From a virus: a DNA stretch of 37,170 nt. Made by a program: the position numbers and the translations under genes. The stretch is from positions 1 through 37,170 of IMG/VR virus record IMGVR_UViG_3300048597_000656. One strand, written 5' to 3'. Position 1 is the first letter of the stretch, and every line of letters begins with the position of its first letter. Of this stretch, positions 1-37,170 are shown piece after piece. The notes under the pieces were generated by a model. It searched no databases. It had not been told where the DNA came from and was given only the letters and a program-made list of their open reading frames with translations.

Positions 1-195
1 ATGGCCGGGCTGGCACGCCTCTGCAAGATGTACGGCCGTATGGAAGTCCAGGGCGTGATGTGGGCGTGGGACTACGCCCGCGACGAGGCTGTGAAGGAAT
101 CGGAATTGAAGGCCGACAGGCAGCGGTGGGAAGCCAGCGAGCGGGCGCGGGCTGAACTGATGCGCGCAGCAGTCACAAGGGACGCGAGTCGGTGA
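1..195 (+). CDS. small conserved phage protein of unknown function
   Basis: A 64-residue protein that begins on the first base of the window, so a longer upstream start cannot be excluded. It opens with a short region containing LCKMYGRM and a WAWDYARDEAV segment, followed by a charged, probably helical C-terminal half. The opening resembles small hypothetical proteins I recall from proteobacterial phages, but no function is known to me. It is the only plus-strand gene at this end, facing the lysis cassette, with a strong hairpin in the gap. Its position between lysis genes and the presumed attachment site is where prophages often carry accessory genes. Confidence 0.6.
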   Translation: MAGLARLCKMYGRMEVQGVMWAWDYARDEAVKESELKADRQRWEASERARAELMRAAVTRDASR

Positions 196-206
196 ATCCA
201 GACTCC

Positions 207-237
207 GTTCTGGCGGGTATATATACCCCGCCAGAAT
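207..237. terminator. hairpin between convergent genes, probable bidirectional terminator
   Basis: The arms TTCTGGC (208-214) and GCCAGAA (230-236) flank the self-complementary core GGGTATATATACCC. This sits in the 57-bp gap between a plus-strand gene and the end of the minus-strand lysis operon, where terminators are expected. No clear U-tract follows on either strand, so it could instead be a protein-binding palindrome. Confidence 0.5.
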
Positions 238-252
238 GCACTGCTGTCCCGA

Positions 253-771
253 CTACTGTGCCGCGCTAGCCAGTTCGGCGAGCTTCCGGTTGCGCTCGAT
301 CAGGTGCCGGAGCTGCGCCGCTCGTCGGTCGGCGTCGTCCGCAAGCCAGTACAGGCCGGGCCCGACGTCCGGCCCGACGCCAGGATCTCCGTGAGGCACG
401 CCCGGTACGACCCCTCCGGCGGCGCCGGTTCCGCCAGCGCCGCCGGCAGCGGTTCCGCCGCCGGGCACTTGGGCGGGTTCACGGCACAGCCTGACGACAG
501 GCACAGGGCCGCGAGCAGCGGCCCGCAGCCGCGCCAGTTCTTCCGCATAGCCTTCCTCCGCCGCTACCGTCGCCTGCCGCCACTGCGCCACCTGCGCGCG
601 GTACGTCGCCTCCTGCGCCGCCTGCGCGGCCCGTAGGCGGTCCACGTCCTCCCGCGCGCTGTCCCGCTGGACCCGGTACACGCCGGCCAGCAGCAGCAGC
701 GCGAGCGCCGGCACGACCCACCACAGCTTGCGTATCCACGGCCAGTACGGCCACAGCGCGAGCGGGATCAC
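253..771 (-). CDS. Rz: Rz-like inner-membrane spanin subunit
   Basis: The 172-residue protein has a Trp-rich N-terminal membrane segment (about residues 5-30) followed by a long Ala/Arg/Glu-rich predicted coiled coil (about 35-90), the architecture of lambda Rz-type i-spanins that help disrupt the outer membrane at lysis. A Gly/Pro-rich linker (about 100-140) and a second charged helix follow. The GTG start overlaps the preceding stop as GTGA. It is last in the holin-endolysin cassette, and a second frame inside it encodes an Rz1-like lipoprotein. The long C-terminal linker is unusual and coincides with the region that also codes for Rz1. Confidence 0.75.
   Translation of the reverse strand: MIPLALWPYWPWIRKLWWVVPALALLLLAGVYRVQRDSAREDVDRLRAAQAAQEATYRAQVAQWRQATVAAEEGYAEELARLRAAARGPVPVVRLCREPAQVPGGGTAAGGAGGTGAAGGVVPGVPHGDPGVGPDVGPGLYWLADDADRRAAQLRHLIERNRKLAELASAAQ
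300..548 (-). CDS. Rz1: Rz1-like outer-membrane spanin lipoprotein, embedded in Rz
   Basis: An 82-residue ORF lies wholly inside the Rz gene in the +1 frame, as in lambda. It starts at an ATG (546-548) with a basic N-terminus, a hydrophobic stretch GPLLAALCLSSGC and then a Pro-rich segment (NPPKCPAAEPLPAALAEPAPP) typical of Rz1 proteins. Cys21 would be the lipidated residue. The lipobox is imperfect, because position -3 is Ser rather than Leu, with Leu at -4. Known Rz1 proteins bridge to Rz across the periplasm. Assignment rests on embedding, Pro content, the signal-like N-terminus and lysis context. Confidence 0.62.
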   Translation of the reverse strand: MRKNWRGCGPLLAALCLSSGCAVNPPKCPAAEPLPAALAEPAPPEGSYRACLTEILASGRTSGPACTGLRTTPTDERRSSGT

Positions 772-983
772 GAATTGAGCCTCGCGGGTGGTAGCTCATC
801 CTCGTCCTCGAGGCACGCGGTCGCCTCGTCGGTCTCGCGGATCGCGTACGTCTGCAGCGCCGCGAGCAGGCTCTCGATCAGAATCGCCAGGTGGTAGTCC
901 TGGATGGGATGCAGGCGCGCGTAGTGCCGGAGGTTCGCGACCGCGTCGGACAGGCCGACGCTGGACAGCACCTCGTCGGTCAC
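768..983 (-). CDS. small protein between holin and spanin genes
   Basis: A 71-residue protein whose likely start is the GTG at 981-983, overlapping the holin stop as GTGA. A longer frame exists upstream, but it reads low-complexity Arg/Ala sequence and would overlap the holin gene deeply. The protein has a helical middle (LSDAVANLRHYARLHPIQDY) and an acidic C-terminus. I do not recognise the family. Its place within the lysis cassette suggests a role there or simply passenger status. Confidence 0.6.
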   Translation of the reverse strand: MTDEVLSSVGLSDAVANLRHYARLHPIQDYHLAILIESLLAALQTYAIRETDEATACLEDEDELPPARLNS

Positions 984-1201
984 GGCTTGGGGTCCTGCGG
1001 GCGCTGCCGCGAGAACCAAAACCCGACGATCGACAGCACGCCGGCCGTTAGGACCGACAGCAGCGCGGCGAGCGTGTCCTTCCACTCGATCGGCGTGGCG
1101 ACCTTGCCGGTGATGAACAGCGCCAGCATCGCGAAGTAGCCGACGAGGAACACGATCGAGAGGACGACCTGCGCCGCGGCGGTGATGCGTTCGGTGTTCA
1201 T
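980..1201 (-). CDS. putative holin, two membrane segments
   Basis: A 73-residue protein with two hydrophobic segments (about residues 10-32 and 43-63) joined by a short loop (TGKVATPIEWKD) and ending in a charged tail (SRQRPQDPKP). This is the size and topology of class II-like holins. The ATG (1199-1201) overlaps the endolysin stop as ATGA, and the next gene starts at its own stop. Holins oligomerise in the inner membrane and release or activate the endolysin. The assignment comes from topology and position rather than a sequence signature. Confidence 0.72.
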   Translation of the reverse strand: MNTERITAAAQVVLSIVFLVGYFAMLALFITGKVATPIEWKDTLAALLSVLTAGVLSIVGFWFSRQRPQDPKP

Positions 1202-1683
1202 GCTTCGTTCCTCGAGGCCGCCTGCCCGTTGGACGCGAGCCGCGGCAGCGCGCCGTATCCCGGTTCGCCCGGCGGCCAGCGGTACGCCAGCACGCGGGAC
1301 CGATCGAACGGCGCGATGCTCACCGCGTTGCCCTGGTTGCCGCCCAGCACGAGCAGCCGGTTCAGCTCGTCGACGCCGACGACGAACCCGACGTGCCCGC
1401 CGCCCCTGCGCTCGAACACGACGATGCAGCCTAGCTGCGGCAGGACCAGCGGCACGCCGTAGGCCGCCCACGACCGCGCGCGGTACCACTCCCGCACGAC
1501 CGGCAGGCCGGACTCGATCAGGCAGGCGGCGACGAGGGTTCCGCACCAGGGCGTTTCGTCGTCGGTCCACCACGCCTTGAGGCGCGACAGCCAGCGGGTG
1601 ATCGTCGGTTCGTGCCGCGGGCCGGGGATCTCGCGCAGCCCGACGTGCTTGCGGGCCTCGGTCAGCCAGCGGGGCTCGCTCAT
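1198..1683 (-). CDS. endolysin, CHAP/NlpC-like cysteine peptidase or amidase (TIGR02594-like)
   Basis: The 161-residue protein carries the pattern of TIGR02594-type proteins: an N-terminal segment WLTEARKHVGLREIPG, the catalytic region ETPWCGT (Cys47) followed by a helix (LVAACLIESGLP), GGGHVGFV (His97) and LGGNQGNAV (Asn116). This gives a Cys-His-Asn arrangement expected of peptidoglycan-cleaving CHAP/NlpC-like enzymes. No signal peptide is visible, consistent with holin-dependent release. The start (ATG 1681-1683) overlaps the upstream stop as ATGA and is followed directly by the holin. Confidence 0.85.
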   Translation of the reverse strand: MSEPRWLTEARKHVGLREIPGPRHEPTITRWLSRLKAWWTDDETPWCGTLVAACLIESGLPVVREWYRARSWAAYGVPLVLPQLGCIVVFERRGGGHVGFVVGVDELNRLLVLGGNQGNAVSIAPFDRSRVLAYRWPPGEPGYGALPRLASNGQAASRNEA

Positions 1684-2009
1684 CGCCCGTTCGCCGACCG
1701 GTACAGCGCGTCGACCTTCGCGTTCATGTCCTTGAGCAGCTCCAGCGCCTGCGTGATCTGGGTCTGGCTGGTCGCCATCAGTACCGACTGCGAGGCATTT
1801 GTCTCGCGCTGGCGCTCGATCTCCATCTGGAGCGCTGCGATCTGCCGGGTGTGCTCGACCTGGATCTGTCGCACTTCGGCCGACGAGATGGCGTTCGCGT
1901 AGGTGGTCGTCAGGAACGAGGTGACGACTGCACCCGCGACGGCGATCGCGATCTGGCGCATCGTCGCCCACGAGATGTGGCCTTCGTTGTTGTTGTCGGC
2001 GTCGGTCAC
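1680..2009 (-). CDS. single-pass membrane protein with coiled coil, lysis-cassette associated
   Basis: The 109-residue protein starts at GTG (2007-2009) with a GAGGTG ribosome-binding site just upstream. It has an Asn-rich hydrophilic N-terminus, one membrane segment (about residues 17-37, IAIAVAGAVVTSFLTTTYA) and a long amphipathic helix with many Gln and Glu residues. The topology would suit an accessory holin or antiholin, or a membrane-anchored structural factor. It directly precedes and overlaps the endolysin gene. The function remains uncertain. Confidence 0.65.
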   Translation of the reverse strand: MTDADNNNEGHISWATMRQIAIAVAGAVVTSFLTTTYANAISSAEVRQIQVEHTRQIAALQMEIERQRETNASQSVLMATSQTQITQALELLKDMNAKVDALYRSANGR

Positions 2010-2012
2010 TGG

Positions 2013-2360
2013 TCACCTCATCTGGGGTCGGAGTTCGTCGATCGCCGCCTCGATCTCGGCGAGCTTCGCGCGGGCCGTCGCGTCGGTCGGGTCGAGCGCG
2101 AGCGCGCGGAGTGGCCGGGCCTGCTGCGCCTCGAGCGCGCGGATCTGCGTCGCGAGCTCGGCATTGCGCACGGAGCGCGGCTCCGGCTCCGGTTCGCACT
2201 CGACGAGCTCGCCGTACTCGACGCGCTGCCGGCGCCAGTCCGTCACGCCCGTCGCGGCCTCGCAGCCGGGCGGGATGTTCTGAATCAGGTACGCCTCGGG
2301 GCCGTCGTAGGCCTCGCCGGTGAAGCGGCCGTCGGCGATGCGGTAGAAGTGCCAGGTCAT
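2013..2360 (-). CDS. tail-tip-associated protein of unknown function
   Basis: The 115-residue protein has an aromatic N-terminal half (MTWHFYRIADGRFTG), resembling small proteins that follow tail tip or fibre genes in other phages, and a helical C-terminal half rich in Ala, Glu and Arg. The ATG overlaps the stop of the tail tip gene as ATGA. It could be a chaperone or fibre-associated factor, but no signature proves this. It closes the tail module before the lysis genes. Confidence 0.6.
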   Translation of the reverse strand: MTWHFYRIADGRFTGEAYDGPEAYLIQNIPPGCEAATGVTDWRRQRVEYGELVECEPEPEPRSVRNAELATQIRALEAQQARPLRALALDPTDATARAKLAEIEAAIDELRPQMR

Positions 2361-4573
2361 CGCTTGATGAACTCGACGAGGATGTACGAGTCTTTCAGGT
2401 ACGGATCGCCCCACGGATCGCCCTGCGGCCCCGCGCCGACACCGACGACGCTCACGGACTGGTTCGCGACGACCGAGGCAGAGATCTGCCGCATGACGGG
2501 CTGGTTGTTCGTCGGCAAGTTCGCCGAGGTCCCTTCGGACGTGGCGAGCGTCGAGCCGTTCTGGTCGATGCGCAGCCAGATCTTCAGCTGGTTGCCGCTC
2601 GCGAAGTACGGGCTCCCGGAGATCGTCGCGTTGATGCGGCCGGCCTGCGTCGGCGTGAACGACAGCGAGTGGAACGCATACGCGGTCGCCGACAGGATCA
2701 GCGGCGTCGCGCTGTACGCGGTCAGCACCTCGGTCGCGGCGTCCGGCGTGATGTCGCCGGTCTCGACGCGCCGCGCGCCCGCGGTGACGCCCGCGCCGGT
2801 CGGCCGCGGCGCCGAGGCCGTGCCGTTCGCGTACGCGACGACCCACCAGTCGTACTGCGTGAGGTCCGCGGTCTGCAGGTACACGTCGGTCGACGAGACC
2901 TGCCCGATCAGCGTGGCGCTCGAGAACGGCGTCCCGACCGCGCCGCGGTAGAGCCGGTAGCCCTGCCCTTCGATCACCGGGTCGCCCGCGGTGATCTGGA
3001 TCCGCACGCCGCCGGCGGCCGGCGTGACCGTGAACGCGGTCGGCGTGCCGGGCCGCGTGTAGCCGATCGTCGGCACGATCGGCTCGCCCGGGACGGTGTA
3101 GTCGGCCGTGGCCGGGTTCGCCCAGTCGGTCGAGTACTCCTCCTTCAGCGTCAGCGTCACCGTCCCGGTCGGGTTGAACTTCCAGCCGAGGCAGCGGACG
3201 GTCTGGTTCGTCCAGCCGATCTCCGGGATCGTCACCGTGCCGGTCTCGAAGATGCGGACCGGGAACGCCGACAGGCCGAACTCGGCGACGACGGTCTTTC
3301 GGTTGCGCGACTGCCGCAGCAGGACGATCGCGTTGCGCTGGGACTCGTACTCGTCGGTGCAGGCCGCGAACTGCACCTCCTTCCACTTCTGCCCGCCGTC
3401 GGTCGCGACGAACGCGGACGAGACGCGCGGCTGGAACTCGGCCTGCTGGTAGTTCGCGGCCGCGTTCAGGAACGAGCCCCGGACGGAGTTCCACTTCGAC
3501 TCCTTCGGGATCTCGGTCTCGATGTCGACCGAGCCGACGAGGTCGCCGACGGCGAGGCTGAACGACGGCGTCGCCCACGCCCCGGCGTACATCCGCCACT
3601 TCGAGCCCGAGCGGTAGATCACGCCCATCATCGACGAGGCGATGGTGGCGAGCACCTCGTAGGGGTCGTCCGCACAGCTGAAGACGGCGTTGCAGGTGTA
3701 GCGGCGCTGCATCCCCGACGGCGGCGCGCTGCCGGCGGTCAGGAACTCGTCGCAGATGTTTGCGGCGGCGACGACCAGCGCCCAGTCGATGCGGCTGGCG
3801 GGGACCTTGCGGCCGAAGCGCGTGTCCATCAAATACCGCGCCGCGATCAGCGGCGGGCACGTCGTGAACACGATGTAGGCGGGGTTCGCCGGGTTCGCGC
3901 CGGGCGAGGTGTCGAGGCGCGGGTCGTAGCAGCGCAGCCCGCGCGCGATCGCGGAGATCTCGGGCTTGCCGGAGCGGTACTTGGTCTCGTCGGCCTTGAA
4001 CTTCGCCGCCAGGTACGCGACGCCGCGGCCGCGGTGGTTCGCGGTCCAGCTCGCGGAGGCCTCGCTCGTCAGGATGAAGTCCGCCGTCTGGGTCGAGGTG
4101 CCGGTGTACGGCCGCAGCCACAGGTTGTTCGCGTAGGTGCCGGCGGTCACGAGCCCGTCGTTCGCGCCGCCCGTGACGGTGCCGACGGAGATCTGCTCCT
4201 GGTTCGCCCAGAACGAGTCGTAGCCGTCGATCTCGTGGTAGGCGACCGCGAGCACCTGGTGCAGGTTCTGGTTGTCCTGGCCGGTGGTCAGCGGCGGGAT
4301 CGTGTTCATGCCGGACACGCGCACCCGGCCGGCGATGATCCTCCCCGGCTCGACCGTGCCCGCGTATTCGGTCTGCACGCCGGGATTGCCGGCGAGCCGC
4401 GGCTTCGGGGTGAGCGCGCGCGAAATGCCGCTGACCAGCGCGCCCAGCGCCAAGGCGTTGGCGATCGTCACGATCGACGCCCCCGCGACCGCGGTCACGC
4501 CGACGGCGAGCGCGACGCCCGCCGTGAAGTAGATCGCCGCGATGGTGCCGACGATCTTCAGTGCCTTGCTCAT
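2357..4573 (-). CDS. tail tip attachment protein (J-like), with FnIII-like domain
   Basis: The 738-residue protein begins with two hydrophobic helices (about residues 5-30 and 33-52), as in lambda I/J-region proteins of this tail type. A large central region follows (GRVRVSGMNTIPP, later YEVLATIASSMMGVIYRSGSKW) typical of the central tail hub. A fibronectin III-like domain comes next (about 455-545, containing GVRIQITAGDPVIEGQGYRLYRG), then a beta-rich C-terminal domain that may contact the host. It would form the tail tip at the distal end of the tube. Start ATG at 4571-4573 overlaps the preceding peptidase gene; the longer open frame upstream is low-complexity shadow sequence. Confidence 0.8.
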   Translation of the reverse strand: MSKALKIVGTIAAIYFTAGVALAVGVTAVAGASIVTIANALALGALVSGISRALTPKPRLAGNPGVQTEYAGTVEPGRIIAGRVRVSGMNTIPPLTTGQDNQNLHQVLAVAYHEIDGYDSFWANQEQISVGTVTGGANDGLVTAGTYANNLWLRPYTGTSTQTADFILTSEASASWTANHRGRGVAYLAAKFKADETKYRSGKPEISAIARGLRCYDPRLDTSPGANPANPAYIVFTTCPPLIAARYLMDTRFGRKVPASRIDWALVVAAANICDEFLTAGSAPPSGMQRRYTCNAVFSCADDPYEVLATIASSMMGVIYRSGSKWRMYAGAWATPSFSLAVGDLVGSVDIETEIPKESKWNSVRGSFLNAAANYQQAEFQPRVSSAFVATDGGQKWKEVQFAACTDEYESQRNAIVLLRQSRNRKTVVAEFGLSAFPVRIFETGTVTIPEIGWTNQTVRCLGWKFNPTGTVTLTLKEEYSTDWANPATADYTVPGEPIVPTIGYTRPGTPTAFTVTPAAGGVRIQITAGDPVIEGQGYRLYRGAVGTPFSSATLIGQVSSTDVYLQTADLTQYDWWVVAYANGTASAPRPTGAGVTAGARRVETGDITPDAATEVLTAYSATPLILSATAYAFHSLSFTPTQAGRINATISGSPYFASGNQLKIWLRIDQNGSTLATSEGTSANLPTNNQPVMRQISASVVANQSVSVVGVGAGPQGDPWGDPYLKDSYILVEFIKR

Positions 4574-4983
4574 TCGATCGCCCAGACGAGCTGCGCGAGC
4601 TCGAGCGGATACAACTCCACGCCGTCGCCGGCGACCGCGATCCGGTTGCCGACGCACACGCCGAGGCCGTCGCCCCGCTCGGTCGGCACCAGGCACACGT
4701 CGCCGCGGCGGGCCGCGGACCAGCGAGGCACGCCCTCGCCCAGGTAGTGGGTCACGGCGCCGGCGAGGCCTCCGTGCCGCGCGAGGAAGCGCAGCGCCGT
4801 GCGCTCGTCGTCGTACTCGCAGGCGAGGTTGACGATGAGGCTCGACCCCGTGACCGCGTCGACGCACCGGGCGGCGAACGTGCAGCAGTCGTGCTGGTCA
4901 TCGATGCCGCCCCACGCGAACGTGCGCGCCCGCCCCGCCTCGATCGCCGCGTCGAGGCGTTCTTCCCAGCCGTCGAGACGCAT
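4570..4983 (-). CDS. DUF6950-family tail assembly protein, NlpC/P60-like
   Basis: The 137-residue protein starts with MRLDGWEERLDAAIEA and carries the signature HDCCTFAARCVDAVTG (residues 31-46), which I associate with DUF6950 proteins. His31-Asp32-Cys33-Cys34 contains the probable nucleophile. RRGDVCLVP and a GVCVGNRIAVAG stretch follow, matching the fold of NlpC/P60-type tail peptidases. In lambda the related K protein acts in tail tip assembly, possibly with peptidoglycan-cleaving ability. Its position between the distal tail and tip genes agrees with this role. Confidence 0.78.
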   Translation of the reverse strand: MRLDGWEERLDAAIEAGRARTFAWGGIDDQHDCCTFAARCVDAVTGSSLIVNLACEYDDERTALRFLARHGGLAGAVTHYLGEGVPRWSAARRGDVCLVPTERGDGLGVCVGNRIAVAGDGVELYPLELAQLVWAIE

Positions 4984-4984
4984 G

Positions 4985-5998
4985 TCAGGCCTCGATCAGG
5001 GTGAGGGCGCAGTCGGTGATCAGGCCCGGTCGCGTCGACCAGACCGGCTCCTCGGCCAGCAGGAACTTCGTCATCGGGTCCCGGAAGATCACCGGCGAGG
5101 CGGTCGGCACGGTGACCCGCAGCGCCGGCTCGAACAGCAGCTCGGCGCCGCCGCTCGCGGTGGAGTCGACGTCCGCGATCAGGCGGTAGAGGCTGCCGGC
5201 GACCTCGAACAGGTCGCCCGCGAGCGCGAGGCCGGCGGTGCTGGCCGGCAGGTTCAGGACCGACAGCGACGAGGTCTGCGCAGAGGCGCTGCCGTTCGTG
5301 GTCGCGCAGCGGGACAGCGAGACGCCGCTCCAGAACGCGAAATCGCCGGCGAGCTTCCCCGAGGTCAGCGAGCGCAGTGACGGGTGCAGCGAGGTGCCGT
5401 TCGCGGCGAACCAGTCGACGTAGCGGCCGGCCGCCGACCGGTTCGCGAGGAACGTGTCGCCCGCGCCGGCGGACAGGCCGACGACCGCGGCCTCGCTGAC
5501 GTTCCCCTTGCCGCCGAGGATCGTGTAGCGGAACGCGTAGGCGGCGGCGTTCGCCGCGGCCACGGCCGGGTGCCGGGCGCTCTGGTCGGTGCCGGTCGTG
5601 ACCCACGTCGTGCGCAGGCCGCGCGCACCGTCCGCGCCGAGCGTGATGTTCGCTGAGCTCGCGGTCCACGGGCTGACGACGCCGGCGACCGGGTAGCCGT
5701 TCGCGATCAGCTCCGGGCACGCGAAGCTGCCGCGGAACGGGTTCGAGACGTCGCCCAACCACAGGCGGTTCGACGACCCGCGCATCGCCGCGAGCAGCGC
5801 CTGCAGCAGCTGCCGCCGGCGCACGCCCTCGGGAGACCGGCCGCCGACGTTCGTCAGCTGCAGCGTCACCTGCCACCGCTGGCCGCGCTCGACCGTCCGG
5901 ATGCTGCCGCCGTATGGATTCGGGTTGCGACCGGTGAAGTCGAGCAGCCGCCACTCGACCTCGGCGGGGATCAGCGAGTCGGGCCAGACGAAGTCCAT
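4985..5998 (-). CDS. minor tail protein, distal-tail region
   Basis: The 337-residue protein starts MDFVWPDSLIPAEVEWRLLD and continues with the beta-rich motif RGQRWQVTLQLTNV, typical of phage proteins encoded just after the tape measure gene. The middle is Ala/Ser/Gly-rich and resembles a carbohydrate-binding or jelly-roll insertion (about 110-220). The end is a short beta domain (TKFLLAEEPVWSTRPGLITD). By position it corresponds to lambda M/L-like or Dit-like components that join the tube to the tip. The ATG lies in a TGATG overlap with the tape measure stop. Confidence 0.65.
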   Translation of the reverse strand: MDFVWPDSLIPAEVEWRLLDFTGRNPNPYGGSIRTVERGQRWQVTLQLTNVGGRSPEGVRRRQLLQALLAAMRGSSNRLWLGDVSNPFRGSFACPELIANGYPVAGVVSPWTASSANITLGADGARGLRTTWVTTGTDQSARHPAVAAANAAAYAFRYTILGGKGNVSEAAVVGLSAGAGDTFLANRSAAGRYVDWFAANGTSLHPSLRSLTSGKLAGDFAFWSGVSLSRCATTNGSASAQTSSLSVLNLPASTAGLALAGDLFEVAGSLYRLIADVDSTASGGAELLFEPALRVTVPTASPVIFRDPMTKFLLAEEPVWSTRPGLITDCALTLIEA

Positions 5999-7659
5999 CA
6001 GGCGCGCGTCCGGCGGGAGTCGGTCAGCAGGCGCACGAGTTCCTCGTTGTTCCGACGCATCAGCAAGTTCGCCTGCTCGTAGGAGATGCCGGTGCCGTGG
6101 AAGGTGTAGTTGGGCGCGATCACGACGCCGCTGCCGGCGCCGTTGGGCACGATCTCGCCGGACGTGCGGGGCCGGAACAGCTCGGGTCCCCGCTCGCCGA
6201 CGAGGTACGTGGTCCCCGAGCGCACCGGGCCGCCGTCGGCCTTCCCGCCGCCGAACAGGCCGCCCAGAAAGCCGAAGAACCCACCGCCTGCACCGCCGGC
6301 GGCCGTGCTGAACAGGCCCGCGAGCGCCTTCTTCACCTGGCTGGCGGCGATCTCGCGCAGGATGTCCTGCAGGAAGCCGCGGAAGTTGAGCTTGCCGGTG
6401 ACCAGCGCGTTCGCGATCGCGTTCGAGAACCCGTCGGCCGCCGTCTCCCAGGCTGCGGACATCTCGGCCGCCGCGCTCAGGTTCACCGCGCGGAACGAGT
6501 CGACCTCGACCTTCGCGCTCGCGACCTTCTGGATCAGCGGCGCGAACGTCTCCTCGCCTCCGTTCAGGATCTCGGCGCCCGGGATGGACTGCTGCGAGGC
6601 GCGCATGTCCTCGAGCGCGGCCTTCCGCTCGGCCGCGATGCGCTTCAGTTCGTCCGTCGCCAGCTTGCCCGGCAGCGACAGCTGCCCGGCCACCTGCGGC
6701 GCGCGCGCGGCGGTCGCGGCGCCCGCGGCCTCCCACGTCGCCGCGAACCGCGCCTGGAACGCCTCCAGCTCGGTGCCGACGTCCGAGAACCGCTGCCGGA
6801 TGATGTCGACGGCGCCGCTGAAGTCGCCGCTCGCGAACGCGACCAGGGCCGCCGCGAGCGCGCCGACCGTGCGGCCGACGAGCAGGAACGACGTCACGAT
6901 GCCGTCGCCGACCGTGATCAGCAGCCGCAGGCCGGTCGCCGCCACCTCGGCCGCCCGCTTGAGGGTGTCGGACGCCGTGGCCGACGACAGCAGCGACTCG
7001 ATCAGGCCGTTCAGGGTCGGCAGCAACTCGGCGGCGAGCAGCTGCCCGAAGCCACCGGCGCCGGCCCGCAGCAGGCCGAGCTTGTCGTTGAACTCGTCCG
7101 CAGCCGCGGCCGTCGAGGTCGTGATCGTGTTGCCGAGGGCGTCGGACTGCTCCGCCATTCGGCGCAGTCCCTCGCTGCCCTCGTTCAGCAGCGGCACGAG
7201 GCCCGGGCCGACCCGCTCGCCGAACAGCTCGATCGCCTTCGCGGTCTTCGCGGCGCCGTCGGGCATGGCGGCGAACTGGTCGGCGATCGCCGCCAGGTCC
7301 CTGGCCGCGTCCTTCGACCCTTCCTTCGCGAGCTTCGCGAGCGCCTTCGCCAGCTGCTCGGTCTCGACCCCGGACTGGGAGGCCGCGAACTGCAGCCGCG
7401 AGAACGCCTCGACGGTGACGCCGGCGCCGGCCGCGAGATCGCGGAAGTCGTCGGCGCGGTTCGTGGCGGCCCGCAGCGACGCCACGAGCGCCGCGCCCGT
7501 CGCGCTGGCCAGCACGGACACGGCGCCGAGCGCGCGGCTCGCCGTGTCCTTGATGTTGCGCATCCGCTGCTCGGCGATCGCCGCGGCGCGGCCCAGGTCG
7601 CCCTGGAAGCGGGCGGTATCGACCGCGAGGCTGACGACGAGGCTACCGAGCGTTGCCAT
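5998..7659 (-). CDS. tail tape measure protein
   Basis: The 553-residue, Ala-rich, largely helical protein begins MATLGSLVVSLAVDTARFQGDL, a typical tape measure opening. It has hydrophobic helices in the centre (about 225-290) and a characteristic end with a Gly/Phe-rich patch (GGFFGFLGGLFGGGKADGG) and VGERGPELFRP. Tape measures set tail length at roughly 0.15 nm per residue, so a tail of about 80 nm is expected, which is short for a siphovirus. The start overlaps the end of the chaperone T frame by 17 bases, the usual arrangement. Confidence 0.92.
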   Translation of the reverse strand: MATLGSLVVSLAVDTARFQGDLGRAAAIAEQRMRNIKDTASRALGAVSVLASATGAALVASLRAATNRADDFRDLAAGAGVTVEAFSRLQFAASQSGVETEQLAKALAKLAKEGSKDAARDLAAIADQFAAMPDGAAKTAKAIELFGERVGPGLVPLLNEGSEGLRRMAEQSDALGNTITTSTAAAADEFNDKLGLLRAGAGGFGQLLAAELLPTLNGLIESLLSSATASDTLKRAAEVAATGLRLLITVGDGIVTSFLLVGRTVGALAAALVAFASGDFSGAVDIIRQRFSDVGTELEAFQARFAATWEAAGAATAARAPQVAGQLSLPGKLATDELKRIAAERKAALEDMRASQQSIPGAEILNGGEETFAPLIQKVASAKVEVDSFRAVNLSAAAEMSAAWETAADGFSNAIANALVTGKLNFRGFLQDILREIAASQVKKALAGLFSTAAGGAGGGFFGFLGGLFGGGKADGGPVRSGTTYLVGERGPELFRPRTSGEIVPNGAGSGVVIAPNYTFHGTGISYEQANLLMRRNNEELVRLLTDSRRTRA

Positions 7660-8211
7660 TCGGGCGTCCTAGGATCCTTCGGAGGTCGGTTTCGACGTCG
7701 CCGGCGGGCGCCGGCTGTGCCGGAGCGCCGGACGCTTCGCGTTCGAGGTCGAGGAAGGCGGCCCACTCGGTGAGCTCGTCGCTGTCGAGGCGCTCGAGGA
7801 GATCACGGACCGTCATGCCCAGCCGCAGCGCGAGCGCGAACACGAAGCGCCGCCACGGCCGGGCCCTCAGTTTCCCTTGAGGTCCTCGATGTCCTTCGCG
7901 CCGATCCGGTTCAGCCGCTGCGCCACCTTCGCGACGCGGTCGAGCGCCGCCGACGACTTCGCGCTGAGGGCGTCGACGTCGTCTTTCGTGAACAGCGGCA
8001 CGCCGTCCTCGCCGATCACGCAGGCGGCGACCAGCTTCGCGCGTGCGTCCCGCATGATCGTCTCGGGGTCCTGGCCGGCCATCGAGGCCTCCCAGAGGTC
8101 CCGCTGCCGGCCGGACATCACGCTGACCAGCACCTCGCCGCCCCACTCCGGGACCTGCACCGTCTCGCGGCGGGTGTCGTCCGCCGCGAGGATCTGCGCG
8201 CGCGTCAGCAT
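7643..8211 (-). CDS. tail assembly chaperone G-T fusion made by -1 frameshift
   Basis: The G frame ends GGA AAC TGA. A slip back by one base at GGGAAAC lets ribosomes continue into an open frame encoding LRARPWRRFVFALALRLG and then MTVRDLLERLDSDELTEWAAF, ending at 7643. The fused product would be 189 residues. In lambda and many siphophages the G and G-T proteins, made by the same type of slip, chaperone the tape measure during tail assembly. The T part could also be made alone from the ATG at 7814-7816 (57 residues), but the open frame runs uninterrupted through the slip site. Confidence 0.8.
7867..8211 (-). CDS. tail assembly chaperone, G-like
   Basis: The 114-residue protein (MLTRAQILAADDTRRETVQV to DIEDLKGN) matches the general pattern of gpG/gp13-type chaperones. 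It has an N-terminal strand region with VQVPEWGGEVLVSVMSGRQRD and a helical C-terminus (SAKSSAALDRVAKVAQRLNR). It lies between the tail tube and tape measure genes, starts in a TGATG overlap with the tube gene, and ends immediately after a frameshift heptamer. It is the abundant, unshifted product. Confidence 0.85.
   Translation of the reverse strand: MLTRAQILAADDTRRETVQVPEWGGEVLVSVMSGRQRDLWEASMAGQDPETIMRDARAKLVAACVIGEDGVPLFTKDDVDALSAKSSAALDRVAKVAQRLNRIGAKDIEDLKGN
7870..7876 (-). promoter_or_regulatory. programmed -1 frameshift slippery site GGGAAAC
   Basis: On the minus strand the zero-frame codons read AAG GGA AAC TGA, so the heptamer G GGA AAC has the canonical X XXY YYZ form, directly before the stop. 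Lambda uses GGGAAAG at the same place. A GC-rich stretch that could fold follows, and an SD-like AAGGGA overlaps the site. Confidence 0.85.
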
Positions 8212-8843
8212 CACGCGAACCAGGCCGGCTCGCCGGTAATGCGCAGCTGACACTGCGAGGTCACCTTGTCGTCCGGACCGCCGACGTCCAGCGTGAACGA
8301 CTTCACCAGCGCCTGCAGCGCGGCGACCGTGCCGTCCGACAGCGTGATCGCGAACGTCCCGATCGACGCGGCGGCCTTCAGCGCGCGCAGCCGCGCCTGG
8401 CCGGCGTCGGTGATGAGGTTCATCCCGAGCGTCAGGTTGCCGAAGTCCTGCAGGCCGACGAGGAACTCCTTCGCGGTCGAGCGGAGGTGCGTCGTGTCGA
8501 TCTCCGACGCGGCGCCGTCGAAGCCCGAGACCGTGTTCACCTCGCCGACGTCGATCATCGTCTGCGGGGTGGCGACGCCGCCGGACGCCCACGTCGTGTA
8601 GTTCGTGGTGTCGACGCCCTTCAGTTCGAAGCTGTTCGCCGCCTGGTTCGCGACCACGAACGCCCGGCCGTTGAGCTCCGTCATGCCGACGACGCCGGTG
8701 ATCACCACGATGTCGCCGTTCGCGAGGCCGTGGGCGGTCGACGTGACGACGCCCGGGTTTGCCTTCGAGATGCCCGTGATCGTCTTCGCCGAGCCGGCCG
8801 CGCTCGCGACGCGCAGACGGGTGTTCTGACTCTTGATCGCCAT
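8211..8843 (-). CDS. major tail tube protein
   Basis: The 210-residue protein begins MAIKSQNTRLRVASAAG and includes a segment ITGISKANPGVVTSTAHGLANGDIV that resembles the FCCH-like beta domain found in some tail tube proteins. It then has tube-like motifs (TVSGFDGAASEIDTTHLRS, LVKSFTLDVGGPDDKV). Tube subunits form stacked hexameric rings around the tape measure. Its place between the tail terminator and the chaperone pair is diagnostic. The extra N-terminal domain may be exposed on the tail surface. Confidence 0.88.
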   Translation of the reverse strand: MAIKSQNTRLRVASAAGSAKTITGISKANPGVVTSTAHGLANGDIVVITGVVGMTELNGRAFVVANQAANSFELKGVDTTNYTTWASGGVATPQTMIDVGEVNTVSGFDGAASEIDTTHLRSTAKEFLVGLQDFGNLTLGMNLITDAGQARLRALKAAASIGTFAITLSDGTVAALQALVKSFTLDVGGPDDKVTSQCQLRITGEPAWFA

Positions 8844-8852
8844 TTCGCTACC

Positions 8853-9209
8853 TCACGTCCAGATCAGATATTCCTGCGTCACCCGGTAGAGCTCCGGATC
8901 GACGTCGGGCTCGTAGGAGTCCAGCTCCGTCTGCAACAGGTGCCCCGCGGCGACGAGCGCGTCGCGGCAGGCGTCCGCCAGCGTTCGCGCGGCCGCGTAG
9001 GTCGCCGCGTAGGCGTCCAGCTGCACGCGGTTCGCGTCGAGGTTGGCGTCGCCGCGCAGGTGGTTGGTCGGCGTCACGACGACGCGCTGCAGCGTCACGG
9101 CCGGCAACTGCAAGTCCTGCGCGCGCACCAGCGGCGAGATTCGCGTACCGACGAGCGCAGTGACGGGGGCCGCCGCGAGCAGCACGTCGCGGGCGGTCTT
9201 CACGGCCAT
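8853..9209 (-). CDS. tail completion/terminator protein, DUF3168-like
   Basis: The 118-residue protein shows the DUF3168 pattern: an N-terminal helix with LLAAAPVTALVGTRISPLV, a central PAVTLQRVVV strand, VQLDAYAATYAAARTLADACRDAL and a C-terminal beta segment YRVTQEYLIWT. Members cap the tail tube and join it to the head connector. The position right before the tube gene agrees with this. Confidence 0.82.
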   Translation of the reverse strand: MAVKTARDVLLAAAPVTALVGTRISPLVRAQDLQLPAVTLQRVVVTPTNHLRGDANLDANRVQLDAYAATYAAARTLADACRDALVAAGHLLQTELDSYEPDVDPELYRVTQEYLIWT

Positions 9210-9218
9210 CGGGACACC

Positions 9219-9761
9219 TCAGGTGAACGTCGCGCGGCCGGCCCGAACCGAGCCGCGCCAGGAGGCCTTGCGGCCGGCGACCTCGATCTCGCGGGCGAGT
9301 CGCTTCGTGATTGCGGACAGCGCCGCGCCCTTCTGGGATTCGAACGCTGGGCGAAGGAACGGCCGGGCCGGGACGGCGCGGACGGTCTTCCCGAAGAACC
9401 CTTTCCCGGGCTTGCCGAGCGAGCGCGTCCCGCGGCCGGCGTCGACCTGGCCGCGGCCGAACTCGATCCAGCGCCAGTAGTAGGCGTCCCGCCCGGACTT
9501 CTGAAACCGCTTGCCGCTGCGAACGGTGACCATCCGCTCCTCGCGGATCCCGTTCGAGCGCTTCTTGTCGCGCGTCGCGTAGATCGCTCGCTTCAGCGTG
9601 CCGGTCTTCTTCGGCACGTTCGCGCGCGCGGCGCGCAGCACCGGCGCGGAGCCCGCGGCGAGCGCCTTCTGCAGCACCTGGCCCTGCATGTGTGCGGGGA
9701 CGGTGCGCAGGAGGGCCTCGCGGAGCTCGCGGAGGCCTTCGACCTTGACGACCTCAGCCAT
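9219..9761 (-). CDS. HK97 gp10-like head-tail morphogenesis protein
   Basis: The 180-residue protein begins with MAEVVKVEGLRELREALL and has the HK97 gp10 pattern: VLRAARANVPKKTGTLKRAI, an aromatic YYWRWIEFGRG segment and VPARPFLRPAFES. It contains a basic insertion (TRDKKRSNGIREERM) of the kind often seen in this family. It probably acts at the head-tail junction. Start overlaps the end of the preceding small gene by 8 bases. Confidence 0.85.
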   Translation of the reverse strand: MAEVVKVEGLRELREALLRTVPAHMQGQVLQKALAAGSAPVLRAARANVPKKTGTLKRAIYATRDKKRSNGIREERMVTVRSGKRFQKSGRDAYYWRWIEFGRGQVDAGRGTRSLGKPGKGFFGKTVRAVPARPFLRPAFESQKGAALSAITKRLAREIEVAGRKASWRGSVRAGRATFT

Positions 9762-9942
9762 CTGCGGGGACCTCGACCGGACCGGTGATCGTGGCGCCCT
9801 CGACGTACAGCTTCAGCGTCAGTTCGTTCAGGCCGCCGGTCTGCGTCGAGAAGTCGATTGCCGTGACCGCCTTCACCTCGACGTCGTCGAGGAAGACCTT
9901 TCCCCGGCCGTGACCGGTCATCTCGATCCGAACGTTGTGCAT
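9754..9942 (-). CDS. small beta-rich protein in head-tail connector cluster
   Basis: A 62-residue protein (starts MHNVRIEMTGHGRGKVFLDD) made almost entirely of predicted beta strands, with FSTQTGGLNELTLKLYV near its end. I recall similar short proteins between head closure and gp10 genes in other phages, without an assigned role. The ATG is in a TGATG overlap with the head closure gene. It could be a minor connector or decoration protein. Confidence 0.7.
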   Translation of the reverse strand: MHNVRIEMTGHGRGKVFLDDVEVKAVTAIDFSTQTGGLNELTLKLYVEGATITGPVEVPADG

Positions 9943-10259
9943 CACGGCACCTTCGCGCTGCAGATCAGCTGCAGGCCGGCGCGGCGGCCGATCTCGCTGA
10001 CCTGCTGGATGTCGTAGGTCACGCCCTCGCAGAGCAGCCGGTGCAGGACCGTGACGCCGGCGCGGTACCGGATGTCGAACACGGTGGAGACGTCGGCGTT
10101 CTCGGCCTGCGCGGCGAAGTACTCGCGGCCGCGGAGGTCGCGCTTGGCGGCCCACACGGTCGCGACGTCGGACCAGGCTTCGATCTGCTGTCCCTGAGCG
10201 TCCGGCGCGAGCGCGCGGGACTGGATCGTCACGCGGCGGTCGAGGCGCGGCGCTTTCAC
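9942..10259 (-). CDS. head closure protein, SPP1 gp16/HK97 gp9-like
   Basis: The 105-residue protein has the head closure pattern: PRLDRRVTIQSRA at the start, an EAWSDVATVWAAKRDLRGREYF core and a C-terminal GVTYDIQQVSEIGRRAGLQLIC. The core pattern W-x-x-V-A-x-V-W-A is characteristic. It would seal the connector after DNA packaging. It starts at GTG (10257-10259) overlapping the upstream stop as GTGA. Confidence 0.85.
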   Translation of the reverse strand: MKAPRLDRRVTIQSRALAPDAQGQQIEAWSDVATVWAAKRDLRGREYFAAQAENADVSTVFDIRYRAGVTVLHRLLCEGVTYDIQQVSEIGRRAGLQLICSAKVP

Positions 10260-10804
10260 AGCCAGCGCGCGCGTTGCCGATCGAGCAGCCTCATTGCGGC
10301 CTTCTCGTCGTCGGCGTTCGCGTCCAGATAGAAGCGAGTCAGCAGCGCCACCGCCATGCGAAGTGGCTCCGGAACCGAGGCCTGGTCATAGCCAGCCACG
10401 AATAGCACCTTCACGGCGCCCGGCCGAGCAGCTGCCGCCGGCCAAGAAGCGCCCGGGGCCAGCACAACCCGCGCAGGCGTGGTCGTTCCGTCGAGCACGT
10501 AGTTCGGGCCCGGGACCGTCTGCTCGGCGCCTGCGGAATCTGTGTACGTGATGCTCGTCACCGAAGCGACGGGCGCCAGCGGCAACTCAAACGATCCGGC
10601 CGGGAACGCGTCGAGCGTCATTCGCCACGTCTGTGTAAGGAGCGCTCGGCCCGTGATCAGTTCGACGTCTTGACGCGCGGTCAGGATGTAGCCGGCGATC
10701 TCAGCGTCACGGTCAGCCGTGTCGACCTTGCAAACGCTCTTAGCAAACGCGAGCGGCACGGGCTCCTGCGTCGGGCCGCTGACCAGCTGCAGGCCGTAGT
10801 TCAT
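10256..10804 (-). CDS. head-tail connector protein, gp6-like
   Basis: The 182-residue protein has the typical N-terminal region GPTQEPVPLAFAKSVCKVD followed by DAEIAGYILTARQDVELITG and a hydrophobic segment LPLAPVASVTSITYTD, the pattern of phage gp6-like/phiE125 gp8-like connectors. The C-terminal helix RMAVALLTRFYLDANAD is also family-like. It forms a ring below the portal. The ATG at 10802-10804 was chosen because the longer frame upstream reads Arg/Pro-rich shadow sequence. Confidence 0.85.
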   Translation of the reverse strand: MNYGLQLVSGPTQEPVPLAFAKSVCKVDTADRDAEIAGYILTARQDVELITGRALLTQTWRMTLDAFPAGSFELPLAPVASVTSITYTDSAGAEQTVPGPNYVLDGTTTPARVVLAPGASWPAAAARPGAVKVLFVAGYDQASVPEPLRMAVALLTRFYLDANADDEKAAMRLLDRQRARWL

Positions 10805-10805
10805 G

Positions 10806-10991
10806 TCACTTGTTCTCGGGGGCGCCCTTGCGCGCCTTCGTCGCCGGGGCCGGCGCCGCGGGCACCGAGGCCCAGCCGGCACCGAGCGCGATCTCGGCGA
10901 CCGCGTCGTCGACCTCGGCCTCGCCGACGTCGTGCGTGTGCTGTACGCCGTCCAGCTTCAGGCTGAACGGACGGAGTACGGTGATCTTCAT
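10806..10991 (-). CDS. small protein after the capsid gene
   Basis: A 61-residue protein with a short beta-rich beginning (MKITVLRPFSLKLDGVQHTH), an acidic helix (EAEVDDAVAEIAL) and an Ala/Pro/Lys-rich tail. Short proteins of this layout are frequent next to connector genes in HK97-like phages, but I know no function. A terminator-like hairpin separates it from the capsid gene. Confidence 0.65.
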   Translation of the reverse strand: MKITVLRPFSLKLDGVQHTHDVGEAEVDDAVAEIALGAGWASVPAAPAPATKARKGAPENK

Positions 10992-11008
10992 GGAACCCTC
11001 GAAAGAGA

Positions 11009-11030
11009 CGGGGCGCCCGAAGGCGCCCCG
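11009..11030 (-). terminator. UUCG-loop hairpin after the major capsid gene
   Basis: Read on the minus strand this is a perfect 9-bp stem, CGGGGCGCC with GGCGCCCCG, closed by a UUCG tetraloop and followed by UCUCUUUC. It lies between the capsid stop (11047) and the next start (10991). It probably terminates part of the transcripts or protects the 3' end of the capsid message, raising capsid yield over downstream genes. Confidence 0.65.
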
Positions 11031-11046
11031 CTCGTTGACGGACGGA

Positions 11047-12255
11047 TCAGACCGCGAACTGAACGAGCTTGATGGCCTCGGAGTCCAGCAGCATCCCGCC
11101 GACGCGCTTCGTCGCGTAGAAGTTGATGTTCGGCTTGTTCGTGTACGGGTCCCGCAGGGTGCGGATGCCGACGCGATCGACCACGCAGTAGCCCGCGCGG
11201 AAGTTGCCGAACGCGATCGACAGCGACGACGCCGCCTTCGCGGGCATGTCCTCGGCCTCGACGACCGGGTAGCCGAGCAGGGTCGACGGCTGGCCCGCCG
11301 CCAGGCCCGGCGCCCACAGGTACTGGCCGGTCGTGTCCTTGAAGCCGCGGACCTCGCCGAGCAGCGCCTTGCTCATCATCCACGCCGCGCCGGTCCGGTG
11401 ACCCGCCTTCAGCTTGTAGATCGCCGTCAGCAGGATGTCGCCCTTGTTCGACGCCGCGAAGTCGCCGGCGACGCCGGTGTTCACGCGCTGCAGAGTGCCG
11501 AACGCACGCGCGCCGTCGTCCGTGGCGGCCGTCGTGTACGTCAGAAAGCCCTTCGGCTTGTTCGTGCCGTCGCCGGTCAGGAACGCCGCGCCCTCGGCGC
11601 GCGCGAACTCGTCACCGATCGACGACGCGAGCCACGCCTCGGCGTCGAAGAACATGTCGTCGAGCGACTGCTGCGACGCCACCGCGTTCGCATACACCTC
11701 GCCCATCGAGGCCGCGGCCTCGAAGAGCTGCGGCGTGTTCGTGACCGGACGCACCGCCGTCTCACCGACCCAGCCCGAGGCCGCGCCTCGCACGTCGAGC
11801 AGTCGCTTGTAGTCGCTGGTCGACACCTGAACCACGGTCGCCGCCGAGCGCATCGGCGAGATGTCGAGCAGGCGCTGCTGCACCTGGCTCGCGATCTCTT
11901 CCGGCAGCGCGAAGCCGCCGTCGGCCGCGACGCCGAGCGACAGCGCCTTGACCTCGATGTCCTTCAGGCCCGTCTCGACGCCCTTGCGCAGGAAGGCACC
12001 GAACGCCTTCTTGTGCTCGGCCTTCGCCTCGTTGCCCGGCTTGCCCGCGTCGCCGCCGGCCGCCGCGATGCGGTTGGCCTTCTGCGACGCCTCGTCGGCC
12101 CGCTTCTTGGCCGCCTCGGCCGCGTCGACGGCCGCGTTGACCTTCTCGAGCAGTTCCTTGCGCTCGGCCTCGTTGCGCGACTTCGTGTCGCGGTCCGCGG
12201 CCTGGAAGTCGGCCCACGCCTTGCCCAGGCCCTCGATCGTTTCCTTGAGTTCCAT
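11047..12255 (-). CDS. HK97-type major capsid protein
   Basis: The 402-residue protein has an N-terminal charged coiled-coil delta domain (about residues 1-100), then EVKALSLGVAADGGFALP, where the mature protein probably begins near residue 104. The HK97 core follows: QVSTSDYKRLLDVRGAASGWVGE, an E-loop-like region, a helix with DEFARAEGAAFLTGDGTNKPKG, and the C-terminal FGNFRAGYCVVDRVGIRTLRDPY. About 415 copies would build a T=7 shell. Start ATG at 12253-12255; the neighbouring protease would remove the delta domain. Confidence 0.95.
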   Translation of the reverse strand: MELKETIEGLGKAWADFQAADRDTKSRNEAERKELLEKVNAAVDAAEAAKKRADEASQKANRIAAAGGDAGKPGNEAKAEHKKAFGAFLRKGVETGLKDIEVKALSLGVAADGGFALPEEIASQVQQRLLDISPMRSAATVVQVSTSDYKRLLDVRGAASGWVGETAVRPVTNTPQLFEAAASMGEVYANAVASQQSLDDMFFDAEAWLASSIGDEFARAEGAAFLTGDGTNKPKGFLTYTTAATDDGARAFGTLQRVNTGVAGDFAASNKGDILLTAIYKLKAGHRTGAAWMMSKALLGEVRGFKDTTGQYLWAPGLAAGQPSTLLGYPVVEAEDMPAKAASSLSIAFGNFRAGYCVVDRVGIRTLRDPYTNKPNINFYATKRVGGMLLDSEAIKLVQFAV

Positions 12256-12260
12256 TTCGA

Positions 12261-12902
12261 TTACCTCGTCTGCGGGAAGTTGAGAAGCGCCTTCAGCGGC
12301 GCGTGCAGTTCGTCGGGGATCTCCGGGCCGCCGTCTCGGCAGCGCAGGCCCCGGAAGCCTTCGGCGATGAACGCCTTGGCCTCCTTCCTCGAAAATCCAG
12401 CGTCCCGCAGGATTTCCTCGATCTCGCGCTCGGTCATCTCCGCGGCCTTCACGCCGCTGATCCGAGCCTTGTCGTTCGCCGGGAACGTGACCGGGGAGAC
12501 TTCCCACAGGTTTACGTCCGTCAGCGTCCGGATGTCCTTGGACTGGTCGTACTCGAACTTCACGGTCGAGTAGCCGATCGACAGGCCGGTGAGCGCGCCC
12601 ATCTTGACCAGCGTCAGCGCCTCGCGACCGCGCTGCGTGTCGGCCAGCTGGCCGCGCACGAACAGCCCCTTCGCGTCCTCGCGCATCGTCTGCCACACTC
12701 CGATCGGCTCGTCGGGGTTGTGCTGCCACAGCATCGCGGGCATCCGGCTCTTCTCGGCCTCGCCGAGCGTCCGCGAGAACGCGCCCTTCGCGACGATGTC
12801 GCCGTAGGAATCTACGTTGCCGAAGATCGAGCCGTAACCCTCGATCACGCCCTGCTCGTCGGCCTTCAGTTCGGCGTGGACGCGGAGCTGCTTAACTTCC
12901 AT
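12261..12902 (-). CDS. HK97-family prohead protease (peptidase S78)
   Basis: The 213-residue protein has IEGYGSIFGNVDSYGDIVAKGAF, the histidine motif MLWQHNPDEPIG (His61) and the serine motif GALTGLSIGY (Ser108), matching the S78 prohead protease family. It cleaves the scaffold-like delta domain of the capsid protein and itself during maturation. The C-terminus ends in a helical region with EIEEILRDAGFSRKEAKAFI. It sits between portal and capsid genes as in HK97. Confidence 0.93.
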   Translation of the reverse strand: MEVKQLRVHAELKADEQGVIEGYGSIFGNVDSYGDIVAKGAFSRTLGEAEKSRMPAMLWQHNPDEPIGVWQTMREDAKGLFVRGQLADTQRGREALTLVKMGALTGLSIGYSTVKFEYDQSKDIRTLTDVNLWEVSPVTFPANDKARISGVKAAEMTEREIEEILRDAGFSRKEAKAFIAEGFRGLRCRDGGPEIPDELHAPLKALLNFPQTR

Positions 12903-14127
12903 CGGTCGTGTCTCCTGCCGGCGGCGCGGCGGGCGGTTCGGCCGGCGCCGGCGGCGTGCCGGCGCGGACCATGTTCAGCGGCTGCAGGTACTCGTCGCCG
13001 TCGTCGACGGGGTTCAGGTTCTCCAGCGAGCGGATGTCGTTCGCCGACAGCCAGCCCCAGTTCCGGCCGACCGCATAGGCCTCGTACCGGCTCTTGATGT
13101 CGCCCCGCAGCAGCGCGTCGACGTTGAACTCCGGGAAGTACGTCTGCGGCGCGACGATCAGTGCCTTCGACAGCGCCTGCTCCCACCGCACCAACCACGG
13201 CCGGATGCAGTGGGTAACGAAGTCGATGCCCATGTGCTCGATGTTCGAGAACGTCGCGCGGTCGAGGTCGCCGATCAGGTGCGGCGGCACGCGGAAGATG
13301 CCGCTGATCTCCGAGCGCGTAAACTTGCGCGTTTCCAGGAACTGCGAGTCGTCGGCTGTCATCGACAGCCGCTCGATCGTCATGCCTTCCTCGAGCACGG
13401 CCGTGCGGCGCGCGTTCGCGGATCCCGAGAACGCCGCGTCCCAACTTGCCTTCAGGTTCTTGGACGCCTCCGGGCCAAGCCGCGCCGGGTGCTTGATGAT
13501 CACGCCCGGCGTCGCGTCGTTCGCGAACAGGCGGCTCGCGTAGTCCTGCGTCGCGGACGCCACGCCGATCACCTCGCGCGCGTCGGACAGCACGCTGCGG
13601 CCGACGATGCCGTCGGACGACAGGCCGCGGACGTGCAGGATCTCCTCCTGCGGGAACGACACCGCCGCGCCGCTGGCGCCGGTGATGTCGTACACCAGCG
13701 ACATATCCGCGCGCTGCGTGACCTGCACCCGGTCGGGGTGGATCGGCAGCAGCTCGCGCACGATGCGGTCGCCGTCCCAACTGATGATCGCGTAGGCGTT
13801 GCCGCGCAGGCACAGGTGCGCCTGCATCATTTCGCGGAACTCGAACGCGGTCTGCCAGGGGTTCGGGTCTGAGTGCAACAGCCGGTACAGCGGATGCTCG
13901 GGGACCCGCTCCTTGCCATTTGGCAGTCGGCGGTACATGTGCAGCGGCAGGCTCGCGATCGTCTCGGCGATCACGCGCACACACGAGTACACCGCCGCGA
14001 CCCGCATCGCCGTTACCGTGGTCACGGCGGCGCCCGCCGCGGACGTGGAGCCGCGCAGGTACTGCTCGAGAAGATTCTCGGAGCTCACCACGGCCTTTCG
14101 GCTGAAGAGTCGGTCGAGTAGACCCAT
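12892..14127 (-). CDS. HK97-family portal protein
   Basis: The 411-residue protein starts MGLLDRLFSRKAVVSSENLL and has the HK97 portal pattern: VYSCVRVIAETIASLPLHMY, EHPLYRLLHSDPNPWQTAFEF, LRGNAYAIISWDG, and ISGIFRVPPHLIGDLDRATFSNIE. It ends in a Pro/Ala-rich tail. Twelve copies form the DNA entry channel where terminase docks. It starts in a TGATG overlap with the terminase gene and overlaps the protease start by 11 bases. Confidence 0.95.
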   Translation of the reverse strand: MGLLDRLFSRKAVVSSENLLEQYLRGSTSAAGAAVTTVTAMRVAAVYSCVRVIAETIASLPLHMYRRLPNGKERVPEHPLYRLLHSDPNPWQTAFEFREMMQAHLCLRGNAYAIISWDGDRIVRELLPIHPDRVQVTQRADMSLVYDITGASGAAVSFPQEEILHVRGLSSDGIVGRSVLSDAREVIGVASATQDYASRLFANDATPGVIIKHPARLGPEASKNLKASWDAAFSGSANARRTAVLEEGMTIERLSMTADDSQFLETRKFTRSEISGIFRVPPHLIGDLDRATFSNIEHMGIDFVTHCIRPWLVRWEQALSKALIVAPQTYFPEFNVDALLRGDIKSRYEAYAVGRNWGWLSANDIRSLENLNPVDDGDEYLQPLNMVRAGTPPAPAEPPAAPPAGDTTDGS

Positions 14128-15872
14128 CAGAGCACCGTGATTCCTCTTGATTCGTAGACGGACGGCCCGTCCGTGCCCAGCACCGCCCGCCCGAACGCCA
14201 TGAGCAGCGCGACCATGCCGTCGATCTTCTCGGCGCTGCGCTTCTTGTCCGGCGCGAGGTTCATGTTCGCGTCACTGCGCGGCACGAGGTTCGCGGCGTT
14301 CCAGAGCAGCACTGGGTCGCCGCCGTGCGCCAGCAGGCCGGCGGTGTAGGCCTCCTCGAGCGCCTTCATCGCCGGGTGATACGACTGCGGCCCCTGCCGG
14401 AACTGCACCAGTGTCAGCCCGGAGTCCGCGGCCTGCAGGTCATTGACGATCTGCGAGGCGTTCCACGGGTCGAACGCGACCTCGCGAGGCCTGAATCGCG
14501 CACAGTCGGCGAGGATATCGGCGCGGATCACGTCGTAATCCGTCACATCGCCCGGCGTGACCTGCACTCGGTTTTCTGCGATCCATGTCGCGTACGGCAC
14601 CGTCCCACGCTCGGTGCGCTGCGCAACGGCCGATTCCGGGACCCAGTACCGGCCCCAGGTGTACCAGCGGCCGTCGAGCCGCCACAGCAGCCGCCACGCC
14701 GTCATGTCGCGCGTGCTGGCGAGGTCGAACGCGGCCCAGCACGGCGCGCCCGCGAGCGCGTCCAGCGGCACCGGGCCGCCGCACCGCTTCCACTTGCGCA
14801 GGTCGATCCAGCCTTCCGCCGACGCCGCGGGCCGGTTAAGGCGCTTGATCCGGAACTCGGCCAGCGCGCCCGGCAGCGCCTTCGCCTCGGTCGCGTACTG
14901 GCGGAACTTGTCCAGCCCGATCGAGATGCCGAGCAGCGGGTTGGCCTTCACCCAGCGCCGCTCGTCGAAGTCGTCGTCCTCGTCGTCCAGCGCGTAGTAC
15001 AGCGCGAGGAAGTGGTCGGCCTCGATCACACCTTCGAGCACCTGGTGCGCGAACCGCCGCACCTCGGCCCACGGCCCCGGGTTCTCGTAACCCTCGGTCG
15101 TCGTGTACAGGAACAGCGGGTTCTTCCGAGCGCCCGCGGCGGACCGCAGCACGTCGTACAGGTCCCGGGTCTTGTGCGCGTGCAGCTCGTCGAACACGAG
15201 GCCCGACGGATTCAGGCCGTCCTGTGTCGACGCCTTCGCGTTGATCGGCTTGAACGTGCCTCCCGTCTCATACCGGGCGACCGCGTGCGCGAACGCCTCC
15301 AGCGAGAACGCCTCTCGTAGGTCTGCGTCCTTCTCGACCATGCGCTTCGCGACGTTGAACACGATGCGCGCCTGGTCGCCGGTCGTCGCCGCGGACAGGA
15401 TCTGCGGGCCGACCTCGTGCTCGCAGCAGTAGCAGTACAGCGCGATCGCCGCGGCGAGCGTCGACTTCGCGTTCTTGCGAGCCACCGCGTACAGCGCCGT
15501 CGTGAACCGTCGGGTGCCGTCTGCCGTCCTGAACCCGAACAGGTTGCAGACGAAGAACACCTGCGCCGGCGCCAACACGATCGTCGGAACGTCCCAGACG
15601 CCCTCGACGTGCGGTAGCCGTTCAATGAACGAGCAGGCATGGTTCGCCCGCGCCGCGCTCCAGACGAACGGCGGATTCCGCTTGCGCTGCGCCCGCTTCA
15701 GGTCCGCGAGGAACCGTTTCGCGGCGAGCCTGATCCACTTGCCGAACCGCTCGCCCTTCCGGTCGGCGACCGCCTCCTCGGCGTACGCGATTGCGACGAG
15801 GACGTAGTCGTCAGGCTCCCGCCGGCGGCTCCCTGAGCCCTGCGAACTTGTTGCCCGGCTTCTCGTTGCCAC
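14127..15872 (-). CDS. terL: terminase large subunit
   Basis: The 581-residue protein has the motor ATPase signature YAVARKNAKSTLAAAIAL (Walker A about residues 130-138) and SGLVFDELHAH (Walker B about 223-233), then TTTEGYENPGPW as coupling motif. The nuclease half has acidic motifs in FDLASTRDMTAW and near PDKKRSAEKIDGMVALLMA. It powers DNA packaging and cuts the genome. The chosen GTG start (15870-15872) overlaps the small subunit by 62 bases and has a GGGGA site; a start further inside would shorten only the basic N-terminus. Confidence 0.94.
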   Translation of the reverse strand: MATRSRATSSQGSGSRRREPDDYVLVAIAYAEEAVADRKGERFGKWIRLAAKRFLADLKRAQRKRNPPFVWSAARANHACSFIERLPHVEGVWDVPTIVLAPAQVFFVCNLFGFRTADGTRRFTTALYAVARKNAKSTLAAAIALYCYCCEHEVGPQILSAATTGDQARIVFNVAKRMVEKDADLREAFSLEAFAHAVARYETGGTFKPINAKASTQDGLNPSGLVFDELHAHKTRDLYDVLRSAAGARKNPLFLYTTTEGYENPGPWAEVRRFAHQVLEGVIEADHFLALYYALDDEDDDFDERRWVKANPLLGISIGLDKFRQYATEAKALPGALAEFRIKRLNRPAASAEGWIDLRKWKRCGGPVPLDALAGAPCWAAFDLASTRDMTAWRLLWRLDGRWYTWGRYWVPESAVAQRTERGTVPYATWIAENRVQVTPGDVTDYDVIRADILADCARFRPREVAFDPWNASQIVNDLQAADSGLTLVQFRQGPQSYHPAMKALEEAYTAGLLAHGGDPVLLWNAANLVPRSDANMNLAPDKKRSAEKIDGMVALLMAFGRAVLGTDGPSVYESRGITVL

Positions 15873-16221
15873 TGGTCCCCAGCTTCGTGCGTGCCTGCAG
15901 GGTCATGCCGAGCTGGATCAGCCACTGGCGTAGCGAATCGTCCAGCTTCTTGAACTCCGGCGAGCTCGGGTGCGTTTCGCGCAGTTGCGCGTAGACGACC
16001 GCCGCCCGCTCCAGCGAAATCTCTTCCGTGCTCGTCAGCGCCACCTTCGGCAGGCGTTCGGCCAGCCGGCGCCACGCCGCGATCTGCGGGCCGGTAAGTC
16101 CGTCTGGCGGCTCGAGGTTGATGGGACCGGCGCCGGGCGCGTCCTCGCGCGCGCGCTCCGGGTGCTTGTCGAATGCACCGCGGAGCTGCAGCACCTGCGC
16201 CGGGGTCCGTGGCCGTCCCAT
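15811..16221 (-). CDS. terS: terminase small subunit, P27 family
   Basis: The 136-residue protein begins MGRPRTPAQVLQLRGAFDKH and continues with PPDGLTGPQIAAWRRLAERL and LIQLGMTLQARTKLG, a clear P27-family pattern. It recognises the packaging site and delivers DNA to the large subunit. It overlaps the terL start. The 58-bp gap upstream, after the HNH gene, is the most likely location for a packaging or cos element. Confidence 0.9.
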   Translation of the reverse strand: MGRPRTPAQVLQLRGAFDKHPERAREDAPGAGPINLEPPDGLTGPQIAAWRRLAERLPKVALTSTEEISLERAAVVYAQLRETHPSSPEFKKLDDSLRQWLIQLGMTLQARTKLGTSGNEKPGNKFAGLREPPAGA

Positions 16222-16279
16222 AACTCGCTGTCCTACCTACGGTTTTGGAGATGCGAAAATTTGCGGGCGCGGTCGGTCA
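16222..16279. other. gap between HNH and terS genes, candidate packaging site
   Basis: This 58-bp non-coding gap contains an A/T-rich patch (AAAATTT) that stands out in the GC-rich genome, followed by the terS ribosome-binding region (TAGGTAGGA on the minus strand). In several HK97-like phages cos lies between an HNH gene and terS. I see no direct proof of a cleavage site here. Confidence 0.25.
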
Positions 16280-16687
16280 TTAGCGCACGCGGCCAGGGAT
16301 GCGACCCGCCCTCCCCACCTGCGCGAACCCCTGCGTCCGGGCCGTGTGCCTGTCGTGGCACGCCTTCGCCATCGCCCGCAGATTCGACCAATCGAGCCGC
16401 AGGTCGGGACGCTTGGCGATCGGGACAATGTGGTCGACCACGTCCGCAGGGGTCAGCCTGATGCGCCCTGCCCCGCAGTCGTCGCACTCGCACAGCGGAT
16501 GGGCCGCGAGGAACGCGAGCCGCAGCTTCTGCCAGGTGCCGTCGTATCCGCGCTGGGTGGTCGTGCCACGTGCCCGGTCGATCTCTCGGTACTTGGCCCG
16601 CTGGTGCGCCTCGCAGTAGCGGGTACCCGAGCCGACCAGCGCACCGCATCCCATCGCCGCGCAAGGCTTGCGCGGCGCGTACGGCAT
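16280..16687 (-). CDS. HNH endonuclease of the packaging module
   Basis: The 135-residue protein has an N-terminal zinc-finger-like motif (CAAMGCGAL...YCEAHQ), a YDGTWQKLRLAFLAAHPLCECDDC segment and the HNH core PADVVDHIVPIAKRPDLRLDWSNLRAM followed by CHDRHT. This is the pattern of HK97 gp74-like nucleases, which stimulate terminase cutting at cos. Zinc-binding Cys pairs are at about 66-71. It lies just before terS, as in HK97-like phages, and starts in a TGATG overlap with a second HNH gene. Confidence 0.88.
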   Translation of the reverse strand: MPYAPRKPCAAMGCGALVGSGTRYCEAHQRAKYREIDRARGTTTQRGYDGTWQKLRLAFLAAHPLCECDDCGAGRIRLTPADVVDHIVPIAKRPDLRLDWSNLRAMAKACHDRHTARTQGFAQVGRAGRIPGRVR

Positions 16688-17325
16688 CAGAGGCGCCCGG
16701 ACTCCAGTCTCGAAACCCGCTGCTGCGCAGACGCGCGCGCGCCACCACGCCGGCGGATAGGGCCGGAATGACCGCGCGGCGTCGAGACCGCTGCTTCTGC
16801 AGACCATCCTCGTGCGAGGCGCGCCTTCAGCGACACCGTCGTGATTCCGAGGTCCTCCGCCCACGCGGCAGCCGGACGCGTGATACCGCCGACGGTGAGC
16901 TGCGTTCCTCGCGTCCGCCGGGCGGTGTCGACCATCTTCACCATCCCTCGCGCCTGGTTGCACTGGGCGCACGACGCGACGAGGTTCTCAACGCGGTTGT
17001 CTGCCTTCGTGCCGTTCACATGATCGACGTGCATCGAGTCCCAACCGACGCTCGTGCCGCACCAGTTGCACGCGAACGGACCCGCGCCGTGCGCGTCGTA
17101 GAACACCCTGCGGTGCGCGTATACGCGGCCGCGCTTCGCCAGCGGGTGATCGGGGGCTCGCTCAACGACGTATCCGGCCGACTGGATGTACGGTCCGGCC
17201 GGCGGCTTTCGGTCCAGCGAGCCAGTCCTGCGGAGCCGGTAGTAGTGCATCTCGCAGTACTTCGTTCGCTTACCCGTGCCTCGCGGGCACTCAGGGACGC
17301 TGCATATCCGATCCACGACGCTCAC
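16687..17325 (-). CDS. second HNH endonuclease, homing-endonuclease-like
   Basis: The 212-residue protein begins with a Cys/His cluster (CSVPECPRGTGKRTKYCEMHYYRLRRTG) that probably binds zinc. It then has a segment with VYAHRRVFYDAHG and the HNH core CNWCG...MHVDHVNGTKADNRVENL...CAQCNQARG. The C-terminal part (ITRPAAAWAEDLGITTVSLKARLARGWSAEAAV) looks like a NUMOD-type DNA-binding helix-turn-helix, as in free-standing homing endonucleases. The GTG start (17323-17325) overlaps the upstream stop. It may be a selfish insertion beside the packaging HNH gene or a functional partner. Confidence 0.8.
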   Translation of the reverse strand: MSVVDRICSVPECPRGTGKRTKYCEMHYYRLRRTGSLDRKPPAGPYIQSAGYVVERAPDHPLAKRGRVYAHRRVFYDAHGAGPFACNWCGTSVGWDSMHVDHVNGTKADNRVENLVASCAQCNQARGMVKMVDTARRTRGTQLTVGGITRPAAAWAEDLGITTVSLKARLARGWSAEAAVSTPRGHSGPIRRRGGARASAQQRVSRLESGRL

Positions 17326-17603
17326 GCGTTCCAGACCAGCACCGGCACCTGGCGGTTCAACACCTCGCCGTTGGAAAGCGTGGCTTGAGCCTCCAGCATG
17401 TACCGCTGGCCGTGCACGGCAGTCCCTGCGCCCACCTTCACGGTCGACGTCGCCTGCCCCGCGTTCGTGCTCTCGACGCCCTTCACCAGTGGCGAGGGCA
17501 CGCTGTGCACCACGCCCGAGAGCGTCGCCCCGGCGGGCATGTCGGTCCACTGGAAGGTCACGAGCACGTTGTCGCTCGGGTCGAGCAGGACGACATCCGA
17601 CAT
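17322..17603 (-). CDS. small Ig-like phage structural protein, fibre-tail adaptor-like
   Basis: The 93-residue protein is all-beta: LDPSDNVLVTFQWTD, GATLSGVVHSV, TSTVKVGAGTAVHGQRYMLEA and VLNRQVPVLVW. This strand order, with a T-x-V-x-V-x-x-G-x-x-G-x-x-Y turn, resembles small proteins annotated in some phages as fibre-tail adaptors. It sits between the repeat protein and the HNH genes. Assignment is tentative. Confidence 0.5.
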   Translation of the reverse strand: MSDVVLLDPSDNVLVTFQWTDMPAGATLSGVVHSVPSPLVKGVESTNAGQATSTVKVGAGTAVHGQRYMLEAQATLSNGEVLNRQVPVLVWNA

Positions 17604-17605
17604 GG

Positions 17606-19360
17606 TCAGTGCACCTTCGTGGAGCGTGGGCCCGCCGACACCTTCACCGTGCGACCCGAGACGACGACCGTGACCGAACGTCCACCCGCTTCGGCCGTGA
17701 TGATCCGCGCGCCGGCGTCGACCTCGAGCGTCCGTCCGCCCAGGCTCACCTGCACGCGCCGGGCATCGCTGCCGACGAGCTCGCCGACGTAGACGACGTC
17801 GACCGCGGCCCCGGACTCGCTGATCAGCGCGAGCAGCGTGGCCAGCGCCGAGACCGTATCGCTGGCGGCGCCGGCCTCGGCGACCGAAACCGTCCGCAGC
17901 GCCGTGGCCGAGCTCGTGTCCGTAGCGGCACCGGTCTCGGCGACTGCCGCTGCCCGCGTGACGACGGCGCTCGCCTGATCCGTGGCGGATCCGGTCTCGC
18001 TGACGCTCGCGGACTGCACCGCCGCACCGAACGAGACGCTGTCGGACGCGCTACCCGCCTCCGCGACGGCCGAGAGCAGGATGGCGGACGTGGACAGCAC
18101 GTCGGCCGCCGATCCCGTCTCCAGCACGCTCGCGAGCGCCTGCAGCGCCGCCGACACCGCATCCGCCGCCGTCCCGGTCTCCGTGACCGTGACGCTGTGC
18201 GTCGTCGCCCCGCTGGCGACCTGATCCGTGGCGGTCCCGGCCTCGCTGATCGTAACGGTGAGCGTCGCGATCGCGGCAACCGTGTCCGTGGCCGTGCCTG
18301 CCTCGGCGAGGCTGGCGGCGGCCGTGTAGGTGGCGCTCGGCGTGTCCGTGGCGGCGCCGGTCTCGGCGACCGACCGCGGGAACACGCCGGCGGCGCTCTG
18401 GGCGTCCGTGGCAGCACCCGTCTCGGCGATGGCGACCGGCGACACCCGTGCGGCGCTGGGCGTGTCCGTGGCCGCGGCCGTCTCGGTGAGGCTGCGCACG
18501 AGCGTCGCGATCGCGGACAGCGTGTCGCTGCCGGAGCCCGTCTCGGCCACGCTCACGTTGTGCGTGCCGCTGCCCCCGACCGGGTCCATGTCGAATACGT
18601 CGAAGTCGAACACGTCGTCATCAAACGGCGCGCCTTGGTCGAACGCGTCGGTGGCGCTGGCGCTCTCGGCGATGCTGACGTTGTGGACGGTGCCCCCGCC
18701 CGCGCTGCCCTTGATCTCCAGCGCGACGATCGAATACTTCTGCCCGCCCGGCGCGGACACGCCGACGGCGTACGTACCGACACTGCCCGCATCGGCGTGG
18801 TAGCCGGCGTATGTCGTGTAGTGCGCCGCGTCGCGGAAGTAGTTCGTTTCGGTCAGCGCACCCGCGTTCGTGCGCCACGTCCGCGAGGTGCCGTCCTCGG
18901 CGTCCCAGTCGTTGTTCGCGACCTGAATCGCGCTGTTCGCCTGCGTCGTCGTCAGGTTCAGCGACGGGGCTGCCTGATCGACGTTCGTCTTGCTGCTGGC
19001 GCCGACGCCATCGCTGCCGCGCCATACCTTGACGGAGGCGCCGTACCACTGCGCCAGCCCGCCAGGCGCGAAAGTGCCGGTGCCTGTCGTCGTGACCGTG
19101 ACGCTGGAACCGTTGGACCCGGCCACCGCCGTCATCACGCGGACGTAGCCGTAATCGGCTATCGCAACGATCTGCTGCTCGGAGAACGTCAGTCCGGTTG
19201 CGGTCGGCGTCAACGCGCCGCCGGACCCTGAGTTATAGTTCTCGCCCTGCCCCGTCCAGACGATGACGTCGCCAGTCTGCCACGACACCGTGACGTCTTT
19301 CGACGTCGCGTTGCTGTCGAACGTCGTTTTCTGGTCGTCTACGAGGGTCGGCGCGGGCAT
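17606..19360 (-). CDS. surface/fibre-like protein with about fourteen 20-residue repeats
   Basis: The 584-residue protein has three parts. Residues 1-225 form a beta-rich domain (WQTGDVIVWTGQG, NDWDAEDGTSRTWR, VGVSAPGGQKYSIVALEIKG) like those of phage structural proteins. Residues 228-526 hold about 14 copies of a 20-21 residue repeat with consensus V-x-E-x-G-x-A-x-D-x-x-S-A; the first two copies are separated by an acidic/Phe insert (FDDDVFDFDVFDMDP). Residues 530-584 form another beta segment. No enzyme motif is visible. It may be a fibre shaft or a capsid or tail decoration, with repeat number free to vary. Confidence 0.75.
   Translation of the reverse strand: MPAPTLVDDQKTTFDSNATSKDVTVSWQTGDVIVWTGQGENYNSGSGGALTPTATGLTFSEQQIVAIADYGYVRVMTAVAGSNGSSVTVTTTGTGTFAPGGLAQWYGASVKVWRGSDGVGASSKTNVDQAAPSLNLTTTQANSAIQVANNDWDAEDGTSRTWRTNAGALTETNYFRDAAHYTTYAGYHADAGSVGTYAVGVSAPGGQKYSIVALEIKGSAGGGTVHNVSIAESASATDAFDQGAPFDDDVFDFDVFDMDPVGGSGTHNVSVAETGSGSDTLSAIATLVRSLTETAAATDTPSAARVSPVAIAETGAATDAQSAAGVFPRSVAETGAATDTPSATYTAAASLAEAGTATDTVAAIATLTVTISEAGTATDQVASGATTHSVTVTETGTAADAVSAALQALASVLETGSAADVLSTSAILLSAVAEAGSASDSVSFGAAVQSASVSETGSATDQASAVVTRAAAVAETGAATDTSSATALRTVSVAEAGAASDTVSALATLLALISESGAAVDVVYVGELVGSDARRVQVSLGGRTLEVDAGARIITAEAGGRSVTVVVSGRTVKVSAGPRSTKVH
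17783..18679 (-). repeat. degenerate 60-63 bp tandem coding repeats
   Basis: Tandem units of 60-63 bp encode the 20-21 residue repeats of the fibre-like protein. On the plus strand short blocks such as GTCTCGGCGA and GTGTCCGTGGC recur with this period. Units differ at many codons, so the repeat is old or under diversifying pressure, but it could still drive copy-number change by slippage or recombination. Confidence 0.8.
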
Positions 19361-19560
19361 CAGCGCCTCCGCTCAGGCGTCGCGCGCACCTCGCCGAGCC
19401 CGCCCACGCGCACGTACATCTGCGCCACAGGCCGCTCGTCGTACTCAGCGCACACGCGGCACAGCGCCCCGACGCGCGCCTGACGCATCTCGCAGCGCGA
19501 GCATCGCCGCGCCGGGCGATTTTCCGTCAAGCGATCGGGGCGCGCGCGTGCGAACGGCAC
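19360..19560 (-). CDS. small zinc-ribbon-like protein
   Basis: The 66-residue protein has a basic N-terminus and a CSRC...CRVC pair of Cys-x-x-Cys motifs (about residues 20-38) that could bind one zinc ion, then a short C-terminal tail with MYVRVGGLGEV. The start is GTG (19558-19560), one base after the upstream gene's stop codon, and the stop overlaps the repeat protein start as TGATG. I do not recognise a family. It may be a small DNA-, RNA- or protein-binding factor. Confidence 0.55.
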   Translation of the reverse strand: MPFARARPDRLTENRPARRCSRCEMRQARVGALCRVCAEYDERPVAQMYVRVGGLGEVRATPERRR

Positions 19561-19561
19561 G

Positions 19562-20626
19562 TCACTGCTTCGCGCAGACCGCGACTAGCGTCCGGCCCCG
19601 GTACGTCGGCGACAGCAGCGCCACGTCGGCCTCCGCCACGCGCCGGTACTCTGTCGCGCCCGCGATCGCGCGCTCGCCCGTGCAGGGCTTGCCCACTGCC
19701 ACGTCGCCCAGCTTGTAGCCGAGCGCCCATGCGGTGTCGGCGGCGTTGCGGATCAGCTCGTAGGCGGGGCGCGTCGTCTGCGTGCCGTTCGTGCGGACGG
19801 CCCAGCGTTCCGGGACGACGCACGCGCCCGTGGGCGCCGTCGCTGGCAGCCACTCTCCGGCCGTCCAGCAGGCCGGGTACGCGGCGGCGGCATACGTCCG
19901 CGTCTGCGTCCACGAGCCCACGGCGGGCGCCGTGCACTGCGTGGTGCGCGTCTCGGCGGGAGGCTGCGGTGCGGTGCAGGTCGCGACCGGCGGCGCGATC
20001 GCGACCGTCGCCGTGCCCGAGTGCTCGGACTCGAAGCCCGCGGCGTCCTTCGACGTGATCTCGAACAGCCACGTCCCCGCCGCGAGGCCGGTGATGACCG
20101 TCGAGGACGCGGGCACCGGCACCTCGCGCAGCCACGCCAGCGGCTGGGCCTGCCCGGCGTAGATGTTGTAGCTCGCGAGGTTCGTCAGGGGCGAGCCGTC
20201 CGTGCGCGTCGTCGGCGGCGTCCACGTCAGTGTCGCCTGCCCCGTCCACGTCGGCGTGGGCGGCGGGCTCGGCGGCAGTGGCGGCACGGCCGCGACGAGC
20301 TCGGACTTCAGCTTGAACCGCTCCTGCGTGTACGTGCCCGGCGTCGGGCATCCGTCGCCGTGGCCCACCGGCAGGTCGGCCTCGCAGGCGTAGACGGCCC
20401 AGGTCGTCGGCACGTCCTGCCAGAGCCGGTTCGTCCCGCCGTTCCAGTCGCCGTACGGGCCGGCGGTCGCACGCGCCAGCACCGGCAGGTCGTTGGCGCA
20501 CGGCTGCCAGTTGCTGCGAACCGTGTCCCAGCACTGATTCGGCGCGGCCCACGCCGCCGTCACGCACAGGAACAGCAGCAGCGCCAGCACGGCGCCGAGC
20601 GCGTGGCGGGGGTTCAGGAAGCGCAT
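19562..20626 (-). CDS. exported protein with signal peptide and FnIII-like domain
   Basis: The 354-residue protein has a clear Sec-type signal peptide: basic start MRFLNPRHALG, hydrophobic core AVLALLLFLCV and cleavage motif AWA-AP at residue 27. The mature part has Cys-containing segments (CWDTVRSNWQPC), a Pro-rich linker (PPLPPSPPPTPTW), a fibronectin III-like domain (about 125-215) and a further Cys-rich region. It has an AAGGA ribosome site. A signal peptide is unusual inside a late structural operon. It might change the cell surface of the lysogen or infected cell. Confidence 0.7.
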   Translation of the reverse strand: MRFLNPRHALGAVLALLLFLCVTAAWAAPNQCWDTVRSNWQPCANDLPVLARATAGPYGDWNGGTNRLWQDVPTTWAVYACEADLPVGHGDGCPTPGTYTQERFKLKSELVAAVPPLPPSPPPTPTWTGQATLTWTPPTTRTDGSPLTNLASYNIYAGQAQPLAWLREVPVPASSTVITGLAAGTWLFEITSKDAAGFESEHSGTATVAIAPPVATCTAPQPPAETRTTQCTAPAVGSWTQTRTYAAAAYPACWTAGEWLPATAPTGACVVPERWAVRTNGTQTTRPAYELIRNAADTAWALGYKLGDVAVGKPCTGERAIAGATEYRRVAEADVALLSPTYRGRTLVAVCAKQ

Positions 20627-20636
20627 GAGGTGTCCT

Positions 20637-21755
20637 TCAGGTCCACCGCTGCCCGGTGAACCGGCCGAGCCGGACCCGGGCGTAGTCGATCTCGATGTTT
20701 CGCGCCGACGCCGCGCTGATCGCGACCGAGCCGCCGAACGTGCCGGCGATCGTCGTGCGCGGGCCCTGCGCCGAGGTGTACGTCGCGACGCGCACCTTGT
20801 TCTGGTAGACCTCCCAGTCGCCCGTCGAAGGCACCCGGTAGAACTCGTGCCGGAACCAGTTGTTCGCCGTCGCCGCCGCGCCGGTGTCGGTCGAGGACGT
20901 GCTCGCCCCGTTGTTCCGGCCGAAGCACAGCCAGTTGCCGCCGTTCGTCGACTCGACCCACAGTCCGTCCGTGCCGTGCGTGGTCGAGCTCACGTCCGTC
21001 CCGAGCCCGACGCGCGTGAGGTTCGTCGTGCGGTCGGTCGAGCGGTGCACCAGCTGGAAGTAGCCGATGCCCGCGAACGTCGTCGCGGCGATGGCCGCGC
21101 CGTTGCCCGGGTGGAAGTTCGCGCGGTTGCCGGACGTCGCGCCGGTGACGATGCGCAGGATGCCCGGGTTGTTCGCCGTGCCCGCGACCTGCACGTGCGT
21201 GCCGAGGTTGCCCGAGGCCGACCACGCGAGCTCGCCGAACTCGCCGGTCTCCACCGATCCGAACATGAAGTCGTCGCACAGGTCCTGGAAGTCGCTATCC
21301 GCGCGGCCGAACGTGTTCGAGAACACGCGCCAGCGCGAGCTCGTCGCGTCGTACCAGAACGCCAGCGTCTCGCCCGGCCACATCTCCAGTTCCTGCTGGA
21401 GCAGGAAGCGGTTCGCGGCCGTCGATCCGGTGCTCTCCGGCAGGAACGAGATGCAGTAGTCGCCGATGTTCGTGAACACCGCCAGGCGCCCGGCGCTCCC
21501 GCCGGCGAGCCCGGTGATGTCGCGCCACAGCCGGTCCGACGACACCCGCAGCACCGTCGCCTGCGACGGCTCCGCGCCGTTCCAGCCGGTCGGGTCGTAG
21601 TCGTTCTGGTTCGCCGCAATCTGCGCCGGCGAGATCACGCCCTGATCGAAGGCGAACGACGTGATCGGGTGCGGCGCGTTCCAGTCGTCCCGGCGAACCC
21701 TCGTCGCGTCCGCGCCCTGCGGCTTCGCGGACGTGAAGGCGTGACGGATGCCCAC
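20637..21755 (-). CDS. jelly-roll-like virion or fibre protein
   Basis: The 372-residue protein starts at GTG (21753-21755). It opens with a short segment seen in fibre-type proteins (QGVISPAQIAANQNDYDPTGW) and a beta domain with LLQQELEMWPGETLAFWYD. From about residue 150 it resembles a concanavalin/LamG-like sandwich (FHPGNGAAIAATTFAGIGYF, NNWFRHEFYRVPSTGDWEVY, NIEIDYARVRLGR). Such domains often bind glycans. It is one of a series of fibre-like genes before the terminase. Confidence 0.62.
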   Translation of the reverse strand: MGIRHAFTSAKPQGADATRVRRDDWNAPHPITSFAFDQGVISPAQIAANQNDYDPTGWNGAEPSQATVLRVSSDRLWRDITGLAGGSAGRLAVFTNIGDYCISFLPESTGSTAANRFLLQQELEMWPGETLAFWYDATSSRWRVFSNTFGRADSDFQDLCDDFMFGSVETGEFGELAWSASGNLGTHVQVAGTANNPGILRIVTGATSGNRANFHPGNGAAIAATTFAGIGYFQLVHRSTDRTTNLTRVGLGTDVSSTTHGTDGLWVESTNGGNWLCFGRNNGASTSSTDTGAAATANNWFRHEFYRVPSTGDWEVYQNKVRVATYTSAQGPRTTIAGTFGGSVAISAASARNIEIDYARVRLGRFTGQRWT

Positions 21756-21758
21756 GGA

Positions 21759-22322
21759 TCAGACGGCGAGCGAGTAGCTCAGGTTCAGCGTGTCGCCGCT
21801 CGCGACGGCCTTGTCGCCGCCGCTGAACAGGCCCGCGCTGACGAGGATGCCGGTCGTGCCGCCCTTCGTGTTGTTCGTGGTCAGGAACCCGCCCTTGATC
21901 GTGTCGGTCGCGTTGATCGTGAACGCCGCCGCCGAGCTGGTCGCCTTCGAGCCGCCGGACGCCGCCGAGAACGCCGCGGTCGGGCGGTTGGCGTTCGAGT
22001 AGGCCGTCGACTCCGTCCAGCCGGCGTGCGACGCCATCGTGTCGCCGGCGGCGATCGCCGAGTAGCCGGTCGAGCCGATCAGGCCGAAGTAGAACGCGGC
22101 GGTGTAGCCCGAGCCCGCGAGGTACTTGTCGAGCAGGTCGTTCTTGCCCACCGTGACGACGGTGTTCTCGAACGTGTCGCGCCACTTCAGCGCGCCGTCC
22201 GGACCGTAGCACTCGACGACATAGACGCCGTGCGCCTCTGCGCGCTCCGCGATGCCGCCGGTCGTCTCGACCGTCGCCGCCGCCCCGTCCCGCGCGTTCC
22301 CGCGCTCGCCCACGCCGCTCAT
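21759..22322 (-). CDS. virion-associated beta protein of a common phage type
   Basis: The 187-residue protein has a short polar N-terminus followed by a core with [60 protein letters not shown] and ITKG-like strands ending [11 protein letters not shown] have seen this pattern in many uncharacterised phage structural proteins. The ATG overlaps the next stop as ATGA. The function is unknown; a small decoration or fibre-base protein is plausible. Confidence 0.65.
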
Positions 22323-22633
22323 GCGCGCCTCCGGATGATCTCGACGCCGTCGATCGTCTGCCCTTCGAACGCGTCCCAGAACGCCGTGGCGACCGCGCCG
22401 TAGGCCGCGCCGTACGCGGCCAGTGCCTCGACGTCATCGGCCGACGGCGCCGCCTGCAGCGCGTCGTGCTGCGCGATCGCCGCCGCGAGCTGCTCGGGGT
22501 GGCGCGCCTGCGCCGGGTCCAGCTCCTTCGCGAGCGCGACGGCCGCGGGCGTCGGCAGCGCCAGGCGGATCTCCTGCGCGCCGGCCTCCGCCATCGCTTC
22601 GCGGTACGCCGCGACCTTGTCCCGAATCGTCAT
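22319..22633 (-). CDS. small Ala-rich helical protein
   Basis: The 104-residue protein ([20 protein letters not shown] to VEIIRRRA) is rich in Ala and predicted to be almost all helical, with a probable coiled region around [21 protein letters not shown] do not recognise its family. It lies between a tail-hub-like gene and a virion protein, and could be a chaperone or assembly partner. The upstream extension of its frame is Arg-rich shadow sequence. Confidence 0.62.
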
Positions 22634-22647
22634 GGTTCGCCCTCGCG

Positions 22648-23661
22648 TTAGTTCTCGCGGATCCCGCCCGGATTGCCGCCGCCGCTTCCACCGCCACCGC
22701 CGACCAGGTACCCGCCGGTCCCGTAGACGCTGCCGTACCCGTAGCCCTTCTGGCCCCAGTTGCCCTTGAACCCCGGGATGAACTTCAGCAGCTCGAAGAA
22801 CTTGTCCCCGGCGAAGTCGCGCTGGTGGTCCTCGAGCGTCATCCGGCGGATGTCGTGCGCCGCGTAGTCCGGGTCCTCGCAGACGAGCCGGATCTCGCTG
22901 GCGTTCTGGCCCATGCGGACCTTCATCACGTCCATGTGGCCGTACCAGATCTCCTCCGGTGCGGCGACCCAGTGACCGGCGTCGTTGAGCCAGCCCATCA
23001 GCAGCCGGAAGTCCCGGCCTTGGTAGTTCTCCGTCATCGCCGAGCCGAGCGCCTCGTTCGGGACGCCGGCGAGCCGCACGACCAGCTGCTTCGGGGTCGA
23101 GCGCGTGTCCTCGACCATTTCCTCGACGCTGCCGAAGCCGCCGATCGAGCCGTAGGTGTTGCCCATCCACTCGACGTTCCCGACGCCGTCGTGCACGCGG
23201 ACGATCCCGGACGGGAAGTCGAGCTCGGCCAGCAGGCGCAGGCGGACCCCGAGCTTCGCGAGCTCGGCGAGGTTCGCCGCCGCGAGGAACCGGCCGGAGC
23301 CGGCGCCGACCGGCGTCGTGAACGCCACGGCACCGGACGGCGCGGACTCGTTGCCCGCGGCGTCGCGCGCGGCCACCGTGACCGACCACGAGCCGGCCGG
23401 GGTCAGCAGCAGCGTCTTCGATGGCACCGACGTGTACGGCAGTTGCAGGACGCCGTTCACGCGCCAGGCGTAGGCGACGGTGTCGTCAGTGTTCGCAGTG
23501 CACGTGGCGATCGCGGACGTCGCCGTGATCGAACCGACGCTCAGGCCGGTCGGCACCGCCGGCGGCACGGTATCCGGCGGCGCGCCTACCGGTCCGTCGA
23601 GGTCGTCGAAGTAGACCCCGCCCAGCCCGTCGGCCAGGTTGTCGAACAGCGTGGACGGCAC
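22648..23661 (-). CDS. tail-hub-like protein with N-terminal FnIII domain
   Basis: The 337-residue protein has an N-terminal FnIII-like domain (about 30-116, VPPAVPTGLSVGSITATSAI) and then a domain resembling DUF2163/hub-type tail proteins: LRLLAELDFPSGIVRVHDG, YGSIGGFGSVEEMVEDT, VVRLAGVPNEAL, NYQGRDFRLLMGWL, YGHMDVMKV, DIRRMTLEDHQRDFAGDKFFE. The C-terminus is Gly-rich. The hub-like part normally sits near the tail tip genes, so its place before the terminase is striking. Start is GTG (23659-23661). Confidence 0.68.
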   Translation of the reverse strand: MPSTLFDNLADGLGGVYFDDLDGPVGAPPDTVPPAVPTGLSVGSITATSAIATCTANTDDTVAYAWRVNGVLQLPYTSVPSKTLLLTPAGSWSVTVAARDAAGNESAPSGAVAFTTPVGAGSGRFLAAANLAELAKLGVRLRLLAELDFPSGIVRVHDGVGNVEWMGNTYGSIGGFGSVEEMVEDTRSTPKQLVVRLAGVPNEALGSAMTENYQGRDFRLLMGWLNDAGHWVAAPEEIWYGHMDVMKVRMGQNASEIRLVCEDPDYAAHDIRRMTLEDHQRDFAGDKFFELLKFIPGFKGNWGQKGYGYGSVYGTGGYLVGGGGGSGGGNPGGIREN

Positions 23662-23665
23662 GGGC

Positions 23666-25081
23666 CTAGGCCCAGATCGGCGTGAAGCGGCGAGCCGTCG
23701 CGCGGTCGGGCGTGCCCGGCTTGTGGATCATCACCCAGACCTTGTCGCCCTCGACTAGCGCGCCCGGCGTGATCGCGACGTTGAGTTCGCCGGTGCTGTC
23801 CGTCGTCGCGCCCGCGAGCACCTGGTCGGGACCGGGATTCGCGACCGTCGGGCCGCTCGCGCTGCGCCACACGGAGACCGTGAGACCGCTTTCCGAGGTC
23901 CACGGCGTGCCGTCCTTGGCGATCAGCCGGTCCCGGAGGTACGGGACCGTCGCGCCGCCCCCGGAGATTGCGATCGTGACGTCAGCCGACCATCCGGTGC
24001 CGTCCTGAATCCGCCCGGTCAGGCTGGTCGCGGTCGTCGACCCGCTGACGGTGCCGTCCGCGTTGACGGTCAGGACGCCGCCGCCGGTGTCGTACTCGAG
24101 CTGGTGCCCCGGCGCGATGTCGGTCGGGTCGCCCTCGAGCCGGTACGCCGCGGTCGTGTCCAGCGTCCCGAACGTCACCCACGCGCGGCCCGCGGGCGGC
24201 GTGATCGGTGCGTTCTGCCCGCTAACGGCCGCGAGCGACAGGTTCGCGGTATCGCTACCGACGACCGCACGCAGCGTGGTCGCGGTGCCGTAGCGCAGCA
24301 GGCCGCCCGTGCCGAACCCGGTCACGTTGAACGTGCCCGACGTGGCGTTGCCCGTGACCTGAGTCTGCGTGACGACCGTCGCGCCCTGCACGAGTGCGAT
24401 CGTGCGGTCGCCGGTCGTCGCGCCGAGGTTCGTGCCGGTGAACGCGACGCCGGTTTGCGTGCTGGTCAGGATCTCGTCGGTGTCGACGTCGGTCAGCGAC
24501 GGGGTTGCGCCACCCGAAACGCCGTCCGTCCAGTTATCGACGGTGTACTGGTCGCGGGCGCTCGCGCCCTGAGCGATGCTGAATCCCGGGTTCCCGCCGG
24601 TCTTCGGCGTGCCGTCGGTACCGGAGAACACGGACGTAGGCGTGACGTCGCCCTCGCCCAGCGATACGCGGATGCCGCCCCCGGCCTCCTGCGCGACCCG
24701 CACCGTGATGCCGGTTGTCGCAGGGCTCGAGAACCCGTGGGCTACGTTGAACTGCCCGAGGAAGAGCGAGCCGTCCTTGTAGAGCGACCATGCCGTGGCA
24801 AAGACCCGAACGCGGTACGAGTCGTTGGCGTCCGTGCCATTGCAGAACACTTCGCGCGTGCCGTCGGACCAATCGCCCGGGCGGAAGAAGATCTGCGACG
24901 CCTGGATCTGCGGCTGGCTGTTCGAGTAGCGATATGCAGCGTTCGAGTAGCCGGTGTTGATCTGCACCGCGTTCGACTGAACGACGCACCGATCGCCTTG
25001 ACCGGCCGAGTTCACCCACTTGGGGTCGTGTGTCGAAAGCGCCGTACCGTTGGCGTTGTTGAAGAAATTGTCGGACGCCAT
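23666..25081 (-). CDS. multi-domain beta protein, fibre candidate
   Basis: The 471-residue protein begins MASDNFFNNANGTALSTHDPKW and has a jelly-roll/LamG-like domain to about residue 190 (IFFRPGDWSDGTREVFCNG, VFATAWSLYKDGSLFLG). Ig-like domains (GVAFTGTNLGATTGDRTIAL) and a C-terminal beta domain with LTVSVWRSASGPTVANPG follow. The mix of glycan-binding-like and Ig-like domains is typical of fibre or surface-binding proteins. It overlaps the tailspike candidate stop by one base (TAATG). Confidence 0.65.
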   Translation of the reverse strand: MASDNFFNNANGTALSTHDPKWVNSAGQGDRCVVQSNAVQINTGYSNAAYRYSNSQPQIQASQIFFRPGDWSDGTREVFCNGTDANDSYRVRVFATAWSLYKDGSLFLGQFNVAHGFSSPATTGITVRVAQEAGGGIRVSLGEGDVTPTSVFSGTDGTPKTGGNPGFSIAQGASARDQYTVDNWTDGVSGGATPSLTDVDTDEILTSTQTGVAFTGTNLGATTGDRTIALVQGATVVTQTQVTGNATSGTFNVTGFGTGGLLRYGTATTLRAVVGSDTANLSLAAVSGQNAPITPPAGRAWVTFGTLDTTAAYRLEGDPTDIAPGHQLEYDTGGGVLTVNADGTVSGSTTATSLTGRIQDGTGWSADVTIAISGGGATVPYLRDRLIAKDGTPWTSESGLTVSVWRSASGPTVANPGPDQVLAGATTDSTGELNVAITPGALVEGDKVWVMIHKPGTPDRATARRFTPIWA

Positions 25082-26754
25082 TACGCCGGCACCAGCTCAA
25101 TGTTCGCGCCGACGTCTGCGCCGTCCGTCGCCGCGCCCTTGTAAGCGCTTCCTGCAGCCAGGCGATAGTTCCCGCCGGCGTAGTTGACGAAATTCGCCGT
25201 GTCGAACGTCGCCGGGTAGAAGTTGTTCGCAGGATGCGTGCCCGCACTCGCGCCGGGCAGCACGTTCTTGCGGAAGTCGGCGGACGGCGCGCCCGCGGTG
25301 AGCCCTGCCGCGCCGAACGTGAAGCTGCCCGATGGGTACGTACTGCCAAGCTGGTACGCGGCCGCGGGGAGGATGTTGTCGCGAAACACGAAGCCGGTCA
25401 TCTGCTCGCTGCTGCTGGCCATCTGGCAGCCCCACGACGCGGTGCTCGTCCAGAGGAACGAGTTGTGGAACACCGTCACGTCGTCGCCGCCGCTGAACTG
25501 CGCGACGAACTGCTGCCCGCCTCCACTGGGGTTGCCGAGCAGCACGAGGTTGTCGTGGCAGGAAATCCGCTTCGTCCGCCCGGACGCGTGGATGTTGTCC
25601 GTACCGAGCGTCTGAATGAACTTGCAGACGTTCACGCATCGGTTGTAGCGGAGCGTGATGTCCTCGCAGACCGCGAACGTGTCGCCGCCGTCCTGGTTTC
25701 GCACGGTGACCGGGAACACGAACGACGGCGGCGCCGCGTCCCACAGGTTCTCGAAGACGTTGTTCTCACACAGCGCCCGGCGGCACTTCTTGAACTCGGC
25801 CAGCGCCTTGCACGACGGACGGCCGATGTAGGCCAGGTCGCGGAAGTAGTGGTTTCCCGTGATCGTGATGTCGGACGGGATGCCAGTCGCCTCCGAGCCG
25901 GTATCGCCGCCGCCGAACATCGTCGTTTCGCCGATCGCCTCGAGGAAGTTGTTCCGGATGAGGTGCGGCCCGCGTCCGCACCACGCGACGTAGGCTTGCG
26001 CGTCGCGACCGGTCGTGCCGCCGGCGTCCGTCCAGACGATGTTGTCGACGCGAGAGTCGACGAGCGCGATGTGATCGCCGTGCGCCTGCACGCCGCGCAG
26101 GCACTGGTTCGAGCCGTTGCCGTCGAGAATGCACCGGTCAATCGTGATGTAAGACGGCAGGTTCGCCGCCACGGTTTCCGTCGAGTTCTGCGGACCGATG
26201 CAGATCAGCGCCTGGCACCAGTTCGAGCCGCGCGGGATGACCCGAAGGCCGACGAGTCGCCAGTAGGACGACTGCGCCGGGAACGACAAACCGATGCCCG
26301 TGCTGAAGTTGTCGGCCGTCAGCGTCGGCATACTCGACGCGTCGGTCGCAATGGCGCGCACGCCGACCACCGGCAATCCCACGCCCGGCAGTGCCGTCGT
26401 CATCACGTAGATCCATCCCGTCCCCGTCTTCGTCGGGAACGTGAACGAACCATTGAAAGTGCTTCCGGACTGCACGAGGATCGTGTCGCCGCGCGCGCAG
26501 TTGTTCAGCGCGTACTGCAGACCGCAGTTGGTGCGGTTGCCGGACCCAGTGCCTGCCGCGTTGTTGTCGGAGGTGTTGGTCGCCGTCCAAGTGTTCCCGG
26601 TCGGCGCGCTGTAGGTCGTGTCCACCGTCGCGCGCGGCAATTCCGCGACGCCGTCGAAAGGGCCTCCACCTCCGCCCCCGGCCGGCTTCGACGACCACGC
26701 AAGGCCCGAGGTCACGTACCGCGTCAGCGTCTTCGACTTCAGCGACGTCGGCAC
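25081..26754 (-). CDS. tailspike candidate, right-handed parallel beta-helix
   Basis: The 557-residue protein starts at GTG (26752-26754), with an AAGGA site about 10 bases upstream. After a Gly-rich linker (about 25-32) it shows repeated short strands with asparagine turns: YITIDRCILDGNGSN, IALVDSRVDNIVW, PHLIRNNFLEAIGE, DITITGNHYFRDLAY, ALCENNVFENLWD, EDITLRYNRCVNVC, DVTVFHNSFLW, FVFRDNILP. This is the signature of a pectate-lyase-like beta-helix, the fold of many phage depolymerases. It is the first gene of the late operon. It may bind or cut host surface polysaccharide; catalytic residues cannot be fixed by eye. Confidence 0.75.
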   Translation of the reverse strand: MPTSLKSKTLTRYVTSGLAWSSKPAGGGGGGPFDGVAELPRATVDTTYSAPTGNTWTATNTSDNNAAGTGSGNRTNCGLQYALNNCARGDTILVQSGSTFNGSFTFPTKTGTGWIYVMTTALPGVGLPVVGVRAIATDASSMPTLTADNFSTGIGLSFPAQSSYWRLVGLRVIPRGSNWCQALICIGPQNSTETVAANLPSYITIDRCILDGNGSNQCLRGVQAHGDHIALVDSRVDNIVWTDAGGTTGRDAQAYVAWCGRGPHLIRNNFLEAIGETTMFGGGDTGSEATGIPSDITITGNHYFRDLAYIGRPSCKALAEFKKCRRALCENNVFENLWDAAPPSFVFPVTVRNQDGGDTFAVCEDITLRYNRCVNVCKFIQTLGTDNIHASGRTKRISCHDNLVLLGNPSGGGQQFVAQFSGGDDVTVFHNSFLWTSTASWGCQMASSSEQMTGFVFRDNILPAAAYQLGSTYPSGSFTFGAAGLTAGAPSADFRKNVLPGASAGTHPANNFYPATFDTANFVNYAGGNYRLAAGSAYKGAATDGADVGANIELVPA

Positions 26755-26789
26755 GCGCTCGGTTTCCTTATGTCGGGTGGGCGACGTCG

Positions 26790-26807
26790 GGCGGCTTTAC
26801 AGTCGCC
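26790..26807. promoter_or_regulatory. imperfect palindrome upstream of the late operon
   Basis: GGCGGCT and AGTCGCC form 7-bp arms with one mismatch around TTAC, between the divergent tailspike and PEP-CTERM genes. It could be an operator or an early-transcript hairpin. Confidence 0.3.
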
Positions 26808-26823
26808 GGACCGTTCGGCACGT

Positions 26824-26851
26824 AAGCTACTGATCGCACGGGTGTGCACAA
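26824..26851 (-). promoter_or_regulatory. candidate late promoter with overlapping palindrome
   Basis: On the minus strand TTGTGC (26846-26851) and TAGCTT (26824-26829) are separated by 16 bp, a plausible promoter about 70 bp before the tailspike start. The palindrome TGCAC-AATTC-GTGCA (26845-26859) overlaps the -35 element, as an operator or activator site would. The whole region 26755-26902 is otherwise non-coding. Confidence 0.35.
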
Positions 26852-26902
26852 TTCGTGCATCGTCGGCACCCAAGAGCCGGATCTACCGGCCGGGAGTAGA
26901 CG

Positions 26903-27547
26903 ATGCGATGGAACGTTCTGGCGCCGGTCGCGGCGCTGTGCTTGCTTGCGCCCGCCGCTTACGCGGCCCCGATCATCGGAGGTGAGATCCGAAGCACCGG
27001 CCTCATCGGCGGTGCGTTCGAATTTCAGGGCTCCTACTTCTCGGTCGACGGTCGAGTCGACGACGGGCTGTTCGACCTCGGCCTCGACGTCATCGCGCCG
27101 GGCCAGACCCTGCAGCCGCTCGTCGTCTCGACCGGCGGCAACATCCGGTCCGGATCGGCGACCGTCAGCGGCACGGTGTTCCCGAACATCGCGTGGGGCT
27201 CGATCGTCGCGGAGCGCGGCTCGACGCTGAACGCGCGCGGCGCGCCGATCGCGATCACGGGCACCGGGCGCGTCACGACGCCGTTCACGTTCTCGGGCGC
27301 GCTGTGCGGCATCGTGCCGCCGGCAACCTTCGTCCAGCCGTGTGCCGTCGACCTGCGCGACCTCGTCGGCCAAGGCGTGCTCGAGATGGAGATCGGCGAG
27401 AGTTCGCTGCCCGGCTACTTCCGAACGACGTCGGCCGTCTGGCGCTTCACCGTCCCCGAACCCGCCACCCTCGCCCTGCTCGCGCTCGGCCTGGTCGGCG
27501 CCGGCGCGTCGGTGAGAAAGCGCCGGCCGGGGTCACCGGCCGGCTGA
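26903..27547 (+). CDS. PEP-CTERM sorting domain protein, cargo gene
   Basis: The 214-residue protein has a Sec signal peptide (residues 1-21/22, cleavage near AYAA), a beta-rich body (22-180) with two Cys (135 and 147), and a C-terminal PEP-CTERM signal: VPEPATL (184-190), a hydrophobic helix (188-204) and RKRR (205-208). Such proteins are processed by exosortase in Gram-negative bacteria and usually linked to exopolysaccharide or biofilm matrix. A GGAG site precedes the ATG. It is transcribed against both flanking phage operons, as lysogenic conversion genes often are. Its body belongs to no family I can name. Confidence 0.85.
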   Translation: MRWNVLAPVAALCLLAPAAYAAPIIGGEIRSTGLIGGAFEFQGSYFSVDGRVDDGLFDLGLDVIAPGQTLQPLVVSTGGNIRSGSATVSGTVFPNIAWGSIVAERGSTLNARGAPIAITGTGRVTTPFTFSGALCGIVPPATFVQPCAVDLRDLVGQGVLEMEIGESSLPGYFRTTSAVWRFTVPEPATLALLALGLVGAGASVRKRRPGSPAG

Positions 27548-27808
27548 GGTAGGCGCGCCGCCGAGGGAGTGCGGGCGGCGCTGCCGGAAACAGAAAGCGC
27601 CCGGCGAGCTCGCGCTGGCCGGGCGAAGTCGGGACTACCCGACGGGGATCGACAGGGTCGGCGAACGCCACGGGGCGCGCGAGGCGCGTATCTGCGGGGT
27701 TCGTGCAGATATGCGAGGGGCTCGCCGCGCTGACACGTTCGGCGAGCCTACACGGCTGCCCGCGAATGTAGCGTGCACGAACGAGGAAATGAACGCGCAA
27801 CGCCTGCA
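27548..27808. terminator. intergenic region with three hairpins between convergent genes
   Basis: This gene-free stretch separates the PEP-CTERM gene (+) from the end of the early operon (-). It holds three inverted repeats: CGCCCGGC/GCCGGGCG (27598-27605 and 27618-27625), GCGTATCTGC/GCAGATATGC with one G-U pair (27686-27695 and 27705-27714) and CTCGCCG/CGGCGAG (27721-27727 and 27740-27746). On the minus strand CTTTCTG follows the first hairpin. They probably act as terminators for both strands. Confidence 0.5.
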
Positions 27809-28261
27809 TTACGCGGATATTTTTTGTCGCGACACTTTTTCGAGCGAGTCGTCGATCCGCGCGAGCCAGCCGTCGATGAACACCTTCGCGGCGTCGCGCG
27901 CGTCGTAGAACTCCTGCCGGCTCATCCCGAGCGCCGCGGCCTTCCACTTCGCGGTCCCGCCGTAGACGTAGTACGCGTCCAGCACCAGCGCCTGCAGGTG
28001 CCGTGCGCGGTTGTGCGACACGAGCAGGTAGCGCCAGGCGCGGTTGACGTGCAGCGCGTCGCCGACGTACACCTCGGGGAACCGCTGGCTGACGATGCCC
28101 TGCCCCGCGCCGTCGCGATCCTCGCGGATCGACCCCAGCGTCGAGCCGGTAGGCCCCAGGTACTCACGCGCCTGCCGGCACGGCGCGAGGCCGAGCAGTT
28201 GACGGCGCGTGCACGCCCACTGCTCGCAGACGAGGTCGATCGGGTCGCGGTTACGCGTCAT
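27809..28261 (-). CDS. last early-operon gene, possible late transcription activator (Q-like)
   Basis: The 150-residue protein starts at ATG 28259-28261 with an AAGGAG site 8 bases upstream. The N-terminal part has a Cys (VCEQWACTRRQLLGL), and the C-terminal part (VLDAYYVYGGTAKWKAAALGMSRQEFYDARDAAKVFIDGWL) looks like a sigma-region-4-type helix-turn-helix, as in phage antitermination Q and related late regulators. Its place at the end of the early operon, next to the late operon, supports that role. The assignment is inference, as I cannot confirm the family. Confidence 0.6.
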   Translation of the reverse strand: MTRNRDPIDLVCEQWACTRRQLLGLAPCRQAREYLGPTGSTLGSIREDRDGAGQGIVSQRFPEVYVGDALHVNRAWRYLLVSHNRARHLQALVLDAYYVYGGTAKWKAAALGMSRQEFYDARDAAKVFIDGWLARIDDSLEKVSRQKISA

Positions 28262-28788
28262 CGGTCGATCTCCTTGGGACCCCACGAGGCGAACTCGCGC
28301 TCAGGCGCATTACCGAGCCCGTGGAGCCGCGACAGCCCGTAGGCGGCCAGCAGGAGCGCCTCGGCCCGGTTGTGGTCGCCCTTGCGCTCCAGCGGCGCCG
28401 TAGGGAACAGCGCGCGGGCACGGTCCCGGGCGGCGTTCTTGTCGGGGCCGAGCCCCAGCGCCCGCTTCCACGTCCCGGGCGTCACGAGCTCCCACGGCGT
28501 GACCGACACCTGCAGGGTCGCGAGCAGCGAGCCGATCCCGGCGCCGATCGTGATGCTGGACGTGCCGCCCTGCCCCGGCATGTGCTGCGGCCGCTCGACG
28601 AACGACCGGACGATGTGGCGGCCGGAGCGCGTCTCGGACAGCAGCTCGCGGAAGTCCTCGCCGTGCACCCACGCCAGTTTCCCGTCCCGGCACACCGGCA
28701 GGTCGAACACCGCGACGAACTCGCCGTGCTCGCCGATCGCGGCGCACGCACCGGTCACGCCCGGGTCGATGCCGAGCACCAGCCTCAT
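28258..28788 (-). CDS. RuvC-like Holliday junction resolvase
   Basis: The 176-residue protein has the RNase H-fold motifs of RuvC: VLGIDPGVTG (Asp8), SFVERPQHMPGQG (Glu65), an aromatic/basic TPGTWKRALGLGPDKNAAR segment, and KGDHNRAEALLLAAYG (Asp138, His139, Glu143). Phage members resolve branched DNA before packaging. The size matches bacterial RuvC (about 170). It overlaps both neighbours by ATGA. Confidence 0.88.
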   Translation of the reverse strand: MRLVLGIDPGVTGACAAIGEHGEFVAVFDLPVCRDGKLAWVHGEDFRELLSETRSGRHIVRSFVERPQHMPGQGGTSSITIGAGIGSLLATLQVSVTPWELVTPGTWKRALGLGPDKNAARDRARALFPTAPLERKGDHNRAEALLLAAYGLSRLHGLGNAPEREFASWGPKEIDR

Positions 28789-29018
28789 GCCTCGTCCTCC
28801 GTGAATTCGCGGACCAGGTCGCGCCCCTTCGGCGTGAGCAGCACGAGCAGCCCCTGCCGGGGCGAGTGGCGCTCCTCGACGTACTGCGCGAGGAGCATCC
28901 GCCGCAGCCGGCCGAGGTCCACGCAGCGCGACGGGACCGGCGAGTCGATCTGCGCCAGCCCGCGCAGCCAGGCGAGGTCGGCGTCGGTGACGCCAGGGAC
29001 GACGTGGACGGCGCTCAT
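28785..29018 (-). CDS. small protein, possible winged helix
   Basis: The 77-residue protein has a helical N-terminal half (DADLAWLRGLAQID) and a C-terminal half (LLAQYVEERHSPRQGLLVLLTPKGRDLVREF) that reads like a winged-helix unit. The GLLVLLTPKGRDLV stretch matches the wing and last helix of MarR-like domains. Function unknown. It is coupled to the RuvC and HTH genes by overlaps. Confidence 0.6.
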   Translation of the reverse strand: MSAVHVVPGVTDADLAWLRGLAQIDSPVPSRCVDLGRLRRMLLAQYVEERHSPRQGLLVLLTPKGRDLVREFTEDEA

Positions 29019-29341
29019 GGGCGGCTCCCGAATCGGCTCCAGCCGGTTTCGCGCGGGTCGAAGCCGCGCAGCGTCGCGTCGCGCGGCGGGATCACGATGT
29101 CGCGGCGCTCGCGCTGCCGGCGCACGACGGCACGAGGCGTCGACGAGAGCGGCCGCGGCCCGCCCTTCGCCTGGCTGTGGATGCCGGCCGCGGCGGCGAC
29201 GCGCTGGACGGTGGACTTCGACCCGCCGAGGCGGCGCGCGATCGCGGCGCAGGACTCGCCGGCGCGGATCGCCTCGAGGATCTGCTCGACCTGGTCCGGC
29301 GTGTACCGCGGGGGTCGGCCACCCTTGCCCGCGACGGTCAC
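29015..29341 (-). CDS. small helix-turn-helix protein
   Basis: The 108-residue protein starts at GTG 29339-29341, overlapping the upstream stop as GTGA. It has GKGGRPPRYTPDQVEQILEAIRAGESCAAIARRLGGSKSTVQRVAAAAG, a resolvase/Hin-type helix-turn-helix preceded by an AT-hook-like GRPPRY. The basic C-terminal half has VVRRQRERRD. It is likely to bind DNA, perhaps at the nearby iterons or at late control sites. A longer ATG frame exists upstream but lacks the coupling. Confidence 0.7.
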   Translation of the reverse strand: MTVAGKGGRPPRYTPDQVEQILEAIRAGESCAAIARRLGGSKSTVQRVAAAAGIHSQAKGGPRPLSSTPRAVVRRQRERRDIVIPPRDATLRGFDPRETGWSRFGSRP

Positions 29342-29640
29342 GGCCGCCTCCCGAACGCGCGGTCGCCGTTCGACTGCTCGAGCCACGCGTCGGCCTCGCG
29401 CGCCTCGTCGGCGGTGAAGGTCGACAGCCGGCCCATCCGGGTGACCTCGCCGTCGACCTCGGCCTCGACCCCGGTCAGCTTCACGCCCGGACCGAACGTC
29501 GCGCGGGCGGCGTCGAGCATGGTGAGCAGCCCGCCGTCGACCTTGGCGAGGGATTCGCGGACCTTCGCCCGGTGGCGGTCCTCCGGAGCCGCCGGCTGGG
29601 CCAATGCCGGGCCAATAGGCGAGCCAATAGCCTTGGACAT
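29338..29640 (-). CDS. early-operon protein of unknown function
   Basis: The chosen ATG (29638-29640) has a CAGGAG site 5 bases upstream and gives a 100-residue protein, MSKAIGSPIGPALAQPAAPE to NGDRAFGRRP, with a helical middle (RAKVRESLAKVDGGLLTML). The frame remains open to 29787, where an ATG overlaps the primase-helicase stop as TGATG. That start would add 49 residues read through the iteron region, giving a repetitive low-complexity N-terminus. I prefer the short form, but if the long form is made the repeats lie in coding DNA, as in lambda O. Confidence 0.6.
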   Translation of the reverse strand: MSKAIGSPIGPALAQPAAPEDRHRAKVRESLAKVDGGLLTMLDAARATFGPGVKLTGVEAEVDGEVTRMGRLSTFTADEAREADAWLEQSNGDRAFGRRP

Positions 29641-29780
29641 GCGAACTCCTGTTCGTGCGTTTCTATTGGCCCACCCCGTAGGGGAGAGAGAACCCGGGCC
29701 AATAGAGCCCCGGGTCTCTCCCCCGTGCTCTCTGCCAAAGCGGGCCAATAGCGGGCCAATAGCGGGCCAATGGGCCAATA
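29598..29780. repeat. nine copies of GGGCCAATA, iteron-like array and candidate origin
   Basis: Copies on the plus strand begin at 29598, 29609, 29621, 29696, 29742, 29753, 29764 and 29772, and one inverted copy spans 29664-29672. Most are exact 9-mers GGGCCAATA; three vary by one base (GGGCCAATG at 29598 and 29764, GAGCCAATA at 29621). Neighbours in a cluster are spaced 11-12 bp, or 8 bp at the end, which places sites on one face of the helix. The array lies beside the primase-helicase gene, as replication iterons do. Confidence 0.75.
29681..29724. repeat. long imperfect palindrome inside the iteron array
   Basis: The left arm (29681-29698, GGGGAGAGAGAACCCGGG) and right arm (29709-29724, CCCGGGTCTCTCCCCC) pair with a two-base bulge around a 10-base loop that contains part of one iteron. 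No U-tract follows on the minus strand. It could extrude as a cruciform at an origin or act as an RNA hairpin between two genes. Confidence 0.7.
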
Positions 29781-29786
29781 GGCTCA

Positions 29787-31865
29787 TCAGACCGCCTCCA
29801 GGAACGTCTTCCGGGCGCCCCGTTTTTCGTCGTCGGGGAGCGCGCGCTCGACCAGTGCGCCGTTCATCAGGCCGTGCTCGACCGCCGCCTCGATCTGTCG
29901 CTTGGTCAGCCGAAGCTGGGGGGCGCGGTCCCTAAGCGACCGGGGCGTGTGCCGGACGGCGTCCCGGGCCTGCGCCCGAACGAACGCGACGACCTCCCGC
30001 AGCGCGCGCTCGATGGCGTCCTCGGGGCGCGCTGCGGCGACGCGCTCGAACCCCCAGCCATCGGTGCGACGGATCCAGATCGCGTCCGGGTGCGCGTGGC
30101 CGTCCGTCAGCTTGGGGACGTGGGAGCGGAGGACCCTGCCCTTCTGGACCTCCTCGGCCGCGATCGTCGGCGGCAGCGGGAGGTCGGACTTCGCCAGGTC
30201 GTGCTTCAGGAGCACGTGCACGGCGCGGGCCGCGTCCGACATCGCGGCGCCGCCTCGACCGGCGTACTGGTCAGCGACGGCGTCCCGGCTGGCCTGCTTC
30301 GACACGTGGTGCTGGAGGAACAGCCCGCCGCCGACCTCGCGCCGGAACCGGCGCAGTGCCGTCATCAGCGCCTGCTCGCCGTCGTTCACGTACCGCTCGC
30401 CGGGCCCGAAACTGACGGCGGGGTCGATGTAGGTCGCCGCGAGCCCGATCGGCCCGTAGGCGTCGATCAGGCGTTGCAGGTGCACGGTCTCGACGAGCTG
30501 GTCGTACTCGGCGCCGACGACCAGCGGAATCCGGACGGCCGAGGCGTCGATCACGTAGAGCCGCGCCTGGACGTACCGGACCGCCTCCGCGGACAGTTGC
30601 AGCGCCTTGCAGACGTGGTGCAGGCGGTACTCGATGCGGCGGCGGTCGTCCTCGCCGGACAGCATCAGCACCGGCCCCGGGCGCATCACTTCAAACCCGA
30701 GGATGGGCTGGCCGAGGATGATGTGGATCGCCTCGTACAGCGAGAGCGTGGTCTTGCCGGTCCCGCCCTCGCCGTAGCGGACCGCGATGTCGCACGGCAG
30801 GTAGCCGTGCACGACCATCTCCGGGGCCGGGGGCGCGTTCTCGAACACGTCGAGCGACACGCGGCACTGGTCGGGATCGAACGAGACGGTCTCCGTCGGT
30901 CCGGGTGCGACCGGCTCCGTGGGCGCCTGGTCGGTCGGCGGCTCGTCTTCGTATGCCTCGACCGGCGCAAGTTCGGCCGCGATCGGTTCCGCCTGGCGCC
31001 GCCGTGTCTCGCCGAACTTCGCGACTGCGGACGTGGCCATCGGCTCGACCCGGGTCAGCAGGTCGATGCCGTCCGCGTTCTTCGTCGTGTTGCCCTGCTC
31101 GAGCAGCGCGGTGAGGTTGGCCGCGATGTCCGGCGCGCTCATGCCCCGCGCGGCCCAGCGAGCGGACAGCGACAGCATCGCCTCGTACCGGCCGTCACCC
31201 GACCGGAAGCGTTCGCGGAGCTCGGCGTCGGTGACCGTCGAGACCTTGGTCTTTCCGGTGCTGCCGTCGCCAGTGAAGTACAGCGGTTCAAGGTCGGCCG
31301 CCTGGTCGACCGTGCGGCCGTGGATCGGGATCGCGACGTACAGCGCGCCGCGGATCCGGCCGATGTAGAACGACTGCGACAGCGTGAACGACTCGCGCGA
31401 GGCGCCGCCCTTCAGCACCCGGTTGGCGCGGGCGACCAGCGTCGCGCGTTCGTCCGGCAGGGCCGGCTCCGACAGCGGGAACAGCGCCCGCCATCGCGGC
31501 CGCTGCTCGGTGTGGGATGGCGAGGTGTAGAGCACGCACTCCAGCGCCGCGCCGGCGAGCAGCGCCGCCGCCTCTTCCGGCGGCATTTCCTCGCCGTCGT
31601 AGTCGAGCTCGACGCCAAAGATCCGGCGAACGTTCGCCGCGTGCCGGATGCAGCCGGCCTCCGAGAGCGCGTCGCCGTACTCGGCCAGCGAGATCAGCGG
31701 GCAGTCGGCCTTTCGCAGATACACGGCGGCCTTCACGATGCGCGCGACCAGTTCCGTCCACGGGACGTCGGTGCGCTCGGTCTTGTCGCGGGGCGTGACG
31801 TCGGGAAACAGCGTGTAGGTAATGATCGGGTTGCAGCCGATCGAGTCCTGCGCGGCGGCCATCAT
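29787..31865 (-). CDS. replication protein, primase-polymerase-like plus RepA-type helicase
   Basis: The 692-residue protein has two parts. The N-terminal part (about 1-200) carries FGVELDYDGEEMPP (acidic D-x-D-like motif near 88-90) and YTSPSHTEQRPRWRALFPLS (S-x-H motif near 115-118), a pattern seen in archaeo-eukaryotic primase-polymerase proteins. The second part has VRYGEGGTGKTTLSLYEA (Walker A 365-373), VLMLSGEDDRRR and FLQHHVSKQA, like RepA/KaiC-type hexameric helicases. It would initiate and drive phage replication. Start at ATG 31863-31865; another in-frame ATG sits one codon downstream. Confidence 0.75.
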   Translation of the reverse strand: MMAAAQDSIGCNPIITYTLFPDVTPRDKTERTDVPWTELVARIVKAAVYLRKADCPLISLAEYGDALSEAGCIRHAANVRRIFGVELDYDGEEMPPEEAAALLAGAALECVLYTSPSHTEQRPRWRALFPLSEPALPDERATLVARANRVLKGGASRESFTLSQSFYIGRIRGALYVAIPIHGRTVDQAADLEPLYFTGDGSTGKTKVSTVTDAELRERFRSGDGRYEAMLSLSARWAARGMSAPDIAANLTALLEQGNTTKNADGIDLLTRVEPMATSAVAKFGETRRRQAEPIAAELAPVEAYEDEPPTDQAPTEPVAPGPTETVSFDPDQCRVSLDVFENAPPAPEMVVHGYLPCDIAVRYGEGGTGKTTLSLYEAIHIILGQPILGFEVMRPGPVLMLSGEDDRRRIEYRLHHVCKALQLSAEAVRYVQARLYVIDASAVRIPLVVGAEYDQLVETVHLQRLIDAYGPIGLAATYIDPAVSFGPGERYVNDGEQALMTALRRFRREVGGGLFLQHHVSKQASRDAVADQYAGRGGAAMSDAARAVHVLLKHDLAKSDLPLPPTIAAEEVQKGRVLRSHVPKLTDGHAHPDAIWIRRTDGWGFERVAAARPEDAIERALREVVAFVRAQARDAVRHTPRSLRDRAPQLRLTKRQIEAAVEHGLMNGALVERALPDDEKRGARKTFLEAV

Positions 31866-32431
31866 GCGGCGTCCTTGCGGGCCGACTGCGATCCGTCGAA
31901 CCGCTTGTAGCGGAGCAGGCGTCGGGCATCGCTGTGCCAACGGATCAGTGGCTGGCCGTCGTCGTCGCGGCAGAAAACTGCAATGTTGTTCTGGCCGAGC
32001 ATCAGACCGCCGGACGTCCCGTCCCGCCGATCGGTGAAGTAGATGAACCCGACGGACCAGTGGCACGCCAGCAAAGCCGCCATGCCCAGCGGACTTCCCT
32101 TCCAATCGGACGCGGACACGCTCCGCGCGTGGAAGGGGCCGAGGAAGCAGGTCGTACCGAGCGCCTGCGCGTAGCTCCAGGCCTGTGGGATAGCCTCCGG
32201 AACCGGCCTGATGTTCGTCGACGAGAACTGCTTGACCTCAATCGCGAGCGGAACGTCGGGCAGGCCGCTGAGGCGGAACCCGATATCGAGGCGGTAGCCG
32301 GTACGCTCGAGCACGGCCTGGCGCTTCAGCGACGCGCAGAACGGCGCGATCGTGTCGGCGACGAATTGCTCGGCCGCGTCCTCCGAGTCGAACTCCATCG
32401 GCCGCGCGCCGCCCCGCCAGATGTCCGTCAC
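31862..32431 (-). CDS. PD-(D/E)XK nuclease-like protein
   Basis: The 189-residue protein starts at GTG 32429-32431, overlapping the upstream stop. It has a helical N-terminus (DSEDAAEQFVADTIAPF) and GYRLDIGFRLSGLPDVPLAIEVKQFSST, in which Asp of LDIGF and Glu-Val-Lys fit the D...E-x-K catalytic core of restriction-like nucleases. Later segments (HWSVGFIYFTDRR, NIAVFCRDDDG) are beta-rich. It could process replication intermediates, or degrade host or rival DNA. Catalysis is inferred from the motif alone. Confidence 0.62.
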   Translation of the reverse strand: MTDIWRGGARPMEFDSEDAAEQFVADTIAPFCASLKRQAVLERTGYRLDIGFRLSGLPDVPLAIEVKQFSSTNIRPVPEAIPQAWSYAQALGTTCFLGPFHARSVSASDWKGSPLGMAALLACHWSVGFIYFTDRRDGTSGGLMLGQNNIAVFCRDDDGQPLIRWHSDARRLLRYKRFDGSQSARKDAA

Positions 32432-32718
32432 AGCACCGCCCTCACCGCCCGCCCCTCGTACGTCCACGCGCCGTTGACCAGGCGGAATCCGACCAGCGCG
32501 GCGTCGTGCGGGTAGCGACACAGCGTCTCGACCGTTTCACGTGAAACGCGGATTGCGCCGTCCGGGCCGAGGTGCGGCACCAGATCGCCGGCGTAGCGGC
32601 GCGCCCGCCAGATCAGGTCGAGCTCGCGGCTGGACGGGGTTCGGCGCGTGTAGGAATCGTCCTGCGCCAAGCTGGAACCAGCACGGCTCAAGGGTGCGAA
32701 TTGCGGGAAATCCGCCAT
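32428..32718 (-). CDS. early-operon protein of unknown function
   Basis: The 96-residue protein has a polar, Ser/Arg-rich N-terminal half (SLAQDDSYTRRTPSS), then RELDLIWRARRYAGDLVPHLGPDG and VSRETVETLCRYPHDAALVGFRLVNGAWTYEG. The last part is a strand-rich segment, and the middle resembles a short HTH without a clear match. It starts directly after the upstream stop (TAG then ATG). No function can be assigned. Confidence 0.55.
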   Translation of the reverse strand: MADFPQFAPLSRAGSSLAQDDSYTRRTPSSRELDLIWRARRYAGDLVPHLGPDGAIRVSRETVETLCRYPHDAALVGFRLVNGAWTYEGRAVRAVL

Positions 32719-32979
32719 CTAGCGCCGCGCAGCGAAGGGGAGTTCGCGGCCTGACTCACCCGGCCCGGGATCGCGCTCCCGGAAATTCCCGGCTTTTCCC
32801 CGGCGCGCCACGCGCTCCGCCAGTACGGTCGCGGCATGTACTCGGCTCCGCACCGCTTCGCCGACCACGCGCTCGCAGAACTCCGCGAGGTCCAGGCCGT
32901 CGACGTCGCACAGATCGGCGAGGTCGGCGTGCACTTCCGGGTCCAGCTTGAAGCGGACGTCCTTGCGCTCGAGGCTCAT
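32719..32979 (-). CDS. ribbon-helix-helix-like protein
   Basis: The 86-residue protein has an N-terminal strand and two helices (DVRFKLDPEVHADLADLCDVDGLDLAEFCERVVGEAV) in the Arc/CopG pattern and a basic Arg-rich tail. It is next to the Cro-like gene and probably a dimeric DNA-binding regulator of early genes. It could bind the palindrome at 33801-33823, but that is speculation. Confidence 0.65.
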   Translation of the reverse strand: MSLERKDVRFKLDPEVHADLADLCDVDGLDLAEFCERVVGEAVRSRVHAATVLAERVARRGKAGNFRERDPGPGESGRELPFAARR

Positions 32980-32982
32980 GGC

Positions 32983-33192
32983 TCAAGCCGCCTCGGAGGC
33001 GACGGGCCGCAGCTCGTCGTCGTACAGGGAATCGTCGACGGGGCATCGCCCGAGGCTGACGTGCTCGATCTGGCACGCGCGCAGGAACGGAACGACGGGG
33101 CCCCACTGGGTCACGGCGCCGGCGGTGATACGGAGTCGGCGTGCCATTTCGGCTTGGCTGCCGAAGTATTCGATCGCGGTCTGGGTGCGCAT
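32983..33192 (-). CDS. Cro/YdaS-like regulator
   Basis: The 69-residue protein begins MRTQTAIEYFGSQAEMARRL and has RITAGAVTQWG, the helix-turn-helix of Cro/YdaS-type proteins (about residues 12-30). It is the first gene of the early minus-strand operon, divergent from the XRE repressor, the standard lysis-lysogeny arrangement. Its promoter lies so close that the message would have almost no leader. It probably competes with the repressor for the shared operators. Confidence 0.8.
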   Translation of the reverse strand: MRTQTAIEYFGSQAEMARRLRITAGAVTQWGPVVPFLRACQIEHVSLGRCPVDDSLYDDELRPVASEAA

Positions 33193-33200
33193 GACGCGCG

Positions 33201-33240
33201 ACGGTATAGCGCACTGTCCTACAAGTCAAGCACGCTAAAC
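33201..33240 (-). promoter_or_regulatory. early promoter covered by two operators (left cluster)
   Basis: On the minus strand -35 TTGACT (33224-33229) is followed by TATACC (33203-33208, spacer 15) or TACCGT (33201-33206, spacer 17). Operator L1 (33225-33240) covers the -35 and L2 (33204-33219) the -10. In the same orientation they read GTTTAGCGTGCTTGAC and GGACAGTGCGCTATAC, with starts 21 bp apart. A weaker third copy may adjoin at 33241-33256. Transcription would start about 2-5 bases before the cro-like ATG. Confidence 0.7.
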
Positions 33241-33288
33241 CACAAGCCAACTAAACTGATTCGGGGATTGCCTGAAGCGGACAGCGCC

Positions 33289-33729
33289 GTGCCGGACACC
33301 AACGAGACGATCGGCGCACGTATCCGGCGGCTGCGCACGAGCGCGGGCCTCAGCCAGTCGGAACTCGCGACCGCGGCCGGCGTCACCAAGGCCGCGATCT
33401 CGCAGTGGGAGACGGGCAACGTCTCCAATCTGAAGGCCGTAAACCTCATTGCCTTGGCGCACGCGTTCGAGGTGTCGGCCGAGGAAGTGTGGTCGGGAAT
33501 GCCGGCAAAAGCCGGGCCGACTGCGCTGGCCGACATCCCGCCGCGCCGGCTCGATCTCATCCGCGCGTACGGTCGACTCCCGGATGCGTGGCGCAAGCCG
33601 ATCCGGATGATGATCGAGTCCCTCGACGCCTCCATCGACCCCAAACGTCGCGCGTTTGAGGCCGACCGCGCGCGTGCCTCCGAAGTGATACGGCGTTCGG
33701 GGAAAGCCCGAGACAAGGCGCCGACGTAG
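33289..33729 (+). CDS. XRE-family repressor, CI-like, without peptidase domain
   Basis: The 146-residue protein starts at GTG 33289-33291 and has an XRE helix-turn-helix (NETIGARIRRLRTSAGLSQSELATAAGVTKAAISQWETG, residues 5-43). A short C-terminal region follows with IRAYGRLPDAWRKPIRMMIESL and a charged tail. No LexA/S24 Ser-Lys peptidase domain is present, so RecA-stimulated self-cleavage is unlikely. It sits between two operator clusters and divergent from the Cro-like gene. A TTG at 33268-33270 is an alternative start that adds 7 residues. Confidence 0.82.
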   Translation: MPDTNETIGARIRRLRTSAGLSQSELATAAGVTKAAISQWETGNVSNLKAVNLIALAHAFEVSAEEVWSGMPAKAGPTALADIPPRRLDLIRAYGRLPDAWRKPIRMMIESLDASIDPKRRAFEADRARASEVIRRSGKARDKAPT

Positions 33730-33740
33730 CGACATAACAC

Positions 33741-33798
33741 GTCAAGCGCACTGCCCGGGTTGTTTAGTGTGCTTGACGATGCGTTTAGTGCGCTGTAC
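33741..33798. promoter_or_regulatory. three repressor-type operators (right cluster)
   Basis: Three 16-bp sites start 21 bp apart: 33741-33756 (minus orientation, GGGCAGTGCGCTTGAC), 33762-33777 (GTTTAGTGTGCTTGAC) and 33783-33798 (GTTTAGTGCGCTGTAC). They share the core AG-Y-G-Y-GCT with the left cluster on the other side of the repressor gene. They overlap the promoter of the recombination/integrase operon. Confidence 0.75.
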
Positions 33799-33801
33799 GC
33801 T
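33773..33801 (+). promoter_or_regulatory. promoter of the recombination/integrase operon
   Basis: TTGACG (33773-33778), a 17-bp spacer and TACGCT (33796-33801) form a near-consensus promoter. Both elements are overlapped by operators of the right cluster. Its layout closely repeats that of the left promoter. Transcription would start near 33808. Confidence 0.75.
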
Positions 33802-33823
33802 CCTCCTACACGCTGTAGGAGGA
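33801..33823. promoter_or_regulatory. perfect palindrome over start site and ribosome-binding site
   Basis: TCCTCCTACA-CGC-TGTAGGAGGA is a perfect 10-bp inverted repeat with a 3-base spacer. Its right arm contains the AGGAGGA ribosome-binding site of the next gene and its left arm overlaps the predicted transcription start. As DNA it could be an operator; in longer read-through RNA the stem would hide the ribosome-binding site. Confidence 0.75.
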
Positions 33824-33827
33824 CGCC

Positions 33828-33971
33828 ATGTCTCGCGTTGCTCAGTTCCGAGGATTCGGCCGCGCCGTCGCGCGCTTTCGCCGCGCCGTCGAGGCCGGCG
33901 ACGAGCTCGCCCAGGTCGCGGCCCTCACCGACCTCGACGCCCTGAAGAACCGCGCGCGGGGGTTCGCATGA
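33828..33971 (+). CDS. small basic protein, first gene of the recombination operon
   Basis: A 47-residue protein (MSRVAQFRGFGRAVARFRRA to DALKNRARGFA) preceded by a strong AGGAGGA site at 4-base spacing. It is Arg- and Ala-rich, probably two helices. The stop overlaps the next start as ATGA. I do not recognise the family. A strong ribosome site, promoter and coupling make expression likely despite the length. Confidence 0.68.
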   Translation: MSRVAQFRGFGRAVARFRRAVEAGDELAQVAALTDLDALKNRARGFA

Positions 33972-34180
33972 GCCCCGCCGACCGGATCGTCTGGGCGCTC
34001 GGCGCGCTGTCGCTGATCGTCTCGTGCCTCGCGATCGTCGCGGTGCTCGTGACGGTCGTCGTCGAGCGGTTCGAGCGACGCCGGCCGACCGACGTGCTGC
34101 CCCCGCCCGTGCGCGACGTGAACCGGCAGTCGTCGTCGCTGATCGACGTGGACTTCCGCCAGCGCCGGAGGCTGTCGTGA
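33968..34180 (+). CDS. small single-pass membrane protein
   Basis: The 70-residue protein has a short polar start (MSPADRIVW), a membrane segment (about 9-35, ALGALSLIVSCLAIVAVLVTVVV) and a basic cytoplasmic tail with ERFERRRPTD. It is coupled by ATGA to the gene before and GTGA to the gene after. In this position small membrane proteins can act in host takeover or superinfection control, but nothing here shows which. Confidence 0.68.
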   Translation: MSPADRIVWALGALSLIVSCLAIVAVLVTVVVERFERRRPTDVLPPPVRDVNRQSSSLIDVDFRQRRRLS

Positions 34181-34410
34181 AGGCCGGCGCGTTCGGGTTC
34201 GACGCGAACGGGAGCCCGGTCGACGGCCCGGTCGTCGTCGTGATCGACAACGGCCGCGCGTGCGCGACCCCGCAGTACCTGCGCGCGATGCGCGTGATCG
34301 AAGCCGATGTCGAGGATCCGCGCGCGGTCGAGTACCAGGCCGAACGCGATCGCGATGCCGCCGAGTGGCGCCAGCTCGCGGCGCGCATCAACGCGGAGGC
34401 CGCGCGATGA
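34177..34410 (+). CDS. small protein upstream of the RecE-like gene
   Basis: The 77-residue protein starts at GTG 34177-34179 with GGAGG 5 bases upstream. It has MKAGAFGFDANGSPVDGPVVVVIDNG, a short beta hairpin, then a helical, charged C-terminus (YQAERDRDAAEWRQLAARINAEAAR). No family recognised. Coupled to both neighbours by overlapping start and stop codons. Confidence 0.65.
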   Translation: MKAGAFGFDANGSPVDGPVVVVIDNGRACATPQYLRAMRVIEADVEDPRAVEYQAERDRDAAEWRQLAARINAEAAR

Positions 34411-35255
34411 AGGCCCTGCGCGTCAACGTCCCCTTCGCCCGCTACGTCGAGATGCCGGGCACGAACGCCTCGTTCCTGAAGCGGTTCGCGCGCAGCCCCG
34501 CGCACGCGCGCGCGGACGTGACGGTGAGCGGCGACGCCGTCGAGTTCGGCTCGGCCGCGCACTGCGCGGTGCTCGAGCCCGAGCGGTTCCCGCGTGACTA
34601 CGTCGTCTGGGACCGCCGGACCGAGTCCGGGACGATGGCGCCCCGCCGCGGCAAGGCGTGGGACGAGTTCCGCCTGGCGCACGCCGACGCCGAGATCATC
34701 ACCGCGGACCAGTACGCGCGCGCGTGCACGCTGCGCGACGTCGTGCGCGCCGACCCGGACGCGATGCGCTACCTGCGCGTCGGGTTCGCCGAGGTCGTCG
34801 TGCAGTGGGCGCTCGGCGACCGGCCATGCAAGGCGCGCGTCGACTGGATGGCGACGGTCGACGGGCAGCCCGTGCTCGTCGACCTGAAGACCACGCGCGA
34901 CGTGCGCCCGGACGTGTTCGGCCGGTCGTGCGTGCAGTTCGGCTACCCGCTGCAGATGGCCTGGTACGCCGACGGGCTCGAGGCGGCGACGGGCCACCGC
35001 CCGCGCGTGGTCGTGATCGCGGTCGAGAGCGACGCCCCGCACGCGGTGGGCGTGTTCACGGTGGGCGACGACGTGCTCGACCTCGGCCGCGCGCAGTACC
35101 AGGCGCTGCTCGAGCGGCTCGCCGAGTGCGAGACGCGCAACGAGTGGCCCGGCCCGGTGATCGGCGAGCAGCCGCTGGTGCTCCCGGCGTGGGCGTGGCC
35201 GGACGGCGAAGACACGGGCGGCGGCGAGGACCTGAACTGGGAGAACGCAGCATGA
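34407..35255 (+). CDS. RecE/ExoVIII-like PD-(D/E)XK exonuclease
   Basis: The 282-residue protein starts ATGA-coupled (34407). It has SFLKRFARSPAHAR, VEFGSAAHCAVLEP (a G-x-x-x-H motif near residue 50) and the nuclease core CKARVDWMATVDGQPVLVDLKTTRD, where Asp of RVDW and D-x-K of VDLKTT fit the catalytic residues. An FGYPLQMAWYADGL segment follows. This matches the DUF3799/RecE-type exonucleases that make 3' ssDNA for recombination. No obvious Bet/RecT-type annealase gene follows. Confidence 0.83.
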   Translation: MKALRVNVPFARYVEMPGTNASFLKRFARSPAHARADVTVSGDAVEFGSAAHCAVLEPERFPRDYVVWDRRTESGTMAPRRGKAWDEFRLAHADAEIITADQYARACTLRDVVRADPDAMRYLRVGFAEVVVQWALGDRPCKARVDWMATVDGQPVLVDLKTTRDVRPDVFGRSCVQFGYPLQMAWYADGLEAATGHRPRVVVIAVESDAPHAVGVFTVGDDVLDLGRAQYQALLERLAECETRNEWPGPVIGEQPLVLPAWAWPDGEDTGGGEDLNWENAA

Positions 35256-35719
35256 CGGACACGAAGCGGCCGGAGATCCCGGAGACGTACCAGGACTGCG
35301 TCACCACGCGGTTCATGCAGGCCGAGGAGCTCGGCGACCGGAAGGTGACGCTGCGGATCGCGGCGCTGTACCGCGAGGAGCTCGCGAACGAGGAAGGCGG
35401 GACGTCGACGAAGACGACGATGGAGTTCGCGAAAGCGAACGGCGAGGTGATCAAGAAGCGCCTCGTCCTGAACCGGACGAACCTCGACTGTCTGCGCGCG
35501 CTGTGGGGCGACAAGGTCGCGGACTGGGTCGGGCACCGGATCACGATCCACGCGGTCCCGAACTGCTACCGCGGCAAGCCCGGCGTTCGCGTGTGGGGCT
35601 CGCCGGACCTCGAGCGCGACGTCGAGGTCGACGTGAAGTTGCCGCGCAAGCGCCCGTTCAAGATGACGCTGCACCGCGTCGAGCCGCCGGCGCGCGCCGC
35701 GACCGGCACGGAGGGCTGA
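35252..35719 (+). CDS. probable ssDNA-binding partner of the exonuclease
   Basis: The 155-residue protein is beta-rich with KVTLRIAALYREELAN, IKKRLVLNRTNLDCLRALWG, KVADWVGHRITIHAVPN and GVRVWGSPD. The pattern L-V-L-N-x-T-N-x-x-x-L followed by D-x-W-x-G-x-x-I resembles small proteins found beside phage recombination nucleases and likely to have an OB-like fold. It could be an SSB or annealing partner of the RecE-like nuclease. The function is inferred mainly from neighbourhood and pattern. Confidence 0.65.
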   Translation: MTDTKRPEIPETYQDCVTTRFMQAEELGDRKVTLRIAALYREELANEEGGTSTKTTMEFAKANGEVIKKRLVLNRTNLDCLRALWGDKVADWVGHRITIHAVPNCYRGKPGVRVWGSPDLERDVEVDVKLPRKRPFKMTLHRVEPPARAATGTEG

Positions 35720-35721
35720 CG

Positions 35722-35904
35722 ATGGCCCGTGGCCGCCCGCCGAAACTGCCTGGCGCCGCCTACGTCGACATCGCGTCGACGATCCACGTCCCGCCAGGTC
35801 CCGCGCGCGCGGCGCGGCTGCGCGAGCTGGCGGCGAAGTGGGGATGCCACGTCGAAACGATCCGCGACGCGGTCAACCGCGTGCAGAAAGCGGCGAAGGC
35901 GTAA
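35722..35904 (+). CDS. small HTH DNA-binding protein
   Basis: The 60-residue protein begins MARGRPPKLPG, an AT-hook-like basic motif, then ARLRELAAKWGCHVETIRDAVNRVQKAAK, which fits a helix-turn-helix. It follows the partner gene by 2 bases. It may regulate this operon or aid excision. Confidence 0.68.
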   Translation: MARGRPPKLPGAAYVDIASTIHVPPGPARAARLRELAAKWGCHVETIRDAVNRVQKAAKA

Positions 35905-35956
35905 GCCCCGCCCTCCCCGCCGCCGACGAGCAACTGACTACAGACCAGAGGGCCGC

Positions 35957-36181
35957 ATGTTCCTGAGCGACGCCGACGTGACCGCGATGACCGGGCTTGC
36001 CAAGGGCAAACACCGGCCGGCCACGCTGCGCCGCTGGCTGGAGCAGAACGGGTACACCTTCAAGGTGGATTTCTTCGCGCGGTACGATGGCTGGTACAGC
36101 GTCATGGACCCCCGCCAGCGAGCCGCCACCGTCGAGCCGCCGCGGGGCCGTGTGCGCGAACGGCTGCGGAGGACCGCATGA
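35957..36181 (+). CDS. DUF4224-type protein, excisionase candidate
   Basis: The 74-residue protein has FLSDADVTAMTGLAKGKHRPATLRRWLEQNGYTFKVD, the pattern of DUF4224 proteins that accompany phage integrases: a winged-helix-like domain with an RWL helix. It overlaps the integrase start as ATGA, so both are made together. It probably shapes attachment-site DNA for excision. Coordinates start at the ATG 35957 after a 52-base gap. Confidence 0.75.
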   Translation: MFLSDADVTAMTGLAKGKHRPATLRRWLEQNGYTFKVDFFARYDGWYSVMDPRQRAATVEPPRGRVRERLRRTA

Positions 36182-37170
36182 CGCAACGGCGCTGTCCCGC
36201 CGGCCACCCGCTGCTCGAGCGGATGTACTGGAAGCACGGGGCCTACTACTACGTCGAGCGCGGAGAATGGCAGCGGCTCGCCGCGTCCTATCGCGCCGCG
36301 CTGCAGGCGTACGGCCGGCGCACCGCCGAGCCGACTGGCGCGATGGCGGATCTGGTGCGCGATGCCCTGCCCGGCCTGACGCACGGCAAGGCCGCGTCCA
36401 CGGTCCGGCAGTACCGCTACGCCGCGATGCAGGTTGCGCACATGCTCGGCGACCTGGAGCCCGCGCAGGTCACGCAGGCCGACGTCTACGACATGCTCGA
36501 CCAGCTCCGCGACACGCCGAACATGGCGAACCGCATCCTCACGGTCGCCCGGCTGGTGTTCAAGCACGCGGTGAAGCGCCGGCTGATCGCGAACAACCCG
36601 TGCACGGGCGTGGACCGCTTCGAGGAGAAGCAGCGGGACCGCTACCTGACGGACGACGAACTGGCCGCGATCCGGGCGAAGGCCGGACCCCGGCTGCAGG
36701 TCATCATCGACCTCCTGTACTTGACCGGCCAGCGCGTCGCGGACGTGCTTGCCATCCGGCGCTCCGACCTGACGGACGACGGCATCCAGTTCCAGCAGGG
36801 TAAGACGGCCATCCGTCGGACGGTCGCCTGGAACGACGACCTACGGGCCGCGGTGGAGGCCGCGAAGGCACTGACCGGGGTCGTGACCAGCCTGACGCTG
36901 CTCCGGGGCCGCTGGGGCGGTCCGGTGGACTACAAGAGCGTGCAGGAGCAGTGGACGCGGGCCTGCCGGCTGGCGGGCGTGGCAGACGCCCACATCCACG
37001 ACGTGCGGGCGAAGTCGGCGACCGACGCGGAGGCCGCGGGCCTGAACCCGACGGCGCTGCTCGGCCACACGTCGCCCGCGATGACCGCCAGGTACCTCCG
37101 GTTGAAGCGCTCGCCGGTCGTTCAGGGGCCGGGGTTTAGACAAGCGTCAGACAGGGCGAAAAATGTCTAG
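36178..37170 (+). CDS. int: tyrosine recombinase, phage integrase
   Basis: The 330-residue protein has an N-terminal arm-binding part, a SAM-like core-binding domain (about 55-145, STVRQYRYAAMQVAHMLGDL) and a catalytic domain with LTGQRVADVLAI (Arg), QQGKTAIRR (Lys), HIHDVRAKSATDAEA (His and Arg), LLGHTSPAMTARYLR (His and Tyr). It integrates and excises the prophage. It is the last gene of the recombination operon rather than having its own promoter, so it is under the same operators. The stop codon is the last triplet of the window. Confidence 0.95.
   Translation: MTQRRCPAGHPLLERMYWKHGAYYYVERGEWQRLAASYRAALQAYGRRTAEPTGAMADLVRDALPGLTHGKAASTVRQYRYAAMQVAHMLGDLEPAQVTQADVYDMLDQLRDTPNMANRILTVARLVFKHAVKRRLIANNPCTGVDRFEEKQRDRYLTDDELAAIRAKAGPRLQVIIDLLYLTGQRVADVLAIRRSDLTDDGIQFQQGKTAIRRTVAWNDDLRAAVEAAKALTGVVTSLTLLRGRWGGPVDYKSVQEQWTRACRLAGVADAHIHDVRAKSATDAEAAGLNPTALLGHTSPAMTARYLRLKRSPVVQGPGFRQASDRAKNV

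Follow-up and report, generated by a model that had tools for sequence, protein, structure and literature searches.

Locus and phage genome

The window analysed here is IMG/VR virus record IMGVR_UViG_3300048597_000656 over its whole length (37,170 bases, with about 70% GC all along). Judged from gene content, it appears to be the complete-looking genome of a temperate phage of siphovirus and HK97 type, encoding lysis, tail, capsid, prohead protease, portal and terminase functions, a fibre-like block, a Q-like antiterminator, a RuvC-like resolvase, a replication ATPase, a CI-like HTH protein and a tyrosine integrase, the last of which identifies the phage as temperate. The first codon is ATG and the last is a stop codon, ends that would fit a gene-trimmed provirus record. 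The main genes are as follows.

11050-14127, minus strand: capsid, prohead protease and portal genes (PF05065, PF04586, PF04860)
14127-15872, minus strand: terminase large subunit (PF03354/PF20441)
25081-26754, minus strand: first late-operon gene, 557 aa, putatively spike-like (no family match)
26903-27547, plus strand: PEP-CTERM preprotein gene, 214 aa, ATG start (PF07589, TIGR02595)
27809-28285, minus strand: Q-like antiterminator (phrog_79, weak match)
28258-28788, minus strand: RuvC-like Holliday junction resolvase (phrog_1770)
33289-33729, plus strand: CI-like repressor (HTH_3, Pfam)
36178-37170, plus strand: tyrosine integrase (PF00589)

The fibre-like gene block (17322-26754) lies between Q and terminase, apart from the tail-tip genes at 2357-5905, and includes a 584-aa protein (17606-19360) made mostly of short repeats of the type ETGxATDxxSA.

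The PEP-CTERM gene sits on the plus strand between two minus-strand operons, convergent with Q and divergent from the late operon, whose first gene is its other neighbor. A regulatory-looking region lies 5' of it and strong hairpins lie 3', so that both the opposed orientation and the flanking DNA are as the preliminary description had them. The hairpins are listed below.

27598-27625, minus strand: strong hairpin, then CTTTCTGTTT, a tR'-like terminator between Q and the late operon
27689-27711, no strand assigned: hairpin TATCTGC...GCAGATA (from sequence)
27719-27748, no strand assigned: hairpin GGCTCGCCG...CGGCGAGCC (from sequence)

All three are terminator-like and together part the PEP-CTERM gene from Q; the first may also end the PEP-CTERM transcript.

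PEP-CTERM protein

The gene carries the following signals.

26892-26896, plus strand: Shine-Dalgarno GGGAG (from sequence)
26903-26968, plus strand: predicted signal peptide, residues 1-22, cleaved at about AYA/AP (read by eye)
27449-27520, plus strand: PEP-CTERM sorting domain (VPEPATL, hydrophobic helix, RKRR), residues 183-206 (PF07589, TIGR02595)

A signal peptide and a VPEPATL/helix/RKRR tail had been noticed from the letters alone, and the curated models now confirm the tail: the C-terminus VPEPATLALLALGLVGAGASVRKRR matched Pfam PF07589 (E value, 1.1e-7; 32.0 bits; cut-off, 20.7; residues 183-206) and TIGR02595 (28.6 bits; cut-off, 16), and whole-library E values of 1e-7 to 1e-6 exclude a chance match. 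The N-terminus reads by eye as a signal peptide, MRWNVLAPVAALCLLAPAAYA, with AP after the cleavage point. This was the sole PEP-CTERM match in the record.

The ectodomain matched nothing in PHROGs, NCBIfam or PDB sequences, and the 214-aa protein had no relatives in isolate phage and plasmid records. Searches of >1,000 genomes at BLAST sensitivity (Burkholderiales, Gammaproteobacteria and Alphaproteobacteria sampled) returned only chance-level matches and no chromosomal homologue for the ectodomain, and a peptide-pattern search of genome contigs likewise found none. This lack of homology to known proteins (tblastn, peptide patterns, NCBIfam, genomes) fits PEP-CTERM sorted proteins, among which unique ectodomains are usual (PMC1569441). 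Membership of the flocculation-associated PepA family (NF033554; PMC9850573) was rejected, as the weak 38-bit match is far under the 80-bit equivalog cut-off and comes mainly from the tail, the ectodomain alone giving none. A single-sequence AlphaFold model was uninformative (pLDDT, 31).

No exosortase match was found in any of 47 records (the window and 46 other PEP-CTERM-carrying viral contigs). Since the phage has no exosortase, any sorting would have to fall to a host enzyme; PF09721 scored over its cut-off in 11 of the 41 genomes holding loci related to the phage's large terminase subunit (TerL). Searches via TerL, integrase and genome scans returned no host (best TerL identity, 65%; best full-length integrase identity, 36%).

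Putative upstream control region

Three elements were recognised in the 148-nt gap upstream of the gene.

26785-26801, plus strand: PEP-CTERM regulon motif 1 (PrsR-type enhancer site), CGTCGGGCGGCTTTACA, one mismatch to TGTCGN6TTTACA
26845-26859, no strand assigned: perfect 15-bp inverted repeat TGCAC-AATTC-GTGCA, possible operator (from sequence)
26864-26877, plus strand: sigma-54-like element, CGGCACCCAAGAGC, with an intact -24 box and GG-N9-GC, not GG-N10-GC

Proteobacterial PEP-CTERM genes are preceded by a 17-nt motif 1 ending in TTTACA, a spacer of ~63 nt and a sigma-54 motif 2 (Haft et al., PMC1569441). The motifs were rederived from 50 bacterial PEP-CTERM loci as TGTCGN6TTTACA followed, mostly 61 to 66 nt later, by TGGCACN5TTGC, and 32 of the 50 loci passed the criterion applied. 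The window has one site for motif 1 at ≤1 mismatch, against 0.12 expected, and CGTCGGGCGGCTTTACA is its best-scoring site by far (17.2, versus 12.5 for the next). It shares the coding strand of the gene and stands 101 nt upstream of the ATG; the -24 box CGGCAC follows exactly 62 nt after motif 1, within the range usual in bacterial PEP-CTERM genes. We estimate the probability of motif 1 falling in this gap by chance at about 2e-4, from the shuffle expectation and the gap size. The -12 GC sits 9 bases after the GG rather than 10, one base nearer than the sigma-54 consensus, so promoter function is uncertain and perhaps weak or dead; a similar spacing occurs in one examined bacterial PEP-CTERM locus, itself a weak match. 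A simple sigma-54 scan at 2 mismatches gave no upstream match, the element having been recognised later through its spacing from motif 1, and a promoter scan gave no strong sigma-70 promoter. There was no Rfam match.

The octamer TTCGTGCA occurs three times in the window (26852, 27700 and 27774), each time in the noncoding DNA flanking the PEP-CTERM gene. Such a triple cluster confined to these gaps arose in 0 of 40 Markov shuffles, for an octamer noticed post hoc.

These elements could be read instead as phage control of a surface gene, with a phage promoter in the divergent gap, TGCACAATTCGTGCA and the TTCGTGCA octamers as operators and an accidental likeness to motif 1. The perfect inverted repeat and the placement of every TTCGTGCA copy beside the gene would suit this reading, whereas no quality sigma-70 promoter is present, motif 1 with a matched -24 spacing is unlikely by chance and the octamer was picked out after the fact; we consider phage control quite unlikely. 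The upstream DNA resembles a host PrsR/sigma-54 control site of PEP-CTERM genes rather than a phage operator.

The locus as a whole shares with the PEP-CTERM/exosortase (EpsH) system of Gram-negative bacteria (Haft 2006, PMC1569441) the signal peptide, PEP motif, hydrophobic helix and basic tail, the unique ectodomain, the single-gene unit and an upstream motif 1 at the usual spacing from the -24 box. It differs in lying on a phage, in its GG-N9-GC, in an upstream gap of 148 nt versus >200 nt and in the absence of exosortase from the element.

Cargo status and relatives

The proposal that the gene is phage cargo is upheld by its context and composition. Phage genes lie on both sides, the nearest window end is 9.6 kb away and codon usage is indistinguishable from that of the other phage genes (Z, -1.0). 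The same observations largely refute an artefactual join of a piece of host chromosome to a phage contig, a reading which draws on the contig being an IMG/VR virus record and not a sequenced isolate phage, and which we regard as very improbable.

TerL has relatives at 80 viral loci and, within bacterial genomes, at 53 loci, most of them from Beta-, Gamma- and Alphaproteobacteria; of 50 TerL-related viral records, none contains a PEP-CTERM match. A relative of Q was detectable in one record only (L082, 42% identity; contig also read as L192), which has no PEP-CTERM match; there, the start of a late-type gene lies about 190 nt beyond Q. No relatives of the early region (primase, RuvC) were found. 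The gene is thus an addition to the core of the phage genome that holds it and is missing in relatives, as is expected of a moron; from its sequence context, we conclude that it is phage cargo. Like morons in the Q-late slot of other phages (e.g., lambdoid phages), it would form its own unit, and it adjoins Q and terminator-like hairpins; unlike lambdoid-type morons, it has a predicted exosortase substrate as product and a PrsR/sigma-54-like control region, and it is antisense to the late genes.

PEP-CTERM genes in other viral contigs

IMG/VR was searched with DNA patterns for PEPATLALL[GA] and PEP[AS][ST]LALL[GA], which retrieved 37 and 96 stretches, respectively; with two tail spellings searched, these and the derived counts are lower bounds and not frequencies. 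A signal-peptide-like N-terminus (called by a simple hydrophobicity score) and a short PEP-CTERM tail were combined in 71 of the 88 reading frames examined. The 71 genes form 19 groups whose ectodomains are unrelated to each other and to the window protein. Ten representatives were scanned: TIGR02595 is listed above its cut-off for six, and the remaining four hit models of PEP-CTERM protein families with scores short of the full-length cut-offs. In the search of phage proteins proposed in the preliminary description, PHROGs and isolate phages gave no relative; IMG/VR holds at least 71 genes of the same kind with unrelated ectodomains.

Genes at contig edges in IMG/VR may be host DNA, and only hallmark genes on both sides were taken as proof of carriage. 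In contig L139, a portal and a methyltransferase gene (the latter assigned by sequence likeness to a scanned gene of L147) precede the PEP-CTERM gene and a major head protein gene follows it; in L247, terminase lies on one side and a portal/adaptor gene on the other. The PEP-CTERM gene adjoins terminase in L240 and a ParB-like gene and a DNA polymerase gene in L165. The FGQT-type ectodomain family (a 46-member group; L139 6639-7613, L147, L152, L162 and others) recurs in metagenome phage contigs, its L139 member standing within the head module beside the DNA methyltransferase-like gene.

Motif 1 (≤1 mismatch) stands upstream of 8 of the 71 genes, against about 0.26 expected from background, and 5 of these 8 also have a correctly spaced motif 2. 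A scan for the promoter side alone gave 47 viral stretches, of which 9 by reading (seven by automatic count) have a signal-peptide protein with a PEP-CTERM-like tail within about 80 nt. In L165 (6699-7520) and L172 (4230 onward), the PEP-CTERM gene has both motif 1 and a well-formed sigma-54 motif 2; both contigs encode DNA polymerase and ParB-like proteins, with no integrase detected. A PrsR/sigma-54-type promoter also directly precedes the PEP-CTERM genes of L387 (6792) and L393 (12654; IMGVR_UViG_2706794914), two records of one IMG dataset whose PEP-CTERM proteins are nearly the same.

Compared with the window, these carriers (L139, L147, L165, L172, L240, L247 and others) share the protein architecture and some have motif 1 and motif 2, whereas they have unrelated ectodomains, belong to other phage types, mostly without a detected integrase, and hold the gene in the head module, beside terminase or in the replication module. 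A tyrosine integrase was found in 8 of the 47 records (the window and 46 carriers), some of which may be fragments, so carriage is not only a prophage trait. The suggestion of a prophage-supplied PEP-CTERM gene accordingly stands insofar as this phage is temperate, but such genes are neither unique to it, occurring in dozens of IMG/VR contigs, nor confined to prophages. On these sequences, phage carriage of PEP-CTERM genes is recurrent.

Recurrence also weighs on whether the window gene is a passenger, picked up by chance, unselected and due to be lost, with a promoter already decaying (wrong -24/-12 spacing). The gene was seen in a single record, no close relative carries it and motif 2 is imperfect, all of which would agree with this. 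Against it, the reading frame, signal peptide, sorting tail and Shine-Dalgarno are all intact, codon usage is already phage-like and genes of this type are found again in 71 other viral contigs, with ectodomains of at least 19 types; we think a passenger unlikely.

Interpretation

We propose (probability, roughly two in three) that a temperate phage captured a host-derived PEP-CTERM transcription unit together with some or all of its bacterial control region and has retained it as a moron in the slot separating Q from the late operon, where it runs antisense to lytic transcripts, and that the exosortase-sorted product would alter the coat of the lysogen. The unit would have been taken from a host together with motif 1 (PrsR-type enhancer site) and the sigma-54 -24 box, in part or whole, although the searches above found neither the host nor a chromosomal homologue of the ectodomain. 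In the lysogen, motif 1 suggests expression alongside the host exopolysaccharide/PEP-CTERM regulon, and upon induction Q-dependent late transcription would cross the gene in the antisense direction. After Sec export and removal of the signal peptide, the C-terminal helix would anchor the product in the inner membrane, where a host exosortase would cut it, and the product would end in or on the cell surface or exopolysaccharide. In Aquincola, the PEP-CTERM protein PepA shifts polymers from soluble to bound and restores flocs (PMC9850573).

Among possible benefits, an altered lysogen surface is the likeliest. Superinfection exclusion (raised in the preliminary description) or receptor masking, in which the exported protein would sit in the coat and block adsorption of related phages, is one possible specific function within the moron reading, with which its probability overlaps. 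Known lysogenic-conversion genes of other phages act in this way, and the surface-destined product and lysogen-type location would suit it. There is no likeness in sequence or fold to exclusion proteins (Pfam, NCBIfam, PHROGs, PDB sequences; the AlphaFold model being uninformative), and many carriers have no detected integrase, a setting where long-term exclusion matters less. We hold exclusion to be improbable as the specific function.

More broadly, it seems a little better than an even chance that exosortase substrates are a general, unrecognised class of cargo in unrelated phages with and without detected integrase, some of which would keep the host PrsR/sigma-54 site and so wire a viral gene into the exopolysaccharide regulon to remodel the coat of the infected cell.

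Significance

PEP-CTERM proteins shape flocs, biofilms and exopolysaccharide in soil, sediment and sludge bacteria and have until now been regarded as chromosomal traits. We found no description of phage-encoded members in the open-access papers searched. If phages carry and move PEP-CTERM genes, sometimes under the host exopolysaccharide regulator, they could directly change the aggregation and coat of environmental bacteria, and the poorly understood functions of PEP-CTERM ectodomains would become testable as phage genes, in the presence and absence of lysogens.
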